From the NCBI RefSeq assembly GCF_001187535.1, contig NZ_LFIO01000020.1, positions 1-64,000 of the forward strand: a stretch of 64,000 nucleotides of DNA, read 5' to 3'. The DNA comes from Rhizobium ecuadorense (GTDB taxonomy: Bacteria > Pseudomonadota > Alphaproteobacteria > Rhizobiales > Rhizobiaceae). The position numbers and the translations under genes were made by a program. Shown here in pieces: positions 1 to 64,000 of the stretch. A model generated the notes under the pieces. That model made no database searches and was not told where the DNA came from. It was given only the letters and a program-made list of their open reading frames with translations. Each line of letters starts with the position of its first letter. Position 1 is the stretch's first letter.

Positions 1-539
1 GCACGGGCCCAGTCGCGCTGCCATTCGGCCGCGAGCGCGAGCCACGTCATCATGTTAACCCCGGCTGCGATCATGCGCTGGATTGCAACCTGATGCGCCT
101 CGGCGGAGACGGCTCCCGATGCATCCGTGATGACGGTTACGTCCCAGCCCTCGCCTGCGGCCTGGATTGCCGGCATGGCGACACATACCTCCGTCCAGAG
201 GCCGGCGATAATCAATTGCTTGCGGCCTGTTGCCTTCACTACGTCAACGACTTTCGGGTCTTGCCATGTGTTGATGAGCGTTCGGTCAATGATTTCCTGG
301 CCGGGAAAGACGTCGGCGATCTGCGGAAACAGGTTGCCGCCGCGCTCCGCGATCACCGTTGTCAGAATGGTTGGAACGTCAAATGCCTTTGCCGCCTTCG
401 CCAGGCCGACGGTGTTGTTGACCACCATCGTCGGCTCGTGGCTGTTCACGTTCGCGAGCTGATATGGCTGATGGTCGATAAGGACGAGCACCGAGTCTTC
501 GGGGCGCAGAAGCGAGGCGAGGCCGTTACGAAAGGTCAT
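1..539 (-). CDS. Isochorismatase-family hydrolase, 3' end outside the window
   Basis: Reading the minus strand from an ATG at 539 gives 179 codons open to the window edge, so the C-terminus is missing. The N-terminus (MTFRNGLASLLRPEDS) leads into VLVLIDHQPYQ, where D22 is the likely catalytic aspartate. Further on, GLWTEVCVAMPA carries the nucleophilic cysteine of the cysteine-hydrolase (YcaC-like isochorismatase) family. An AAGGA box lies 6 nt before the ATG. The family hydrolyses amides or related small molecules in the cytoplasm; the substrate cannot be told here. The gene is divergent from the LysR regulator at 673, the usual arrangement for a regulator and its target. The fold call is secure, the substrate unknown. 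Confidence 0.85.
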   Translation of the reverse strand, partial: MTFRNGLASLLRPEDSVLVLIDHQPYQLANVNSHEPTMVVNNTVGLAKAAKAFDVPTILTTVIAERGGNLFPQIADVFPGQEIIDRTLINTWQDPKVVDVVKATGRKQLIIAGLWTEVCVAMPAIQAAGEGWDVTVITDASGAVSAEAHQVAIQRMIAAGVNMMTWLALAAEWQRDWAR

Positions 540-672
540 GAAATATCCTTTTTGGTTCGTCGAAAGTGTGAACGCGTCCGTGGGACGTCGATCCACGAAA
601 ACCTTGTCAGCGCCAGCCCTGATGCGGTAGCCCTCAGAAACGCGAGCTGTGTTGCAGAATGGGGAACGCGAA

Positions 673-1545
673 ATGGAAATCGACGATCTCAGGACCTTCG
701 TAGAAGTCGCCGACACAGGAGGGGTTACGCCCGCCGCGCAACGGCTTGGTGTCTCAAAGTCCATGGTGAGCCGACGCATCGCGCGCCTTGAAGCGGAACT
801 GGGCGTCCAGCTCGTCGCACACACGACACGCGGCATCGCACTGACCGAGGAAGGCGCGACGTTTCGCGATTACGCGGCGAGGATCTCGGCAGAAATCGAC
901 GCGGCGCGCGAGACGATCCTCCCCGCGGGCGAGCTGCGCGGGCGGCTCAGGGTCGCCGCACCTCTGTCGTTCGGCCCGACGCACTTCGCTCCCGTTCTAT
1001 CTCAGATGGCGCGCCGACACCCACAGCTCCAGGTCATCTCGTGCTACACCGACCGCTTCGTCGATCTCATTACCGAGGGTTTCGACTGCGCAATCCGGAT
1101 CGGCTACCTGCCGGATTCCAATCTCGTGGCCAGGCGCGTCGGACCTCTCTATGGAAGGTTTGTCGCAAGCCCGGAATACGTGGCCGCGAATGGTTCGCCA
1201 GAAACACCGGACGAGCTTATCAAGCATGAGGCGCTCATGCAGGGAACGGAGATCTGGCAGGTTACCGATGGCGACCAGGTGCTCAACATCAGACCGCAAG
1301 GCCGCTTCAAGGCCGACAACGGAGTGGCACTGCTCGCAGCCGCATTGGAAGGTCTTGGCATCGCCAGACTTCCGAACGGCCTCACGGACCAGCATATCGC
1401 ATCAGGTGCGCTCATCGAGGTGATGCCGAAGTACCCGCCGCCTACCGCGGGCATCTTCGTGGTCAGGCCTCCTGGACAGCATCCTGCCAAGAAGGTCCGC
1501 GTGCTAACCGAGATGCTGATTGAATGCTTCGACTCCGGCTCCTAG
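673..1545 (+). CDS. LysR-family transcriptional regulator
   Basis: The 290-residue protein begins MEIDDLRTFVEVADTGGVT, the classic LysR winged helix-turn-helix (about residues 1-60, with SKSMVSRRIARLEAELG as recognition helix). It continues into a type-2 periplasmic-binding-like effector domain (about 90-290). The ATG at 673 was preferred to an upstream in-frame start at 649 because LysR proteins normally begin a few residues before the DLRTF motif. It is divergent from the hydrolase at 539-1, with about 130 bp between them, so it most likely controls that gene and itself. The effector cannot be predicted. Confidence 0.9.
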   Translation: MEIDDLRTFVEVADTGGVTPAAQRLGVSKSMVSRRIARLEAELGVQLVAHTTRGIALTEEGATFRDYAARISAEIDAARETILPAGELRGRLRVAAPLSFGPTHFAPVLSQMARRHPQLQVISCYTDRFVDLITEGFDCAIRIGYLPDSNLVARRVGPLYGRFVASPEYVAANGSPETPDELIKHEALMQGTEIWQVTDGDQVLNIRPQGRFKADNGVALLAAALEGLGIARLPNGLTDQHIASGALIEVMPKYPPPTAGIFVVRPPGQHPAKKVRVLTEMLIECFDSGS

Positions 1546-1559
1546 GAGCGCGCCGAATC

Positions 1560-1908
1560 CTACGGTGCAAGATGCTCTGAAAAGAACTCGGCCAGCCTTG
1601 CGACCGATGGGCCAACCTGTTCCCGCTTGTACTACATATCGTAGTGGCCAACGCCTTCGACTTCGAGGAAGTGCTTCGCCTTCGACGGCGAAAGGTCGAA
1701 CAGACGCTTCCCTGCCTCGTATTGGCCGGTCGACCCTCGGCGCCCGCCGACGATCACCTGCAGCGGCTGTGTCAGCAACTCGGGCACAAGGCTGAATGCG
1801 TCGAAACCCAATAAGACGCCATAGCTGACAAATGGCAGGCGGTTCGTCGAATTCGGATGCCGATATGTCAATCGGCTCGGAATATTGACCCCTTGTCGGC
1901 GTCCAATA
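1560..1908 (-). pseudogene. Alpha/beta-hydrolase C-terminal remnant with internal stop
   Basis: The minus strand encodes a recognisable hydrolase tail (SYGVLLGFDAFSLVPELL, then VIVGGRRGSTGQYEAG, then FLEVEGVGHYDM). The catalytic-histidine motif GHYDM is followed at once by a TAG (1632-1634). In the same frame reading resumes as YYKREQVGPSV and runs to a second stop at 1560-1562, the natural end of such a protein. The 5' part is gone: at about 1908 the sequence passes into an IS21 istB fragment. The gene is therefore both truncated and interrupted by a nonsense codon. Confidence 0.7.
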
Positions 1909-2136
1909 TTCAATCGCGATAGCCAGATGGCTCTTGCCGGTTCCCGTGCCGCCGACGAGGACGACGTTGCGCTGGTCGGCGACGAAGGTGCCGGCGGCGA
2001 GCTCGCGGACCAGACCCTCGTTGACAGGTGTGTTGGCGAACTCGAAGTCGTCGATGTCCTTGGCGAGCGGCAGTTTGGCGATGCTGAGCTGGTAGCGGAT
2101 CGACCGTGCCTGTTTCTCAGCGATCTCCGACTGCAG
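1909..2136 (-). mobile_element. istB: IS21-family istB remnant
   Basis: About 76 codons match the IstB helper ATPase of IS21 elements: AEIAEKQARSI-like start, KLPLAKDIDDFEF, a Walker A stretch NVVLVGGTGTGKSHLAIA, then an abrupt end. Only this internal slice survives; there is no istA, no terminal repeat and no IstB C-terminus. It lies in frame behind the quinone oxidoreductase start at 2268, so one reading frame runs through both. It is a deletion scar rather than a working transposon. Confidence 0.75.
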
Positions 2137-2268
2137 AAGATCCCCGCCTTCGATGGAGATCGCTTCTACCTTGATCAGAACCTCATCCGGCCCACAGACC
2201 GGATCAGGCACGTCGGCGAATACCAGCACGGACGGAGGTCCCGGATTGTCATAGACGGCGGCCTTCAT
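2137..2268 (-). pseudogene. Quinone oxidoreductase N-terminal fragment
   Basis: An ATG at 2268 with a GGAG box 6 nt upstream starts MKAAVYDNPGPPSVLVF and continues DVPDPVCGPDEVLIKVEAIS, the N-terminal GroES-like strand pattern of zinc-type NADPH:quinone oxidoreductases. After about 44 residues (IEGGDLL) the homology stops and istB sequence follows in the same frame. A chimeric protein could be made but would lack the cofactor domain. The intact gene would have been divergent from the SDR at 2537, with a 268-bp shared promoter region in between. Confidence 0.7.
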
Positions 2269-2536
2269 CTTCACTCCATTCTCAGAGGAAACGTGTGGAG
2301 ACATGTAGGTGGTCCACGGTCCCGAGAAAGGGCTGCCTGTCGGGAACGCCATGTTGCGCGACCTGCAACGAGCCGGATGAAAAGCGGTCGCCGTTCCCCG
2401 CCGCGCAACAAGCTGTCGCATCCACCGCCACTTCAACCGCTGCGCCGAGGCCACGAAATAGGCAGACATCCTTCGGGAGCAACGCAAGGCAGGGGCCCTC
2501 CCGAATTCACTACTACGAAGAAAGGAACCGAATCCC

Positions 2537-3277
2537 ATGATCGATTTGAGTGGAAAACGCGCCTTGGTTACTGGCGGCTCTCGCGGTATCGGCGCCGCCA
2601 TTGTCGAAGCACTTGCGGAGAATGGTGCCGATGTGGCGTTCACCTACCAGAGTTCGAGCGAGAAGGCCGCGGCGGTTGCCCGGTCCGTCGAAAGCCGCGG
2701 CCGTCGAGCCGCCGCCATTCAGGCCGACAGCGCCGATCCGCAGGCGATCGCGCGGGCTGTCGAAGACGCCGTGGCCGCGCTCGGCGGGCTGGACATCCTC
2801 GTCAACAGCGCAGCGATCGGCCATTCGGGAAACATCGCCGATCTGAACCTGGACGAATATCAAACCCTCATGGACGTCAACGTGCGAGCGCCGGTGCTGT
2901 TCGCAAAGGCGGTTATCCCGCATCTGAACGGCGGCGGACGAATCATCACGATCGGCTCGGCGCTTGGCGAGCGGGTACCCTTCCCTGGGCTCACGCCGTA
3001 CGCAATGTCGAAGGCGGCACTGACGTCCTTCACGCGTGGCCTTTCTCGCGAACTGGGGCCGTCTGGCATCACCGTGAACCTCGTCCAGCCTGGCGCAACG
3101 GACACGGACGCCAACCCGGCAAGCGGCGCGGCTGCAGACTTCCAGCGAAGCCTGACGTCGCTGGGGCGCTACGGCGAGCCGAAGGAGGTCGCGAACGCCG
3201 TGGTATTTCTGGCAAGCTCCGCCGCGAGCATAATCACGGGGGCGACGCTTACCGCAGACGGCGGCGCGATAGCCTGA
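2537..3277 (+). CDS. SDR-family oxidoreductase (3-oxoacyl-ACP reductase-like)
   Basis: This 246-residue classical short-chain dehydrogenase has the NAD(P)-binding motif TGGSRGIG (residues 12-19), NSAA at 90-93 in the NNAG position, N115, and the catalytic set S141, Y155 and K159 (YAMSK). TGATLTADGG near the end is typical of FabG-like members. An AAGGAAC box lies upstream of the ATG. It probably reduces or oxidises a small carbonyl or alcohol with NADP(H); the substrate is unknown. The gene stands alone on the plus strand and ends before a hairpin terminator at 3293. Divergent from the broken quinone oxidoreductase, it may be the survivor of a redox gene pair. Confidence 0.92.
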   Translation: MIDLSGKRALVTGGSRGIGAAIVEALAENGADVAFTYQSSSEKAAAVARSVESRGRRAAAIQADSADPQAIARAVEDAVAALGGLDILVNSAAIGHSGNIADLNLDEYQTLMDVNVRAPVLFAKAVIPHLNGGGRIITIGSALGERVPFPGLTPYAMSKAALTSFTRGLSRELGPSGITVNLVQPGATDTDANPASGAAADFQRSLTSLGRYGEPKEVANAVVFLASSAASIITGATLTADGGAIA

Positions 3278-3292
3278 CGCACTTCCCCACAG

Positions 3293-3325
3293 GCGTGGCC
3301 TTCGCTGAGGACGGCCACGCTTTTC
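3293..3325 (+). terminator. Rho-independent terminator after the SDR gene
   Basis: GCGTGGCC (3293-3300) pairs with GGCCACGC (3313-3320) around a 12-nt loop and is followed by TTTT. It sits 16 nt past the SDR stop. Confidence 0.7.
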
Positions 3326-3529
3326 CGCGACATCGGAAACGTTCCCTGCAGTCAAAGGCTGCGCAAGATTTCTACAGTAAAGATGAAAGGATATGAACCT
3401 GTGACCCTGTTGGTAAAACCCCATCGAAGTTGAATTTTCTTTGGCTAAGCACTGAGTTAAGACCGAGTCCAAGCCCAGATTACCCAGAGATCTGACCTGG
3501 TCAGTTGATGCCCATGATAGCGCAGTCGG

Positions 3530-3844
3530 TTAGCCGCGTTTTTCCCGTCGTGATTGTCGCGCGCATATTTGTGTGATGGCGGCTGAACTCAGTCCGAACT
3601 CCAATGCCAAACTCTTATATGTTTCTCCAGCAAGGCGTCGCTCGTATATTTGGTTGTTTCGATCGTCTCTGTCAGCAGCAATGTCCTGATCTCGATCAAA
3701 CTTGGCACGTTCTTCTTCGGTCCATACCTTGTAACTTTCTTTTCCTGTCGCACGACTACGAATCCGAACGACAAAGCGGCCGTCCACAATCGCGCGAACG
3801 TCATATGAGCCATTTTTGAATTTGATGACTTGTCCGAGTGCCAT
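3530..3844 (-). CDS. Small helix-turn-helix protein
   Basis: This 104-residue protein starts MALGQVIKFKNGSYDVRA at an ATG with a GAGG box. The first half looks like a small beta-rich domain (VRAIVDGRFVVRIRS). The second half is charged and ends with a helix-turn-helix resembling sigma-70 region 4 or Mor-type proteins (YERRLAGETYKSLALEFG then LSSAAITQICARQ, about residues 68-98). DNA binding is inferred from that helix pattern. The gene lies 108 bp behind the HNH nuclease on the same strand and could be the last gene of the defence operon or separate. A competing overlapping frame (3589-3849) shows no domain. Confidence 0.65.
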   Translation of the reverse strand: MALGQVIKFKNGSYDVRAIVDGRFVVRIRSRATGKESYKVWTEEERAKFDRDQDIAADRDDRNNQIYERRLAGETYKSLALEFGLSSAAITQICARQSRREKRG

Positions 3845-3952
3845 TCCACATCCTCAGCTATGACTCTGTTCCATATCAGTCTCTGTTAGCGCAATCGGCA
3901 GCGACCACCACCTACGTTGATGCTGGTCTCACTTACGGGGAAGTGAGTGCCG

Positions 3953-4924
3953 TCAAACCGAACTGAAACGTTCTCGATGCCGTGCGACGTACGCCGGAAG
4001 TGGCCACAGCCGGGCATCTCCAGGCAAATGGATTCGATCCATCTGCTTGGCAAACAAGATCCGCAGCTCCGACGGCACCTTGTTGTGCGAAACGAGGATC
4101 CGGTAATCGTCGGTCAAAGAGATGAGATGTCTGTCAAAAAGCCAGTGAACCGTGGCCGAGAGCGCGATGCCGTTCTGTACGACGTCTGGACCACCTTCGG
4201 CTACCGACCATATGTGGGCAGCCTGTGCTTCGGATTTGCCCCCGCCATTAACTATCCGGAGCCCGGTGATAGCGCAGCGGTTGTCATATGCATCGCAGAT
4301 CTTGCGTCGGAAGCTGGCTTCCCGGATCTTGCGGTTCATCAGAATCTGCTCAATGCAACGTTCCTGCTCAACGAGCGGGAGATCTAGAAGCTCCTGTGTG
4401 GGGCCGTCGACATGCTGCGGATCGAGTTCCAGCCGGATGGCGTTGCCGGCCGCAAGGGTCTCGGAGAGCCCCGCTCGAACGATGGCCGCGAAATCAGTCT
4501 CAGGAATAACGCGAACGGATTTCCCCTGGAGGAAGGCGCCAACGCGTGTTGGGTCCGCCACCGAATGCAGGGATGTCTCCCAATAGCGTCCATCGTGGAC
4601 GAAGGGTACGGGTTCATCGAACTCTTGATATTCCGCCACGACGGCGTAGGCGTGGCCGCGCTTGATAGGATCATCTTCGATAGCCACAACTTTCGCCGTT
4701 GCAACATACGCTCGGCGACCACCGTTCCGTTGCGGCTCACGATATATGATCCGACCGTCGACCAATGTCTCAACGATGGCGCGGTATTGTTTCGGGAAAT
4801 GGTACCGGAGCGCGATTTCGTCCTTGTAACCGGAATCGCGCTTGGTATCGAAAATGCCTTTCACGAAAAACCCCGCTCTCCCCTTCAGCTCGAACGTAAC
4901 GCGGGCCGCGCGTCTGATCAACAT
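3953..4924 (-). CDS. HNH endonuclease
   Basis: The 323-residue protein has a long N-terminal part of unrecognised fold and a C-terminal HNH nuclease domain at about 205-275: CDAYDNRCAITGLRI holds a cysteine and the start of the beta-beta-alpha metal finger, AAHIWSVAEGG gives the first histidine, VQNGIALSATVHWLFD the asparagine and second histidine, and DRHLISL the last strand. This arrangement is the HNH_2 type seen in restriction nucleases that cut modified or foreign DNA. It lies 141 bp downstream of the Mrr-like gene on the same strand and probably belongs to the same defence cluster, though the gap leaves room for its own promoter. The nuclease domain is clear; the target is unknown. Confidence 0.85.
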   Translation of the reverse strand: MLIRRAARVTFELKGRAGFFVKGIFDTKRDSGYKDEIALRYHFPKQYRAIVETLVDGRIIYREPQRNGGRRAYVATAKVVAIEDDPIKRGHAYAVVAEYQEFDEPVPFVHDGRYWETSLHSVADPTRVGAFLQGKSVRVIPETDFAAIVRAGLSETLAAGNAIRLELDPQHVDGPTQELLDLPLVEQERCIEQILMNRKIREASFRRKICDAYDNRCAITGLRIVNGGGKSEAQAAHIWSVAEGGPDVVQNGIALSATVHWLFDRHLISLTDDYRILVSHNKVPSELRILFAKQMDRIHLPGDARLWPLPAYVARHRERFSSV

Positions 4925-5065
4925 GCGACCACCTTAGTCCTCCGGGATTGCCATCCCTAAGCCGCGCATACGACGATCAGGCGGCTATCTCGGCGGCGTC
5001 AACTCGATCATTTCGTCCCTGTGTACCGTCCGCCCGTTACGCTGCATCTCACATCGCTCGCGCAA

Positions 5066-5818
5066 TCACGCCGTCGATAGAGATCGCCGGTTCACTGTCC
5101 GGACATCGCCAAGGCCCATAACGAGATGAAGTTCGGCGGACTGCGCACCTCGTTCATCCTCCTCGATCGACGCGAGCCAGAACCACGGCAGCCGGCACGC
5201 GCACTGATGGCCTATGTCGGTGTCGTCATCCTCGGGAACACAAAGGATCTGACGGCAAGTCGCACAGAATACATGAAAGATTCCGCAGCGATCGCACTTG
5301 CCGACATTATGGACGAACGCGCGTCGCGTCGGGGTCCCATCGAGGGCCATAAGGCCAAGCGAGACCTCTGGATAGCCATCCCAAAAGACACGTCCGTTTC
5401 TGGAGGTTGGCTGAGAGCAGCGAGGCCAAGTTCTCGGATCAAAACCCTCTAGACGGTCAAGCGGCAGCAAGCGGATGCTTACCGCAGTCTGGGCTCTCTT
5501 TTCCGCTGCTGGCGTGTATCCGTACGGACAAACGAGATAACCATGGGTTGCGCCTACATCTTCCATCATCCCCCGGAAGGTCTCCACATCCTTTACGTCG
5601 ATCTTGCGCTTCCGCCGCTTCGCGTCGACGATGATCCGCCGTGTGTTGTCGGTGTCATGTCGCGCTTCGATCAGAACGTCGATCTGTCGCTTGATACCGG
5701 TAATGGCCCCTCGAATCGAAGCGTTCGGAGTGACGCAAAATTCCGTCGAGAGCTGGTCCGCCATCAATCGAGCGACCAAGCGCTCATAGAGTTTCCAGTC
5801 CTCCCACACCTCCTTCAT
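5066..5818 (-). CDS. Mrr-like restriction endonuclease with zinc ribbon
   Basis: The ATG at 5818 (MKEVWEDWKLYERL) has a GGGGAG box at good spacing and was chosen over an upstream in-frame start at 5845. Residues 1-110 form a PD-(D/E)XK nuclease core of the Mrr type: a helix with E12, GIKRQIDVLIEA giving D47, and RIIVDAKRRK giving D65 and K67. A later stretch (CDRCGIFHVFCATC) has the paired cysteines of a zinc ribbon, with two more cysteines in GHQCACRLP. Mrr-like enzymes usually cut methylated or foreign DNA. The gene follows the orphan gene at 5903 by about 85 bp on the same strand. It is the probable effector nuclease of the cluster. Confidence 0.85.
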   Translation of the reverse strand: MKEVWEDWKLYERLVARLMADQLSTEFCVTPNASIRGAITGIKRQIDVLIEARHDTDNTRRIIVDAKRRKRKIDVKDVETFRGMMEDVGATHGYLVCPYGYTPAAEKRAQTAVSIRLLPLDRLEGFDPRTWPRCSQPTSRNGRVFWDGYPEVSLGLMALDGTPTRRAFVHNVGKCDRCGIFHVFCATCRQILCVPEDDDTDIGHQCACRLPWFWLASIEEDERGAQSAELHLVMGLGDVRTVNRRSLSTA

Positions 5819-5902
5819 CGTAATAGCTCCCCGAACACCATCCATACGATCCTTGGTTCGCCGGGATCGTCGCGTCGCAGTTTGTCGTCTAGACCTGACG
5901 GT

Positions 5903-6586
5903 TCACTTTGCTGCCGCGACCTCTTTTTTTGCTGAGGCGAAGCGGGAAAAATCGACGGAAGCCTCCTTGCAGCATCTTGCGTAGGCCGTCAGTAGCGCCT
6001 CGTTCGATGAAATCCCCGACTCGCGCATCATTTTTTGGAGCAAGGTCCTCATCCGCTTCCTTCCCACCGCAGCCATGACCGCGCATGCCGTCAACTCCAC
6101 AATGTTGGACGCGTTTATCGGTACGGTCGGAAAATGTTCCGACACGGGGACGGCGTGTGGCACGTTCTCCTTGTCGCCGAAATTTCTGCAAGGCTGACAA
6201 TGGTAATAGTCGTGTTCTTCGCCTTGCTCTGGCGCCTCAAACCGAAATGCAATGAAGGACTTCTGCCCCTCGATCTCGGACCAATGTCCCAAGAACAACC
6301 GATATTGGAAGGGATCGGTGGTAAAATCCCACCTTAGCCACATGCCAAGGACAGACTCCTTCTCATGTCCTAAAGGGGGCATGATCAGGATCTTCTTGGA
6401 AGGAAGACTTCCCTTGGGCTTCCGGCCAATAGTGTGTAGTTCACCACTGTCGAAGACAGAGAAGTTTCCCGACACACGGCGCTGAAGCAGATCGACGTCG
6501 GCTGTTGCTGCACTTCGATACCACTCCAATCCTTCGTCTCTGAGACGATTGAGGATGGAAATCACAGCCTCGAACTGTTCCGTCAT
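5903..6586 (-). CDS. Orphan protein of the Dcm-Vsr-kinase operon
   Basis: I do not recognise this family. The ATG at 6586 (MTEQFEAVISILNRLRDEG) follows the receiver-protein stop by 4 nt; a TTG at 6598 would extend it by four residues and overlap that stop. The product is 227 residues, soluble, without membrane segments or signal peptide. It holds a beta-rich middle (ILIMPPLGHEKESVLGMWLR, then PFQYRLFLGHWSEIEG), an HCQPC motif and a helical C-terminus. Position between the receiver protein and the Mrr nuclease with near-zero spacing implies a role in the same system, perhaps as adaptor or effector. Confidence 0.75.
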   Translation of the reverse strand: MTEQFEAVISILNRLRDEGLEWYRSAATADVDLLQRRVSGNFSVFDSGELHTIGRKPKGSLPSKKILIMPPLGHEKESVLGMWLRWDFTTDPFQYRLFLGHWSEIEGQKSFIAFRFEAPEQGEEHDYYHCQPCRNFGDKENVPHAVPVSEHFPTVPINASNIVELTACAVMAAVGRKRMRTLLQKMMRESGISSNEALLTAYARCCKEASVDFSRFASAKKEVAAAK

Positions 6587-6590
6587 GAGA

Positions 6591-7793
6591 TCAGCCAAAA
6601 CGCATGCGGCGCTGAGGGCCGTAGGTAATCGTGGCTAGCTTCTCGATCGCTCGCCGGTCGCCGAAGTTATGAAAATCTGCGCGATATTGCGTCAGATTCT
6701 CTCTTTTCAGAAAACGAGACGTGTCTTCGGCTAGATGGAAGCGAGTGGCGTTTTTTTCGAGGTATTCATCCTGCATGTCGTCGATTTGACTGTCGTGGGA
6801 CAATCGATGCCAGTCGATGACAAGTCTACCAAGCGCTTTCGACGCAGCATCGTTGCGGTACTTAGAAACGAGCTCCCAATTCAAACGCCCCTCGGGATCG
6901 AGCGCTGCCTGAGACCAAGCATCGGGGTCATCAATATCGTTCTTTTCTTGAAGAATTAGGAAAGGCAATCGATCGATCAAATGAGGAACGTCTATAAGGA
7001 CATCCATTGGCCTCAGGACTGCTCTGTCCAGCCACTTGATGATGCGGAACGACGCGAAATTGAACAGCACGTCAGGCATCGTATCTAATAACGGCTCAAC
7101 GATTTTGGGATCAAGCGACTGAGTCAAAAACTCACGAAGCGTAATCTTTTGAAGGTCCTCTGCAGTTTGTGCCTTTCCACTCAAGAAGCCGAATGCCGTG
7201 TCGGACAACTCGGTCGAGGCTTCCAATTCCAAACCTATCTGGGCCGCTATCGGCGCGTCGAAACCTTTGTCGGATAGCGACTTTGCAAGGTCTCGTGAGG
7301 CTTCAAGGAGCACGGGCATCGGCCTCCAGAAGGTCGGATTGAAAAGGTCGGCTTGCGGTGCGACAGCACGCCAGAGCGACTTGCTACCGATCAGATCAGC
7401 GGCGACATTGACGTCCGCGAAACTCTCGAGATGGCCCCTCATTCCGAGATCAAATTGCGCGCCTCGGTATTGGTTCATCACGACGATCGCGCCGCATGTC
7501 GAGAAAGTCCGGGCAAGCCGAGCCACTCCTTCGCCTGTGGTTCTGCTGCCGGCGCCGTCAAGGTGAAGAAGATCATAGTCGACGACCAATATATCGATTT
7601 CGTCGAACCGAGTTGCGTGGGCGCGGGGATCCTCTTTATTCTCGACCGCGATCTTCCGGTTCAAGAGTTGCGATATCTCGTCTTTAGCGTTGTCCATACG
7701 TGAGACGTCATCACCGTCCTGGAGGGCATCTCCGATATCCTTGACCCAGGAATTGGCAAGCTCTTCATCATCGTCGCAAACCCGAATTCGCAT
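6591..7793 (-). CDS. Response-regulator receiver protein with unknown C-terminal domain
   Basis: The 400-residue protein starts MRIRVCDDDEELANSW, where D7-D9 form the acidic pocket of a receiver domain. FDEIDILVVDYDLLHLDG carries the presumed phospho-acceptor D72, and GAIVVMNQY takes the place of the beta-4 strand. The canonical threonine and lysine of the switch are not obvious, so the domain may be divergent. Residues about 130-400 are helical and match no DNA-binding output domain I know. The ATG is 1 nt after the stop of the kinase-like gene, so the two are almost certainly co-translated and work as a pair. The C-terminal half may carry the signal to the nucleases; that is inference. Confidence 0.82.
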   Translation of the reverse strand: MRIRVCDDDEELANSWVKDIGDALQDGDDVSRMDNAKDEISQLLNRKIAVENKEDPRAHATRFDEIDILVVDYDLLHLDGAGSRTTGEGVARLARTFSTCGAIVVMNQYRGAQFDLGMRGHLESFADVNVAADLIGSKSLWRAVAPQADLFNPTFWRPMPVLLEASRDLAKSLSDKGFDAPIAAQIGLELEASTELSDTAFGFLSGKAQTAEDLQKITLREFLTQSLDPKIVEPLLDTMPDVLFNFASFRIIKWLDRAVLRPMDVLIDVPHLIDRLPFLILQEKNDIDDPDAWSQAALDPEGRLNWELVSKYRNDAASKALGRLVIDWHRLSHDSQIDDMQDEYLEKNATRFHLAEDTSRFLKRENLTQYRADFHNFGDRRAIEKLATITYGPQRRMRFG

Positions 7794-7794
7794 G

Positions 7795-10032
7795 CTAACG
7801 CTCCACTCTCCAACTCAATTCAAAAGTCGTGCTCCATGCCTCTTCCGGATCGACAAAGGCAACTGAGCAATTTCTGCTGTCGGCAATCATCTCCACTATG
7901 GTTAGACCTAGCCCTGTGCCGCCCATACCGAGTTCCCGCCGCTCCTGCGAAATCTTCGACTTTCTTGCAAAGGGCTTGAACATATCGTCTGGGTTCTCAC
8001 CAATGCCCACCCCATTGTCGGACACCCATAGATAGCCGTAGCGATTATGGACAGTCGACGAAATCTCTATCTTTGGCTCGTCACTGTCGAGGGTCGCGTT
8101 CACGGCATTCAGAAGAACGTTTTGAAGCACAGCACTCCACTCTGAGAACGCGGCGGCAGGAAAATACAGCCCCCTGTGCATCTGGAATTCGATAGTCACG
8201 TTTCCAAGCAATGGTTTGAGATTGTGCACCACGGCGCGTGCGACACTCTCGCACTCCAATGGCTCTATCTGCTCTCGATCTTCGGCGTCCATGAGTGGCA
8301 GGAAAATGTTTCGCGTCGCCTCGAGCCTATCCACCCAGGCAACGAGCTCGTTTGTCGTAGCACTAAGGTCGGGGATATCGTGCTCTTTCGCGATCTTTTT
8401 CAGCTTCCGCAGCTTGGAGCGAACGGACTGCATTTCCTTTCTCGTCTCATGCTCGATTGCCAGAGCCGCCATCCCGGCGGAAGCCAACGGCCCCAATATA
8501 ACCCGCGAGGCTTCGTCGGTTTCACGCACCTTCTCAAGGCTGGCATCTACGTCGTCGAGCTCGCTCTCAATGGCGGCAATATTCTCATCATTCGGATAAG
8601 AGGCGATAGCGTCATCAACCAATCTCCGCATGCGCCGCAACTTGGACTCCGGTCGTTCCGACGGGCGCACGATTTCGATGGTTTCCGCTACTCGGCGTCG
8701 TTTGAGTGTTGCGTAGTAATCAATGGACTGCCTTACGCTGTCCTTCAAAGCGCTGAATGCCTTATTGGCGACAAGCCTATCGCGTGACACCTGGATCTTG
8801 AGGAACTCGCCCGAGTCTTTCCGGCGCCCTTCTGCCAACCGGTTCTCTCGTGATGTATTGACGTTCACGACCCCGAAAATACGCCCTTGCGTCGGTAGGT
8901 CGTTCAACGCCCTAGCCACGTGCAAGTGATCGGGCAGCAGCTTCGATCGATTGCGCCGGTGCGAGTGATCGTACTCCAGTTCAAGCCAGTCGTTCTCGGC
9001 CCCATAGTAGGGAAGGCGGAACCCCTTATCGAAAACCGTGACCCCACCGTATCGCTCGAAATATTCGCGCATATCCACGACGGATACACCTCCGGCCTGT
9101 CGCCCGGCTAGATTATAGATCCGAATTTCCCAATCGGCCTCCCGAAGATAATTAGGGCAATCGAACTTCTCGGAATGTGTTTTGCCGTCGTCGAATTCTA
9201 CCGTTATCAGGGACACGGTGCGGCCCTCTTGACGATCGATTTTGCCGCGAATGATGGCTTGATAATTCTCAAGTGCTTGAGTGAGCTGGGTCTCGAAGGC
9301 CTCGTCGATCCCAGGCAAATCTGTCTTGAAGACAATGCGGAAATCATTTGCATCGTTTCGTTGACGACGACTGGTACCGAAGAGATAAATCGGTGAGTTG
9401 AGCATCCATATTTGGCGCCCCAACTCACGGATTTCTTCCTCGTCCCAGGTCTGCTTCAAATCATGGAGTACTACCACGGTGCCATGTGGTGATCGCCTGG
9501 GATAGATCTGCCCATCCGATGCCTCGATACGGTAGAGCGCCTCGGCCTCTGTGAGGCTCCCGGTGTCTATAGCGCTCTCCCAGTCCACGAAGGCGTGAAG
9601 GCGCGTCTTGGAGTTGGCAGCCGTCGATAACAGTTGCATTCGGTGCGCTAGAAACTGCGCCGAAAGACGACCCACACCCTTTGACCCTGTCACTCGGCGG
9701 CCCAGACCTCTGCTGTGGTCCGAGTGCTGCTTGTGCCGGGTACCAATGGTCATCCAGTAATCAAGGAACTCCTTCTCGGCCATGCCGTGACCATCATCCG
9801 AAACGCGTATTTCGGTTTCGGACAATTCAACGATACATCGAGACGCATCGGCGTCGTACGCATTTTTGATCAGTTCAGCCAAAGCAATGTACGGCTTCCC
9901 AACCAACCGCTCGCCGAGTTCTCTCAGAAGGGCCGAATCGGCTTTAAACAGAGCCGTTTTATTCTTCGCCGCCGCCAGCTGCTCATCGTATCCATCCTGG
10001 CTCTGCACGGCCGGCGACGCGACAGAAGTCAT
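7795..10032 (-). CDS. Histidine-kinase-like protein with two GHKL ATPase domains
   Basis: The 745-residue protein has two ATPase modules. The N-terminal one is HSP90/MutL/MORC-like: ELIKNAYDAD with N57, VSDDGHGM at 78-84, GSKGVGRLSA at 116-125. The C-terminal one is a kinase HATPase_c: LLNAVNATLD near 640, DNGVGIG near 670, GGTGLGLTIVE at about 704. Between them a helical stretch contains AIEHETRKEMQSV with H528, which looks like the phospho-accepting H-box of a dimerisation domain. There is no membrane segment, so it is a cytoplasmic sensor. It overlaps vsr by 4 nt (ATGA) upstream and is 1 nt from the receiver gene downstream. Likely model: the N-terminal ATPase senses DNA or a partner and controls phosphotransfer to the receiver protein. 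Confidence 0.85.
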   Translation of the reverse strand: MTSVASPAVQSQDGYDEQLAAAKNKTALFKADSALLRELGERLVGKPYIALAELIKNAYDADASRCIVELSETEIRVSDDGHGMAEKEFLDYWMTIGTRHKQHSDHSRGLGRRVTGSKGVGRLSAQFLAHRMQLLSTAANSKTRLHAFVDWESAIDTGSLTEAEALYRIEASDGQIYPRRSPHGTVVVLHDLKQTWDEEEIRELGRQIWMLNSPIYLFGTSRRQRNDANDFRIVFKTDLPGIDEAFETQLTQALENYQAIIRGKIDRQEGRTVSLITVEFDDGKTHSEKFDCPNYLREADWEIRIYNLAGRQAGGVSVVDMREYFERYGGVTVFDKGFRLPYYGAENDWLELEYDHSHRRNRSKLLPDHLHVARALNDLPTQGRIFGVVNVNTSRENRLAEGRRKDSGEFLKIQVSRDRLVANKAFSALKDSVRQSIDYYATLKRRRVAETIEIVRPSERPESKLRRMRRLVDDAIASYPNDENIAAIESELDDVDASLEKVRETDEASRVILGPLASAGMAALAIEHETRKEMQSVRSKLRKLKKIAKEHDIPDLSATTNELVAWVDRLEATRNIFLPLMDAEDREQIEPLECESVARAVVHNLKPLLGNVTIEFQMHRGLYFPAAAFSEWSAVLQNVLLNAVNATLDSDEPKIEISSTVHNRYGYLWVSDNGVGIGENPDDMFKPFARKSKISQERRELGMGGTGLGLTIVEMIADSRNCSVAFVDPEEAWSTTFELSWRVER

Positions 10033-10481
10033 TGGCGTTTTCCACCTTCGTTAGCACCACTCTCGCCCGATTCCAGGAAGGCTCTCAATCTCTCTTGGAG
10101 AAACGCTGTCTTTGAAGTCTCGCACTCCCAGACCGTCAACGTCGTCCACCCGAGAGCCTGAAGTTTTCGCTCAACCTCCCTGTCGCGCTCCACATTACGT
10201 GCGAACTTGTCTGCCCAGAACTCGGAACGCGTCGCAGGTACCGAGGCTTTTTTGCACCCGGGGTGTCGATGCCAAAAGCACCCATGAACGAATATCGCCT
10301 TTTTCCGATTGCCGAACGCGATGTCCGGCCGCCCCGGCAGTTCCCGGCGATGCAGTCGATAACGATAGTTCATCGCGTGCAGCAGCCGCCGCACGACCAT
10401 TTCAGGCTTCGTGTCTTTCTGACCGACAGAAGCCATGATGCGGTGCCGAATTGGGTCGACGGCGTCCGAGCCCGAGTTCAT
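10029..10481 (-). CDS. vsr: Very short patch repair-type endonuclease (Vsr)
   Basis: The 150-residue protein starts at ATG 10481, which overlaps the methyltransferase stop as ATGA; a longer in-frame open frame to 10796 is only shadow. Signatures of Vsr are plain: VDPIRHRIMASVGQKDTKPE at the start, then LHRRELPGRPDIAF with the catalytic aspartate D53, FVHGCFWHRHPGC with the metal-binding histidines and cysteines, and LGWTTLTVWECE. Vsr nicks T:G mismatches produced by deamination of 5-methylcytosine. Next to a cytosine methyltransferase it protects against the mutational load of methylation. In this operon it could also act as a restriction-associated nickase. Confidence 0.93.
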   Translation of the reverse strand: MNSGSDAVDPIRHRIMASVGQKDTKPEMVVRRLLHAMNYRYRLHRRELPGRPDIAFGNRKKAIFVHGCFWHRHPGCKKASVPATRSEFWADKFARNVERDREVERKLQALGWTTLTVWECETSKTAFLQERLRAFLESGESGANEGGKRQ

Positions 10482-11578
10482 GCGACATACTCGGCGAGGT
10501 GATCCCTGATTCTCCGAGCGATCGCTCGACCCAAATCCACCGGGACAGCATTTCCGATCAATCGGCCCACAGATTTCATCTCGACTTTCTGTCCATCCGG
10601 GACGAACGCATAGCCTGGAGGGAAGGTCTGAATCAAAGCCCCTTCCCTCAGCGAGATTGCACGATCCTGCTCCGGATGCCCAAATCTGCCGTTTCCGAAC
10701 CCGAAGAATTGTGTCGTCATTGTCGGCGCCGGCTGATCCCACTCCATTCTGCCGTAGACGGAAGAATATCCCTGACCGCTCTCCTTCCGATGACAACTCG
10801 TGACGAGATCACCATCCCAGTCCCTCCAGCTGCCGCCAGGCTTCGAGGCTCTCATTCGCTCGACGTTGGTAGTCGAGAGCGCGCTGCAACGGTGCAGCGG
10901 GTCATTCACATCCGCCTCGCCTGCGCCGATAGCTGCAAGCGATCCAATTGTTTGACGGACCGTAACATATTCTTCGCGCTTGTGTGTGGGGCTTGGCACC
11001 CCGGGCGGCCCGTACCGAGACGCGAGAAGCACGAGCCTTGATCGTGACTGCGGAATGCCAAAATCAGGGCAATATGCCACCGTCCAATCGACGAAATAAT
11101 CGTTGTTTCGAAGCGCCCGAACAAATGCATGGAAAACGGCAGAATCCTTAAATTTCTGGAGCCTTGGCACATTTTCCATCGAAACGATGTCAGGCTTCAT
11201 CTCACAGATAAGTCTTGAAAAATGCTCTAGCAATTGCCAGCGCCCATCCTCCCGACCCTGCGAATACTTCGAGAATGGCTGACACGGGGCGCAACCGACG
11301 AGAATTCTCGGCGCTCCTGGAATGAACCGATCGTTCAACTCCTTTGGGTCGATGTGAGCGACATCAAGCGATAAGAACGGCGCATCATTGTTCTCCTCGA
11401 AGGGGAAGCGGCATTTCTCGTCGATATCGACACCGGCAACGACATCGAAGCCCTCGAGTTTGAACCCGTGTGACAGACCGCCCGCGCCGCAGAATAGATC
11501 AACCACCGAACCACTGCTGTGCGTCGTCTGAACCTGAGCGCCCATCCCGCTTTCGACCGAACCGATGGCATGGCTCAT
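10478..11578 (-). CDS. dcm: DNA (cytosine-5-)-methyltransferase
   Basis: The 366-residue enzyme carries the ordered motifs of m5C methyltransferases: motif I VVDLFCGAGGLSHGF (26-39), motif IV GCAPCQPFS with catalytic C99, motif VI ENV (135-137), motif VIII QSRSR (177-181), and a C-terminal motif X region GNAVPVDLGRAIARR. It transfers a methyl group from S-adenosylmethionine to cytosine in a target site that cannot be deduced here. The ATG at 11578 overlaps the stop of the upstream RHH gene (ATGA), and its own stop overlaps vsr. The length is normal for a single-specificity enzyme. Confidence 0.95.
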   Translation of the reverse strand: MSHAIGSVESGMGAQVQTTHSSGSVVDLFCGAGGLSHGFKLEGFDVVAGVDIDEKCRFPFEENNDAPFLSLDVAHIDPKELNDRFIPGAPRILVGCAPCQPFSKYSQGREDGRWQLLEHFSRLICEMKPDIVSMENVPRLQKFKDSAVFHAFVRALRNNDYFVDWTVAYCPDFGIPQSRSRLVLLASRYGPPGVPSPTHKREEYVTVRQTIGSLAAIGAGEADVNDPLHRCSALSTTNVERMRASKPGGSWRDWDGDLVTSCHRKESGQGYSSVYGRMEWDQPAPTMTTQFFGFGNGRFGHPEQDRAISLREGALIQTFPPGYAFVPDGQKVEMKSVGRLIGNAVPVDLGRAIARRIRDHLAEYVA

Positions 11579-11757
11579 GACCGCCCCTTTCTCTTGTCCC
11601 GCAACTCTTCGTCCGCAATTTCATAACCAGCCGCCGCCAAAGCGCTCAGGATCAGCGACCGGATGGTGACGCCCTTCTTTGCCGCATCCATGGCCAATTC
11701 CCGCTTCAATGCCGACGGTATTTTTAGTTGGAGATTGTCGTTCTCGGCGTCGCTCAT
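11575..11757 (-). CDS. Small ribbon-helix-helix-like protein, first gene of the dcm operon
   Basis: This 60-residue protein (from ATG 11757; a GTG at 11766 would add three residues) has a short strand NLQLKIPSALKREL followed by two helices AAKKGVTIRSLILSALAAAG, the pattern of Arc/MetJ-type ribbon-helix-helix DNA-binding proteins and of some antitoxins. It opens the operon and its TGA overlaps the methyltransferase ATG. It may act like a controller protein that limits methyltransferase and nuclease expression. The roughly 140 bp before it contain AT-rich sequence (11781-11803) that could hold its operator. The fold is inferred from length and pattern. Confidence 0.65.
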   Translation of the reverse strand: MSDAENDNLQLKIPSALKRELAMDAAKKGVTIRSLILSALAAAGYEIADEELRDKRKGRS

Positions 11758-11896
11758 ATCGCCCACGCGGCTAAAGTTTGATGATCGTACTTCTATATAT
11801 CATGTTGTTAAGAAGACTCTACCTTACGAACGGTTACGAGCAAAATATTCACGGCACACGCTATCCCACCGGATCAGCTGCCACTTGAGCTTTGTA

Positions 11897-12841
11897 TCAG
11901 GTAAGCTTCCGAACGACGCGGACGTTTTGCGAAGGCGCGCCGGTGCTCAACAGGGTCACCGGGTCGCCATATTTCATCGCCAATGAGCACAGGCCGTCGT
12001 CCCGATCGCGGAAGAAGAGAAATCTCTCCTTGTGTTTGGCTCGATACTGATTTGCCAACCGTGCTCGCCGGCGATCAAGCCCTAGCTTTTTCCAAACGAT
12101 GTCGGGTCGCCAATCCAGACGGAGGATGACGTTTGGGCTGAGCGGAAACGGTATCACCGCGTGGGGGTTGCCGACACCGAAGCCGCCGGCGCCGACATAT
12201 GTAGGCCCATCCCCCTTCACCCAGAACATCGGATTGTCGCTCGTCGCCAATTGCTGACCTTCGCTGATTTCATAGTTCCAAGTCATGCGTGTCATGAGAT
12301 GCGCCAGCGTATCGGCTTGCTGAAACGCAAGGAGGCCGACGCGCCGGTCGACGCTCAATTCGTATAGTTGGTCATTCTGGAGCAACTCCCAAACCGCCGC
12401 ATCGATTTCGGAGAGCGACCCGTCCCGCTCCTTTGCTCGATATTCACGTTCCATCTCATGTTTGCTTCCCCACACTGCCATCTGGCCCATGAACTGCGCG
12501 AACTGGCGAAGCTGAGCGGGACTGCGGGTGAACATAGTGGCTAGAAAGACCGCGAAATCGAGTTTGGCCACGTCCGACAATTTCTTAAAAGAGAGAAGAT
12601 CGGGATAGATCTCTGCAGCACGCGACTCGATTTTTGCAAGCGTATCCTCAATCAAGTCGACCCGCACACCATCCTCGCCGACTGGCGTATAGATGTTCGT
12701 TTCGTACGCCGTCTTCTCCGGCGTGGTTTTTCGCGCGTTACCCGATATACAATCGTGCGTCCAAAGCTCGCCGTCCGCCTGAGTGAAATACCTCAGATAG
12801 AAGCGCGGCACGACGTGTTGCCGTTTAGTTCGTTCACTCAT
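11897..12841 (-). CDS. DUF4238 protein
   Basis: The 314-residue protein from ATG 12841 (AGAGG box 6 nt upstream) opens with MSERTKRQHVVPRFYLRYF, the diagnostic N-terminal motif of DUF4238 (xxHxVPxFYLrxF). Later conserved pieces are KLDFAVFLATMFTRSP, a central helical region, and ATSDNPMFW followed by FPLSPNVILRL, which resemble the family's second half. The function is unknown; the family is scattered in mobile and accessory DNA. It sits between the DUF1612 gene (37 nt upstream, same strand) and the dcm operon (about 140 nt downstream), so it could be an accessory of either or independent. Confidence 0.82.
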   Translation of the reverse strand: MSERTKRQHVVPRFYLRYFTQADGELWTHDCISGNARKTTPEKTAYETNIYTPVGEDGVRVDLIEDTLAKIESRAAEIYPDLLSFKKLSDVAKLDFAVFLATMFTRSPAQLRQFAQFMGQMAVWGSKHEMEREYRAKERDGSLSEIDAAVWELLQNDQLYELSVDRRVGLLAFQQADTLAHLMTRMTWNYEISEGQQLATSDNPMFWVKGDGPTYVGAGGFGVGNPHAVIPFPLSPNVILRLDWRPDIVWKKLGLDRRRARLANQYRAKHKERFLFFRDRDDGLCSLAMKYGDPVTLLSTGAPSQNVRVVRKLT

Positions 12842-12877
12842 TCCCACCCTCTATTGCCTAGCTTAATCACGACGCCG

Positions 12878-14023
12878 TCAAACGACACCCCACGCCCGAA
12901 ACCTCCCCCGCCCCGTCAACTCCCTGAGCCCGAGCTCCAAAACGATCCGCCGCGCCGCCTGCGGCGTCATCTCGAGCGTCTTCGCCACCATTTTCGCCGA
13001 CACCAGCGGCTTCGCCATGACGAGCTCGACCAGTTCCGGCAGCTTTGACGACGTGCGGCGCCCATCCACTTTTCGCTCGAACATCGTTTTCGCCAGCGTC
13101 AGCCGGTCATGCTCTTTCAGTCCGATCTCGGCGGTCGCGAGCAGCCCGTGCGCAATGGCAAGCAGCCGTGTTTCGCGATCGCGATGCCGGCGCCGATCGA
13201 CGGAAATGGTTTTGAGACCAAGATTGATGGCGGCGAGATGGGTGCCTGACGTGACACCGGCCTGGCGCAGGATCGAGGCGGCAAGCAGCCGGCCAAGCCA
13301 CGGCGCATGCTGCAGGACCTGCAACACATTCCAGGCATCGAGAGCGATGATCGCCCGCAACACCGCCGGCAAGTCCTGGGCCTGTCGCAACACGCCGCGC
13401 CATTCCTCCAGCCGCACATCCTCATCCCAATCGAGATCATAGACCATCGGATCTCTTTCCGCGCCCTGACCACTGGTGGTGCGGCCGGGCCGCGTGGCGT
13501 TTTCGATGGCGGCGTTTGATCGGGATATCACCGCATCGATGGCGGCATAGTCGATGCCGTGGAGATCTTCGCCGGCGTCCGCATCCCCCTCCCCTTCCGG
13601 ATCGATCGTGGCGGCGTGCCGGATGCCACCAATCGCCTGGGCCTCGCCATCACCGACCAACGTCGCGTCGGAGGTTTGCCTGAGGGCGCGAACACCCTCA
13701 GCCGACAAGGCCCAGCCCGGTGGCTGGGCGCCGATGCGCCGGCGGGTTCGCAACACGTCGCAGGCGATTGTCAGCTCATGGGTGGGTGTGCGAATATCAC
13801 GGATGTCGTCGTGGAGGACGAGGTCTTCGAGGTGGACGAGCTCGCCGTCGATCCACAGCGAGGCGCAGGCGTCGGTGAACTGCGAACGTTCGATCCAACC
13901 TTTACCGACCGGGGAACGGGCGATGCGCTCGTCGAGACGTGCCAGCGCGATGCCCGCTTCAAAAGCCGGGCCAATCAGAGTCGACATTGGCAATTTTCCG
14001 AAATCGTAACGCATTGAAATCAT
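12878..14023 (-). CDS. DUF1612 / RHE_PE00001-family protein
   Basis: The 381-residue protein has an N-terminal segment typical of the rhizobial RHE_PE00001 family ([20 protein letters not shown], then [20 protein letters not shown]). A middle DUF1612 domain follows ([18 protein letters not shown] to [17 protein letters not shown]), and the C-terminal helix-turn-helix is [20 protein letters not shown]. The family is related to Fic/DOC-like plasmid proteins and probably binds DNA, but no reaction is known. The start at 14023 has an in-frame alternative at 14014. The divergent 513-bp region to the recombinase contains a 13-bp inverted repeat at 14099 that could be its operator. Confidence 0.85.
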
Positions 14024-14536
14024 GGTAAATGATTTTCTAAAGGAACTCTATCTGAAAGTTATGGTTCCTCACTTGGTATGGCTGAAAGTTAAGCACTTCA
14101 CTTCCGATAAGTATCCCTTATCGGAGGTGATTGATTTCGAGGCGCAAATCAGTCATGTCGGTCGCCCTGGATCGTCGGAAACGTCTGGTTTTCCGGGCTT
14201 CCAAGGCGATTTCGGCCGGGATAACCGGACTCACTCATCGCAATTCGGCGGCCGCCGTCGGTGCACATGGCCGGTCCTCATTTCCGGAATTGAGCGCCGG
14301 CGCCCTTCAGCAGGCTTCTCCTCCCGCAGCCATCACCAAAGCCGCTGTTTTCCGACATTTCCGCCCTGGAAGCTCGCTGACGCGCATTTGCCACTGCGGA
14401 CGCTCCGTTGCTCGTCCGCGGTAGCATTTCGAGTCTGACGGGCCGCTATTCAATGCCTAAAACACGCTTGCAACTGAACATTTTCTCACGCATTCCTTAT
14501 CTGTACAAGGCACCGCAAGAGACCCGAAAAAAACCT
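14024..14536. other. Intergenic region between DUF1612 gene and recombinase
   Basis: The 513 bp between the divergent DUF1612 and recombinase genes contain the inverted repeat at 14099-14129 and no convincing gene. Short open frames here lack any family feature. The recombinase promoter and possibly its recombination site should be here. Confidence 0.6.
14099..14129. repeat. 13-bp inverted repeat, candidate res site or operator
   Basis: CACTTCCGATAAG (14099-14111) and CTTATCGGAGGTG (14117-14129) are inverted copies with one mismatch, separated by TATCC. It lies 76 bp from the DUF1612 start and about 410 bp from the serine recombinase, so it fits either a regulator operator or part of a resolution site. 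Confidence 0.6.
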
Positions 14537-15454
14537 ATGGCAAAACGACAATCCGCCAATCCGCCGCCAGCTCCAAAGCGCCTCATTGGTTACGCCCGTG
14601 TCTCGACCGAAGATCAGGTCCATGACGCACAGATGGACGAGCTGCGTGCCGCCGGCTGCGAGAGGATATTTCAGGAGCATGGCTCAGGGGCATCGCGGGC
14701 ACGACCAGTTCTGACAAGGCTGCTCGGCGACCTCACTGCTGGCGACGTGCTGGTCGTCGTCCGGCTGGATCGCCTCGCCCGGTCTGTGAGCCATCTTCTC
14801 CAGGTGATCGAAGATCTCGAAGAGCGTGGTATCCATTTTCGGTCGATCCGCGATCCGATCGATACGTCCACACCACAAGGGATGTTTTCTCTCCAGGTCC
14901 TTGGTGCCGTCGCGCAGCTCGAGCGAGCGCTGATCGCTGAGCGAACCAAGGCAGGCATCAAGGCGGCCAGAGCCCGCGGCAAGCTGCCAGGCAATCCAGG
15001 CCTTCGGGAGAGGCGACCGGAAGCGATCAAGGCGGTATCGAAGGCCCGGGAAAAAATCTATCTCGACGAGCTGATCGCCTCTGCCCAGACCTGGCTTCCG
15101 ACCGTTCGGCAACTTCGTCCAAAGCATAGCTGGGAGAATGTCGTGCGGGTCCTCAATCGCCGAGGCCATGACTGGACGGTGGAAAGGCTACGTCGAGCCG
15201 TGCATCGCATAGTCCGCGAGAAGCTGGCCGAGCCTGAGCTATTGGTCCGCTCTCCGCGCCGCGCGCCAGAGGATCACCTCATGAAGCTCGTCGCAGCTAT
15301 TTCCATCGCCGATCCCGGCCTGTCGCTGCGCGACATTGCCGCCCAGCTCGATGACATGGGAGAGCGACCGGCGCGCGGCGGACGCAAATGGCAGCCATCA
15401 TCCGTTCGTCACCTGCTGGATGAGGCGCATCGGTTCGGTCTCATTCGCCATTGA
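14537..15454 (+). CDS. Serine recombinase / resolvase
   Basis: From ATG 14537 (MAKRQSANPPPAPKRLIGYA) the 305-residue protein has the small serine recombinase catalytic domain: GYARVSTEDQ with the nucleophilic serine, DELRAAGCERIFQEHGSGAS, VVRLDRLARSVSHLL, GMFSLQVLGAVAQLERALI and RTKAGIKAARARGK at the end of the long E helix. After it comes an unusually long C-terminal part (about 130 residues) with at least two helix-turn-helix-like stretches (SWENVVRVLNRRGHDWTV; SLRDIAAQLDDMG). Such enzymes resolve plasmid multimers or cointegrates. An in-frame start upstream at 14408 gives no extra domain. No transposase is adjacent, so a stand-alone plasmid resolvase is most likely. Confidence 0.88.
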   Translation: MAKRQSANPPPAPKRLIGYARVSTEDQVHDAQMDELRAAGCERIFQEHGSGASRARPVLTRLLGDLTAGDVLVVVRLDRLARSVSHLLQVIEDLEERGIHFRSIRDPIDTSTPQGMFSLQVLGAVAQLERALIAERTKAGIKAARARGKLPGNPGLRERRPEAIKAVSKAREKIYLDELIASAQTWLPTVRQLRPKHSWENVVRVLNRRGHDWTVERLRRAVHRIVREKLAEPELLVRSPRRAPEDHLMKLVAAISIADPGLSLRDIAAQLDDMGERPARGGRKWQPSSVRHLLDEAHRFGLIRH

Positions 15455-16140
15455 GGATACTGACCATCAATGCCAATTGCGCGGTCTCGTCCCGCCCTGA
15501 TTTCGATTGCAGAGACTTCCAAATCTGGCTCTCGATGATGTCGCGGGCGAGCTGCCGGTATTCGTTTCCCAGCCGAACCGCTAAGACTGGCCTCACCAAG
15601 GTCGGTAAAGGGGCATGACGATCTTGGGCCGATGGTCCGAGCTCAGATTGCCGAAAGGCCTTTGAACGCAGGGATGAAGTCGTTTCCTCTCCGAGGCCGG
15701 CCCAAAGAGGAGGTCTGTGATCGCCATAATGATCGCTCTGCACGGTCTCCATTGCATGACGGGAGCGTATCGCTGACGTGCAGCGCGTGCACCGGTCCTG
15801 AGCTTTATCTAGCTTTTTCCGATCGGCCTGATCGATGCGAGCCCTCACTGCCTTCGAAGAGGGGCCGGCAACCTTCGCGCGCGACAAATCAATCGAACAC
15901 GGTCGTGGACGGCGGTGGATTGTCGGCCGCTCGCTGCGGAAACATGTTTCCTGGATGGCGCCCGTGACAGCCCTGGAGATAGAAGCCGCCTTCCCTTCTC
16001 GGGGCCGGGGCCTCTTATCCAGCAATGAATTGGCCGTCAGCGATAGATCGTTGAAGGTCATTTTGATTTGACGTCGGTCGGCTCCTGGCATCCTTCGCCG
16101 GGTCATAGCCATGGTGTTCGTCGACATGGCTCGGGTCCAG
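15455..16140. other. Region without a confident gene
   Basis: The 686 bp hold no gene I can support. The minus strand from about 15605 down to 15441 reads VRLGNEYRQLARDIIESQIW and has natural-looking composition, which may be the tail of a decayed gene. The rest of that open frame is low-quality, arginine-rich shadow sequence. Confidence 0.4.
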
Positions 16141-16887
16141 TCAAACTGGTTGCGCCGTGGGCCGGAACAGGATTTCGTTGATGTCGACATCGTCGGGCTC
16201 GTTCACTGCGAAAGCGACCGTCCGGGCGAACGTGTCTGCACCGACGGCGATCTTGCTCACGAATTCCTTCGTGCCCGCCTGGATGTCCCTCTCGCTAATA
16301 TGCTCGAGAAGCTCGGTGCTGACCGCGCCGGGCGAGATGATGGTGGTGCGGATGTTGTATGGCTTCACCTCTTTGCGCAGCCCTTCGGAGAGTGCGCGGA
16401 CGGCGAACTTGGTGGCGCAATAGACAGCGGCACCCGGGTCGACGACATGGCCATAGACCGAGGAAACGTTGATGATGTGTCCGGACTTTCGCGCCTTCAT
16501 GTGCGGCAGCGCCGCGGCGATGCCATAAAGCACGCCCTTGATGTTGACGTCGATCATGCGATCCCACTCATCCAGCTTGAGACGTTCGAGCGGGGCAAGC
16601 GGCATCAGGCCCGCATTGTTCAGCATGACATCGATTCGGCCGAATTCGCTCACCGCCGTGTCCACCAGATTGCTAACCTGCTGCCTGTCCGTGACATCTG
16701 TCTGAACCGACCTGGCCTTGTAGCCCTTTGCGGTAAGTTCGTCCGCCAATGCATCGATGCGGTCACGCCGCCGGGCACCGAGCACCACGGTGGCACCCCG
16801 CTCGGCGAGATGGCGCGCCGTAGCTTCTCCAAGGCCACTGCTCGCCCCAGTAATGACGACGACTTTATTTTCGATGCCTTTAGACAT
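16141..16887 (-). CDS. SDR-family oxidoreductase (YdfG/clavaldehyde-type)
   Basis: This 248-residue classical SDR has TGASSGLG (13-20) for the dinucleotide, NNAG (90-93), the S142-S143 pair in INVSSVYG, and catalytic Y156 and K160 (YCATK). [15 protein letters not shown] after the first Rossmann unit suggests NADP preference. The gene lies 33 bp behind the MFS transporter on the same strand and is probably co-transcribed with it, under the divergent LysR gene. The substrate is unknown. It is the only gene of that three-gene set that is still intact. Confidence 0.92.
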
Positions 16888-16920
16888 GATGTTCTCCTGT
16901 TTCGAGATTTGTTGAAAGGG

Positions 16921-18107
16921 TTAAACGCGTCGGCCGGCGAGCGCTCCGAACGCGCTCGAACCCGCAAGAAGAAGGGCGGCCAGAAGGAAAGCGCTCCACC
17001 AGCCTGCGATGTCGAATAGAACGCCGCCTGCAAACGCCCCGCCTGCAATGGACAACTGGATCAGCGCGACCTGGATACCGCCGGCCGCTTCCAATTCACC
17101 GGGGACCAACCTCGCCATCCAGGTGTTCCAGGCCACCGGGGTCGGGGTCGAGAACAATCCCCAGAGCACGAGAAGAACCGCGGTGGCCCACGGTGAAGAC
17201 CCGAAGCCGATCAGCAGGAGAGCGATCAGGGCGACCGTGCCCGGTAGGCCAATAAGCGTGGCGGTCAGGTGTCGGCGCAGAACGAAGCCAATCAGGGAAG
17301 TCCCGGCCAAACCGCCGAGTCCGACACCCAGAAGCATCAGCGAGAGCGTATTGAGTTCCACCCCCGTGACACCTTCGAGAAACGGGCGCAGATAGATCGA
17401 AAGCGCGTTCATGCCCATGAAGACGAGACCCGTCGCCGTCATGCCGATCAGGAAGGCGCGGTTGCGCAAGAGGCACAACATCCGGCCGACCGACACGGTT
17501 TCCGTCGCAGGCATCTTCGGTAGAACGGTAAATTGCCAGATCAGGGCGACGAGACCGATCGGAACCGTGATCAGGAAGGTGCCGCGCCAGCCGATCAGCC
17601 CGCCGAGAAAGCTGCCGAGAGGTGCCGCGACAACGATGGCGAGCGCGGTGCCGCCATGGAGCAAAGCAATGGCCTTCGGCAGGTCCGACTTCGATGCCAG
17701 ACGTGCGAGGTGGCTGTCGACAGCGACCAGAAACCACCGATCGCGACGCCGACAAGAGCCCGACCCGCGAGAAAGACGGCGAAGTTGGGAGCGATGGCGA
17801 CTGTCAGACTGGAGAGGACCAGAACCCCGGTGTAGAACAGGACAACTGCCTTCCTATCCCATTTCGACAGAAAGCCGTTGCCGAAGAGGCTGGTGATTAA
17901 AGCGAAGACGCCCGAGACGGTGATGGCCAACCCGGCCTGGCCTTCCGATACCGATAGTTCTCCGGCGATCGGGGTCAGAAGGCTTACTGGCAGAAACTCC
18001 AGCCCGACCAGAAGGAAGGTCAGGAGTGACAGGCAGGTTACGGCCGCCCATGGGGTTTCTGCGGTTTCCCTCGAGACTACGTCAATCGTTGCCAGCTCGA
18101 TGGCCAT
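16921..18107 (-). pseudogene. MFS transporter (DHA1 family), frameshifted
   Basis: The start at ATG 18107 (MAIELATIDVVSRETAETPW; AGGAGAG box) leads into the N-terminal half with six hydrophobic segments of a drug:H+ antiporter-type MFS protein (LLTFLLVGLEFLPVSLLTPI and so on). The frame is lost at about 17708-17712: GGFWSLSTAT is followed by SHVWHRSR instead of the expected LARLASKSDLPKAIALLHGG, which is perfectly preserved one frame over and runs to a normal end at 16921. Losing one C in ACCTCGCACG explains it. Restored, the protein is about 395 residues. Either the gene is newly dead or the base call is wrong. It is divergent from LysR at 18205 and upstream of the SDR. Confidence 0.85.
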
Positions 18108-18204
18108 TCCGGGCTCTCCTGTGCGGTTGCCGCAATAAATAGCCAAACAGGTTTGAATCGACTAGAAGGTATAATCTGCATGCTAGGGTGAGGGAAATTC
18201 AACA

Positions 18205-19102
18205 ATGCGGCGGGACGAGTTCACCGAAATGAGAGCGTTCTTGGAAGTTGCCAGGGAGCGGAGCTTCACGCGCGCCGCTGCCAAGCTGGGCCTCACGCGC
18301 TCGGCTCTCAGTCACACAGTCAGCGCGCTGGAGGAACGGCTGGGCATTCGGCTCCTTTCCCGCACAACTCGGGATGTCGCACCCACGGCGGCCGGCGAAC
18401 GTCTCATGCAGAGCATCCAGCCACACTTCGAAAGCATCGCCGCGGGTATCAACGCGATCAGCGCATTGCGCGACAAGCCGTTCGGCGCCGTACGCGTGGT
18501 CTGCCCCGACGATGCGGTCGAGCTCGTGTTTCGCCGCCGGCTGTCGGCATTTCTGCGGGACTTTCCCGACGTGACAGTGGAAATCATTGTCGACAACGGA
18601 TTCACCAACATTGTCGAGCGACAGTTCGACGCTGGCGTCCGTCTTGGGGAGGCCATCGCCCGTGACATGGTGGCCGCGCGAATAGGACCCGATATGTCCT
18701 ATTCCGTCATTGCCTCGCCCGAATCTCGAGCGGCACGGGTCGCCGTCGATCCCGCAGGACCTGACAGGTCACAACTGCGTCAACCTTCGCCTTCCAACGT
18801 CCGGAGGGCTTTATGCCTGGGAATTTGAGCGCGACGGCCATGAATTCAGCGTTCGGGTGGAGGGCCAGCTCACCTTGAGCAACATCGTACCCGCGATACA
18901 CGCTGCATTGGACGGTATCGGTCTTGCCTATGTCCCCACGGACCTCGTCGTGCGACATGTCGAACATGGGCGGCTGCGGCGGGTGCTTGTGGACTGGTGT
19001 CCGACCTTCCAAGGCTACCATCTCTACTATCCGAGTCGGCGCAATTTTTCCCCCGCCTTCTCGGCGTTCGTGGATGCTTTCAGGTTTAGACAGCGGAAAT
19101 AG
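18205..19102 (+). pseudogene. LysR-family regulator, frameshifted
   Basis: The ATG at 18205 starts MRRDEFTEMRAFLEVARERS, a standard LysR helix-turn-helix, followed by the first part of the effector domain (GAVRVVCPDDAVELVFRRR). At about 18723 the frame breaks: VIASPE is followed by SRAARVAV, whereas one frame over reads LERHGSPSIPQDLTGHNCVN and continues to the normal end (FSAFVDAFRFRQRK) at 19102. A 2-nt loss or 1-nt gain restores it to about 298 residues. The truncated product would keep DNA binding but not the ligand domain. It is divergent from the MFS gene, with 97 bp between, including a TATAAT at 18170. Confidence 0.85.
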
Positions 19103-19451
19103 TGTTAGGCCTCATAGGTCCGATCTTTCCTATCGGCGCATTCCGGCCAACCGGAAGATTCCGGTAATCCTGGAAGACTATAGAACGCTGCCAACACAAT
19201 GAAATTGATTCCGCTCGATCAAGCCAATCGACACAGAAAGAATCGCACCTAATCACTGTCTTGGAGGCCGGCGAGACCCGCAATTTGGAGCGCCCGTGGC
19301 CAATCTGACGACGGCGTCAGGCCTCAAAGTACCCCTCCCCTTCGCAACTATGCGCTTGCGGCGAGACCTCACGCACAATGTAGTGAGTAGGTCTCTCCGG
19401 CCCATCGGATCCCGTCGGAGGCGGCTGTCGACAGCAGATCGTGATAGGATT
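19103..19451. other. Region without a gene
   Basis: No supported gene, repeat or strong signal was found in these 349 bp. They may include decayed 3' sequence of the DUF3800 gene that follows on the minus strand. Confidence 0.4.
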
Positions 19452-19754
19452 TCAGGGTCTTTTCGAATCCAGAAGACATTTCTTTTCGACCCGCGCGACG
19501 AAAAAATTCGCCTTAGCGGCTATCAACAGATCCAGGATGTCTCCTCGATACGCGGCAGGCCTCCTTTCCGTGGAGCGCAGTGTATCCGAGCCCGACGCGA
19601 TGACTTTGACGCGATCGCCAAAATGCGTATCGAAGTTTCCGCGACTGATCAGCGCGGCGGTATAAAAATCTGGCTGAATCTCGTCAAAGATGTTGTGACC
19701 GGTATTGCCTGTTTCATCGACGAAAGCAAAAAGCGGAACGTTTGACTCTGCCAT
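19452..19754 (-). pseudogene. Truncated DUF3800 gene
   Basis: ATG 19754 starts MAESNVPLFAFVDETGNTGH, where FVDETGN is the hallmark N-terminus of DUF3800 (RNase H-like fold, the D being an active-site residue). It continues IFDEIQPDFYTAALISRGN and DLLIAAKANFFVARVEKK, also family-like. It stops after 100 residues, where family members usually run past 220, so the C-terminal half is missing, probably through a frameshift or deletion near 19455. DUF3800 proteins occur in defence and mobile islands. This copy is probably inactive. Confidence 0.65.
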
Positions 19755-20118
19755 GCCATTCTCCCGAGCGATTGCAATGAACGCGCTGGCCGGCCCCATC
19801 GCAAGCCGGAGCCGGCGCAGTATGGGTTGATGAAGCCGGTGTTGCAGGGATTGCTCAGGCAATACGAACACGAACGGCGATGTTCGATCGAACAGTATGA
19901 GATCGGTGGGTTGCCACCCTTTATGCGGCAGCACACCTGGCTCACTCCGCCATCCGGTTCAAGCCAGGACTGATGATCTCGTTCGGATCCAACCGCCACT
20001 CTCAACACCGGAATTCTCCCGGGCATGCCCCCTAAAAGAGCCGTCGCCTGCCTCCCCTGACGTTGCCACCCCAGGCTACTGCTGAACGCAGCGTTGAACT
20101 CTTATCGACAGTCAGGTC
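19755..20118. other. Region without a gene
   Basis: I see no supported gene in these 364 bp between the DUF3800 start and the MocA-like gene end. Confidence 0.4.
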
Positions 20119-20760
20119 TCATGTCGTCAAAGCTCCGCCTGCAGCTTCGACTGCCTCCGGCGTGTCCACGTCGAGGTGCGCGCCCTCCCCGATATCGACG
20201 TCGACGATCTGCAATCCGGATTGTCGGATGAGGTCGCGGGCGCCGACATCGCCTTTCAGCCTGAGAACGTCGCCCTGCAATGCCCGCGGCAAAATGACGG
20301 GATTGCCCCGCTGGCCGTTCCCAGCGGCGCGGATGATCGCGCGGCCGCCAGCCGTTTGAAAGGCTTCGATCAGCCGGTCCAAATCCGCCGTCGTGACGGC
20401 CGGCATGTCCGCCGGCAAGATCATCGCGCCACATGCATGGCGAACGCTCTCGCACGAGATGCCCTTTATCAGGGAGGTGGCCAGTCCCTGGCCGTAATCC
20501 GGGTTGAACACGGTGGTGACGTCTAATCCGCAGAGTGCCTGCTCGATCTCCATTGCCCGATGGCCTGTCACAACCGCAACCGATGAGGCCGAACTTGCCG
20601 TCGCGATACAAGTGACACGTCGCACAAGCGGCACTCCCTCGAACCGTGCCAGGAGTTTATGTTTTCCGCCCATGCGGCTTGCCTTGCCGGCAGCCAGGAT
20701 GACGATGGAAACCCAGGGATAAGGGCCATCTATATCGGATCTGTGTGTGGAACTGATCAT
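20119..20760 (-). CDS. MocA-like nucleotidyltransferase (molybdenum cofactor cytidylyltransferase family)
   Basis: The 213-residue protein has the GT-A fold nucleotide-binding start VSIVILAAGKASRMGGKHKLL (LAAGxSxRMGxxK signature), then VTGHRAMEIEQAL, NPDYGQGLATSLIKGI, the metal-site motif MILPADMPAVT, RGNPVILPRAL and LDVDTPEAVEAAG. These mark the MobA/MocA family that attaches CMP or GMP to molybdopterin or acts on related sugars. MocA enzymes load cofactor for xanthine-dehydrogenase-type enzymes, which are usually adjacent, but none is seen here. The gene stands alone between decayed genes. The MISSTHRSDIDGPYP leader before the core suggests the true start may be slightly downstream. Confidence 0.85.
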   Translation of the reverse strand: MISSTHRSDIDGPYPWVSIVILAAGKASRMGGKHKLLARFEGVPLVRRVTCIATASSASSVAVVTGHRAMEIEQALCGLDVTTVFNPDYGQGLATSLIKGISCESVRHACGAMILPADMPAVTTADLDRLIEAFQTAGGRAIIRAAGNGQRGNPVILPRALQGDVLRLKGDVGARDLIRQSGLQIVDVDIGEGAHLDVDTPEAVEAAGGALTT

Positions 20761-20816
20761 CGCTCCCTTCTCCTTTTCTGGCTCGTGATGCTTCGCTATA
20801 AGTGCGCCGCGACCAG

Positions 20817-21454
20817 AACACTGTCCACCTCCCCTGCCCTGAAATCCGCGATCCGCCTCGCCGTGCGGGCAGTTCCGCGGACCCGGAGGCGGAAGAGCGC
20901 CAAGGCCGTGACCGGCGACGTGCTGGCAAAACTGCTGGCGACCTGCACGACCGGCAGCCTGCGCGACCTGCGGGACCGGGCGATCCTAATGGTCGCCTTC
21001 GCTCCGGCGGCCGAAGGCGCAGCGAGGTCGGCGGACCGCGCCGCGAGCAATTGACCGTCGAGCCGCCCATTCGGGTCGAAGGCGGAAGCCCCCTCCCCTC
21101 CCTCGCCATTCATCTAGGCCGCACCAAGACGCTCAATACCTGGATGACGGCGGCGAAGATCGACAGCGGAAGTGTATTTCGCGGAATCGGGCGCTGGGGA
21201 ACGGTATCGAAGCGGGCACTCGATCCGCAGTCGGTCAATGCGATGCTCAAGCAGCGGGCGGAGATGGCTGGGTTGGAGCCGGGGAGTTTTCGGCGCATGG
21301 GCCGCGGTCGGGATACCTGACGGAAGCGGCGGACCGGGGCGTGTCCCTACCTGAAGCGATGGAGCAGTCGCGCCAACGATCCGTTCAACAAGCGTCGAGC
21401 TACTACAACGGCGCCACCCGACGCACCGGAAGGAGCGCGCGACTACTTTCATAA
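20817..21454 (+). pseudogene. Tyrosine recombinase (phage-type integrase) remnant
   Basis: Pieces of an integrase are spread over several plus-strand frames: AIRLAVRAVPRTRRRKSAK, SLRDLRDRAILMVAFA (start of the catalytic domain), SVFRGIGRWGTVSKRALD with SVNAMLKQRAEMAG, and GYLTEAADRGVSLPEAMEQS with QASSYYN at the catalytic-tyrosine end. The frame changes at about 21010 and again near 21300, where the catalytic HGLR motif reads HGPR. The reading ends at 21454. It is a decayed recombinase beside repABC, a frequent integration neighbourhood. Confidence 0.7.
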
Positions 21455-21897
21455 ATGGCCACAGCAGGATTGCCGTCACTGCTTCCCAGATTTCGGCGGT
21501 CCAGAAGACGGCGTTCGCAGCATTATTGCGATAGCCTTCGAATTCCATGAGGCTCTACACGTGCTACGTCGAGTGTTCCCGGTCCTGTCGACTGAGTCGC
21601 AACGACTGCGCACGCAAATGTGCCAAATTATCAACGTCGATGGGCTGGACGTCATTTGTTCTGGCACGGTGTGCAAAGAATCCAGTTGATGGATTTGAGC
21701 CGCTTGTTTGCGCGGCGGCCTTAACGCACTGTTTGTAAACGACATACCCGGGCGCGGTGTGCTTTCCAGGTGAGCGCGTTAAGGTTTTGTTAACCCTAAA
21801 TAGCTTGCCAGTCTGTTAGAATCGATGCTTATTGTCAGCAGCGGAGTGATTGGGAATTTCCGCTCAGAAGCGCTATTTTAAGAAATCAGGTTCGGGG
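21455..21897. other. Region upstream of repA
   Basis: These 443 bp have no gene. They should contain the repA promoter. The segment 21776-21810 is AT-rich and includes GTTAAGGTTTTGTTAAC, a partial palindrome. No match to the parS pattern was found here. Confidence 0.5.
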
Positions 21898-23109
21898 ATG
21901 CCCAAAATCGCTGCAAAACTACCGCCAAAAGATGAAGACCTGATGGGCTTGATTGAGCGCCATTCTCGCTCCTTGTCGGCGCAACTGCAAGAGCATCAGC
22001 TCGCGACCTTTCCCCCCACAGCGGAAAAAGGCATTCGCACGTTTCAGCCGGCGGAAGCAGCAAAGCTGGTCGGTGTGAAAGAGGTATATCTCCGTCAACT
22101 CGCAAACGAGCTCGAGGGTCTGCAGGTCAGCACCAGTCCGACCGGTCGTCGGTCCTATTCCGTCGAGGACATGCATAAGATCCGAAAGCATCTCGACCAG
22201 GTGGGTCGCGGAAATCGCCGCTATCTTCCCCATCGCCGTGACAACGAAGCGCTCCAGATCATCTCCGTGATGAATTTCAAGGGCGGGTCCGGCAAGACGA
22301 CGACGGCTGCTCACCTCGCCCAGTATCTCGCTCTTCGGGGCTACCGAGTGCTTGCTATCGATCTCGACCCCCAGGCGAGCCTGTCCACTCTCTTTGGCAA
22401 CCAACCAGAGACCGATGTCGGTGCAAACGAGACACTTTACGGTGCGATACGCTACGACGACGCACGTCCGATGGCCGAAATCGTGCGCGCCACCTATATC
22501 CCCGACCTTCATCTGATCCCTGGCAACCTCGAACTGATGGAGTTCGAACACGATACGCCGCGGGCGCTGATGAAGCGGAAGATCGGCGATACGATGTTCT
22601 TCCATCGCATCAGCGAGGTGCTTGACCAAGTCGCACCCAGTTACGATGTCGTAGTGATTGATTGCCCGCCACAGCTCGGCTACCTTACCCTGTCTGCTTT
22701 GACCGCCGCAACCTCTGTTTTGATCACCGTGCACCCCCAGATGCTCGACGTGATGTCGATGAACCAGTTCCTGTCGATGACATCGGACCTGCTTCGGGAG
22801 ATCTCATCTCACGGCGCCCGCTTCGATTACAACTGGATGCGCTATCTCGTGACGCGTTTCGAGCCCAGTGACGGGCCACAAAACCAGATGGTCGGCTACC
22901 TGAGGGCCATTTTCGGGGAAAACGTCCTTAATTTCCCGATGCTGAAGACGACAGCCGTTTCGGACGCAGGCCTGACCAACCAGACCCTTTTCGAAGTGGA
23001 AAGAGGCCAATTCACCCGCGCCACCTATGACCGCGCGTTAGAGGCGATGAACAACGTCAACGATGAGATCGAGTCACTGATCAAGAAGGCATGGGGAAGA
23101 AAGCCATGA
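21898..23109 (+). CDS. repA: Plasmid partition protein RepA (ParA-type ATPase)
   Basis: From ATG 21898 (MPKIAAKLPPKDEDL) the protein is 403 residues, the usual RepA length; a TTG at 21850 would add 16 residues. A MerR-like DNA-binding domain spans about 46-110 (FQPAEAAKLVGVKEVYLRQL), followed by the ParA ATPase with deviant Walker A FKGGSGKTTTAAHL (127-140), LAIDLDPQASLS and VVIDCPPQLGYLTL. RepA with ADP represses the repABC promoter; with ATP it drives segregation together with RepB bound at parS. repB starts inside its stop codon. The organisation is that of Rhizobiaceae repABC plasmids. Confidence 0.97.
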   Translation: MPKIAAKLPPKDEDLMGLIERHSRSLSAQLQEHQLATFPPTAEKGIRTFQPAEAAKLVGVKEVYLRQLANELEGLQVSTSPTGRRSYSVEDMHKIRKHLDQVGRGNRRYLPHRRDNEALQIISVMNFKGGSGKTTTAAHLAQYLALRGYRVLAIDLDPQASLSTLFGNQPETDVGANETLYGAIRYDDARPMAEIVRATYIPDLHLIPGNLELMEFEHDTPRALMKRKIGDTMFFHRISEVLDQVAPSYDVVVIDCPPQLGYLTLSALTAATSVLITVHPQMLDVMSMNQFLSMTSDLLREISSHGARFDYNWMRYLVTRFEPSDGPQNQMVGYLRAIFGENVLNFPMLKTTAVSDAGLTNQTLFEVERGQFTRATYDRALEAMNNVNDEIESLIKKAWGRKP

Positions 23110-24146
23110 GCAGGAAGGATATACTCCGGGCCCCGAGGACAACCGGTGCTGTGACGGCGCCAATCGAAAGACCGGTCAAAAGCCGGAGCATCCTTCCACT
23201 CCTCGGCACCACTGCAGCCGAACCAGCGCCGGCGGCGTCGCGCCTGACCGCCCAGGTTGGCGGTGCCTTCGCAGAAAGCAAGGCTCGCTTCGAGCGCGCC
23301 GAAGAAATCGAAAAACGTCTTGCGGAAGGCCAGACGATCGTCGAGCTCGATAGCGATAGCATTGATCCGTCCTTCGTACAGGACCGGATGCCCAGCGATA
23401 TCTCTGCGCTCGTCGAAGCGATCCGAGAACACGGCCAGCAGATCCCGATCCTCGTTCGCCCTCACCCGGAAACACCGGGCCGGTATCAGGTTGCCTTCGG
23501 CCATCGGCGTTTGCGTGCGGTCACGGAACTGAACCGTGCCGTCAAGGCGGTCGTCAGGGATCTTACCGACGAGCAACTCGTCATTGCTCAGGGCCAGGAA
23601 AACAATGAACGCCAGGACCTCACATTCATCGAAAAGGCACGCTTCGCATCTCGACTGAATGAACAGTTTTCGCGTGATGTGGTAATGGCCGCGTTGTCCG
23701 TCTACAAAAGCGACCTGTCGAACATGCTGTCGGTCGTGACGCGCATTCCCGCAGACGTTATCGACGCGATCGGCTCGGCGCCCGGGATCGGGTTGAAAAG
23801 TTGGGTGGGTCTCGCCGATCTTCTTACGCGCGACACCGTTCTTGAACAGGCTTCATCTTTCTTGCGATCTGCGGAGGCGAAAGCCCTTCCCTCCCCCGAC
23901 CGGTTCAAGTCGCTTCTCGCTCACCTGAAACCGGAACCTGCAAAACGTGGACTTCCAGAGCTTTTGACGACGCCCACGGGCGTGCGTCTTGCCCAGGTGA
24001 CGAAGAGCAAAACCAAGTTGGACCTCTCGATCGATCGACGCGAGATGCCTGATTTCGCGGCCTTCGTCCTCGAACGGTTGCCGGCCCTTTTTGAGGAGCA
24101 TCGCTCCAAGAGCGGCGCTCTAGAGCAAATAAATAACGGAGATTAA
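23106..24146 (+). CDS. repB: Plasmid partition protein RepB (ParB-type)
   Basis: The ATG at 23106 overlaps the repA stop (ATGA) and begins MSRKDILRAPRTTG; a start at 23091 is possible but less coupled. The 346-residue protein has a ParB/Spo0J N-terminal domain (VQDRMPSDISALVEAIREHG; QIPILVRPHPETPGRYQVAF; GHRRLRAVTEL), a central helix-turn-helix (TFIEKARFASRLNEQFSRDV; VMAALSVYKSDLSNMLSVVT) and a C-terminal dimerisation region. It should bind the parS-like sites at 25520 and 25830. The antisense RNA region follows directly. Confidence 0.96.
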   Translation: MSRKDILRAPRTTGAVTAPIERPVKSRSILPLLGTTAAEPAPAASRLTAQVGGAFAESKARFERAEEIEKRLAEGQTIVELDSDSIDPSFVQDRMPSDISALVEAIREHGQQIPILVRPHPETPGRYQVAFGHRRLRAVTELNRAVKAVVRDLTDEQLVIAQGQENNERQDLTFIEKARFASRLNEQFSRDVVMAALSVYKSDLSNMLSVVTRIPADVIDAIGSAPGIGLKSWVGLADLLTRDTVLEQASSFLRSAEAKALPSPDRFKSLLAHLKPEPAKRGLPELLTTPTGVRLAQVTKSKTKLDLSIDRREMPDFAAFVLERLPALFEEHRSKSGALEQINNGD

Positions 24147-24154
24147 GCGGAAAA

Positions 24155-24208
24155 AGAAAAAGGCCCCCAAAACGTCGCCGTCGTGGAAACCTCTTTCAGA
24201 TCTAAGCA
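24155..24208 (-). ncRNA. repB-repC antisense RNA (ctRNA, incompatibility RNA)
   Basis: All repABC plasmids encode a small antisense RNA between repB and repC that represses repC. Here the minus strand has a good promoter (24214-24242) and then about 54 nt ending in GGGGGCCTTTTTCTTTTT, a terminator-like tail at about 24155. The limits are estimates. I did not resolve the full stem of the terminator. Confidence 0.7.
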
Positions 24209-24213
24209 ACCTG

Positions 24214-24242
24214 AGAATCGCACTTCCACGAATATTCGTCAA
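24214..24242 (-). promoter_or_regulatory. ctRNA promoter
   Basis: On the minus strand TTGACG (24237-24242) and GATTCT (24214-24219) are separated by exactly 17 nt, a strong sigma-70-like promoter firing towards repB. Confidence 0.7.
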
Positions 24243-24301
24243 GAGTCTTTGGCACCGATTTGGTGAGCTGATTTCTTTTGCCTTCTGAAAGGTGAAAGAC
24301 G

Positions 24302-25534
24302 ATGCAGACAGGAAGTGTGACGACGCCCTTTGGGCGGCGGCCTATGACGCTTGCTCTCGTGAAGCGGCAAGTTGCCGCAAACGAGATCAAGGCAGGCAAA
24401 TCCGTCGACAAGTGGAAGGTCTTTCGGGACGCTTCCGAAGCCCGTGAAGAGCTTGGATTGCAGTCAAACAGCCTCGCTGTTCTCGACGCGCTGCTGAGTT
24501 TCTATCCGGAAACCGAACTTCGCCAGGGCGCACAATTGGTCGTGTTCCCTTCGAATGCGCAATTGATCCTTCGCGCCCACGGCATGGCTGGGGCGACGCT
24601 TCGGCGCCACCTGGCATTTCTCGTGGACTGCGGGCTGATTGTCCGCAGAGACAGCGCCAACGGCAAACGTTACGCTCGGAAGAACGGCGCAGGCGAGATC
24701 GACAATGCGTTTGGCTTCGACCTGTCGCCGATCCTTGCCCGCGCCGAAGAACTTGCGCTTGTCGCCCAGAAGGTCGTCGCGGCTCGTTCAGCTTTTAGGA
24801 AGGCCAAGGAGAATTTGACAATCTGCAGGCGTGACGTCCGCAAACTGATTTCGGCCGCGATGGAGGAGGGCGCCGACGGCAACTGGGCGGCTGTTGAAGC
24901 AATGTATGTGGACCTTGTAGGCCGCATCCCGCGGACACCGACCATGGCAGACATCACAAACATTCTCGATGAGATGGAGCTTCTTCGCGAGGAGATCCTT
25001 AATCGTTTGGATATGCAGTCAGATTCACGATCTGATAGCACCATTGATGCTCATACTGAGCAGCACATACAGAATTCAAATCCCGAATCCACCTATGAAC
25101 TTGAACCTAGCTCTGGAAAAGAGCAGGGCGCGAAATTGGAGATAACCCGCCGGCCGAAGAACGAGCCGTTAAAAGCGTTCCCACTTGGGATTGTGGTGAA
25201 AGCCTGCCCGCAAATCAGCGACTATGGGCCGGGCGGAGCGGTGGGGAGCTGGCGCGACCTGATGTTGGCCGCCGTGGTGGTAAGATCGATGCTGGGCGTA
25301 AGCCCGTCCGCCTATCAGGATGCTTGCGATGCCATGGGACCGGAAAACGCCGCTGTCGCAGTGTCCTGCATTCTGGAGCGCGCACATCTGATCAATTCTC
25401 CCGGTGGCTATCTGCGAGATCTGACGCGGCGGACGGAGCGGGGTGAGTTTTCTCTCGGGCCGGTTATTATGGCATTACTTCGCAGCAATGGTGAAAGGTC
25501 GACAAAGCGGGATAACGGTGTTAGTTGCGACTAA
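24302..25534 (+). CDS. repC: Replication initiator RepC
   Basis: The 410-residue protein begins MQTGSVTTPFGRRPMTLALV, the standard RepC start. It continues with the conserved initiator helices (VDKWKVFRDASEAREELGLQ; SLAVLDALLSFYPETEL; VFPSNAQLILRAHGMAGATL; RRDSANGKRYARK). The C-terminal domain (QISDYGPGGAVGSWRDL; LGVSPSAYQDACDAMGPENA) follows a variable linker. RepC initiates replication, with the origin inside its own coding sequence in this family. Translation is limited by the antisense RNA gene in the 155-bp gap to repB. The stop codon lies inside a parS-like palindrome. Confidence 0.97.
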   Translation: MQTGSVTTPFGRRPMTLALVKRQVAANEIKAGKSVDKWKVFRDASEAREELGLQSNSLAVLDALLSFYPETELRQGAQLVVFPSNAQLILRAHGMAGATLRRHLAFLVDCGLIVRRDSANGKRYARKNGAGEIDNAFGFDLSPILARAEELALVAQKVVAARSAFRKAKENLTICRRDVRKLISAAMEEGADGNWAAVEAMYVDLVGRIPRTPTMADITNILDEMELLREEILNRLDMQSDSRSDSTIDAHTEQHIQNSNPESTYELEPSSGKEQGAKLEITRRPKNEPLKAFPLGIVVKACPQISDYGPGGAVGSWRDLMLAAVVVRSMLGVSPSAYQDACDAMGPENAAVAVSCILERAHLINSPGGYLRDLTRRTERGEFSLGPVIMALLRSNGERSTKRDNGVSCD

Positions 25535-25535
25535 C
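25520..25535. promoter_or_regulatory. parS: parS-like RepB-binding site 1
   Basis: GTTAGTTGCGACTAAC fits the repABC parS pattern GTTNNNNGCNNNNAAC and overlaps the repC stop codon. Confidence 0.75.
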
Positions 25536-26220
25536 TACGCTAAATCACTGAAATTTCATTGGTTTCCGGATTGCTTGGATTCGGCCGTGCCATCGACGAA
25601 CGAATCTGGACCTGGCATCAAAGGCGCCGAACTGCGATACTCAAGGGATGGAAATCCAGCTCTTGGCTGTCCGCTGCGGGTGTAGGGCGTGGACAAGGGA
25701 GAGACCCGGCAGTGCTTAAGACTTTCAAAGCGTTCGTCTTCCACTTCTCCGTTTTGGCGCAGAAGACAGGCATTGGCGGATGCTGGCCGGAAACCGATCA
25801 CAGGCTCTCGCCGATTGGACCCACCGGTCGTTAGTCGCGACTAACCGCGACAAGCCATTGAAATCAGGCCATCTTAGATGGTGAGCAACGGCCTGCCCCC
25901 GCCCGGGCCGCCAAGTTCGCGCTGTTTCGAGTTGGACGCTTCGAGCTCCATTGCGGTCGGCAGCTCCTCAGCATACTAAATCGACGACTGCCGCGATTTC
26001 TGGTCGCCCGACAGAGCAACCGTGAGATGGTCGAGCGGAGTGTCAGGAGTTGAGGTGCATCATCCTGCCCGCATCCGGCCGAGAGCGAGCATGATATAGG
26101 CACCGTCAGTCGGCATGTTCCAGTCCATCGGCGGATCTGGCCAAGCTTGACACTCCGCTCGCAAAGGACTTGTTAAAACGCAACGTTTAAACAGCTAGTC
26201 ATGGATGGAGCTGCGACGAG
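25536..26220. other. Region downstream of repC
   Basis: 685 bp without a supported gene. It contains the second parS-like site at 25830. The flanks of both sites are loosely alike (each is followed within 30 bp by an ATTGAAAT or TGAAATTTCATTG stretch), suggesting an old duplication of a parS unit. Open frames here have no family features. Confidence 0.5.
25830..25845. promoter_or_regulatory. parS: parS-like RepB-binding site 2
   Basis: GTTAGTCGCGACTAAC is a perfect 16-bp palindrome matching GTTNNNNGCNNNNAAC, 295 bp past the first site. Confidence 0.78.
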
Positions 26221-26532
26221 ATGAATGTTACGGAAATCATATCCGCGATAGAGCAGGTCATTGAAAGCGCGACCCCAGGGCCTTGGTATGGACGTGGTCC
26301 CAAGGGTTCTGAAAGCTATGGCGGCGGGTGCGTTGCCACGACGACGACGTATCAAGACATAAACTTTAAAGCGATTGCCGACGTAAGATCGCACTCGTCT
26401 GAAATCAGCTACGATCAAGCTGCGGCAAACCGCGAATTTATCGCTGCTTGTAATCCGGAAAATATCGCTATCCTCATCTCAGCCTATAAAGAGATGCAGC
26501 AAAAACTGGTGGCTCACGGCTTAGCAGGTTGA
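26221..26532 (+). CDS. Ead/Ea22-like phage-type protein
   Basis: The 103-residue protein (MNVTEIISAIEQVIESATPG) contains PGPWYGRG near the start and DQAAANREFIAACNPENIAI near the end. The latter is the characteristic ANAxFIAAcNPexIaxLL motif of Ea22-like proteins from phages and prophages. The biochemical role is not established. It stands alone 375 bp past the second parS-like site, and its AT-richer composition than its neighbours fits an origin in a phage. Confidence 0.75.
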   Translation: MNVTEIISAIEQVIESATPGPWYGRGPKGSESYGGGCVATTTTYQDINFKAIADVRSHSSEISYDQAAANREFIAACNPENIAILISAYKEMQQKLVAHGLAG

Positions 26533-27092
26533 AGGGCCAGCAATCGCTCCAAACCGATCTACAGTCCGTGGCCCGAGAACATCGCTTACGTATTTCTTCC
26601 GGGTGCTTTCTCTGCACGGCAAAACTAGGCTCTTCACTGGGCGGTTGAGCAAAGTGTGGCGGAAGTTTCGGGGCTTTGCGTGAGCAGTGGGCTTGACGAG
26701 GAGTTTAAAACGGCTGCGCTTTTCGAAGGCTCTGGGCCAACCTCAGTGTCTACGCAGCGTTGGATCCGACGCTTGGGGAAGAGGGTAGATTTAGTTTTGA
26801 TTTTGCAGATTGCAAATCCGAGTCAACTGAAAGCGCCCTCGGCGCTGACTTTGCGCTGACTTTGCGCTGATTTATCCGCTCTCGGAAAACCGGTTTAATG
26901 TCGCCTTGTTTCAGGCCACGATCGCTCACGACGGATTGGCCGTTGTTTACTGGTATAACGCTCGCAGGCGCACTCACCAGCTCGATCAGCTGGCCGCCAT
27001 TAACAGGGCTTCCCGATAGGCCGCGGCGGCGAGCTGCGGGAGAGGCGAGCCAGTGGTCGGATTATCGGTCCTGCAGATCGGCCAACGGCGCA
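26533..27092. other. Region without a confident gene
   Basis: 560 bp without a supported gene. At 26843-26864 CGCTGACTTTG is repeated twice in tandem with a third partial copy. A plus-strand stretch at about 26894-27018 reads NRFNVALFQATIAHDG then a natural-looking tail, possibly a gene remnant. Confidence 0.4.
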
Positions 27093-28010
27093 TCATCGTG
27101 TGAATAGCCGCTCGATCTCCTCGCGCTGTTCGGCGTGTTTGGGTGGATTGTCATTCCTTAGCTTTTGCAGGTTGAGGATCTTCCAGCGGACGGCCGGCAA
27201 GGCGAGGGCGTGCGGCAAGCCGATAACCTCGAAGTCGGGGTCGCCATCGTGAAGGGACAGCAGAAACGTTCGGGCTTTATCATCAAGGCGCGCCCGGATG
27301 TCGCTCAGGAACCGCTCCCGGACGTCCAGCAATTCGTCCAGTGAGACCTTCTCGACTGTCATTCCATCGAATTCTTGTTTGAAGACATGTACGACGTTGG
27401 CTCTATTGGGCTGCAGCAACTCGTGCGGGGGCCGGCCGGAACTCGCCACGTAGACGAGGAAGGTGCGAAACAGCGGGTCAGTCAGTCCCTCGTTTTCATA
27501 AAGCAACTTGATGTCGAAGAGATCGCGCGCATGTTGCCGATCGACTGCTGCATGCATCTTGCCGCCGAAGAGGTCTTCGAAGGCAACAACCTGCATTTCT
27601 ACAAAACCAAACTCGTCTTCGACCCGCTCGCTGACCCTGCGTCGTTCGACGGGGTGCACTGTGCCGCGGGCGACCGGAGAGGTCTCGATCTTGACTGCGG
27701 TCTGGCCCCGCCTCACTTCGACGCGCGTATCGCCGCCGCCACCGCCAGCTATTCGCTTTGCTCGAACTCCCTTGATCCTTTCAACCTTGGCGGCGACCCG
27801 GTCGAGGACCTCGTCGATTTCGGCCAAGCTCTCGTCCCTCGGTTTGAGCGGAAGGTAGGTCAGGTCGATATCGACTGAGAGGCGGGGGAGGTCTCTGTAG
27901 AAGAGATTGATGGCGGTTCCACCCTTCAATGCGAAAGCCGGCTCGTCGGCAATTATCGGCAAGGCCTGGACGAGGAGATCGAGCTGGGAAAGATACTGGT
28001 CACGGGCCAT
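27093..28010 (-). CDS. abiEii: AbiEii/AbiGii-type nucleotidyltransferase toxin
   Basis: From ATG 28010 (MARDQYLSQLDLLVQALPII) the protein is 305 residues. FALKGGTAINLFYRDLPRLS then VDIDLTYLP gives the GS/GGT...DxD nucleotidyltransferase signature (GGT 30-32; D47 and D49), followed by EDLFGGKMHAAVDRQHARDL with the K..DxxRD motif of AbiEii. Members modify tRNA or nucleotides to stop growth during phage infection. The ATG overlaps the end of the antitoxin gene by 11 nt. An in-frame extension to 28169 lies inside the antitoxin gene and is not used. Confidence 0.92.
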   Translation of the reverse strand: MARDQYLSQLDLLVQALPIIADEPAFALKGGTAINLFYRDLPRLSVDIDLTYLPLKPRDESLAEIDEVLDRVAAKVERIKGVRAKRIAGGGGGDTRVEVRRGQTAVKIETSPVARGTVHPVERRRVSERVEDEFGFVEMQVVAFEDLFGGKMHAAVDRQHARDLFDIKLLYENEGLTDPLFRTFLVYVASSGRPPHELLQPNRANVVHVFKQEFDGMTVEKVSLDELLDVRERFLSDIRARLDDKARTFLLSLHDGDPDFEVIGLPHALALPAVRWKILNLQKLRNDNPPKHAEQREEIERLFTR

Positions 28011-28836
28011 CGGCGTTCTCTGGCTTTCCTGGAAGGTACTCTTCTGGGATGGTGATGCGGTATGTGGGATGCAGCTTGCCGCCCTTGATGAATGAACGGT
28101 CGCCGCTCCCAAGATCGATGTTCGATCGGTCGATATGTTTGAGCCAGGCGTGATCATGGCGGTCGGCAAAGACGAAGAAGAGCCGTTTCACCTGGACTTT
28201 CGTGCAGTCTGTGAGAAGTTCGGTTATACGGCGCGGACGAAGGGTGGTCAGACCCTCGAAGATCGCATCGATGTTGTGAAAGCTCTCGTTCTCGGGCAGC
28301 TCGTCCAGCGCCTCGATAATAGCCCGCTCCGGCGTTGACGCGCGTATCGTCCAGCTCTGCAGAAACAGGATGTGATTGCCGTCCGGTTCCGCTGCCAGTG
28401 GTTCAATGCCGAGACCCGCTGTCTTGAAGAGACGCGTGCTGCGAAGGAGAGGGAGGCCATTGGTAGGGAGGTTCGCGAGCCAGCGCGGCGCATCGCCATA
28501 GATGAAGATCTTCTCGACAGCCCCCAGTGCCAGGTAGTGCACATGACCACGAAGCGCCAGCGCCGTGCGGGCGCCAACATGGAACGGGTAATCCATGATT
28601 GTCTGTGCAGACATGACGGCGATGCGCCAGTCGATGTGTTCTTTCGGTGAACCTTCCCGTCCTGAGGGGCGTCGATAGACGCCATGAATGACGGGCTGCA
28701 GCCAACCGCGGCGGAGATAGTCATGTGTCGAACTCCGGCGGATTTGCATTTTGCGCATCCATGCTGAATCCACGAGGAAGCCGGCAGGAACCTCATCCAG
28801 CAGTGACTTTAATTTGTCGCGTTTTTGATCGCCCAT
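28000..28836 (-). CDS. abiEi: AbiEi-type antitoxin / transcriptional autorepressor
   Basis: The 278-residue protein (ATG 28836; a GTG at 28851 is possible) starts MGDQKRDKLKSLLDEVPAGF. Its N-terminal winged helix is VDSAWMRKMQIRRSSTHDYL followed by RRGWLQPVIHGVYRRP, the AbiEi antitoxin layout. A C-terminal antitoxin domain follows (ALALRGHVHYLALGA; STPERAIIEALDELPENESF). AbiEi proteins neutralise AbiEii without stable binding (type IV) and repress their own promoter at inverted repeats. A perfect 11-bp inverted repeat lies 56 bp upstream at 28892. Confidence 0.9.
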   Translation of the reverse strand: MGDQKRDKLKSLLDEVPAGFLVDSAWMRKMQIRRSSTHDYLRRGWLQPVIHGVYRRPSGREGSPKEHIDWRIAVMSAQTIMDYPFHVGARTALALRGHVHYLALGAVEKIFIYGDAPRWLANLPTNGLPLLRSTRLFKTAGLGIEPLAAEPDGNHILFLQSWTIRASTPERAIIEALDELPENESFHNIDAIFEGLTTLRPRRITELLTDCTKVQVKRLFFVFADRHDHAWLKHIDRSNIDLGSGDRSFIKGGKLHPTYRITIPEEYLPGKPENADGP

Positions 28837-28891
28837 GACGAAAAATGGCACTAATTAAAGCCGGTAGCAAGCTTACTTTGAAAAGGTCACA

Positions 28892-28916
28892 AAAAGTCCG
28901 TTTGCAACGGACTTTT
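28892..28916. promoter_or_regulatory. 25-bp palindrome, candidate AbiEi operator
   Basis: AAAAGTCCGTT (28892-28902) and AACGGACTTTT (28906-28916) are perfect inverted copies around TGC, 56 bp upstream of the antitoxin ATG. AbiEi proteins are known to bind long inverted repeats there. Confidence 0.75.
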
Positions 28917-29080
28917 GCGATCAATTGTACGGCGGTGAACTGGCACTTTTCGTTTGGCCGGGCAATGTGCCGCGCTTACGGAAGCGTTGACGCCATACCC
29001 TTCGTCTGCTCACATTGATCCCGACCGAGGGTGCCGAAGCTCGGACTGAGACGACGGATAAATTGCGCTGACACCTGCAA

Positions 29081-29371
29081 CTAGGCCTGCAATGCCGTGC
29101 ATAGGTCTCTGGACGCGTCGGGTCTGTTTAGCTTCACGTCACCAGATGATCGACGTCCTAAATCTGACAGCGCCCTGTGCTCAGACGCAGCTGCCTTCAA
29201 CGTTTCGACCGCTCGGCTTCCTTCGCGAAACAGGTTGAGCATGACAGCTGCTGCAAGCTCGACATCTGGACTGTCCTTAGGCAAACCGCGCCGCGACCTC
29301 CACTCCTCGAGCACACTGTCCAGGATGTCCAGCTCCTCCGGCCCAAACGTCGTTTCCAGAAACTGCTGCAT
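29081..29371 (-). CDS. Small orphan protein
   Basis: A 96-residue, acidic, mostly helical protein (MQQFLETTFGPEELDILDSV; LEEWRSRRGLPKDSPDVEL; AAAVMLNLFREGSRAVETLK). I do not recognise the family. Composition and codon use look natural. It is divergent from the ParB-like gene at 29543, with 171 bp between, and could be a small regulator. No motif proves it. Confidence 0.6.
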   Translation of the reverse strand: MQQFLETTFGPEELDILDSVLEEWRSRRGLPKDSPDVELAAAVMLNLFREGSRAVETLKAAASEHRALSDLGRRSSGDVKLNRPDASRDLCTALQA

Positions 29372-29542
29372 GCTCGAATGACCCCTTCACAAGTGACGGC
29401 CGCAACGTGGGGAGGGCTCGGCGCGGATCAAGGGCGGGTTCGCAGGTGGCGCGGTTGCAGAGAGGAAGAGGAGGGATGGGGAGCTGTGACGGATTGAGAG
29501 GGTTGGAGAGAGTCTCCGCCCGGTCCGTCATGGAGAAACGAC

Positions 29543-31645
29543 ATGGCACACGTCGCCCCGAAAATCACCCTCAGTCCAGCCCGGGACATCCCCTTCAACA
29601 AGCTCGTGCTGAGCCAGGATAACGTCCGCAAGATCAAGGCGGGTGTGTCGATCGAAGAGCTGGCGGAGGACATCGCCCATCGCGGTCTTCTGACCAGCCT
29701 CAACGTGCGTCCGGAAGTCGATGCAGAGGGCAAGGAAACCGGTATCTACCGGATCCCGGCCGGCGGCCGCCGGTATCGCGCCCTTGAACGGCTGGTATCG
29801 CAAAAGCGGCTTGCCAAGACGGCCGGTGTTCCCTGCATCGTCAGCAACGGCGAGACCCCCGAAGTCGAAGATTCGCTTGCCGAAAACGTCCAGCGCGTTA
29901 GCCTGCATCCGCTCGATCAGTTCCGAGCCTTCCAGATGCTGCGGGAGCAGGGGCTTGGCGAGGAAGACATCGCTGCGCGTTTCTTCGTCTCCGCCGCCAC
30001 GGTGAAGCAGCGCCTGCGCCTTGCGTCCGTCTCGCCGCGCCTTCTCGACTTCTATGCCGAGGACCAAATGACGCTCGAGCAGGTCATGGCCTTCTCGATC
30101 ACCAACGATCATGTTCGCCAGGAGCAGGTCTGGGATACGATCTCGCGGTCCCATAGCCGTGAGCCGTATTACATCCGGCGCCTGCTGACCGAAACCGCGA
30201 TCCGCGCCGGCGATCGCCGTGCCGTCTATGTCGGCGTCGACGCCTATGAAGCCGCCGGCGGTGTCGTGATGCGCGACCTGTTCGAACAGGATCAGGGTGG
30301 ATGGCTCCAGGATCCGGCAATGCTGGAGCAGCTCGTGCTGGAAAAACTCAAGGCCGACGCCGAAGCGATCCAGACGAGCGAGGGCTGGAAATGGGCCGAG
30401 GCTGCCTTCGATTTCCCGTACGGCCACACGTCGGGCCTTCGCCGTTTCCATGGCGAGCAGGCCGAGATGACGGAGGAGGACCTTGCCCGGTACGATGCAA
30501 CGCGTGCCGAATATGAGAGGCTCGACGCCGAATATGCCGAGGCCAGTGAATATTCGGAGGCGGCTGAGCAGAAGCTTGAAGAGCTTGGCTCCGAACTCGA
30601 CCGGCTCAAAGATCGTCCCTACATCCTCGATCCGCAGGAGGTGGCTCGCGGCGGTGTCTTCGTTTCGCTGGGCGCCAGCGGCGAGCTTAAGATCGAACGC
30701 GGTTTCGTGCGACCCGAAGATGAGCCGACTGCTGATGTCGATACGTCCGATCCCGATAGGGATGGGGACCATTCGTCGGTCTCGGAGTCATCTGGTGTCG
30801 CGGCCGATGAGGCCGACGACGAGGATGAGACGATCAAGCCGCTCCCCGACCGCCTGGTCCTCGACCTGACCGCAGCCCGAACGGTCGCGCTACGCAACGC
30901 GCTCGCCAACGACCCGGTCGTAGCCTTTATCGCGGTGCTGCACGCCTTCGTGCTGAAGTGCTTCTATCTGTACGGTTCGGACTCGTGCCTGGAAATCACC
31001 CTGCAGAGCGCGAAGTTCAGCCAGACCCAGGGGCTTGGCGACACGGTCTGGGCGAAGGAAATCGACCAACGCCACGAGGCCTGGGGCCAAGATCTCCCCA
31101 AGGATCCTAACGATCTCTGGGCTTTCCTAATCGCGCTCGATGACGCCAGCCGGCAGGCGCTGTTTGCCCATTGTGCTTCGTTGTCCGTCAACGCGGTGAT
31201 CGAGCCGTGGAACAAGCGAACCCGAGCCATCGTCCATGCCGATCAGCTCGCCGGCTCGATTGGCTTCGATATGGTCGAGGCCGGTTGGGTGCCGACGGTG
31301 GAAAACTACCTCGGCCGCGTCACCAAGGCCCGCATCCTGCAGGCGGTCCGGGAGGCGAAAGGAGACCAGTCGGCCGAGCTCATCGGACATCTCAAGAAAG
31401 TGGACATGGCGCGCGAAGCAGAACGACTGATGACTGATAGCGGCTGGCTGCCTGAACCGCTCCGGCTCCTACCGGACAGCGCTTCGGCGGAGCAGGCAAC
31501 AACTGAAGCCCAGGAGACCGCCGACGACAGCTCTGTCGAGACGTCGGCGCCTGATCTCCCCGCGTTCCTGACTGATCGTGAGGAGGATCCTGACGCCGCG
31601 ACTGACGAAGTCGACGAAGAACGGCATCTCGACGCCGCCGAATAA
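29543..31645 (+). CDS. ParB/RepB/Spo0J-family plasmid protein (large form)
   Basis: The 700-residue protein opens with a ParB nuclease-like domain (PFNKLVLSQDNVRKIKAGVS; DIAHRGLLTSLNVRPEV; RIPAGGRRYRALERL; DSLAENVQRVSLHPLDQFRA) and an HTH of KorB type (EDIAARFFVSAATVKQRL). A charged coiled coil at about 315-350 and a long acidic linker follow, then a C-terminal domain of unknown fold ending in an acidic tail. It is larger than partition ParB proteins and is the first gene of a plus-strand block with DUF932, DUF6117 and the strawberry-notch helicase. Plasmids with repABC do not need it for partition, so a role in conjugative establishment or DNA protection is possible. Confidence 0.9.
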   Translation: MAHVAPKITLSPARDIPFNKLVLSQDNVRKIKAGVSIEELAEDIAHRGLLTSLNVRPEVDAEGKETGIYRIPAGGRRYRALERLVSQKRLAKTAGVPCIVSNGETPEVEDSLAENVQRVSLHPLDQFRAFQMLREQGLGEEDIAARFFVSAATVKQRLRLASVSPRLLDFYAEDQMTLEQVMAFSITNDHVRQEQVWDTISRSHSREPYYIRRLLTETAIRAGDRRAVYVGVDAYEAAGGVVMRDLFEQDQGGWLQDPAMLEQLVLEKLKADAEAIQTSEGWKWAEAAFDFPYGHTSGLRRFHGEQAEMTEEDLARYDATRAEYERLDAEYAEASEYSEAAEQKLEELGSELDRLKDRPYILDPQEVARGGVFVSLGASGELKIERGFVRPEDEPTADVDTSDPDRDGDHSSVSESSGVAADEADDEDETIKPLPDRLVLDLTAARTVALRNALANDPVVAFIAVLHAFVLKCFYLYGSDSCLEITLQSAKFSQTQGLGDTVWAKEIDQRHEAWGQDLPKDPNDLWAFLIALDDASRQALFAHCASLSVNAVIEPWNKRTRAIVHADQLAGSIGFDMVEAGWVPTVENYLGRVTKARILQAVREAKGDQSAELIGHLKKVDMAREAERLMTDSGWLPEPLRLLPDSASAEQATTEAQETADDSSVETSAPDLPAFLTDREEDPDAATDEVDEERHLDAAE

Positions 31646-31763
31646 CTGTTCTCTCAGAGTTCAACCAGCGGCCCGGCTCCGAAAGGAGACTGGGCCGCCC
31701 CCGTTTTCAAGAGCAGTTCTATGCCCGACGTTACGATCACCACCTTCATATCCCTCAACTCAG

Positions 31764-31791
31764 CCCGGCCACTGCGCCGGGTTCTTGCTTT
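31764..31791 (+). terminator. Hairpin upstream of the DUF932 gene
   Basis: CCCGGC (31764-31769) pairs with GCCGGG (31776-31781) and is followed by TTCTTGCTTTT. It sits just before the ribosome binding site of the DUF932 gene, so it may terminate the ParB-like transcript partially. A sister hairpin precedes the next gene. Confidence 0.5.
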
Positions 31792-31806
31792 TCAGGAGAT
31801 AGTCCA

Positions 31807-32997
31807 ATGAACACCCTCAGCACCAACACCCAGCGCACATCGTCCCGCTTCAAGGTCGATATTTCCCGTGGCGAACGGATCAGCCGCGTTTCGTCGGAGT
31901 GGTTTTCGCGCCCCGACGACGAGCGGTTCCTGTCGCTGACGGAACTCTACGATACCGTCCGGTCCCGAGCCGATCGCGCACATGCGCGAACGATCGAGAG
32001 CGCGGCGATCCGGGTGGAGGGGACACGCGACAATGCCGAGCGGCTTGAGCTCCTTGTTCCCGGCCAGCGCCAGCCGATCGCGCCCACCCACTGGAGCTAC
32101 GGTCAACTCTGCAGCCTGGTCGGCGCGCCGGCCACCTATATGCGCCAGCTGCCGGCGCCGCTCGCGGCCATCAATCTTCAACATGGATTGCTCAACCACC
32201 GTGTCGAACTGGTGAAGACGCTCGAGATGGAAGACGGACGGATGGAATTGCGAGCGGTTACCGGGCCGGAATATGGCCGCATCTGGGACCACGAACTGGT
32301 TGCGGCGGTGATGAACATTGCCGGCAACGGTACTGGCGACACGATGTGGAAGGTGCCGGGCGTACTCGATTGGGCGACGATGACCCACAATCCCTTCGTC
32401 GACATCACCAAGGACACGACGACGCTTTATGCCAGCGACCGCGACGTCTTCCTTTTCCTGGTGGACGACACCCATCCAATCGAAGCCGGACGCCTGCCAA
32501 ACGGGGAGCCCGATCTCTACTTCCGCGGCTTCTATGCCTGGAATTCGGAGGTTGGATCGAAGACACTGGGCATCGCTTCGTTCTACCTCCGAGCGGTCTG
32601 CGCGAACAGGAACCTCTGGGGTACGGAGAACTTCGAGGAGATCACCATTCGTCACTCCAAATTCGCGGCCCAGCGGTTTGCGCATGAGGCAGCACCCGCG
32701 CTGACCAGCTTTGCCAACTCGTCGCCCGCGCCCTTCATCGCCGGCATCAAGGCGGCGCGCGAGCGGATCGTCGCGCGTAAGGACGACGACCGTGAAACCT
32801 TCCTGCGCCGACGCGGCTTTTCGAAAGGCGAGACCGGCAAGGTGATCGAGATGGTGCTGTCGGAGGAGGGGAGGCCGCCGGAATCGATCTTCGATTTCGT
32901 GCAGGGCATCACCGCGCTGGCGCGCACCAAGACCAATCAGGACACGCGGCTCGAACTCGAAGGCAAAGCGAAAAAGCTGCTGGAGCGCGCCTCCTGA
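31807..32997 (+). CDS. DUF932 (phage/plasmid-like TIGR03299-type) protein
   Basis: The 396-residue protein (MNTLSTNTQRTSSRFKVDIS) has the DUF932 core: THWSYGQLCSLVGAPATYMR, the middle MELRAVTGPEYGRIWDHELV, FLFLVDDTHPIE, YFRGFYAWNSEVGSKTLGIA and FYLRAVCANRNLWG, then RHSKFAAQRF. This family is common on plasmids and phages, often with anti-defence or replication genes, but has no proven activity. An AGGAGA box precedes the ATG. It lies 161 bp after the ParB-like gene on the same strand. Confidence 0.9.
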   Translation: MNTLSTNTQRTSSRFKVDISRGERISRVSSEWFSRPDDERFLSLTELYDTVRSRADRAHARTIESAAIRVEGTRDNAERLELLVPGQRQPIAPTHWSYGQLCSLVGAPATYMRQLPAPLAAINLQHGLLNHRVELVKTLEMEDGRMELRAVTGPEYGRIWDHELVAAVMNIAGNGTGDTMWKVPGVLDWATMTHNPFVDITKDTTTLYASDRDVFLFLVDDTHPIEAGRLPNGEPDLYFRGFYAWNSEVGSKTLGIASFYLRAVCANRNLWGTENFEEITIRHSKFAAQRFAHEAAPALTSFANSSPAPFIAGIKAARERIVARKDDDRETFLRRRGFSKGETGKVIEMVLSEEGRPPESIFDFVQGITALARTKTNQDTRLELEGKAKKLLERAS

Positions 32998-33046
32998 TCC
33001 GGCTTCGAGGAGATCCATAGAACCTCAACATTCGAAATCACCATCA

Positions 33047-33071
33047 GCCCGGCCGCCGTACCGGGCATTTT
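33047..33071 (+). terminator. Hairpin upstream of the DUF6117 gene
   Basis: GCCCGG (33047-33052) pairs with CCGGGC (33061-33066), followed by ATTTTTG. Together with the hairpin at 31764 it shows the same leader layout: CCCGG stem, T-run, GGAG box, ATG. Confidence 0.5.
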
Positions 33072-33089
33072 TGTTTATGGAGCACTGCA

Positions 33090-33344
33090 ATGGCTATACC
33101 CGATTATGCCCGCACGAACTTCAACACGCTGCTGCGCGCCGCGTCCGATGGCAATCTTGCCCTCATGGAATGCCTGGATGCTGCAACACGCGAGCCGCGC
33201 TACGTACTCTGCGCCGTAGGTCGTAGTGACGGTGAATTCGTCTTCACGCCATTTGGCCATCTCAGCGACGGCAATCCCTACGACGCCTACCTGCCACCCG
33301 ATCCTGACGATCCGATTGGCGCCATCGCAAGCCCGACGACATGA
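33090..33344 (+). CDS. DUF6117 protein
   Basis: This 84-residue protein (MAIPDYARTNFNTLLRAASD; GNLALMECLDAATREPRYVL; DGEFVFTPFGHLSDGNPYD) matches the compact DUF6117 family of rhizobial and sphingomonad plasmids. Its function is unknown. TATGGAGCACTGCA before the ATG supplies the ribosome binding site. It is followed by the helicase gene after 130 bp; the two usually travel together on such plasmids. Confidence 0.85.
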   Translation: MAIPDYARTNFNTLLRAASDGNLALMECLDAATREPRYVLCAVGRSDGEFVFTPFGHLSDGNPYDAYLPPDPDDPIGAIASPTT

Positions 33345-33474
33345 CGCTGACGATCGCCGGCAGTTCAAGCTGGCGATCCCCGACCCTTCTGTGGCTGCCC
33401 CATTATCGCTCCTGCGAACCTTCGGCAGGACGCTGGGCACCGCTGTTCTTTCCTCACTTCTGGAGCATCCTTCG

Positions 33475-36400
33475 ATGAATATTATCGCGCATCATCAAAC
33501 TGTTTCCACCTCTCCACGTCCTGATATCAAAGCCGGCGCTGAAGCACTCATAGTTGCTGCCGGTCGAATCACGTCACTGCTGGAGCGAGGTAAAGTCCTC
33601 GCTACAGGTAACCTGCGGCAGATCATGACCGAAGTCTACGGCGGCAGCGACGCTGAGGGCCTCTGGCTCTGGAAGCAGGCCTATGAGGCGACCGAGATCG
33701 CCCAGGTTCTCTTCCTGCGCAAATTCCACGCAATCGTGTCCGGCCACCATTCGCCCCAATCGACGCTCGCGATGCTGACGAAAGCGGTCCGTCTTTTACC
33801 GACCCACAGCCGTCGATCCGAAGAGAGCCAGGCCCTGCAGCAGTTCTCGACTCCGATCCCGCTTGCCTTCGTCGCATCTCGTGCTGCCGGCATCACGTCC
33901 GCTGACGTGGTGCTCGAACCGTCGGCTGGAACCGGCCTGCTGGCGATCTTTGCAAAACTCGCACATGCTCGTCTGGCGCTCAACGAATATGCGGCTGTCC
34001 GGTGCTCGCTGCTGGCGCAGCTTTTCCCCCGCGTTCCGGTTTCGCAATACGACGGCGCGCATATCGACGATTACCTCGACCGTCGCATTCAGCCGACCGT
34101 GGTGCTGATGAACCCGCCATTTTCCGCCGGTGTTCATGTCGAAGGTCGCGTCACCGACGCTGCCTGGCGGCATCTCGCATCCGCATTCGCTCGCCTTGCC
34201 CCCGGCGGGCGGTTGGTTGCGATCACTGGGGCCAGCCTTTCTCCGGAGAGTTCGGCATGGCGCGACGCTTTCGTTCGCCTTCAGGGGCAGGGCTCGGTGC
34301 TGTTCACCGCGGCGATCGGCGGAAGCATCTACGCCCGCCATGGCACGACGACGGAAACGCGCCTGATCGTCATCGACAAGATCCCGGCGCGCGATCCTTC
34401 GAAGCTGATGACGTCGCGCGGCACTGCGCACGATCTGGAAACACTGCTGACCTGGATCGGCGGCCTTCCAACGCGCCCGTCAGTGACGACGCCGAACTCT
34501 AGTGGTGCACTCCGCAGCGGTATCCTGGGCGCGGACACAATGCGTCCAGCAGCAAGCGCCACGTCGCATCGCCCCGCGGTCGGCGGACAGGCGGGGCCTG
34601 CAGCAACGGTCCGTCCGATACCTGTCGATGGCGGAATCGAACTTTCCTATGAGCTGCGAGACGCTCAGCCCAAAGATGAGACCAATGCCGCTGATGGCAT
34701 CTACGAGGCCTACCGGCTGCAATCGATCCACATCCCCAATGCAAAACCGCATCCCGATAGGTTGGTCGAATCCGTGGCGATGGCATCCGTCGCGCCGCCA
34801 AAGCCGAGTTATCGTCCACACCTGCCGGAGCGCGTCGTCACCGGCGGCGACCTCTCCAATGCCCAGCTCGAGAGCGTCATCTATGCTGGCGAAGCCCATT
34901 CCGGCTATCTGGCCGGCCATTGGAGCCTCGATGCCTCCTTCGACAATCTCAAGGCCGTCGCATCGGATGCAGAACATGCTGTCCGCTTCCGTCGCGGCTG
35001 GTTTCTCGGCGACGGAACAGGCGCCGGCAAGGGTCGCCAGGCCGCCGGCATCATTTTGGACAACTGGCTAAAAGGCCGCAGACGCCATGTCTGGATTTCA
35101 AAATCGGATAAGCTGATCGAGGATGCCCAGCGCGACTGGAGCGCGCTGGGCCAAGAAAAGCTGCTTGTGACACCCCTGTCGCGTTTCCGGCAGGGCAAGC
35201 CGGTCAAGCTGGACGAAGGCATCCTCTTCACCACCTTTGCCACGCTGCGTACTGACGAGCGTGAGGGCAAGCGCTCGCGCGTGCAACAAATCGTCCAGTG
35301 GCTCGGCGCCGACTTCGATGGTGTCATCGTCTTCGATGAAGGCCATGCCATGGCGAATGCGGCCGGTGGCAAGACGGAGCGCGGTGATAAAGCGGCGTCA
35401 CAACAGGGCAGGGCGGGACTTCGCCTGCAACGCGCGCTTCCGGACGCCCGCGTCGTCTACGTCTCTGCGACTGGCGCAACAGACGTCGAATCCCTTGGCT
35501 ATGCCGAACGGCTCGGTCTTTGGGGCAGCAGCGACTTTCCCTTCCCGACCCGTTCCGAGTTCATCGCCGCGATCGAGGATGGCGGTGTCGCGGCGATGGA
35601 AGTGCTGGCCCGCGACCTCAAGGCAATGGGGCTTTATGCCTCGCGTTCGCTCTCCTTCGAAGGCGTGGAATACGAAATCCTCGAACACGAGCTCACCGAG
35701 GAACAGGTCCGCATCTACGACGCGTATGCCGAAGCCTTCCAGGTCATCCACAACCATCTCGACGCTGCCATGGAGGCGTCCGGAATAACCGGCAAAACTG
35801 GGACGTTGAACAAAAACGCCAAGGCAGCCGCGCGCTCGGCCTTTGAAAGCTCGAAGCAGCGTTTCTTCAACCATCTTCTGACGTCGATGAAGACGCCGGC
35901 CCTCCTCAAAGCGACCGCGGCAGATTTGGACGATGGTCATGCTGCCATCGTCCAGCTCGTCTCGACGGGAGCGGCTCTGACCGAGCGCCGGTTGGCGCAG
36001 ATCCCGACCGAGGAATGGAGCGATCTGCAGGTCGACGTCACGCCGCGGGAATATGTCATCGACTACCTGATGCATTCCTTCCCGGTGCAGCTCTTCGAGG
36101 AATTTTCCGATGCTGATGGAAATCTGAGTTCCCGGCCGGTTCATGACGTGGACGGCAACCCTGTCATTTGCCGGGAGGCCGAACGGCGTCGCGACGAACT
36201 GATCGAAACCTTGGGCAGCCTGCCGGCGATCCCGACCGCCCTTGACCAGATCGTCCAGCATTTCGGCATCAGCAAGGTCGCCGAGATCACCGGCCGCTCC
36301 CGCCGCATCATTCGCCGGGAGGACAGCAGCTCCATTGCGCGCTATGCCGTGCAAAACCGGCCGGGCAGCGCCAATCTCGATGAGGCCCGCGCCTTCATGG

Positions 36401-37494
36401 ATGACGAAAGGGGCATTCTTGTCTTCAGCGACGCCGGCGGAACCGGCAGATCCTACCACGCGGATCTTGCCGCCAAAAATCAGCGCCTGCGTCTTCACAA
36501 CCTTCTGGAAGCGGGCTGGCGCGCCGATGTGGCGATCCAGGGGCTTGGGCGCAGTCATCGCACCAACCAGAAACAGCCACCGCGGTTTCGGATGATCGCT
36601 ACCAACGTCAAGGCGGAGCGGCGCTTCCTCTCGACGATTGCCCGGCGTCTCGACACGCTAGGCGCCATCACCCGCGGTCAGCGCCAGACCGGCGGGCAGG
36701 GCATGTTCCGGTCCGAGGATAATCTCGAATCGCAATATGCTCGCGACGCGCTGCGGCAATTCTACGGACTGCTGCACGCCGGCAGGATCGAAGGCTGCTC
36801 GCTCGACAAGTTCGAAAGCATCACCGGCCTGTCGCTGACATCGGAGGAAGGCGGATTGAAGGATCAGCTGCCGCCGATTCAGACCTTCCTCAACCGCATG
36901 CTGGCACTGACGATCGTCATGCAGAACGTGTTGTTCGAGGCCTTCGAGCAGCTGCTGGCCGCTCGTATCGAAGGGGCGATTGCAGCCGGCATTTATGACA
37001 AGGGGCTTGAGACGATCACCGCCGACAGCATGACGCTCACCGAGCGCCGGCTGATCTATACGCATCCGGTCACCGGCGCGCAGTCGCACCTGCTCACGAT
37101 CGAACGGCGGGATCGCAATACGCCACTGCAGCTCCATGATATTCGGAGTCTTGTGCAGCAGGATCCGCGCGCGAAGCTGATGATCAACGGCAAGTCGGCC
37201 CGGCCGGCCGTGATGATCCCGACCCGCTCGATCATGCTGGACGACGGCTCCGTTCAGCCGCGCGTGTCGCTGATCCGGCCGATGGACGAGCTACGCTTCG
37301 AAGTCCGTCAGCTCGAAGAGACGAGTTGGGAAGAAGTCGGTGAAAAGGTCTTCGTAGATGCCTGGGAGGCCGAAGTCGCGGCAGTGCCGGAATTTTCGAC
37401 GTCGACAATGCATATCGTCGTGCGGGTTGTTGCTGCCCATCTGGAAATTGCTGCCGCAGGATTTCTGCCGGGTGCGGCGTCTGCAGACGGATGA
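33475..37494 (+). CDS. Methyltransferase/strawberry-notch helicase fusion (C-terminus frameshifted)
   Basis: From ATG 33475 (MNIIAHHQTVSTSPRPDIKA; GGAG box) 1339 codons are read. An N-terminal adenine-methyltransferase-like domain has LEPSAGTGLLAIFAKLAHAR and VVLMNPPFSAG (NPPF near 212). Then comes a superfamily-2 helicase of strawberry-notch type: GDGTGAGKGRQAAG (Walker A near 512), VIVFDEGHAMANA (near 620), YVSATGATDVESLGYAERL, and DAGGTGRSYHADLAAKNQR with QGLGRSHRTNQKQ near 985-1025. The plan resembles phage P1 DarB, which protects incoming DNA from restriction. At about 37411-37425 the frame shifts and the protein ends in an unrelated tail; the true C-terminus continues in the next frame to 37861. 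Confidence 0.88.
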   Translation: MNIIAHHQTVSTSPRPDIKAGAEALIVAAGRITSLLERGKVLATGNLRQIMTEVYGGSDAEGLWLWKQAYEATEIAQVLFLRKFHAIVSGHHSPQSTLAMLTKAVRLLPTHSRRSEESQALQQFSTPIPLAFVASRAAGITSADVVLEPSAGTGLLAIFAKLAHARLALNEYAAVRCSLLAQLFPRVPVSQYDGAHIDDYLDRRIQPTVVLMNPPFSAGVHVEGRVTDAAWRHLASAFARLAPGGRLVAITGASLSPESSAWRDAFVRLQGQGSVLFTAAIGGSIYARHGTTTETRLIVIDKIPARDPSKLMTSRGTAHDLETLLTWIGGLPTRPSVTTPNSSGALRSGILGADTMRPAASATSHRPAVGGQAGPAATVRPIPVDGGIELSYELRDAQPKDETNAADGIYEAYRLQSIHIPNAKPHPDRLVESVAMASVAPPKPSYRPHLPERVVTGGDLSNAQLESVIYAGEAHSGYLAGHWSLDASFDNLKAVASDAEHAVRFRRGWFLGDGTGAGKGRQAAGIILDNWLKGRRRHVWISKSDKLIEDAQRDWSALGQEKLLVTPLSRFRQGKPVKLDEGILFTTFATLRTDEREGKRSRVQQIVQWLGADFDGVIVFDEGHAMANAAGGKTERGDKAASQQGRAGLRLQRALPDARVVYVSATGATDVESLGYAERLGLWGSSDFPFPTRSEFIAAIEDGGVAAMEVLARDLKAMGLYASRSLSFEGVEYEILEHELTEEQVRIYDAYAEAFQVIHNHLDAAMEASGITGKTGTLNKNAKAAARSAFESSKQRFFNHLLTSMKTPALLKATAADLDDGHAAIVQLVSTGAALTERRLAQIPTEEWSDLQVDVTPREYVIDYLMHSFPVQLFEEFSDADGNLSSRPVHDVDGNPVICREAERRRDELIETLGSLPAIPTALDQIVQHFGISKVAEITGRSRRIIRREDSSSIARYAVQNRPGSANLDEARAFMDDERGILVFSDAGGTGRSYHADLAAKNQRLRLHNLLEAGWRADVAIQGLGRSHRTNQKQPPRFRMIATNVKAERRFLSTIARRLDTLGAITRGQRQTGGQGMFRSEDNLESQYARDALRQFYGLLHAGRIEGCSLDKFESITGLSLTSEEGGLKDQLPPIQTFLNRMLALTIVMQNVLFEAFEQLLAARIEGAIAAGIYDKGLETITADSMTLTERRLIYTHPVTGAQSHLLTIERRDRNTPLQLHDIRSLVQQDPRAKLMINGKSARPAVMIPTRSIMLDDGSVQPRVSLIRPMDELRFEVRQLEETSWEEVGEKVFVDAWEAEVAAVPEFSTSTMHIVVRVVAAHLEIAAAGFLPGAASADG

Positions 37495-37861
37495 CGGCGA
37501 ACGGATCGTCGGCCGTGTCATCGCTCCGGATCAGCTCGCCGGGCTTTGCCGCAACTTCGGGATCGACCAGGCCACACTGATCGCGCCGGACCAGGCCTGG
37601 GCATCGCTGGTCGACGGATCCTCGATCATCGGGCTCGCCGGCGACATGACGCTGCGGCGGGCGCGTGTCATGAACGACTACCGCGTCGAACTGACTGGCT
37701 TTACCGACGGCATGCGCGACTGGCTGCGGTCGATCGGCCTGTTCTCCGAGATGATCAACTGGAAGCTGCGCATCTTCGTGCCTGTCACAGACCAAGGGCC
37801 GGAGATCCTGTCGAGGCTGATGCAGCGTCATCGCCTCGTCGACATTGTGCGCCGGTCGTGA
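37426..37861 (+). pseudogene. Displaced C-terminal part of the strawberry-notch protein
   Basis: One frame over from the helicase gene, the plus strand reads CGLLLPIWKLLPQDFCRVRR then LQTDDGERIVGRVIAP and on to MQRHRLVDIVRRS. GLLLPIWK...RLQTDDGERIVGR is the expected C-terminal signature of rhizobial strawberry-notch proteins. A single extra base near TCGTCGTGCGGG accounts for the break. The restored stop at 37861 lies 12 nt before the Toprim start, the spacing expected in an operon. Confidence 0.78.
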
Positions 37862-37873
37862 TGGAGGTCTGTC

Positions 37874-38908
37874 ATGCTGTCCGCCGCCGATCTGGCGGGC
37901 CGTCTCGCGGAAAACGCGGAGGGGGTCTGCCGCCACTATCTCTCCGCCGGTCGCCGGGCCGGCAACTACTGGCTTGTCGGCGATGTCGGCAACAACAAGG
38001 GCCAGTCGCTCTACGTGCATCTGGTCGGTCCACGGGCCGGCAGGTGGACCGATGCGGCGACCGGGCAGTTCGGTGATCTGCTCGATCTTGTCCGTGAGAC
38101 CTGTGGCCTCGTCGATTTTCGCGACGTCGCGGAGGAGGCCCGGCATTTCCTGAGCCTGCCGCAACCCGAGCCTGTGTCGTCTAGTAGAGCTTACAGCGTT
38201 GACAATCGGCCTCTCGATAGGCCAGCCGCGGAACGGGCGCGCCGCCTGTTTCGGATGACCGTACCGCTGGCCCTCACTTTAGCAGACGCATACTTGCGCG
38301 AGCGCGGCATCCTGCGGGCATCCGCGCATACAGCGCTCCGCTTCCATCCGTCCTGCTACTACCGTGATCTCGTCATCGGCCGGACGACAAGCTTTCCGGC
38401 ACTGATCGCAGCCGTCACCGATGCGGCCGGAGCGATTACCGGCGTCCACCGCACCTGGCTCGATGCGGATGGCGACGGCAAGGCCAGGGTAGACGATCCC
38501 CGCCGTGCGCTCGGCGGCCTGCTCGGCAATGCGGTCCGCTTCGGCTTTCCGATCAACGATCCTGTGCCGGTCCTGGCGGCGGGCGAGGGGCTCGAAACCA
38601 TGCTGTCGCTCTCGCATGTGATGCCCGCCATGCCGATGGTCGCCGCCCTGACGGCCAATCACCTCGCGGCCTTCAACTTCCCTCCCGGATGCCGCCGCAT
38701 CTATATCGCCGCCGACGCGGATGCGGCCGGCCGCCACGGGATCGAGGGACTGAGCCGCAGGGCACAGGGATGCGGGATCCTGCCGCTGGTGCTGTCGCCG
38801 CAACTCGGTGACTTTAACGAGGATCTGCGCTGGCTGGGTCCCGACCGGCTGACCGCAAGCCTCAGGGCTCAACTCACTCCGGAAGATGCGACGGTCTTCC
38901 TGCCCTGA
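37874..38908 (+). CDS. Toprim-domain protein (DUF7146, plasmid primase-like)
   Basis: The 344-residue protein (MLSAADLAGRLAENAEGVCR; GGAGG box) has an N-terminal DUF7146-type region (HYLSAGRRAGNYWLVGDVG; RWTDAATGQFGDLLDLVRE) and a C-terminal Toprim domain: AAGEGLETMLSLSHVMP with the catalytic glutamate, then RRIYIAADADAAGRHGIEG with the DxD metal site. Toprim domains of this form are found in plasmid primases and phage DNA-handling proteins. It has no zinc finger. It follows the helicase directly and may prime or repair the transferred strand. Confidence 0.88.
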   Translation: MLSAADLAGRLAENAEGVCRHYLSAGRRAGNYWLVGDVGNNKGQSLYVHLVGPRAGRWTDAATGQFGDLLDLVRETCGLVDFRDVAEEARHFLSLPQPEPVSSSRAYSVDNRPLDRPAAERARRLFRMTVPLALTLADAYLRERGILRASAHTALRFHPSCYYRDLVIGRTTSFPALIAAVTDAAGAITGVHRTWLDADGDGKARVDDPRRALGGLLGNAVRFGFPINDPVPVLAAGEGLETMLSLSHVMPAMPMVAALTANHLAAFNFPPGCRRIYIAADADAAGRHGIEGLSRRAQGCGILPLVLSPQLGDFNEDLRWLGPDRLTASLRAQLTPEDATVFLP

Positions 38909-39281
38909 TGAGGCTGTCGGAAGGGGCAGGCGGGATTGCTGCGGCGTGGGCGATGGACGGTCCACGGAGCCTGGCTCCCGTGTGGGCGCCCGCCCGCGGG
39001 CCTGCCGAGAGGCGACCCTTACCACGCGGGCCTCCGGGCCTTCAGCGGCTCAGTCGGGTTTTTTCCCCTGCCGGGCCATTTTATGCATCGGCTCTTCCGA
39101 AAACCGGTTCCCGCTTTTCGCCGATGCGATGGCCCGCCATTCCTCGCGGACCAAGAAACCCTTCTTCCGCCGCCCGGCGCTTCGCTGGGCCGCTTCGCTC
39201 CGCTTGCGGTTCCGGCCTCGGCCCGCGTGACCGGGTTCACCGTCAGGCCGCGAGAGGCGCGGCCCATGAACGGAGACCACC
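38909..39281. other. GC-rich leader with nested hairpin before the DUF2493 gene
   Basis: 373 bp without a gene. A nested inverted repeat lies at 39072-39136: CGGGCCA (39072-39078) with TGGCCCG (39130-39136) outside, and GCATCGGC (39085-39092) with GCCGATGC (39120-39127) inside. Other GC-rich short repeats fill the rest. The layout resembles the leaders before the genes at 41397, 42849 and 43975. Confidence 0.6.
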
Positions 39282-40223
39282 ATGGACCTGATCCTTCACC
39301 CCGACGACGGCATCGAGCGCCACCGTGCATCCTCCCCGACCGATCGCTTCATCTACGAGATGCAGATCTTCGGCTATCGTCCCTTCCAGGACGAGCCCGA
39401 TCCGCGGCCATTGCCGGAAGAGCCACAGGTCCAGTCATCGATCACCGCGATCTTCGGTGCCTTCGCCGAGATGCTCGGTGACACCCGCCTGGAGCCCGAC
39501 CTCGAAGACTTGTTCTGGTCGATCCCCAATCTCTTCCATCGCGCCGGCGAGCGCATCCAGCGCGAGCTCGCCCGCAACGAAGAAGCGCAGCGCACCGGTC
39601 AGGGTGAGCAGGACGGCTCGGAGGTGAAGAGTGTTGAACTCGAACGCCTCATCGCCGAAGGCATCACACTCCTGGAGCGCCGCAACGCCTTCGAGTTCAT
39701 GCGCGACTACGCGGCCGACCTGTTCGAGGCGCAGACCGGTTCGTCCTGGCGGCCACGCACCGGCTCGAAGGTTAACCACGCCAATATGACGGCGGCGATG
39801 ATCGACTCCAGAGATTTCCTCTCCGCTCGGCGCCGCGCCGAGACCGAGGTGCTGATCCCGGCTGGCACCAAGATCGCGTTCTCCGGCGGCATGGACTATA
39901 ACGATCACGAGCGGATCTGGGCCAGGCTCGATCAGGTGCGTGCCAAGCACCCGGACATGGTGCTGCTGCACGGCGGCTCGCCGAAAGGCGCCGAACGTAT
40001 CGCCGCCTGCTGGGCTGAAGCCCGCAAGGTGACGCAGATCACCTTCAAGCCAAACTGGACCAGGCACGCCAAGGCCGCACCGTTCCGGCGCAATGACGAG
40101 ATGCTCTCTGTCATGCCCGCGGGGCTAATGGTCTTTCCCGGAAACGGCATCACGGACAATCTCGTCGACAAGGCACGTCGCCTAGGCATCGCGGTTTGGC
40201 AGGCTTCAGGAGAGGGCGCATGA
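39282..40223 (+). CDS. DUF2493 (SLOG-like) protein
   Basis: The 313-residue protein starts MDLILHPDDGIERHRASSPT (GGAGA box). Its first 180 residues are helical and charged. The C-terminal DUF2493 domain begins at about 190: GTKIAFSGGMDYNDHERIWA, MVLLHGGSPKGAERIAACWA, VTQITFKPNWTRHAKAAPFR, RNDEMLSVMPAGLMVFPGNG. This Rossmann-like fold belongs to the SLOG/DprA-related group thought to bind nucleotides or nucleic acid. The family is very common on rhizobial plasmids in this gene neighbourhood; its role is unknown. Confidence 0.88.
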   Translation: MDLILHPDDGIERHRASSPTDRFIYEMQIFGYRPFQDEPDPRPLPEEPQVQSSITAIFGAFAEMLGDTRLEPDLEDLFWSIPNLFHRAGERIQRELARNEEAQRTGQGEQDGSEVKSVELERLIAEGITLLERRNAFEFMRDYAADLFEAQTGSSWRPRTGSKVNHANMTAAMIDSRDFLSARRRAETEVLIPAGTKIAFSGGMDYNDHERIWARLDQVRAKHPDMVLLHGGSPKGAERIAACWAEARKVTQITFKPNWTRHAKAAPFRRNDEMLSVMPAGLMVFPGNGITDNLVDKARRLGIAVWQASGEGA

Positions 40224-40284
40224 GCGCCGTTTTCCTGAAAACATGGAAATGATGGAAAACATGGAAAAATGTATTATATGGAGA

Positions 40285-40510
40285 CCGTACCGGAGACTGT
40301 ATCCATGAAGCAGTTCACGACAGGCGGAGCCGCGAGCCGGTGATGCTCACCCGGCACAAGAAGCCGGGTTTCGTGCTGATGAGCTACGAGCACTATGAGC
40401 GCATGCGCACGGGCGGCGACCCCCGCCGTGCCTATCATATTTCGGAGATGCCCGACGAGCATGCAGCACTGTTCGACGAGGCGATCGATCGGCTGGCGCG
40501 CGGCGAAGGG
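40285..40510 (+). pseudogene. Phd/YefM-type antitoxin remnant
   Basis: Near the start METVPETVSMKQFTT is read in one frame, after which the expected continuation (REPVMLTRHKKPGFVLMSYE then HYERM) appears in another, beginning at about 40322. The second half (HISEMPDEHAALFDEAIDRL) is intact antitoxin C-terminus. The frameshift removes the DNA-binding N-terminus, although an ATG at 40340 could express the tail. Upstream, GAAAACATGGAAA occurs twice (40237-40249 and 40255-40267), which may be an operator. Confidence 0.6.
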
Positions 40511-40511
40511 A

Positions 40512-40797
40512 CGGCAATACCCATCTGGCGCTTCTCGCTATCACCACCCAACCGCCGCAGGCTGACCGGATCGGTCTGGAGATCCCCGAAATCGAGCGCA
40601 AGCGTGCGGGCTTAAGTGATCTGAAGCAGTGCTGGATTATGGCCGACGAGTACAATTACGATATCGTCGAACGCGCCTGGTACATCGAGCCCGATCAGGA
40701 CATCCTCGGCCGCTTCAGCAAATCCTTCATGGTGAAGATCGCCAGACTGTTTGCCGACGCACGCGGACGAACCGGTCGGGTCAACCGGCTCGATTGA
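40512..40797 (+). pseudogene. 5'-truncated PemK-like toxin remnant
   Basis: In the frame next to the antitoxin tail, the plus strand reads NTHLALLAITTQPPQADRIG, then LEIPEIERKRAGLSD, CWIMADEYNYDIVERAWYIE and GRFSKSFMVKIARLF to a TGA at 40795-40797. This is the second half of a PemK/MazF-like growth inhibitor of a type frequent on rhizobial plasmids. The start of the toxin gene is missing: antitoxin and toxin are fused by a deletion. An ATG at 40639 could give only 52 residues. Confidence 0.6.
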
Positions 40798-41396
40798 GAC
40801 TTGCCGCGGCTTCAGGCCGCTTCTTCCCTCTTGATCCCCGTCGCGTCGTCGCAGTGGCGGATCCCCGGCGCTATCGAATCGATGCAGCCACGATTGCGTA
40901 GTCGGCCGGCCGTCGCGGGCTCTTCTCGATCGATCTTGATGCCGAGCCACCGCTGCACACCAGGACGACAATCCCTCAAATCACGTCTGTCACGCGTTTC
41001 CCCTCCGCAGAACTGCAGTTGCGTCGGGAGAGGCCGACAATTCGAGTGTCAGGCCCTGAAGCCACGTCGTTGATGATGAGGCTGGGATCAGAACGGTGCT
41101 GATCTATCGCGTCGCGAGTGGTTGACGGCCACCGTCCGTTGACCCCGAACTCCAGCGACGCATGTCACGAGCGCGGCTCTTGAATGGTCCGCAAAGGGCA
41201 GCCACGGCGAGGTCTCCTGCCGACGTCGCAATCAAGGACCATTCCCGTTCTTCATGTCGCCTTTCTAAGGGACCGGCCGCCATCAGCGTCAACCCGCAAG
41301 GGGTTTCCCTTCGCTCCGCTGCGGTGACGCCTGCGGCGCGGTCCCTTCTTCGGGCGCCATCGGGAATGGTCCCGATGCAACGAAGGAGACAGTCCC
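40798..41396. other. Leader with large nested hairpin before the DUF736 gene
   Basis: 599 bp without a supported gene. The last part contains the nested inverted repeats at 41236-41372, listed separately. Nothing else was recognised. Confidence 0.5.
41236..41372. repeat. Nested inverted repeats upstream of DUF736
   Basis: Three nested pairs share one centre: GGACCATTCCCG (41236-41247) with CGGGAATGGTCC (41361-41372); AAGGGACCG (41267-41275) with CGGTCCCTT (41339-41347); and a GCGTCA/TGACGC pair inside. As single-stranded DNA or RNA this folds into a long branched hairpin ending 24 bp before the DUF736 ATG. Confidence 0.75.
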
Positions 41397-41720
41397 ATGG
41401 CTACCACGATCGCAACCCTCACCGAAAAGACCGACGGCACGCTCGAAGGCGTCTTCGCCACCATCCGGGTCAACGCCCCGATCGCCCTCGTCCCGAACGC
41501 CAGCAAGGCGAGCGAAGAGGCGCCGGACTATCGCATCATCCACCGCAAGACCGGCTTTGAGATCGGCGCAGGCTGGAACCGCATCTCTCGCCAGACCGGC
41601 GAAGAGTACATCTCCACGAAAATCGAAGCACCAGAGATCGGCGTGATCTTCGGCAACGTCGCCCCGGCCCCCGGTGGCGAGCCCGGCAAGAAGGTCATCC
41701 TCTGGAACAGCCCGGCCTGA
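41397..41720 (+). CDS. DUF736 protein
   Basis: A 107-residue protein (MATTIATLTEKTDGTLEGVF; APDYRIIHRKTGFEIGAGWN; EYISTKIEAPEIGVIFGNVA) of the DUF736 family, a small beta-rich protein present on nearly every rhizobial conjugative plasmid and in integrative elements. Its function is unknown. ACGAAGGAGACAGTCCC before the ATG is a strong ribosome binding site. The preceding hairpin region suggests control at the level of transcript or DNA structure. Confidence 0.92.
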   Translation: MATTIATLTEKTDGTLEGVFATIRVNAPIALVPNASKASEEAPDYRIIHRKTGFEIGAGWNRISRQTGEEYISTKIEAPEIGVIFGNVAPAPGGEPGKKVILWNSPA

Positions 41721-41776
41721 ACCGCATCGCCGGCCCCGCAGACGGGGCCGGCGTCCCCCTTTCAACGGAGGCCGCC

Positions 41777-42109
41777 ATGAGCCGCTACACAATAACCGTC
41801 ACCAGGACCGCATCCCGCGACTACGATCCGGATGCCATTATCGGCTACGACCGCCCGCTTCAGACGTTCTTCCTCCAGGCTTTTCCGGACGCCGGTGGCG
41901 ACGATCTTGAACTCTGGCTGGGTACGGATTTCCGGGCGTTCGAAACACTGTCGCAACTGCGTGCCGCAGCAATCGCGCTCGGTTTCGACTTCATACCCTT
42001 GGCATCCGGCATTCTTCACAAGCTGCTGGACGACCATGCTCGCGAAGCCCATCAGGCGTTCAGCGACTCGATCATCCAGGATGTTCTCAACGGGACAGCC
42101 GCCCGCTGA
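41777..42109 (+). CDS. Orphan plasmid protein
   Basis: The 110-residue protein (MSRYTITVTRTASRDYDPDA; PLQTFFLQAFPDAGGDDLEL; LWLGTDFRAFETLSQLRAAA) has natural composition and a strong GGAGG box (CAACGGAGGCCGCC). I do not know the family. It follows DUF736 by 56 bp on the same strand, shares its transcript, and ends before the terminator at 42126. Confidence 0.75.
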   Translation: MSRYTITVTRTASRDYDPDAIIGYDRPLQTFFLQAFPDAGGDDLELWLGTDFRAFETLSQLRAAAIALGFDFIPLASGILHKLLDDHAREAHQAFSDSIIQDVLNGTAAR

Positions 42110-42125
42110 CGCAAACCCAAAACGA

Positions 42126-42158
42126 AAATAGCCCGGCACGGCGCCGGGCTATTTTTTT
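42126..42158. terminator. Strong terminator between orphan gene and HU gene
   Basis: AAATAGCCCGGC (42126-42137) pairs with GCCGGGCTATTT (42143-42154) around a 5-nt loop and is followed by more T. With its A-run upstream it can serve both the plus-strand operon and the minus-strand HU gene. Confidence 0.88.
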
Positions 42159-42171
42159 ATTGCTGGCAAGA

Positions 42172-42450
42172 TTACTTGTTCAGCGCATCCTTCAGCGCCT
42201 TGGCTGGCGTAAAAGCTAGCTTCTTGGCGGCGGCAACCTTAATGGTCGCACCGGTCGCAGGGTTGCGTGCCTCACGCTCCGGTGTCGCCTTCACCTTGAA
42301 CTTGCCGAAGCCAGGCAGCGACGTCTCGTTGCCGGCAACCGCAGCCTCGGTAATGGAGGCGATCACCGCCTCGACGATGGCTTTGCCCTGCACTTTGGTC
42401 AGGCCGTGCTCGCCTGCAATCTTGTCGGCAATTTCGTTGGTCGTGGTCAT
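42172..42450 (-). CDS. HU-family DNA-binding protein
   Basis: The 92-residue protein (MTTTNEIADKIAGEHGLTKV) has the HU/IHF fold signatures: helices QGKAIVEAVIASITEAAVAG, the beta-arm SLPGFGKFKVKATPEREARN then PATGATIKVAAAKKLAFTP, and the last helix AKALKDALNK. HU bends and protects DNA; plasmid copies often support transfer or silence genes. It is the only minus-strand gene between 29.5 and 43.2 kb. Confidence 0.95.
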   Translation of the reverse strand: MTTTNEIADKIAGEHGLTKVQGKAIVEAVIASITEAAVAGNETSLPGFGKFKVKATPEREARNPATGATIKVAAAKKLAFTPAKALKDALNK

Positions 42451-42848
42451 TTTCGTCTCCGCATCGTTTCAGATGCAGAATCCCTGCCATTACCGACCCG
42501 AGCTGTCATCGACACGCTGCGGCAAATGCGCGGAAAGCCCCGGATCTCCACAGTTATTCACTGATCACCTGTTAGTAACCCGAAGACGGGCATCGAGCCC
42601 GTCCTCGCGTTCGGGTGCGATACGGAGAGGAGAATGTCTGCTCAGTCCGTCCGAAGATGCCATGGCGCCATGCCGGCCTCAAGGACGAGCGGTACCCCCA
42701 ATTTTGCCTCCGCTCCGGTTCCCTGCGCTCCGACAAAATCGGCACCCCCACTCGCCGCCGCTGGCGGTCGCGTTCCGCGATCCCTGACCCCGCCACGCCC
42801 CCATGACCGCGCGCGTCGTCTTTCACAAACGTCAAGGAGACGACGACG
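42451..42848. other. Leader region with repeated hairpin element, copy 1
   Basis: 398 bp between the divergent HU gene and the 54-residue ORF. It contains a 12-bp palindrome CATGGCGCCATG (42661-42672) and the first copy of a hairpin element at 42676-42791. Confidence 0.6.
42676..42791 (+). repeat. Leader hairpin repeat, copy 1
   Basis: ATTTTG (42701-42706) pairs with CAAAAT (42734-42739). Then follows a 37-bp core (42755-42791) identical to 43886-43922, which itself contains two mini-hairpins (CCGCC-gct-GGCGG and TCGCG-ttc-CGCGA). It precedes the small ORF at 42849. Confidence 0.8.
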
Positions 42849-43013
42849 ATGCTTCTGGAACAACACATCGAAGAGCTTTGCCTCGAACTGCGCGAAGCAA
42901 TCGGCCCGGTAGAGCGCCGCGAGATCGAAATCGAACTGGAGCTGACTCGCGCCGAGCTGGCCGTGATCACCGCGGAGCAGGAGGGCGCACTCGACGCCGA
43001 GCCACCCTTCTGA
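42849..43013 (+). CDS. Small 54-residue orphan protein
   Basis: A short gene: ATG 42849 to TGA 43013, with a good AAGGAG box (GTCAAGGAGACGACGACG). The product starts MLLEQHIEELCLELREAIGP and ends in an acidic tail EGALDAEPPF. It is almost entirely one amphipathic, strongly charged helix (EIEIELELTRAELAVITAEQ), so a coiled coil or small regulatory partner is likely. The function is unknown. It is preceded by hairpin leader copy 1. Confidence 0.7.
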   Translation: MLLEQHIEELCLELREAIGPVERREIEIELELTRAELAVITAEQEGALDAEPPF

Positions 43014-43213
43014 GGGTGGCTTTTGCCATGTCGCCTGGCCTGTCGCGCCGGATCGACCGGCGCTTCAGGCCCGAAACTTCGCCTCGCCATCGGGACCTGT
43101 CAGAACCTGCGGTGGTTTCTACGTGGGTCGGAAGCGCTCAGACACTCCGCCTCTGTTTCGATCCCATGCTATCGACATGAGGATGGCATCCGCCTCTACG
43201 GCGCGCTCCTTCG

Positions 43214-43489
43214 CTATCGATTACCCGCTGTATCTTGCCGGATATGCGGTTTCGGCCTGTATCCGCGCGACCGTCTCCTTCGCAGAAGCTGAAGGAACAG
43301 CCTGACCGCCTCTTCCTCCCGCGCGAAATGATGCTCTCGCCTTTGGCCGGTGGCGCCGATGCGACCCCATCGGCGGATGAGACAGGCCTCGCCGAACAAG
43401 TTGGGCTCGATTGACATGGCATAGTAGCGGGCCATGTTTTTTTCGGCGTCGATGCGTTCGACATATAGCTGGTAGCGTTGCGCAATCAT
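43214..43489 (-). CDS. WGR-domain protein
   Basis: From ATG 43489 (MIAQRYQLYVERIDAEKNMA) the 91-residue protein is a single WGR domain: RYYAMSIEPNLFGEACLIRR followed by WGRIGATGQRREHHFARE and a basic C-terminus. WGR domains occur in PARP enzymes and in short stand-alone rhizobial plasmid proteins and probably bind nucleic acid. The longer open frame to 43561 adds only low-quality sequence. Confidence 0.88.
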   Translation of the reverse strand: MIAQRYQLYVERIDAEKNMARYYAMSIEPNLFGEACLIRRWGRIGATGQRREHHFAREEEAVRLFLQLLRRRRSRGYRPKPHIRQDTAGNR

Positions 43490-43974
43490 GACACGGAGAA
43501 TCGGGCAAGGCGGACTCGGCGTCCAATGACATATTTGAATCGGTCGGCTCGACTGATTCATGCTGGTGATGGGTTATCCCCGGATGATCCGGGCGAGCCG
43601 CCTGTGGCGGACGGTGCTATTCGCCGTCGCTCACGGAGCCCGCAAGCGGTCTCCGCCCGTTCGGGTTACGCCCCTCTCGCGGCTTCCGCATCGGCGACAA
43701 CGGCCGAGGATAGCGTGCATAGCCGGCTGAACGCCGGATACGGACACGGCGCCTGGGGCGCCGTGGTCTATCTCTCTCTGACGTCCCATTGTGCACCCGC
43801 CACTCCGGCGTCAAGGACTGCGCGGCCCCTCCAATTTTCAGCCGTCGGCTGTCGGCCGGCGTCAGAAAATCGGTTCCTCCGCTTACCGCCGCTGGCGGTC
43901 GCGTTCCGCGATCCCTGACCCCTCGCGGCTACGGTGCGGCCTCCTTTCGTCAGAGACAGAAAGGAGACAATACG
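43490..43974. other. Leader region with repeated hairpin element, copy 2
   Basis: 485 bp between the divergent WGR gene and the orphan gene at 43975. It holds copy 2 of the hairpin element (43807-43922). Open frames in it overlap the repeat and have no family signature. Confidence 0.6.
43807..43922 (+). repeat. Leader hairpin repeat, copy 2
   Basis: Same layout as 42676-42791: ATTTTC (43834-43839) pairs with GAAAAT (43865-43870), followed by the identical 37-bp core at 43886-43922. It ends 53 bp before the next ATG. Confidence 0.8.
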
Positions 43975-44460
43975 ATGTCCGATGACTGGTACTACACCCA
44001 TCAACTCGCGGCGCTTTCAGGTTTCAAGCTCGTGGTCCTTGCGAACCGGATCGGCTGCGCCGAGGAATTCTCGCGGATGCTGCACGACAGCTTGGCAGAC
44101 GGCCTTGAACACGCAATTCGACAGATACGATCCATCCTGGCGCTGGAGCGCGAGCTCGTATGGAAACCGGATCCCGAAGGCCTCGCCGCGTTCCTACTTC
44201 AAGGGGAACAAGAGTGCCTCGACAGATTCCGGATCATACTTCTCGACGAACTTGAAATTGACTACTTCACCTATGAGTACCGTATCGACAACGGCGATTG
44301 GCATTCGGCGCTGTCGGCGGACTGCGACGGCATCCAGATCTGCTATCCCTGCACCATCGACATGACCGACGCAGAGCTGGGCGGGCTCGGTCCAATCATC
44401 CGCGATATCTCCCGCGAGACTGGCATCGGCATCAGCGCCGCCCGTGTCGTCTACGATTGA
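43975..44460 (+). CDS. Orphan plasmid protein
   Basis: The 161-residue protein (MSDDWYYTHQLAALSGFKLV; strong AAGGAG box) is acidic and soluble, with helical N-terminal half (ADGLEHAIRQIRSILALERE) and a C-terminal half that may be beta-rich (IDYFTYEYRIDNGDWHSALS; DGIQICYPCTIDMTDAELGG). I do not recognise it. An upstream in-frame extension to 43789 runs into the hairpin repeat and was rejected. It is the last gene of the plus-strand block before the structured non-coding region. Confidence 0.75.
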   Translation: MSDDWYYTHQLAALSGFKLVVLANRIGCAEEFSRMLHDSLADGLEHAIRQIRSILALERELVWKPDPEGLAAFLLQGEQECLDRFRIILLDELEIDYFTYEYRIDNGDWHSALSADCDGIQICYPCTIDMTDAELGGLGPIIRDISRETGIGISAARVVYD

Positions 44461-44467
44461 TGCTCGG

Positions 44468-44499
44468 CGAGAGACGGCTTGGCCGTCTCTCGCGATTTT
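44468..44499 (+). terminator. Terminator after the 43975 gene
   Basis: CGAGAGACGG (44468-44477) pairs with CCGTCTCTCG (44483-44492), followed by CGATTTTC. Confidence 0.7.
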
Positions 44500-44542
44500 C
44501 CGTTCTCTTGACCGCTTGCCGGTATCGAGCCTGCGCGCGATC

Positions 44543-44575
44543 TTGAGGGGAGAGACTTGCCGCCTCTCCCCTCAA
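44543..44575. repeat. 12-bp inverted repeat
   Basis: TTGAGGGGAGAG (44543-44554) and CTCTCCCCTCAA (44564-44575), perfect, 9-nt loop. It is followed by GCGGGTC-GA-GACCCGC (44595-44610) and CCGGCC/GGCCGG (44611-44627). Confidence 0.85.
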
Positions 44576-44662
44576 ACACCCCTCTCCAAGCGGTGCGGGT
44601 CGAGACCCGCCCGGCCTTTCGGGCCGGTAGACGGACGCTGCCGCGACTTCCTCAAACAAGAC

Positions 44663-44730
44663 GGAGGAGAGGATCACCGTGAGCTTCGCCCTCATGCTTC
44701 GGGCATCCGCTCCCGGTGATCCTCTCCTCC
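44663..44730. repeat. 17-bp perfect inverted repeat
   Basis: GGAGGAGAGGATCACCG (44663-44679) and its exact inverse (44714-44730) enclose a 34-nt loop. Confidence 0.9.
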
Positions 44731-44826
44731 TGCGGTGCGCTCGCCGTCTCATCGTTCGCATGCCATCGATGCCCGCTCCCTTCGGTCACGGACATCCCGG
44801 CAGCTCACGACGACGGCTCGCTTCAG

Positions 44827-44972
44827 CATCTCTCACCAAATCGGCCCGGCCACCGCGCTGTTCCTCCGGCGCGGATCACAGGCGTGCGCCTGTGATCGCT
44901 GTTGCTTTGTCTGACGACTCGCAACAGCATGGCGCCTCGGGCACGGCGTCCAGGCCGATTTGGTGAGAGATG
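44827..44972. repeat. 20-bp perfect inverted repeats enclosing two smaller hairpins
   Basis: The 20-bp arms lie at 44827-44846 and 44953-44972 (core CACCAAATCGGCC / GGCCGATTTGGTG). Inside are GATCACAGGCG-TG-CGCCTGTGATC (44874-44897) and GCTGTTGC / GCAACAGC (44898-44905 and 44921-44928). Together they form a three-way branched fold. Confidence 0.9.
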
Positions 44973-44980
44973 GCAGGATA

Positions 44981-45002
44981 GGCTATTGGTATACCAATAG
45001 CC
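44981..45002. repeat. 22-bp perfect palindrome
   Basis: GGCTATTGGTA/TACCAATAGCC is an uninterrupted perfect palindrome 8 bp past the 20-bp inverted repeat. Confidence 0.9.
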
Positions 45003-45177
45003 GTTTCGCCCGAGGGGCGATTGTCGCCAGGGCGAGCCGGCGACGGAGGCGTCGCCCGTTTCCCGTCGATCCAGAGACGAACAGCACAGCGAAGAGGCGC
45101 CGGGCCCACGGGGGAAGGTTGGGGGCAGGCGACCACTGGGTGTTGACCGCCGGATGCGATCGGGAACAACAGATTTT

Positions 45178-45575
45178 CGGCGAATAGGTGAATGCGCGAG
45201 TGAGCGAATAGGCGAAATGCCGATCCGCCGAACGAGCAATTGGCTGGTTGGGTAGATCGGCAGTGACAGGGGTCTGGAGCGCATCGGTCTTTGAGAGAAT
45301 AAGCCAAGCGGTCAATCAGCGCATGCGTGAATCAGCGAATAGGTGTTTGCGCAAATTGGCGCATAGGTGCCACGCCGATCCGCCGAATGACCAATTAGGT
45401 GATTGGGTACATCGGGGTATGAGCGAACGGGCGTTTAAGCGTATCGGCTAATGAGTGAATGCGCGGTTCGGCGACTGAGTGCGACCGAGATTCAGCGAGT
45501 AGGTGATTGTGCGCGAATGAGCGAATGGGGAATCGCCGATCTGCCGGATGGTTTTTTAGGCAATTGGCATCGGGC
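45178..45575. repeat. Degenerate ~155-bp tandem repeat array
   Basis: Three related blocks of about 85 bp start at 45178, 45331 and 45491. Each opens with a GCGAATAGGTG-like motif, has CCGATCCGCCGAA-like sequence in the middle and ends with ATTGGnnnATCGG. The spacers between blocks are also alike (GCGCATCGGTC against GCGTATCGGCT), so the full unit is about 155 bp. Short GCGAATAGG/GCGAATGAG motifs recur within units. Confidence 0.75.
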
Positions 45576-45703
45576 GATGAAATGTACCCAGGTCCCGCCA
45601 GCGAACGCACCTTTCACGAGTTCTGAGGGCGGATTTACTGCACGGCGCATTTCAGCAACGCGTCGGGGTTCAGACTTATGAAACCTCTACCGGTTGCAAA
45701 TAA

Positions 45704-45719
45704 TTACACTGAAGTATAA
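45704..45719. promoter_or_regulatory. Operator-like palindrome 1 (TTATACTnnAGTATAA family)
   Basis: TTACACT-GA-AGTATAA, one mismatch to a perfect palindrome, 77 bp upstream of the gene at 45797. TATAAG in the right arm could serve as the -10. Confidence 0.6.
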
Positions 45720-45796
45720 GTTCTCGCGACGCTAGTTTTCGCCCTCTGCCCGGCCGTTCCAGCTGCCATTCCCCGTTTGATGAACGCACGTTTTCG

Positions 45797-46597
45797 ATGA
45801 CGCAAAGCCGATCTCTTCTGACCAAGGAATGGTACAAGGTCCCGCTTTGCGTCGACTGCCCGAGCTGCGGCGCGCAAACGCGATCTGCTGGCATCGTCGT
45901 GGGGCCGTCGAGCTTGATCGGAGATCCCGCCGACTCCGCCGAAAACGATATCCTGACGAGGCCCCCGGCTTCACTGGACGGGTTTGCATTTGTCGAAACG
46001 CTGAGCGGTCGAACTCAAAATATCGAGCAGTACGTCGTCAACCGCTTCCATAGCATGTTCGCTTTCAGAAACGATTGCTTGGTGCCGATTTGTGAGCATT
46101 GCACCGAGGCTCTCCCACCGCCCACGATCCGGTCTTCAGTGATGAATGGTTTCGTTCGTTTGGGGCAGAGGCGGCTGGTAGTGAATGAACGGCTGCTGAT
46201 CTACTCCTCGAACGCGGTCCTGACAGAGTTTCACGGCGACACATCGATCGAGGAAACCGACTTCCCGTATCCAGACTACGCGGTTGTGCTCGTCTGCGAC
46301 ACGGAGAGCCCAGGTGGCCATACTGGTACACTCGAATTGTGGCATAGCATCGCGCGCAACGACTACGCCGTTCTTGTCAGGGGGCATGACGGTCGCGAGG
46401 TGCTTCGCGACGCCGTCAACGACGATTTGGCCAGTGTGGTGGCAACCGTTTCCTATCTTGGATTGGTGCTGACACAGCTTCATCTCGCGCAGGCGTCGTC
46501 GCCATATTGCGCGCTTGCCCGCGATCTCTTTCTCAAAGCGCTCGGCCACGCCGGGTATCAGCAGGAACATCAGGAGGCGGATCATGCAGATCTCTAG
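45797..46597 (+). CDS. Orphan zinc-ribbon-like protein upstream of the virB operon
   Basis: The 266-residue protein (MTQSRSLLTKEWYKVPLCVD) has two CxxC pairs, CVDCPSCG near residue 18 and ICEHC near 99, that could bind zinc. The rest is soluble (NGFVRLGQRRLVVNERLLIY; FPYPDYAVVLVCDTESPGG; AVNDDLASVVATVSYLGLVL). I know no family for it. Its 3' end overlaps a lipoprotein gene by 14 nt, so the two are co-transcribed, and the operator at 45704 links them to the virB operon. A role in transfer or its regulation is inferred from context only. Confidence 0.75.
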   Translation: MTQSRSLLTKEWYKVPLCVDCPSCGAQTRSAGIVVGPSSLIGDPADSAENDILTRPPASLDGFAFVETLSGRTQNIEQYVVNRFHSMFAFRNDCLVPICEHCTEALPPPTIRSSVMNGFVRLGQRRLVVNERLLIYSSNAVLTEFHGDTSIEETDFPYPDYAVVLVCDTESPGGHTGTLELWHSIARNDYAVLVRGHDGREVLRDAVNDDLASVVATVSYLGLVLTQLHLAQASSPYCALARDLFLKALGHAGYQQEHQEADHADL

Positions 46598-47045
46598 AGC
46601 ACTATCGCGACTTCTAGCCATTCCGCTCGTTCTTTCGGGATGCGGGCAATTACCGCCACCAGCGCGGCCGTCGCCAGCACCACCATTTGCATATCTGAGC
46701 CTCACAGCCTGCCGAGACTATCGAAGCAATATTGTCGAGTGCCAGCTGGAATATGGCACGAAGTTCGGGCGGCATCGCCTTGGCCCGGTACAAGAGGTCA
46801 CGCTAGCCCTGGCGACCGATCGTGACTACGTTCGGTATCAGGTATCGTCGTGCTGGCCCGCTCCGAGAGTCCAGCGGGAGTTGCCAAATTTCGTGTGCCG
46901 AATCTATGGGGCTCAATCAGGAGCTGATGCCGGCTCCGTGTTGATCAAGGGCGGCACGGCGGTTCGCCTAGCGCGAATTCTCGGCGATCGGGAGCAATTT
47001 AAATACCGGTGGACGCCTGACCCGTGGTCGCGTCTAAGGGATTGA
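46584..47045 (+). CDS. Small lipoprotein next to the virB operon
   Basis: From ATG 46584 (AGGAGGCGG box) the 153-residue protein has a signal peptide with lipobox (MQISRALSRLLAIPLVLSGC, C20 as lipidated residue), then a proline-rich stretch and a secreted domain with four cysteines (LSLTACRDYRSNIVECQLEY; VSSCWPAPRVQRELPNFVCR). Envelope location is clear, function not: an entry-exclusion or T4SS accessory lipoprotein is possible. The longer open frame from 46515 lies inside the previous gene and lacks a signal peptide. Confidence 0.8.
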   Translation: MQISRALSRLLAIPLVLSGCGQLPPPARPSPAPPFAYLSLTACRDYRSNIVECQLEYGTKFGRHRLGPVQEVTLALATDRDYVRYQVSSCWPAPRVQRELPNFVCRIYGAQSGADAGSVLIKGGTAVRLARILGDREQFKYRWTPDPWSRLRD

Positions 47046-47091
47046 AGTTTCTTATAAATTTTTTGGCGCAGAGCGTGAATCTCTCCAAGAA

Positions 47092-47107
47092 TTATACTCA
47101 AGTGCAA
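47092..47107. promoter_or_regulatory. Operator-like palindrome 2
   Basis: TTATACT-CA-AGTGCAA, two mismatches to the perfect palindrome, 75 bp upstream of the first virB gene. Confidence 0.55.
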
Positions 47108-47147
47108 TTTTGTGGTTGATTTCCAGGGCGGGATACAGTTCAAGGTA

Positions 47148-47163
47148 TTATACCGCAGTATAA
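47148..47163. promoter_or_regulatory. Operator-like palindrome 3 overlapping a -10 box
   Basis: TTATACC-GC-AGTATAA with flanking A and T (ATTATACCGCAGTATAAT). TATAAT at 47159-47164 can be the -10 of the virB promoter, so a bound factor there would repress. Confidence 0.65.
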
Positions 47164-47182
47164 TTCATGAACTGGTTTGGCC

Positions 47183-48331
47183 ATGTTTCTCACCCCGCTT
47201 TCTCCCCTCCAGAGACCGCAAACGGAATGGTCGCGACACGTTTTTTGGCCTGCACTTACATCTGTTCTTCTCCTGACCTCTTTCACCGCCAGTACCGGGA
47301 AAGGCGGTCAGTTTATCGTAGCCGCGCAACCGCCTCAGCGGGGCGATCGGCTGCGTTCTGTTGACGACTTTAGATCAGGCTTCGCGGCAACCCAGCCGAG
47401 TTTGGCTGCCGTGGCCGCGACGACCACGGAGAGCGCAGCCTCGTCGCCGGCAATCAATTGGACCAATTTCTCACAGCGGATCGGTGTACCCGACACTGCC
47501 GATAAGATGACGGCCAGCCTGTCTCCACTGGGGACAAATGTGGTCGAAACGATGGAAAGCAGCCTTGACGCGCGAGGCACGGCCCCGAGGGGAGGTGCCG
47601 GAGCCAAACCAGGCGTATATTCGTTGATCAGCGTTTTTTCCGCTGATGATCAGCCGGTGATCGCGGCCGTCAACCAGGCAGGTGAGCCTCGCAAGAGCAG
47701 CGCGACGGCCGGAGCGCGAGCAGACCTCATCTCCCAAATGCCCCAGGAGTATACCGCGCTTGCCATAAAGATCGCCGTCGAAGAGGGCGTCGATCCGAAC
47801 TGGGTGCTGTCGATCATGCGAGCCGAGAATGGCGATTTCGATCCCGAACTGGTCAGTGCCGCTGGCGCCATCGGCCTGATGCAGGTCATGCCGAAGATTG
47901 GGAAGGCTTTCGGCGCTGCCGACCTTACGGATCCCGAGCAGAATATCCGTGCCGGTACCCGCTTCCTGCGCCTCCTCATCGATAAATATCGCAATCCGGT
48001 TCTCGTCGCCTCCGCCTATAATGCCGGCGAACCCCGCGTCGACGCGCGTCATTCCTTGCCTCTGATTCAGGAGACTGCCGACTATGTGACGCGGGTCGTT
48101 GGCTACTACACGGGTGCATCGTCACCTTCATCAGCTTCAAGCACTGCCAACGCAACTCCGTCCGCCCCGGCCCCTGGTCGTCCTATAGGTCGCGCTGATC
48201 GGGCTAGATCCCCAATGCTTGTCTTTTCCATTTCAGGCACGCCCGTAGCGGCAAGCCGGAGCCAAGAGGAGGCCGCTGAAATCCCACTCGGCGGCCCGGT
48301 AAAAATCGTCAAGGAAGAGGTGCACCCATGA
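47183..48331 (+). CDS. virB1: T4SS lytic transglycosylase, VirB1-like
   Basis: From ATG 47183 (MFLTPLSPLQRPQTEWSRHV) the 382-residue protein has a hydrophobic signal anchor (WPALTSVLLLTSFTAS), a long variable region, and an SLT domain at about 190-315: EYTALAIKIAVEEGVDPNWV, LSIMRAENGDFDP with the catalytic glutamate near 214, GAIGLMQVMPKIGKAFG, VLVASAYNAGEPRVDARHS. It opens local gaps in peptidoglycan for the secretion channel. It is the first gene of the operon and its stop overlaps the virB2 start. A TTG at 47177 would add two residues. Confidence 0.9.
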   Translation: MFLTPLSPLQRPQTEWSRHVFWPALTSVLLLTSFTASTGKGGQFIVAAQPPQRGDRLRSVDDFRSGFAATQPSLAAVAATTTESAASSPAINWTNFSQRIGVPDTADKMTASLSPLGTNVVETMESSLDARGTAPRGGAGAKPGVYSLISVFSADDQPVIAAVNQAGEPRKSSATAGARADLISQMPQEYTALAIKIAVEEGVDPNWVLSIMRAENGDFDPELVSAAGAIGLMQVMPKIGKAFGAADLTDPEQNIRAGTRFLRLLIDKYRNPVLVASAYNAGEPRVDARHSLPLIQETADYVTRVVGYYTGASSPSSASSTANATPSAPAPGRPIGRADRARSPMLVFSISGTPVAASRSQEEAAEIPLGGPVKIVKEEVHP

Positions 48332-48699
48332 ATCGTTCCGAATTTGCAATCCAGGTCCTCGTCGTCTACGGGCGCGCGGTCTGGTACTCGCTGATGAGAC
48401 AGAAATGGATCGGCAATGCCGCAATCATCGTCACCGCCAGCCTGATCATTCTCATCAGTCAGTTTGAGCCAGCCGCAGCGCAAAATCTCGACGCATTGCA
48501 GAACGCCGCCGATCGGCTGGTACAGTTTTTCACTGGACCCTTCGGTCGCTCGGTCGGCGCGATCGCCTTCATCGGAATGTTTCTGGCGGCGGCCTTCGGA
48601 TACTGGTCCTGGGGAGCGCTGCTCCGCGTCGGAGGAAGCCTTGCCGGCATGTTTGCCGCCGCCGAACTCGTTGATTTCCTGGCTGGCGGCGGATCCTGA
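48328..48699 (+). CDS. virB2: VirB2-like pilin
   Basis: The 123-residue protein has a long positively charged leader with a hydrophobic segment (GNAAIIVTASLIILISQFEP) ending in an AAAQ signal-peptidase site near residue 52. The mature pilin follows with two hydrophobic helices (SVGAIAFIGMFLAAAFGYWS; LLRVGGSLAGMFAAAELVDF). This is the TrbC/VirB2 layout, the major T-pilus subunit. ATGA overlap with the transglycosylase; virB3 starts 2 nt after its stop. Confidence 0.9.
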   Translation: MNRSEFAIQVLVVYGRAVWYSLMRQKWIGNAAIIVTASLIILISQFEPAAAQNLDALQNAADRLVQFFTGPFGRSVGAIAFIGMFLAAAFGYWSWGALLRVGGSLAGMFAAAELVDFLAGGGS

Positions 48700-48701
48700 T
48701 C

Positions 48702-49028
48702 ATGGCCGGGCCTACAAGCACTGCCGACGGTGGCGACGATTATATCGAGTGCTATCCCGTCATTCTCGCGCTCACGCGGCCGCCGACCGTGATGGGCATA
48801 CCATACACCTATTTTCTAGCGGAATGCTTTGTCTCGCTGATGGTGTTCATGATCTTGGGCTCGATCCTCTGGTTCCCGGTCTCCTTCGTCGTTCTGCACA
48901 CCGTCCTCTATGTGCTCACAGTCAAGCTCGACCTCTGGTTCTTCGACATCGTCGGGAGGCTCAGCCTGTGCGGCATCAACCCGCTCGGCCGTCGGCTCGG
49001 CGGCGGCATCCGAACCTACGGAGCTTGA
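48702..49028 (+). CDS. virB3: VirB3-like inner-membrane protein
   Basis: A 108-residue membrane protein with the VirB3 pattern: cytoplasmic start, the conserved YPVILALTRPPTVMGIPYTY, two hydrophobic helices (CFVSLMVFMILGSILWFPVS; VLHTVLYVLTVKLDLWFFDI) and a GGGIRTYGA tail. VirB3 helps VirB4 assemble the inner-membrane complex. The order virB2-virB3-virB4 with 2-3 nt gaps is canonical. Confidence 0.92.
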   Translation: MAGPTSTADGGDDYIECYPVILALTRPPTVMGIPYTYFLAECFVSLMVFMILGSILWFPVSFVVLHTVLYVLTVKLDLWFFDIVGRLSLCGINPLGRRLGGGIRTYGA

Positions 49029-49031
49029 CCC

Positions 49032-51551
49032 ATGAGCACGATGGCAAGATCGCTGAAAGGAACCTTGTCGAAGGGATGGGAGATATTTGCCGACCGCAGT
49101 ATATCGACCCATGTGCCGTTCTACGTGCCGATTGAAAATGGTATCATTCGACTGAAGAACGATTGCCTGGTCTCGACCATAAAGCTGACCGGCTTCTCAT
49201 TTGAGACAGCTGATATCGAGACGATCAACATGCTGCAGCGCCAGCGCAATTCGGCCTTTCGAGCGATTTCGTCCATCGGCAATTTCGCGCTCTATACCCA
49301 CGTCATCAGGCGCAAGGTTGCGCCATCGCTTCCCTCCGGTTTCTCCGACCCCTTCATGCGGCGTCTCGACGACGTCTATCAATCGAGCATCTCCAAGAAC
49401 GAAATGTTCGTCAACGACACCTACGTGTCGCTGGTCGTCCGGCCATTGTTCAAGAAGGGATCGGCGCTGTCCCGGATCATGGGCGTCGGCGGCAATGTCG
49501 TGCGCAGGGAGCAGTTTCGCGCGATGCGCGATAAATTGGTCGAGGCGACGCGCGCACTTGAGAAGTCCCTTGCTGTCTATGGTCCCAAGGTTCTGCGCGA
49601 TATGCAACGCGTCGAAGCCGATCTAGGGAACGGAAGGAAGATCCATCGCGACATCTCCGAAGACATGGTGGTCGAGGAGGGCATGCGGAAGATCTGGTTC
49701 TCGGAACAGTGTGAATTCTTCTACACGCTCCTGAACGGTGGGCGCGTCCGACCGATCCGGCTTGGCAATATCCCGATCGACCAAATGCTTCCCGCACGTC
49801 GAACGTCGATCGGCAACCGGGTCATCCATTTGCAGGGCGATACGCAGGACGATGATCGATATGCCGCGATTGTATCGCTGAAGGAGTACCCGCCTGAGAC
49901 CGGGGCCGGCATGCTCGACTATGTTCTCAAGCTGCCATTCGAGATCGTGCTAACCCAGTCGATGTCATTCATCGACGACATGGCGGCGCGCAGCCGGATC
50001 GAGAGGCTCGACCGGCAGATGTCGAAAGCCGACGAGGGTGGTTCTAGCGTCCAGGCCAATCTCGACATTGCCCGTGACGAACTGGCTCGCAAGCGCGTCG
50101 CCTTCACCGAGCACCATCTCACCGTCATGCCCGTCGCCAAGTCGACGGCCCAGCTGGACGACGCGGTGGCCCTTATCGGCAATGAATTGGGAGCGCTCGG
50201 CGCCTCCTACGTTCGCGAAGACCTGAATGCCGAGCCGGCCTATTGGGCGCAGCTTCCCGGCAACCAGGCGTACATTGCCCGCCGAGCCTTGATCTCGACC
50301 CTTAATTGCGCGGGTTTAAGCAGCTTCCACGCCTATCCCTATGGCAAGCCGGACGGTAACCATTGGGGGCCGGCGATCACCATTTTTGAGACGACGTCTG
50401 GCACACCCTTCTTCTTCAATTTCCATCAGGGCGATGTCGGGCACACCACTGTCTTCGGCCCAACCGGATCGGGCAAGACCGTGATCATGGCTTTTCTGAT
50501 CCTGCAAGCCTACAGGGTCAGCCCGCGCCTGAAGACGATCGTCTTCGACAAGGACCGCGGCCTCGACATCATGGTACGCGCTGCAGGCGGCACCTACATC
50601 GCGCTGGAGCCCGGAGAACCGTCCGGCTGGAATCCGCTCCTTCTCGATGACACCGAAGAGAACCGGGTTTTTCTATACGGCCTTCTGAGCTTTATGTTGA
50701 AGCCCTCGAAGGAAGGAGAGAACCTGACGCCGCAGGAAGAGGCGATTATTCGCAACGCCATCAAGTCGGTCCTGAAGACGAAGGACAGGTCCTATCGCCG
50801 TCTGTCGTCGCTACGTGCTCTTCTTGCCGGCAGCGAGAGAACCGAGGGGAGCCTGATCGCGAGGCTCGATAAATGGGTCGGTCATGGCCCCTATGCGTGG
50901 CTCTTCGACAACGCCGATGACAATCTCGACATTTCCAGGCCGATGATCGGCTTCGACATGACGTCGATCCTTGACGATCCCACGGTGCGCACAGCAGCGC
51001 TTCTGTACATGTTTCATCGGCTCGACGCGATCTATGACGGCAAGGCGCCGATCATCAACCTGATGGACGAAGCCTGGAAGCTGCTCGATGACGACGAGTT
51101 CAAGCGCACGATGAAAGACTATTTCAAGACCATTCGTAAACGGAACGGTCTGGTGATCTTTGGCACGCAGTCCGCCGACGACGTGGTTCAATCGAGCGTC
51201 AGCCGGACGATCATCGAGCAGACGTCGACCAACATTTTTTTCGCCAATCCGAAGGCCGACGAGAACTCCTACATGGAGCATTTCGGGCTCTCCAGGGCCG
51301 AATTTGACTGGGTCAAGAACGGCGACCCAAGTTCGCGCTTCATGCTGATCAAGCAAGCCAAGAGCAGCGTCATCGCGCGCGTCGACATGTCCCACATGCC
51401 GGAATTCATCAAGGTGCTCTCTGGGAGGGAAGAGACCGTGCGCGAAGTCGAGCTGCTGCTCGACGAATACGGCGACGATCCGAAAGGCTGGCTTTCGAAG
51501 TTCTGCAACTGGGAGGGAGGCGCGTCCGATGAAGACCGCAAGGCTTTCTGA
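49032..51551 (+). CDS. virB4: VirB4-like T4SS ATPase
   Basis: The 839-residue ATPase has the CagE/TrbE/VirB N-terminal domain (ISTHVPFYVPIENGIIRLKN; RQRNSAFRAISSIGNFALYT) and a C-terminal motor: FGPTGSGKTVIMAF (Walker A near 475), FDKDRGLDIMVRAAGGTYI, PIINLMDEAWKLL (Walker B near 679), and the RNGLVIFGTQSADDVVQ arginine-finger region. It energises pilus assembly and substrate transfer at the inner membrane. The length is normal. Its last 23 nt overlap the next gene. Confidence 0.97.
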   Translation: MSTMARSLKGTLSKGWEIFADRSISTHVPFYVPIENGIIRLKNDCLVSTIKLTGFSFETADIETINMLQRQRNSAFRAISSIGNFALYTHVIRRKVAPSLPSGFSDPFMRRLDDVYQSSISKNEMFVNDTYVSLVVRPLFKKGSALSRIMGVGGNVVRREQFRAMRDKLVEATRALEKSLAVYGPKVLRDMQRVEADLGNGRKIHRDISEDMVVEEGMRKIWFSEQCEFFYTLLNGGRVRPIRLGNIPIDQMLPARRTSIGNRVIHLQGDTQDDDRYAAIVSLKEYPPETGAGMLDYVLKLPFEIVLTQSMSFIDDMAARSRIERLDRQMSKADEGGSSVQANLDIARDELARKRVAFTEHHLTVMPVAKSTAQLDDAVALIGNELGALGASYVREDLNAEPAYWAQLPGNQAYIARRALISTLNCAGLSSFHAYPYGKPDGNHWGPAITIFETTSGTPFFFNFHQGDVGHTTVFGPTGSGKTVIMAFLILQAYRVSPRLKTIVFDKDRGLDIMVRAAGGTYIALEPGEPSGWNPLLLDDTEENRVFLYGLLSFMLKPSKEGENLTPQEEAIIRNAIKSVLKTKDRSYRRLSSLRALLAGSERTEGSLIARLDKWVGHGPYAWLFDNADDNLDISRPMIGFDMTSILDDPTVRTAALLYMFHRLDAIYDGKAPIINLMDEAWKLLDDDEFKRTMKDYFKTIRKRNGLVIFGTQSADDVVQSSVSRTIIEQTSTNIFFANPKADENSYMEHFGLSRAEFDWVKNGDPSSRFMLIKQAKSSVIARVDMSHMPEFIKVLSGREETVREVELLLDEYGDDPKGWLSKFCNWEGGASDEDRKAF

Positions 51552-52701
51552 GCTGGCGACCGTCAGCCTCCTGGTGCTCGCCGCTGTGACGACCCCGACC
51601 GCCTACGCACAGGTGCCCGTCATAGACAACGCTCGTCTGAAGATCCAGCAGGAGACGTTGAACTGGTACAAGAGCTATGAGGCGGACACTCAAGGGGTAA
51701 AGGGCGCCACGGGCGGAACGACCGACAGCGTAGCACCCGGCCAAGGCTCGGGCGCACCGGCCGATTGTTCGGCGGAAGGTATGGCAGGAAACACAGCGCC
51801 CGCCGCACCATCGAAGCGGACCCCGAGCCAACAGGAGGTCGCTCGCATGGTCGAGGACGAGGCGCTCCGCCAGGGCGTCGATCCAAACTTTGCCATGGCG
51901 ATTGCCGAACAGGAATCGCGCTTCCGGCAATCCGCGCGTTCCGCCGTTGGCGCGACCGGCGTCATGCAGTTAATGCCGGGAACCGCGGCAGGTCTTGGCG
52001 TCAATCCCTATGACACGCGCGACAACATTCGCGGTGGCATCAAATACATCAAGCAACTCCAAGGGATGTTCGGCAATCGCTACGACCTGATTGCCGCCGG
52101 CTATAATGCAGGGCCGTATCGCCAGTCGCTGCAGAATGGACAGATCCCAAACATTCCCGAGACGCAGGACTACGTCAAAAAGGTTTCGGCCTATTACAGC
52201 CGCAACAAGGCGCAGAATGGCGACCGTACTCCTCCATCCGGCACTGAAGCCGAGCCGGAAACTGTCAGCGATAGCACGGGTTGCGGCGAACAGTTGAAGA
52301 AGGCCGTCGATCGCAACACAGAGGCACAGATCGAGCGCGGGAACGTGTGGAACGCGTTTGTCGAGAAGTCGACGGAAGCGAGCCAGCAATATTTGCAGCG
52401 TCTTCAGGCCGGGTTGCAATCGTCATCGGCGAACCTGCGCGGCGCTGCCGGCGGCAATGCGAAGGATCACGACGGTTCGCTTGTCATGGCGCAGATCCAA
52501 TGCCCGACGACGATCGCCGATACCGGCAGCACCCGCTGCTTCGCCGTGCCGTCGACGGCGACGACCGAACAGATCCAGGGCTGGCTTGAGGACCTGCAGG
52601 AACAGGCGCGCGTCAACGGCGACGTCGCGACCTTCTCGGTTATGCAGGATCCAGCACTGGGTCTGGTGACGGTCGTCGACGCCAGACCGACAGCAAACTG
52701 A
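51529..52701 (+). CDS. Second lytic transglycosylase of the virB operon
   Basis: The 390-residue protein has a signal peptide (MKTARLSELATVSLLVLAAV; cleavage after TAYA) and a central SLT domain at about 105-220: EDEALRQGVDPNFAMAIAEQ, ESRFRQSARSAVGATGVMQL, MPGTAAGLGVNPYDTRDNIR, YDLIAAGYNAGPYRQSLQNG. After it comes an extra C-terminal domain of 170 residues, partly coiled coil (FVEKSTEASQQYLQRLQAGL), of unknown role. It lies between virB4 and virB5, overlapping virB4. A second transglycosylase in the same operon is unusual; the C-terminal extension may anchor or regulate it. Confidence 0.88.
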   Translation: MKTARLSELATVSLLVLAAVTTPTAYAQVPVIDNARLKIQQETLNWYKSYEADTQGVKGATGGTTDSVAPGQGSGAPADCSAEGMAGNTAPAAPSKRTPSQQEVARMVEDEALRQGVDPNFAMAIAEQESRFRQSARSAVGATGVMQLMPGTAAGLGVNPYDTRDNIRGGIKYIKQLQGMFGNRYDLIAAGYNAGPYRQSLQNGQIPNIPETQDYVKKVSAYYSRNKAQNGDRTPPSGTEAEPETVSDSTGCGEQLKKAVDRNTEAQIERGNVWNAFVEKSTEASQQYLQRLQAGLQSSSANLRGAAGGNAKDHDGSLVMAQIQCPTTIADTGSTRCFAVPSTATTEQIQGWLEDLQEQARVNGDVATFSVMQDPALGLVTVVDARPTAN

Positions 52702-52723
52702 ACGAGCAAGAGAGGTTAGGCAC

Positions 52724-53515
52724 ATGAAGACATTCATTATCGCGGCGGCTCTTGGCATCATCGCCGCCTCGCACGCTTACGCGCAGGTGCCGGTCAAGGA
52801 TGCAGAGAACATATCTCTGAGCGAGGAGATCAAGCGGCTATCGTCGCAGATCCAGCAGGACACGTCAGTCGTCAAGGACAATACGACGAAGACGCTGCAG
52901 GCGATCACCGGCGATCGCACCCAGGATGCTAGCCAGTTTGCCAAGCTTGCGACTGGCAATGGTTTCAGCATGGGGCAGGCGCCGGATTTCAACAGCATCT
53001 TGTCCGGCAATCAAGCTGTGTTCGGCGGTATCGGCGGCCAGTTCCAGAATACGGCCGCCAAGCTGATCAATGGCTTGAATCTGGTGAAGATGATCGCCGA
53101 CACGGTCAAGGGGGGCGAGCTCTCCGGTGCCAACCAGGCTTATTCGCAAGGCATAAACGCCCTGACGACCATGACGGCGCTCACCGACGCGATGAATAGC
53201 GCCACCAAGGATAGACAGAACTCCTTCATGCAGGCGACACAGCAGGTCGGCACCGCGCAGGATCTGAAGGGAGCGCTGGAGCAGAACACCCAGATGGTGC
53301 TGCAGGGCAACCAGACCGCCAACGAGGCCGTCGGCTCGCTCAACAATCAGGTCATGCTGTTGAACCAACAATACAAGGCCGCGCTCGCGACGTCGTCTCA
53401 GAACCTCAAGACGTTCGCGACGCTCCCCGACAGCGTCATGCGTGATGACGGTGCCGGTCAGCAAGGCGTCTCCGTGCGGGATCAACTGAAGGCGTTCGAG
53501 GAGCAGTCACAGTGA
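52724..53515 (+). CDS. virB5: VirB5-like minor pilin / P-type T4SS protein
   Basis: A 263-residue secreted protein: signal peptide MKTFIIAAALGIIAASHAYA, then QVPVKDAENISLSEEIKRLS and a long alpha-helical body (KTLQAITGDRTQDASQFAKL; NGLNLVKMIADTVKGGELSG; NGQ-rich C-terminal helices). The TrbJ/VirB5 family puts this protein at the pilus tip. Its stop overlaps the GTG start of the small lipoprotein gene. Motifs in this family are weak; the call rests on helix pattern and operon position. Confidence 0.82.
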   Translation: MKTFIIAAALGIIAASHAYAQVPVKDAENISLSEEIKRLSSQIQQDTSVVKDNTTKTLQAITGDRTQDASQFAKLATGNGFSMGQAPDFNSILSGNQAVFGGIGGQFQNTAAKLINGLNLVKMIADTVKGGELSGANQAYSQGINALTTMTALTDAMNSATKDRQNSFMQATQQVGTAQDLKGALEQNTQMVLQGNQTANEAVGSLNNQVMLLNQQYKAALATSSQNLKTFATLPDSVMRDDGAGQQGVSVRDQLKAFEEQSQ

Positions 53516-53721
53516 GGCCGATCCTCGTCCTTGTCCTCGGCTGCGTGGCGCTTTCCGGCTGCGCCGGCAAACAAGAACAACTGGCGAAGTGCTCCGCCGA
53601 CGAGAACCCGATGCCAGCACTCGGCTTTGATAAGGAGCAGAAGCCTGGACCCGCTGAACAGGCATTGGCGGCAGCCGTCGTGAACGATTGCGGTCCCATG
53701 CGACCCGTCAATCAATTCTAG
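53512..53721 (+). CDS. Small lipoprotein, VirB7/entry-exclusion-like
   Basis: This 69-residue protein starts with GTG at 53512 inside the virB5 stop (GTGA). A short signal peptide with lipobox (MRPILVLVLGCVALSGCAGK, C17) is followed by a small polar domain with two more cysteines. Position between virB5 and virB6 is where VirB7-like or Eex lipoproteins are found. VirB7 stabilises VirB9 in the outer-membrane core; Eex blocks redundant transfer. The sequence alone cannot separate them. Confidence 0.75.
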   Translation: MRPILVLVLGCVALSGCAGKQEQLAKCSADENPMPALGFDKEQKPGPAEQALAAAVVNDCGPMRPVNQF

Positions 53722-53742
53722 AAGCCACTTACAGGATGCGAC

Positions 53743-54816
53743 ATGGATCCGGTCAGCTACGCGATCAATTTCTATGGCGATGCCTTGCGTTACTTCGACA
53801 AGGTCAACGAAGCGTCGCTGGAACGAGCCTGGGGTCTGTTTGCCGAAAACGGTAATCTCGTCTCCGGGATCCTGGCGCTCTTCCTCATCCTGTATTTTCT
53901 CTGGGGCGCGCTCGGGTTTTCCAGCGTATCGTTGCAGGACATGGCCGTCACGGCGTTCAAACTGGCGTTGGCCTATGCCCTGATCATGTCCTGGGCCACA
54001 TTCTACGACAATATCGGCCAGTTCGTGCTGTCGACGCCACAGGATCTCGGCTCAGCGATTTCCTCGGCAATGGGCGGGCAGTCTGCGGGCTCGGATCTCG
54101 CCAGCCAAGTCGCGTCGATGGCGCGCAAAGTCTACGACTTCGCCATGCAGCTCTTCAATTCCTACGAGTCCGGCTGGCTGCCGAACGTCACCGGCGCTGT
54201 CGTCGTCTTCATCGTGCTGGTCTTCGGCCTACTGCCTATGCTCTTGATCCTCACTGGCGTGACGCTGTTTGCCAAGATGATCACCGCGGTGATGCTGGCG
54301 ATCGGGCCGATCGCCATCCTCTGCTATTTCTTCGGCATCACGCGCTTCGTCTTCGACGCCTGGGTAAGGGGCGTCGCCTACGGCATGTTCATGCTTCTGT
54401 TCACCTACATCATGGCCGGGCTGTCGTTCGGCTTTCTGATCGGCATGATGGACACCATCAACGGTGACATGGCGACCAAGGAGAATGCGCTCGCGATCGT
54501 GCTCGCCATGGTTCTGTACCTGGCACTGATCTCCTACTTCATTTTTCAGGTTCCTGATTTTGCCCGCACCTTCGCTTACGGCGCTGCCATATCCGGGGTG
54601 CCGGGCGGGGGCGGCGTCGACGCGGCATATGGATCGGCACGGAGGGGACTGTCGGCCAGCAATTCGAGAGCCGGGCAGGCCGCAGCGGTTGCTCTTGGCA
54701 TGTTGGCAGGCCCCAGAGGCGCGGTAGCCGCAGCGGCGCTCGCCGGCAGCAGTAGCTTGGCAGGTGCGGGCGCACTCGGCCGCATGCTGACCAATCGGCG
54801 CCGCAACGGCGAATGA
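53743..54816 (+). CDS. virB6: VirB6-like polytopic channel protein
   Basis: The 357-residue protein (MDPVSYAINFYGDALRYFDK) has at least five membrane segments: VSGILALFLILYFLWGALGF, MAVTAFKLALAYALIMSWAT, VTGAVVVFIVLVFGLLPMLL, ILTGVTLFAKMITAVMLAIG, YGMFMLLFTYIMAGLSFGFL and IVLAMVLYLALISYFIF. This fits the TrbL/VirB6 family forming part of the inner-membrane channel. The C-terminal tail is glycine/alanine-rich. It shares ATGA with virB8. Confidence 0.92.
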   Translation: MDPVSYAINFYGDALRYFDKVNEASLERAWGLFAENGNLVSGILALFLILYFLWGALGFSSVSLQDMAVTAFKLALAYALIMSWATFYDNIGQFVLSTPQDLGSAISSAMGGQSAGSDLASQVASMARKVYDFAMQLFNSYESGWLPNVTGAVVVFIVLVFGLLPMLLILTGVTLFAKMITAVMLAIGPIAILCYFFGITRFVFDAWVRGVAYGMFMLLFTYIMAGLSFGFLIGMMDTINGDMATKENALAIVLAMVLYLALISYFIFQVPDFARTFAYGAAISGVPGGGGVDAAYGSARRGLSASNSRAGQAAAVALGMLAGPRGAVAAAALAGSSSLAGAGALGRMLTNRRRNGE

Positions 54817-55610
54817 CGATACGGCGACAGAGATGTTTCCACGATTTAGGCGCCCACGAATTTGAGGTTCGAAAATTGGCATTGTTCAAAAAGCAATTGA
54901 GGGCCGCCCCGGCCGATCATGTCCCCGGTCCGCAGCATATCTACGATCAGCATTTGTCTTGGGGAGAAAAGAACCGCTCGCTCAGGACCTTGATTGGTCT
55001 CATCCTGTTGGCCTTCGCCGTTGCCGGCTGGGTCGTCGCCGGCGTGCTTTCTTTTTCGGTGGCCCAGCTTTTCCCCCTTGTCCGCACCGAGGTCGTTCCT
55101 CTCATCGTCGACAAGAACACGGGATACATGGAAACCGTGACGTCGCTTGACAAAGATCGGTCGAGCGTCTCGGAAATGCAGGCCGTTCGGGCCTCCTTCG
55201 TCGGCAATTACGTCATTCGGCGGGAGACCTACGATCCGCGCTATCTGTCGGACAATTTCGACATGATCGCGCTTTGGTCGGAGCCGAACTCGGAAGCTTT
55301 TAAGGATTACGAGGAGTGGATGAACCCATCCAACCCACGAGGGCCTGTGAAAACCATGGGCGCGACCGGTGACATCCGTCCTGACATACTCTCGGTCAAT
55401 CCGCTCAATGCCTCGACCATGGCCGTCCGGTTTGAGACACGGGAGCGCCAACGTGGCGGTGACGTCGTTAATCGGTGGTCTGCAACGGTACGCTTTCGCC
55501 AGATCAATCTGCCGGCCAGCAACCGGGTTCGGCTTTACAATCCGCTCGGCTTTGTCGTTACCGAATATGTGAAGGTCCCGGAGACTATGCCGTCGGGGCT
55601 CGCCCCATGA
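54813..55610 (+). CDS. virB8: VirB8-like inner-membrane assembly protein
   Basis: The protein has one membrane helix (TLIGLILLAFAVAGWVVAGV) and a periplasmic NTF2-like domain (VPLIVDKNTGYMETVTSLDK; SFVGNYVIRRETYDPRYLSD; NASTMAVRFETRERQRGGDV; RFRQINLPASNRVRLYNPLG). VirB8 nucleates the T4SS core. The listed ATG overlaps virB6 (265 residues). An in-frame TTG at 54876 with a GAGG box would start ALFKKQLRAAP, closer to typical VirB8 N-termini, giving 244 residues; I cannot decide between them. Its stop overlaps virB9. Confidence 0.92.
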   Translation: MTIRRQRCFHDLGAHEFEVRKLALFKKQLRAAPADHVPGPQHIYDQHLSWGEKNRSLRTLIGLILLAFAVAGWVVAGVLSFSVAQLFPLVRTEVVPLIVDKNTGYMETVTSLDKDRSSVSEMQAVRASFVGNYVIRRETYDPRYLSDNFDMIALWSEPNSEAFKDYEEWMNPSNPRGPVKTMGATGDIRPDILSVNPLNASTMAVRFETRERQRGGDVVNRWSATVRFRQINLPASNRVRLYNPLGFVVTEYVKVPETMPSGLAP

Positions 55611-56440
55611 AGAGATGCGCCGCCGCATTTTCCCTCGTTCTGCTGCTGAGTCCAGCAGCCGTTCATGGCGAGCTCCTGGCACGGCCGGGCCGGCTTGACC
55701 CGCGCGTCCGGTCACTTCCGTATTCCGCCGAGCAGGTATTTCTCGTCACCGGCACCTATGGGCTGGTCACAACCATTCTCTTCGGTACTGACGAGGAAAT
55801 CACACAGGTCGTCGCGGGCGACACCGTCTCCTGGCAGATCCTCACCTCGGCCGACAGGCGTTCGTTGACATTGAAGCCGATGGAGAAGGACGCGGCGACC
55901 AATCTGTCGGTTGTGACCACGAAGCGAACCTATTCTTTCGATCTGCGCGTCAACGATAGCAAGGCGATGCAGAACCAGACCTTCAAGCTGACATTCACGT
56001 ATCCGGAAGATGCCGGCTTGAAAGGAACTGCCGAGCTCTGGAAGCAGGCTCAGGATGCCGAGCGCAATCCGAACATCAACAACATTCGTCGCGACAAGGT
56101 CAATTACGACTATGGCTTCAAAGGCAACGATGCCGCCAAGCCCCTGTGGGTCTTCGACGATGGGGTGAAGACCTTCATGAAGTTCACCGGCGACATCCCG
56201 GCGATCTTCATTGTCGACCCCAAGCGGAGCGAGAGCCTCGTGAACTATCGTCGGGAGGCCGATTACATCGTCATCGACAAGGTCTCGCGGCAGTGGTCCC
56301 TGCGCTTTGGGACGGAGGAGGAGACCTGCCTGTTCAATCTCCGGACTTCTCCCGCCGACACCCCGGCGCCCATCGAAGGCGCAGTCGCTCCGAAGCGGAT
56401 CGGAGCCGAAGCCGCCAACCAGCAACCCCAATCACGGTAG
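55607..56440 (+). CDS. virB9: VirB9-like outer-membrane core protein
   Basis: From ATG 55607 (ATGA overlap with virB8) the 277-residue protein has a signal peptide (MKRCAAAFSLVLLLSPAAVH) and the VirB9/CagX domain: RVRSLPYSAEQVFLVTGTYG, LVTTILFGTDEEITQVVAGD, RSLTLKPMEKDAATNLSVVT, KRTYSFDLRVND, then NYDYGFKGNDAAKPLWVFDD, AIFIVDPKRSESLVNYRREA and IVIDKVSRQWSLRFG. It binds VirB7 and VirB10 in the outer-membrane core complex. Confidence 0.95.
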   Translation: MKRCAAAFSLVLLLSPAAVHGELLARPGRLDPRVRSLPYSAEQVFLVTGTYGLVTTILFGTDEEITQVVAGDTVSWQILTSADRRSLTLKPMEKDAATNLSVVTTKRTYSFDLRVNDSKAMQNQTFKLTFTYPEDAGLKGTAELWKQAQDAERNPNINNIRRDKVNYDYGFKGNDAAKPLWVFDDGVKTFMKFTGDIPAIFIVDPKRSESLVNYRREADYIVIDKVSRQWSLRFGTEEETCLFNLRTSPADTPAPIEGAVAPKRIGAEAANQQPQSR

Positions 56441-56450
56441 GAGGTGCGCC

Positions 56451-57785
56451 ATGTCCGATCCCAGCTACCACTCGATCGACAACGATACCGCCATCGGCGG
56501 ACAGGTCAGACGTTCTGGCACCGGCATGATGCGGCCGATCGCGGTCGTTGCGGCGATCGCGGGCGTGGGCGCGGTCCTGTATTTCCTCCTGGCGAGCGGA
56601 GAGAGGGAGCCGGCGATCGACACGTCGCCGCGCGAAGAGTTTCGCCCGGCGCAGGTGCCGCGCAATGAAGGCTTCAGGACACCAGCGCCTCCGCCGTTGC
56701 CAACGGTCGTAGTCCCAGAGGCTCCGCCGCCGCCACCTCCGCCACCGCCCGCACCTGTCGTTCCCGCCACTGCTCCTGTAGCACCCCCGGCGGAAGTCGA
56801 TTGCACGCGAGGCAAGAACCCTGACAACCCGCGCTGTATCGAACTCGCGCGGGAGGCAAAGCTTCTGGAGCGCGTACGTTCGTCGGCCATGGTCTTCGAC
56901 CAATCAAACAGGACGACCGGTGCGGCCCAAGCGTCCCCCGATAGCGCGAGTGCCGGACCGTTTGGGTCAGGGGTTGGATCGGGGGCGCAGCCGAGCGCGG
57001 CGACGGATGGCAATGCGGCCGATAGTGACCGCGCGTTCTTAAAGGCGATGAGCGGGCAAGGCGTCGAAGTCTCTGTCGCCTCCGAGAACCGCCGCACCGA
57101 CGCCTGGATCCCCCAGGGCACGATGATCCGGGGAACGCTCGAGACAGCGATCAATTCCGATCTGGCCGGCATGGTCAAAGGGATTGTCCGCGAAGACGTC
57201 TATTCCTTTGACGGCCGTCGAATCCTTATCCCGGCCGGTTCCTCGCTGATCGGCGACTACAAGTCCGGGGTCGAACGGGGGCAGGAGCGTATCCTGATCG
57301 TCTGGACCCGCATGATCCGCGGGGACGGTGTCTCGGTGCAGCTTGGCTCCTACGGCACAGACCGGCTTGGCCGCTCGGGCATGACGGGTGTCGTCGACCG
57401 GAAATATTGGGAACGGTTCGGACCGCCGGCTCTGATGACGCTGATCGGCGGCGCCACGCAATATATCGCCCAGCTTGGTCAGAAGCCCGACCGGAATATC
57501 ACCATCGTCAACGACAGTGGCAGCGTCACCAGCATCCCTCAGGACAATGGCGACACGTCACAGGATCGCGCCCGGCAAATCGCCGCCGAGACCATCGCTT
57601 CCGGCATTCAACAGCTTGGCACGGAAGCCTTCCAGGATAGCCGCAACATCCGGCCGACCATCCACATCCCGCAGGGTTCCGACATCAACGTCTTCGTCAC
57701 ACGCGACCTCGACTTCGCAGACCTTTATCCTGATCCGGTTCGCGAGCGGTTCGAGAGCTTGCGCAAGCAGAGGTACGGCGAATGA
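56451..57785 (+). CDS. virB10: VirB10-like energy-coupling core protein
   Basis: The 444-residue protein has a short cytoplasmic start, one membrane helix (PIAVVAAIAGVGAVLYFLLA), a proline-rich periplasmic spacer (a run of eight to nine prolines near 95), and the C-terminal TrbI/VirB10 domain: DAWIPQGTMIRGTLETAINS, DLAGMVKGIVREDVYSFDGR, RILIPAGSSLIGDYKSGVER, GQERILIVWTRMIRGDGVSV, and NVFVTRDLDFADLYPDPV. It spans both membranes and transmits ATP-driven signals. It starts 10 nt after virB9 and overlaps virB11 by ATGA. Confidence 0.96.
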   Translation: MSDPSYHSIDNDTAIGGQVRRSGTGMMRPIAVVAAIAGVGAVLYFLLASGEREPAIDTSPREEFRPAQVPRNEGFRTPAPPPLPTVVVPEAPPPPPPPPPAPVVPATAPVAPPAEVDCTRGKNPDNPRCIELAREAKLLERVRSSAMVFDQSNRTTGAAQASPDSASAGPFGSGVGSGAQPSAATDGNAADSDRAFLKAMSGQGVEVSVASENRRTDAWIPQGTMIRGTLETAINSDLAGMVKGIVREDVYSFDGRRILIPAGSSLIGDYKSGVERGQERILIVWTRMIRGDGVSVQLGSYGTDRLGRSGMTGVVDRKYWERFGPPALMTLIGGATQYIAQLGQKPDRNITIVNDSGSVTSIPQDNGDTSQDRARQIAAETIASGIQQLGTEAFQDSRNIRPTIHIPQGSDINVFVTRDLDFADLYPDPVRERFESLRKQRYGE

Positions 57786-58831
57786 ACGCACGCCCTGCAA
57801 TCTCCGCGGAACGGCATTTTCTGGCCGAGGCGCTGGAACCCATCCGGGCCTTTCTCGACGATCCTGCCGTCGTCGAGATTTCCTGCCAGCGCAGCAACGA
57901 GATCTGGCTCGAGAAGATCGGCCAGCTCAGCATGGTCAGCCAACAGGTCGACGGCCTGGACCAGGACGCAATCCGCCACATGGCGTCTCGCGCGGCGTCT
58001 TTTACCAAGCAGACCGTCAACGCTGAGAACCCGCTGTTGTCGGCGACACTGACGGGCGGCGAGCGCGTGCAGTTCGTCCTCAGTCCGACGTCGGCGACGG
58101 GGCATGCCTTCTCGATCCGTAAGCAGTTCATTCGTCGCTTTGACCTGGACGACTACGAAAAGGCTGGCGCGTTTCGCTTCACTAAGGTCACTGGCGATGA
58201 CTATATCGATGACGTGGATATCGAGCTTTCAACGCTGCTCCGCGCCGGCAAGATTCGCGCTTTCCTGGAACTCGCGGCCGTCAATCACCGCAGTATGCTG
58301 ATTTCCGGTGGGACATCCACCGGCAAGACGACGTTTCTCAACACTATGCTGACTTCCATTCCAAACCAGGAACGCTTCATCCTGATGCAGGATACGGAGG
58401 AACTCGAACCGCGACAGGAAAATGTCGTGTCGCTGCTGGTCTCGAAGGGAGGCCAAGGGGAGGCCAGGGTCACCATGACTGATCTGCTGGCCACGGCGCT
58501 GCGGCTCAGGCCGGACAGGATCTTCATGGGCGAGCTGCGCGGCGACGAGGCTTTTGATTTCCTGAACGCGATCAACACCGGCCATCCCGGATCGATGTCG
58601 ACCATCCATGCGAACTCGCCGCACCATGCGTTCAACCGCCTGTCGACGCTGGTGCTCAACAGCAATGTCCGCATGGAGCGCGACGATATCATTCGATATA
58701 TCCGTTCGATCATCCCGATCGTGGTGCAGTTGAAGAAGAGCGATGCCGCCGGCGGCCGCGGCGTCAGCGAGATCTACTTTGCCGATGAGGTGGACAAAGA
58801 TGGCAAGCGTATTCACGTCAGCGGAGACTGA
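57782..58831 (+). CDS. virB11: VirB11-like hexameric ATPase
   Basis: A 349-residue traffic ATPase with an N-terminal domain (LAEALEPIRAFLDDPAVVEI; ERVQFVLSPTSATGHAFSIR) and the motor domain: MLISGGTSTGKTTFLNTML (Walker A near 175), QDTEELEPRQENVVSLLV (Asp box), RPDRIFMGELRGDEAFDFL (Walker B) and NTGHPGSMSTIHANSP (His box). It switches the VirB4/VirD4 engine between pilus building and DNA transfer. Its 3' end overlaps the virD4 start by 32 nt. Confidence 0.97.
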   Translation: MNARPAISAERHFLAEALEPIRAFLDDPAVVEISCQRSNEIWLEKIGQLSMVSQQVDGLDQDAIRHMASRAASFTKQTVNAENPLLSATLTGGERVQFVLSPTSATGHAFSIRKQFIRRFDLDDYEKAGAFRFTKVTGDDYIDDVDIELSTLLRAGKIRAFLELAAVNHRSMLISGGTSTGKTTFLNTMLTSIPNQERFILMQDTEELEPRQENVVSLLVSKGGQGEARVTMTDLLATALRLRPDRIFMGELRGDEAFDFLNAINTGHPGSMSTIHANSPHHAFNRLSTLVLNSNVRMERDDIIRYIRSIIPIVVQLKKSDAAGGRGVSEIYFADEVDKDGKRIHVSGD

Positions 58832-61511
58832 CCGCCCAAAATGGACCGTTCTGCAGCGTGCCTCGCTCTTCACCTTGCCGGTCGCCCTGTTTTGCGCCGT
58901 CATGCTATGGCTTCTTTTCTTTACGCTGATCTACGACGCCTATATCTTCTCCTTTGGATCGGCCTCCTACTTCGACTATGTCGGGCAGGTGCGCTTCGTC
59001 GATGCTCTCCGCTATACCTGGTCGATCATTCACACTCGCAACACGGTCGGATTGTCGCTGCTGGCTTTCACGCTTGCCGTGCCATTCCTGTTTCTCCTGC
59101 TGTGCCTCTGGATGCTGAAGGGAGGCAGGACTCTTTCGCGCAAGATCCTCTACCTTTTGCATGTCCGCTCGATGTTCAGCCTGATCGCGCATACGGCTCT
59201 GGTCTTCGCGGCTGCCTATGCCGGCGTGATCGTCTATGGCGTGGCATTTTATCTCGTGGCCACCAAAGCCGGCGAACACGCCGAGATCGCCGGCTACTAT
59301 AGTAATCATCTGGCCGCGATGTATCAGGCGCCTTTCGGTGCGACCGACACGGCTGGGACCTATCAGAAGCCTTCCCGGCAGACGGTGCTCGCCGCACTTG
59401 CCGGTCTTGCCGCCGCCGGCGTGCTGGTTGGATTTCCGATCGCCGCCGCTATTGAGCGGCGTCAGCGGATGATCATGGGTCGGGCGCGCCTGGCGACCCT
59501 GAAGGATGCGGCCGATTTTCGTCTGCGCGACAAGCGCGGCATCGTCCTCGGTCTGAAGCAAGGGCTTCTGCTGCGCAACGACGGCGACCAGCACGTCATG
59601 GTCATCGGCTCGCCGGGGCAAGGCAAATCGCGAGGCTTCGTCATCCCGACGATGATGAGTTTTGAAGGGTCGCAGATGGTCCTCGATATGAGCGGCGAGC
59701 TGTTCGAGGAAACGTCGGGATACCTGAAGAACAAGGGCTACGAGGTATTTCTTCTGGCGCCAGGCTCGAAATTCACCGACGGCTATAACCCGCTCGATCT
59801 GATCAGCACCGAGCCGAACCAGCGGATCACCGACCTGCAGAAGCTGACGCAGATGCTGCTGCCGGAACGCCTGCGGTCCGACTCTTCCGACTTCTGGGAG
59901 GAGAGCGCCCGGATCCTACTGACGGCGATGCTGGGGTTTGTGCTCGAATGCCCGGACACGCGCAAGTCGCTCAGCGAACTGTACCGCATCCTCAATTCCA
60001 TGTCCGACGAGCGCAAGGCGATCGTGCAATTGCTGGAAAATTACGAGGCGGTCCTTTCCGACCAGACCCGTATGCAATTGACCAAATTCGCCGGCCGCCA
60101 CGAAAAGATCGGTGAAGGGATTGCCGCCGAGATCGTCGCCAAACTCAACTTCTTGCAGAACCCGCTGGTCGAAGCGCTTACCTCGATCACGTCAATCCCG
60201 ATCGACACCATCAGAAAGCGCAAGATGGTGGTTTATATCCAGGCAGACTGGAACGCCATGCAGATCTACGAGCGGCTAATATCGATGTTCATCCAGCAGA
60301 TGGCCGACAAGCTTGTGCAGATGGGTTCGTTGCGCAACGGCGAGCACGAGGTCCTGATGATGCTCGACGAGTTCGGCAATGGCGGCCGCATCGATACGGT
60401 GCTGACGCTCGCGCCGCTGATCCGCAAGAACGGCGTGCGCTTCGTGTTCATTCTCCAGGATGGTGCCCAGCTCGAGCGCCTGTACCAGCGTTCCGGCCAG
60501 AAGATCCTCATGGGCGCATCGACGATCAAGCTGTTCATGAACTTCCAGAGCCAGGAGGACGCGACTGCGGTCTCGATGGCTGCCGGCAAGACGACGGAAT
60601 GGGTCGAGCAATCTTCCTATTCCCATCGCCACGGACGCCGCCAAAGATCGATATCGAAAGTGCCGGTCTCGGTCGACCTGCTTCCCGTCAACACGCTGAT
60701 GATGATGAAGCCCGAGGAGGCAATCCTGCAGGTCACCGGCATGCCGCTGATGCGTATCATGAAGCTCGATTCTGGCGGCGAGCGGATGTTCGCCAAAGTT
60801 CGCAAATTCGGGCCAGTGTCCAGGCCACGCATGGAGCCGATCGAATCGACAATCGGCCATCGCGACCACGCAGCCGGCAACCGATTCGGGCAATCCAACG
60901 ACAAACGCTTCATCGTCAAAGACGGTGTTCGCCATGTCTATATCTCCTCCCTCGATGAGCTTCGGGATCGGCTCGACCTGGATGAAACGCGCGAGGTTGG
61001 GGTTGCCGACGATGATGCATCCGCAGCCGAGCAGAAGCAGCGACGAAAAGAACCTGCATCGACACCTGTGGGAAGGCGCCCACAGGACCGCGCGCCGAAC
61101 CGACATGGTCCCGACCGTGACCCCGGCGTTGGTCTGAAAATCGACGAGCGGAGACTTGCGGATAATGTCTATTTGGGATCTCCGGCTCGCAACGGCCGTC
61201 GACGCCAAGCTGCCGACCATTTTACGGATCATGCCGCCTCGCACCCTGCGAAGCCAGGTGTTCTCAAGCGGCAGGAGGTCAGGGAATCGTTCGGAAGCGA
61301 CTTGCGGGCCTTGAACGATGCGATCTTCGAACAGGCCGACGAGCTCGCACTCGAACCAACCGACCTCAATTCGGATGTCGACCTGCTGATCGGGACCTTA
61401 TCGAACCGCCTGACGGAGACGAGTTCACTGGATTGCCTGCATCAGTTCGCGAGGGTGGCGCGCGATCCGTTGGGCGAGGACGTCGAGCAACTCGATGAGC
61501 CGGGCGAATAG
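58800..61511 (+). CDS. virD4: VirD4/TraG-type coupling protein
   Basis: From ATG 58800 (MASVFTSAETDRPKWTVLQR) the 903-residue protein has three to four N-terminal membrane helices (LFCAVMLWLLFFTLIYDAYI; LLAFTLAVPFLFLLLCLWML) and the coupling ATPase domain: MVIGSPGQGKSRGFVIPTMM (Walker A near 270), MVLDMSGELFEETSGYLKNK, LMMLDEFGNGGRIDT (Walker B near 522), FVFILQDGAQLERLYQRSG. It delivers the relaxosome or effector proteins to the channel. The C-terminal ~250 residues are charged and long for the family, possibly a substrate-specific adaptor. The start at 58743 in the long frame lies inside virB11 and was rejected. Confidence 0.96.
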   Translation: MASVFTSAETDRPKWTVLQRASLFTLPVALFCAVMLWLLFFTLIYDAYIFSFGSASYFDYVGQVRFVDALRYTWSIIHTRNTVGLSLLAFTLAVPFLFLLLCLWMLKGGRTLSRKILYLLHVRSMFSLIAHTALVFAAAYAGVIVYGVAFYLVATKAGEHAEIAGYYSNHLAAMYQAPFGATDTAGTYQKPSRQTVLAALAGLAAAGVLVGFPIAAAIERRQRMIMGRARLATLKDAADFRLRDKRGIVLGLKQGLLLRNDGDQHVMVIGSPGQGKSRGFVIPTMMSFEGSQMVLDMSGELFEETSGYLKNKGYEVFLLAPGSKFTDGYNPLDLISTEPNQRITDLQKLTQMLLPERLRSDSSDFWEESARILLTAMLGFVLECPDTRKSLSELYRILNSMSDERKAIVQLLENYEAVLSDQTRMQLTKFAGRHEKIGEGIAAEIVAKLNFLQNPLVEALTSITSIPIDTIRKRKMVVYIQADWNAMQIYERLISMFIQQMADKLVQMGSLRNGEHEVLMMLDEFGNGGRIDTVLTLAPLIRKNGVRFVFILQDGAQLERLYQRSGQKILMGASTIKLFMNFQSQEDATAVSMAAGKTTEWVEQSSYSHRHGRRQRSISKVPVSVDLLPVNTLMMMKPEEAILQVTGMPLMRIMKLDSGGERMFAKVRKFGPVSRPRMEPIESTIGHRDHAAGNRFGQSNDKRFIVKDGVRHVYISSLDELRDRLDLDETREVGVADDDASAAEQKQRRKEPASTPVGRRPQDRAPNRHGPDRDPGVGLKIDERRLADNVYLGSPARNGRRRQAADHFTDHAASHPAKPGVLKRQEVRESFGSDLRALNDAIFEQADELALEPTDLNSDVDLLIGTLSNRLTETSSLDCLHQFARVARDPLGEDVEQLDEPGE

Positions 61512-61583
61512 GCGCGTTTCCCTCACCAGCAATTCAAATCGGCGAGGCAAGAAGCGCCGCGCTTTTTTGAGGAGAGCAATATC

Positions 61584-61955
61584 ATGGGCGAGATCAAACA
61601 CTTTTCGAAAGTGGATTTTTCAGATCCTCGGAGTATCCAGCAGATCGTCTCCGCGGCAAAGGCTGACGCGGGTTTCTGGTTGATGGTGAAAGAGCGCGAG
61701 ATGGAGAGGCGGACGCTTGCCGTTAACGCGCTCACCACTGTTAGAAGCGAGGGGGGTAGTCCCGCTGCGGAAAGACTAACGCCGTCGATTGCCGACCTCG
61801 CCGCCGAACTGGTCTCGCGCATGTTTGGAACATGTTCAACCGGGACCCTCGCGAACATTCAAGAGGCCTTGCTCCAAGCAGCGGGTGCCGAACTGCGGGA
61901 TGCTAAATTACAGAACGCGGGAAATAGCTCCAGTTCCGACGTCGATGACGGATAG
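61584..61955 (+). CDS. Orphan protein after virD4
   Basis: The 123-residue acidic, mainly helical protein (MGEIKHFSKVDFSDPRSIQQ; GAGG box) has a helical central part (GFWLMVKEREMERRTLAVNA; TPSIADLAAELVSRMFGTCS) and a serine-rich tail. It lies 72 bp after virD4 and is probably the last gene of the operon. No family is recognised. It could be a chaperone or a small substrate of the secretion system; context alone suggests this. Confidence 0.7.
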   Translation: MGEIKHFSKVDFSDPRSIQQIVSAAKADAGFWLMVKEREMERRTLAVNALTTVRSEGGSPAAERLTPSIADLAAELVSRMFGTCSTGTLANIQEALLQAAGAELRDAKLQNAGNSSSSDVDDG

Positions 61956-63341
61956 CTACGGCGTATGTCCATCGGCAGATAGGCTGGAAAGATTTCCGGT
62001 GTGTCGCACCTGATCGATGACCCACGACTGCAGACGCCGGGCAGTCTCCGCCGCGTTCGCCGCAGCTAGGTTGTTCGGAAAAATTCCAAAAAGCGGTCCG
62101 AGATACTTAGCTCGCGGCAACATTACCTCCTTCGCCTGGCGATACTCGTCACTGTCCATTCCAAAGGCTTCGATGATAAGGTTTAGGGAATGGGTTGCTC
62201 CATAGCTGACGTTCAAGATGAAGTCTGGCCGGCATGGACCGATGGGTGTGTCAGAGGCGAAGAGTGGTTTGGTGATCTCGATACGAAGTTCTGGTGCGGC
62301 CTCAAATAGTGACTGTTGCAGCCAGAACAGGAGATGGGTTACGTCCCGCTCAAATCCCGATTCCACCGGAAAGAGGGTGTCGCCATTGTAGACGGGCTGT
62401 GCATAGGCTTGGACCGCTCGGGCCAGCCCATCGTCATCGTCTCCAAAATCCACATTCAACAGTGTCAGGAAGGGTCCGCGGCTGGTAGGATCGCCACGAA
62501 GCGGCTGGCGGACTTTTGCCAGGATATCGATCTTGCGCGCCGAGGATGCCGGCATGATTGTCTGTGTCGAAACGCTTGTCGCAAACAGCGCCATGAAGCC
62601 GGTTCGACGTACAGTCTCGGGCCAGTCTGGGCGCGAGGTCGCGAGCAACCGCTGCCAACGGCTGTCTGGATCACGGTAGTCGGCCGCCCATGTCGACATC
62701 AACGCGTTAAGCGTCCAGGTGCGCAGTACCCGAAACTCACGCGCCGCGGAGCGTAGCCTTGCAAGCTGATCTCCGAGGCTGAAATCCCGCTCATCCTGCA
62801 AGGGCGGAATGACATTGGTGCCGGCTTTATCGAGCACCCTCCAGAGGATTGATCCAAGCCGGGAGGGCCGATCGTTTCGCTCGACCGATCGGATCCGGTC
62901 TGAGGCGGAGACGTCGGCAAGTCGGTCGGGAATGGCTGGGAGCGCATCGATGTAGCTTCGTTCCGACTTGGGCAACGGGCGAAGATGATAGCCGCGATCG
63001 AAGAGAGAGGGCGCGACATCCTTGTCGACATGAAACGGGCAGGCATGTGCATGGTTTGGGCGCTCTTCATGCCGGCCGGGATCTTCGTCTTTCGGCAGCA
63101 GACGCCGTAGTGTGTATGTGTGCTCCTGTTGAATCGGGGCAAGAAGGGGCTGGTATCGGCCGGGCAGGCAGTCGCATTCGATCCAACCGTCCATCAACCG
63201 AGAGCGCTTGATGACGGATAGGGCGATGGCCTCGACTTCAATGGAAGCAGCGTTGCCATACCAGGCGCGCAACGCAACTGCCTCTCGTTCTTCGAGTGTG
63301 GCGAGACCGTGGGGAGGGCTATTGCGAACAACGATCCGCAT
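61956..63341 (-). CDS. Plasmid protein of unknown function, possibly DUF1173-like
   Basis: The 461-residue soluble protein starts MRIVVRNSPPHGLATLEERE (AGGAC box). A putative metal-binding stretch (RPNHAHACPFHVDKDVAPSL) follows a region with CDCLPGRYQPLLAP, and the C-terminal third has GPCRPDFILNVSYG followed by LNLIIEAFGMDSDEYRQAKE. The latter looks like a PD-(D/E)XK-type nuclease core in which the usual lysine is unclear. The layout recalls DUF1173 proteins of rhizobial plasmids; I am not certain of this. It follows the small membrane-protein gene by 9 nt and shares its operator. Confidence 0.7.
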   Translation of the reverse strand: MRIVVRNSPPHGLATLEEREAVALRAWYGNAASIEVEAIALSVIKRSRLMDGWIECDCLPGRYQPLLAPIQQEHTYTLRRLLPKDEDPGRHEERPNHAHACPFHVDKDVAPSLFDRGYHLRPLPKSERSYIDALPAIPDRLADVSASDRIRSVERNDRPSRLGSILWRVLDKAGTNVIPPLQDERDFSLGDQLARLRSAAREFRVLRTWTLNALMSTWAADYRDPDSRWQRLLATSRPDWPETVRRTGFMALFATSVSTQTIMPASSARKIDILAKVRQPLRGDPTSRGPFLTLLNVDFGDDDDGLARAVQAYAQPVYNGDTLFPVESGFERDVTHLLFWLQQSLFEAAPELRIEITKPLFASDTPIGPCRPDFILNVSYGATHSLNLIIEAFGMDSDEYRQAKEVMLPRAKYLGPLFGIFPNNLAAANAAETARRLQSWVIDQVRHTGNLSSLSADGHTP

Positions 63342-63350
63342 GCCGACGTC

Positions 63351-63638
63351 CTAGTACCCTGATATCCAGACTTGGTAGCCTGTGTATCCGGAAGCCGCTG
63401 CGGCGCTTAAAGCTGCCAATGTCTCTGCCCACGCATGGACGCGGCTGTGTTTTACGAGCCGCGCGTCCTCGAGAACGGCCGACAAAAAAACGTACACTGG
63501 GATCACCATAACGTAACCAACTGTCAGGCTGTCGCCGATCGACAGGCGGGCCGTGATGAAAATCAGTCCGAGGATCAGAAGCGCGACGGCGAGACGCGTC
63601 AGGTCAAATCGATAGCTTGATGTTGTGAGCGATGCCAT
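63351..63638 (-). CDS. Small membrane protein
   Basis: From ATG 63638 with a perfect GGAGG box the 95-residue protein has two strong membrane helices (RLAVALLILGLIFITARLSI; VGYVMVIPVYVFLSAVLEDA) and a third, weaker one (AETLAALSAAAASGYTGYQV). Its function is unknown. It is the first gene of a two-gene minus-strand operon converging on the virB operon, and its promoter region holds operator palindrome 4. A longer frame running up to 63977 covers the promoter and was rejected. Confidence 0.8.
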   Translation of the reverse strand: MASLTTSSYRFDLTRLAVALLILGLIFITARLSIGDSLTVGYVMVIPVYVFLSAVLEDARLVKHSRVHAWAETLAALSAAAASGYTGYQVWISGY

Positions 63639-63669
63639 GCAATCCTCCGAGGAAATGTCACCACCAAAC

Positions 63670-63685
63670 TTTAACTGCAGTATAA
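63670..63685. promoter_or_regulatory. Operator-like palindrome 4
   Basis: TTTAACT-GC-AGTATAA, two mismatches to the perfect palindrome, 31 bp upstream of the minus-strand gene at 63638. On that strand TATACT can be its -10 box. Confidence 0.6.
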
Positions 63686-63708
63686 TAGACCGGCAATGGA
63701 ATTGTTGT

Positions 63709-64000
63709 TTAGAAGCGCAGGCCATGTCGTGCGACAATCGTCGGGACTGATGACCGGTGGACAGAATTGAGGCCGCCTGCAATCCAGGACCGCTTGCTGC
63801 ATTGTTGACTGACGGTGTAGAGAGGTAACGGGCTTGTGAACGTCCCAGTGACAACGATGGGCAACAAAGAGTTATAGGCATGGTTACATTGATCATCTGT
63901 CGCCGTCGGATCCGCAATGATTGATTTATTTTCAAACATGTTGATAAACAGGCGCCGCAGCGACGACGCTGTTCCAAGGGATGACCCGTCCTGTCCCGGC
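63709..64000 (-). CDS. Possible C-terminal end of a gene entering from the right
   Basis: A minus-strand frame is open from the window edge to a TAA at 63709-63711 and reads LFINMFENKSIIADP then NSLLPIVVTGTFTSPLPLYT to VARHGLRF. No family is recognised. A gene starting at the internal ATG (63939) with 76 residues is possible, as is the tail of a longer gene. Support is only the open frame and its position upstream of a regulated operon. Confidence 0.3.
   Translation of the reverse strand, partial: PGQDGSSLGTASSLRRLFINMFENKSIIADPTATDDQCNHAYNSLLPIVVTGTFTSPLPLYTVSQQCSKRSWIAGGLNSVHRSSVPTIVARHGLRF

Follow-up and report, generated by a model that had tools for sequence, protein, structure and literature searches.

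Origins of transfer (oriT) of the MOBP type, as far as the account in PMC3772185 describes them for RP4 and for tfs4 of H. pylori, share a nick consensus, (C/T)ATCCTG(C/T), that adjoins and directly follows an inverted repeat. The hairpin cluster analyzed here is, judged from its sequence, very probably an oriT of this type, with its hairpins placed on the leading side of the transferred strand (T-strand). The likeness lies in a nick consensus directly after an inverted repeat and in a relaxase encoded in the same replicon. The locus differs from MOBP oriT regions in that nic is bordered on its transferred side by another long hairpin with a 500-nt hairpin array beyond it, a tract of 8-nt repeats occupies the other side of nic, and the T4SS cluster stands between oriT and the relaxase operon. 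To our knowledge, RP4 has no second nic-abutting hairpin, hairpin array or octamer tract, and no T4SS between its oriT and relaxase operon.

The T-DNA right border with overdrive, VirC1, VirC2 and VirD2 has the same nick hexamer, and overdrive lies to the right of the right border and is bound by VirC1 (as presented in PMC4285021 and PMC4949242). A ParA-like VirC1 encoded with the relaxase genes and a tract on the overdrive side are further points of likeness. Here, in contrast, a whole plasmid would move between bacteria, and overdrive is matched by hundreds of base pairs of degenerate 8-nt repeats for which protein binding is proposed. The Frpo and ssi elements of F-like leading regions are folded single-stranded DNA in the leading region (described in PMC11541004), a trait shared by the present hairpins, which however lie between the leading genes and nic and point off the end; promoter elements were not found in them. 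The sso1 of ICEBs1, according to PMC4595007, likewise places stem-loops on the strand that a conjugative element transfers, whereas the present structure is larger, abuts nic, and has its loop inverted in some relatives.

The window is the whole stretch of DNA analyzed, 64,000 nucleotides of Rhizobium ecuadorense contig NZ_LFIO01000020.1, and belongs to a plasmid typed as repABC by Rfam matches to ctRNA_p42d and the S-element at 24.2 kb. The cluster is a noncoding stretch. Its left neighbor is a 161-aa gene ending at 44460, and to its right are two small unnamed ORFs followed by a lytic transglycosylase gene at 47177. The features of the locus are as follows.

43975..44460, plus strand: conserved 161-aa gene beside the array, read toward oriT; function without assignment.
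44467-44478/44482-44493, minus strand: outermost hairpin, 12-bp stem, directly after the upstream gene.
44543-44554/44564-44575, minus strand: array hairpin, 12-bp stem.
44595-44610 and 44611-44627, minus strand: two short adjacent hairpins, 6 bp each.
44663-44684/44709-44730, minus strand: long array hairpin, 22 nt, 95% complementary, 17 bp perfect.
44743-44817, minus strand: imperfect array hairpin, 29 pairs; absent from the preliminary description.
44827-44858/44941-44972, minus strand: nic-abutting hairpin, 32 nt, 88% complementary, outer 20 bp perfect.
44874-44897, minus strand: first inner hairpin, enclosed by 44827..44972.
44898-44928, minus strand: second inner hairpin, enclosed by 44827..44972; arms GCTGTTGC/GCAACAGC.
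44973..44980, minus strand: predicted nic region, 5'-TATCCTG/C-3' (TATCCTGC); the slash marks the predicted cut between 44974 and 44973.
44981-45002: palindrome, 22 bp (9-bp stem, loop TATA), immediately 5' of nic on the T-strand; candidate relaxase or relaxosome hairpin.
45006-45020: second core hairpin, CGCCC GAG GGGCG, at the right edge of the conserved element; absent from the preliminary description.
45101..45560: repeat tract on the tra side of nic, built of degenerate octamers (approximately GYGAATNN); candidate binding array for a relaxosome accessory protein.
47177..61511, plus strand: T4SS cluster, lytic transglycosylase to VirD4-like coupling protein; predicted last to transfer.
Contig positions ~68000-71517, after the T4SS and beyond the window: relaxase operon (VirC1-like ParA, two small proteins, relaxase).

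All seven structures that the preliminary description had listed in 44461-45002 are present at their places. They had been called perfect throughout, which holds for the cores of the long stems and fails for their full length. The description had also held that no gene explains the cluster, and this stood: the upstream ORF stops at 44460 and relatives are nearly gene-free there (annotation under the matches in 54 plasmid records: no gene in 50, one gene in 1, unannotated in 3). Its proposal to fold each strand gave energies far better than shuffles on both. As single-stranded DNA, 44461-45025 had z-scores of -14.67 on the minus and -11.43 on the plus strand, and 0 of 100 dinucleotide shuffles per strand folded as well on either. 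The window holds 55 inverted repeats with arms at most 150 nt apart, and among the best 25 listed, ranks 1 and 2 come from the cluster. A 150-nt folding scan of the window against 6 shuffles placed a single one of 1278 window/strand combinations, 44601-44750, beyond the cut-off of -3.5. The hairpin cluster exceeds chance. Terminator-like stems number two (44467-44493 and 44874-44897), which is similar to shuffles (mean 1.5).

In a blastn search of 72,556 plasmid records with a 620-bp stretch, relatives were found in 54, and in 43 of these the match spanned 80% or more of the query; the window's own genome records were possibly left out of this count. Matches were present in 13 of 394 family genomes (the own genome, 5 long, 2 partial, 5 very short); L010-L018 of this family search, being short or duplicate matches, were not used further. 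A core pattern search gave 33 loci in GTDB genomes. Conservation ends sharply at ~45022. Alignment A1 comprised 28 of 34 sequences, with L008, L009, L038, L042, L043 and L044 set aside as divergent, inverted, deleted or altered at the core. Folding was compared in 60 loci after dropping L043 (letters beside nic differ) and nine duplicates; 57 were usable to the right of nic, and three were too short there. The nic-abutting stem was scored in these 60 loci plus L082, giving 61 loci that are related rather than independent. The core had no matching array in L053 and L057. The L053 contig is titled Pseudomonas putida and has core and octamers but no hairpin array.

On the minus strand, the palindrome 44981-45002 is immediately followed by TATCCTGCC, and the nick consensus is matched at 44980-44973. 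With 12 occurrences of YATCCTGY in the window, the motif has no value as proof by itself; its weight comes from its place. An inverted repeat stands directly 5' of nic on the predicted cut strand, as in MOBP-type oriT. The consensus is invariant in the 28-sequence alignment, and the longest invariant run of that alignment, ATGGCAGGATAGGCTA on the plus strand (16 columns), contains it. The palindrome forms 9/9 pairs in 42 of 60 loci and 8/9 in 14 (at least 8/9 in 56/60), and its letters have changed in many loci with pairing kept. The dyad is intact with other letters in pAt8 and Phyllobacterium, where the letters of the latter are largely replaced. At the 45006-45020 hairpin, 229 of 233 cells are Watson-Crick. 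Relaxase recognition was among the functions the preliminary description had suggested for the hairpins; for the 22-bp palindrome this suggestion gains from the adjoining MOBP nick motif and from the co-occurrence of one relaxase family.

The contig encodes one PF03432 relaxase (70414-70686; 34.2 bits against a cut-off of 24.6), which places a MOBP relaxase on the same replicon; the NCBIfam MobP1 match to it was below cut-off. A ParA-like gene and two small genes precede the relaxase gene, whose start lies ~25 kb right of nic; the oriT-relaxase distance is also ~25 kb in several relatives. In pAtCFBP4996b (L082) the ParA/relaxase operon begins 0.7 kb after the core, and in M. terrae the relaxase follows the core after ~2 kb. 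Among the 72,556 plasmid records, relatives of the relaxase were found in 70 and matches to the 61-bp core in 59, some of them weak (e.g., Phyllobacterium, E 0.4). Relaxase copies covering at least 80% of the length (51.7-94.6% identity) occur in 47 records, and 47/47 are among the 59 core records. The core was found in none of the 22 listed among the other 23 relaxase records. Distant relatives (identity no higher than 31.1%) account for 21 of these 22; in the remaining record, A. rubi NZ_CP049208, there is a relaxase fragment (18% of length, 60.8% identity) and no core. Conversely, 12 of the 59 core records lack the relaxase. The 47/47 co-occurrence together with the 0.7-kb spacing in pAtCFBP4996b is strong evidence, at the level of sequence, that the core is the oriT of the co-occurring relaxase. 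One of the 12 core records without the relaxase is a 4,002-bp plasmid of A. tumefaciens (L079, NZ_CP048583.1), annotated with four genes, whose core at 863-900 is accompanied by hairpins of its own; a PF03432 search of it gave no match, and it looks as if it were mobilized in trans. PLSDB classes this plasmid as non-mobilizable.

Because nic is on the minus strand, the T-strand would be the minus strand and would leave leftward. The genes to the left of the core read toward nic (13 of 14 features in the fetched pRLG203 stretch), as do 8 of 9 left-side features in pAtCFBP4996b toward the core, and the entering strand would therefore be their template. Leftward exit would make the hairpins the first 500 nt of the T-strand and the T4SS and relaxase genes the last to transfer. 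The nic-abutting hairpin 44827..44972 corresponds to the first ~146 nt of the predicted T-strand and its fold comprises 31 pairs. The minus strand folds better than the plus strand in 28/28 sequences with RNA parameters and 27/28 with DNA parameters, and relative to shuffles it is the better strand over the left 290 nt in 52 of 60 loci. A wobble test for strand gave no significant difference (single-step departures to G-T in 67 pairs, to A-C in 54; p 0.28), so the strand assignment rests on nic, gene orientation and folding energy. Pfam and NCBIfam searches with the 161-aa gene product (43975..44460) gave no match. HU-like and WGR-domain genes on the minus strand at 42172-42450 and 43214-43561 read away from oriT; WGR is annotated in 16 of 26 fetched relative stretches and HU in 5 of 26, many of which are too short for HU.

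Folding is concentrated on the leading side of nic. Measured against 8 shuffles per locus, the left 290 nt of the T-strand have a median excess folding of -31.9 kcal/mol, with 55 of 60 loci at -10 or lower and no clear excess in L042, L044, L053, L064 and L080. The right 290 nt have a median of -1.2 kcal/mol, and 3 of 57 loci reach -10 or lower (L059, L078, L079). Stems that abut nic score at least 12 in 52 of 61 loci, with a median of 25; none of 157 control positions from the same loci reaches 12, their maximum being 9. The nine loci without a strong stem are L007, L028, L042, L053, L056, L057, L079, L080 and L081. The left arm begins 137-151 nt from nic in 50 of the 52 strong-stem loci. In L008 and L009 the arm letters are unrelated and the stem again abuts nic (179-181 nt). 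Arm letters vary widely between loci, and nic-abutting arms reach 33 bp in relatives.

Drift of the arms without compensatory change would have spoken against a conserved fold, according to the preliminary description. This pattern was looked for and the result does not refute the fold: 58 of 144 pairs have changed on both sides (321 cells). Structures slid by 1-3 positions gave at most 37 pairs and 77 cells, and 200 shuffles at most 42 pairs and 114 cells. Loci entered these counts if 440 or more of the 508 array positions were matched, which left 39 of 60; the structure used is the window's own fold, which favors it over the slid versions. Both-side changes affect 22/31 pairs of hairpin 44827..44972, 15/21 of 44663..44730 and 10/29 of 44743..44817.

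The perfection of the arms could instead be a mutational by-product, with template switching homogenizing the arms and flipping the spacer and the hairpins having no leader function. The loop of the largest hairpin is inverted in L038 and L044, an inverted repeat crosses nic in L075 (by eye), and the wobble test gave no strand preference. Arm homogenization with spacer inversion is the signature of polymerase template switching as set out in PMC8604942. The inverted spacers point to template switching or recombination, so the co-variation is not pure evidence of selection, and template switching probably helps to keep the arms alike. As the whole explanation it is unlikely, because stem position and span are fixed in 50/52 strong-stem loci, the unrelated arms of L008 and L009 abut nic once more, and in almost every locus it is the leading side that carries the structure. 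Selection is best read from the fixed position beside nic and the fixed side.

Several T-strand stem-loops beside an oriT also recall sso1, for which PMC4595007 gives three predicted stem-loops. The array might be above all a single-strand origin, separate from oriT, from which host enzymes (primase or RNA polymerase) begin complementary-strand synthesis in the recipient, and conserved stretches between stems, such as 44634-44667, could be sequence-specific sites. We regard this reading, which takes up the single-strand initiation sites named in the preliminary description, as doubtful. By reasoning from polarity, a primer here would extend toward the 5' end and copy at most ~500 nt before recircularization. 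The activity of sso is reported in PMC4595007 to depend on orientation, yet the large loop is inverted in relatives, and L053 has the core without the array.

A structured RNA, which the preliminary description had named too, would be read leftward from the minus strand; it is very improbable. The minus strand folds best with RNA parameters too, but no Rfam family reached its gathering score in the cluster in searches at two thresholds, and no sigma-70-like promoter was detected; the scan for sites of this type, covering 43400-45600, gave 0 where 0.5 were expected. The fixed right end and position are better explained by the nick motif. The preliminary description had also considered an Frpo-like single-strand promoter, which would serve the leading genes. 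Strong T-strand folding beside such genes is what this idea has in its favor. Its polarity is wrong, however: the leading genes lie to the left and read toward the element, so that T-strand-templated transcription would run off the 5' end at nic. Neither placement upstream of the genes with the T-strand as template nor -35/-10 elements in a stem was found, there was no sigma-70-like promoter match, and the loop is inverted in two relatives, which a directional promoter should not tolerate. The Frpo suggestion was therefore abandoned for the cluster as extremely improbable.

A repeated leader is present at 42666-42791 and 43798-43922 (78.6% identical) and ends ~50-60 nt before two plus-strand leading-region genes. 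In 20 plasmid records taken from a set of 30, it has 47 matches; 41 of them are on the leading side, no more than ~11 kb from oriT, and all on the strand of the leading genes. The second copy (43798-43922) has a match in 475 plasmid records, and the T-strand folds better in 42/42 homologues of this copy. These repeats are better candidates for an Frpo-like promoter than the hairpin cluster.

Sequences to the right of the core align poorly and share a period. The 8-nt signal exceeds 0.2 on the right side in 41 of 57 loci and on the left side in 0 of 57, and none of 3807 windows located 1500 nt or more away attains that level. In the whole 7.38-Mb genome, GYGAATNNGYGAATNNGYGAAT with at most 2 mismatches has 9 matches, 7 of them in the tract; the reversed control has 0. 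Runs of one octamer occur in L035, L074 and L080, and L080 keeps its octamers though its core is cut short. The ParA-like protein of pAtCFBP4996b scores above the cut-off of Pfam VirC1 (PF07015), with general AAA/ParA models scoring higher, and that of the window's plasmid is 83.5% identical to it. One of the small proteins encoded before the relaxase shows weak similarity (E 0.026) to a ribbon-helix-helix antitoxin family, and the other has an uninformative match only. The tract lies on the non-transferred side and a VirC1-like ParA is encoded with the relaxase, as with overdrive and VirC. The most likely role of the octamer tract is to bind, as an array, a small accessory protein whose gene accompanies that of the VirC1-like ParA upstream of the relaxase.

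The reading of the cluster as an oriT is based on sequence, conservation, co-variation and co-occurrence; from these we infer nicking, binding and all roles in transfer. The relaxase would recognize the palindrome 44981-45002 and cut the minus strand between 44974 and 44973. The minus strand would then exit 5' end first and leftward, carrying the hairpin array, then the leading-region genes, and the T4SS and relaxase genes last. The T-strand would have one nucleotide before the ~146-nt hairpin, which would start at nucleotide 2 and be followed by six further hairpins. In single-stranded or extruded DNA the nick would fall within 8 unpaired bases with a hairpin on either side. By exposing and framing nic, the nic-abutting hairpin may serve both cutting and rejoining. 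The T-strand would enter the recipient with its 5' end as a folded leader. The remaining hairpins may keep this leader folded, with less loading of SSB and RecA, or provide a priming site, although priming as the leader's main role is rather unlikely. The leader would act on single-stranded DNA during export or upon arrival, and the octamers would array a small accessory protein in a manner comparable to overdrive. Nick framing and a folded leader as a functional device are proposed tentatively. So too is a new oriT architecture, a possibility we would not yet favor, in which two hairpins frame nic, a dedicated leader is folded, and octamers bound by a VirC2-like protein link the relaxosome to a ParA-type motor.

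This assignment places a likely transfer origin for a family of Rhizobiaceae plasmids that combine a MOBP relaxase with a VirB-type secretion system and are present in dozens of Rhizobium and Agrobacterium replicons. An established oriT also tells in which direction the plasmid is transferred and which region, with which genes, leads. Searches of the open-access literature found no description of a folded T-strand leader with an octamer array, of a rhizobial oriT of such type or of oriT co-variation. If functional, the leader and the octamer array would be two parts of oriT for which that literature yielded no description. NC_022536.1 (L041), presumed here to be the A. pusense IRBG74 symbiosis plasmid, has the core at 122481-122538 and the relaxase at 144742-146760. 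A survey, as summarized in PMC10272884, reported no oriT in the IRBG74 symbiosis plasmid.

In the Mesorhizobium chromosome, at L075, the inverted repeat across nic brings two nic motifs face to face, as seen by eye. This double-nic locus is perhaps an integrated element.
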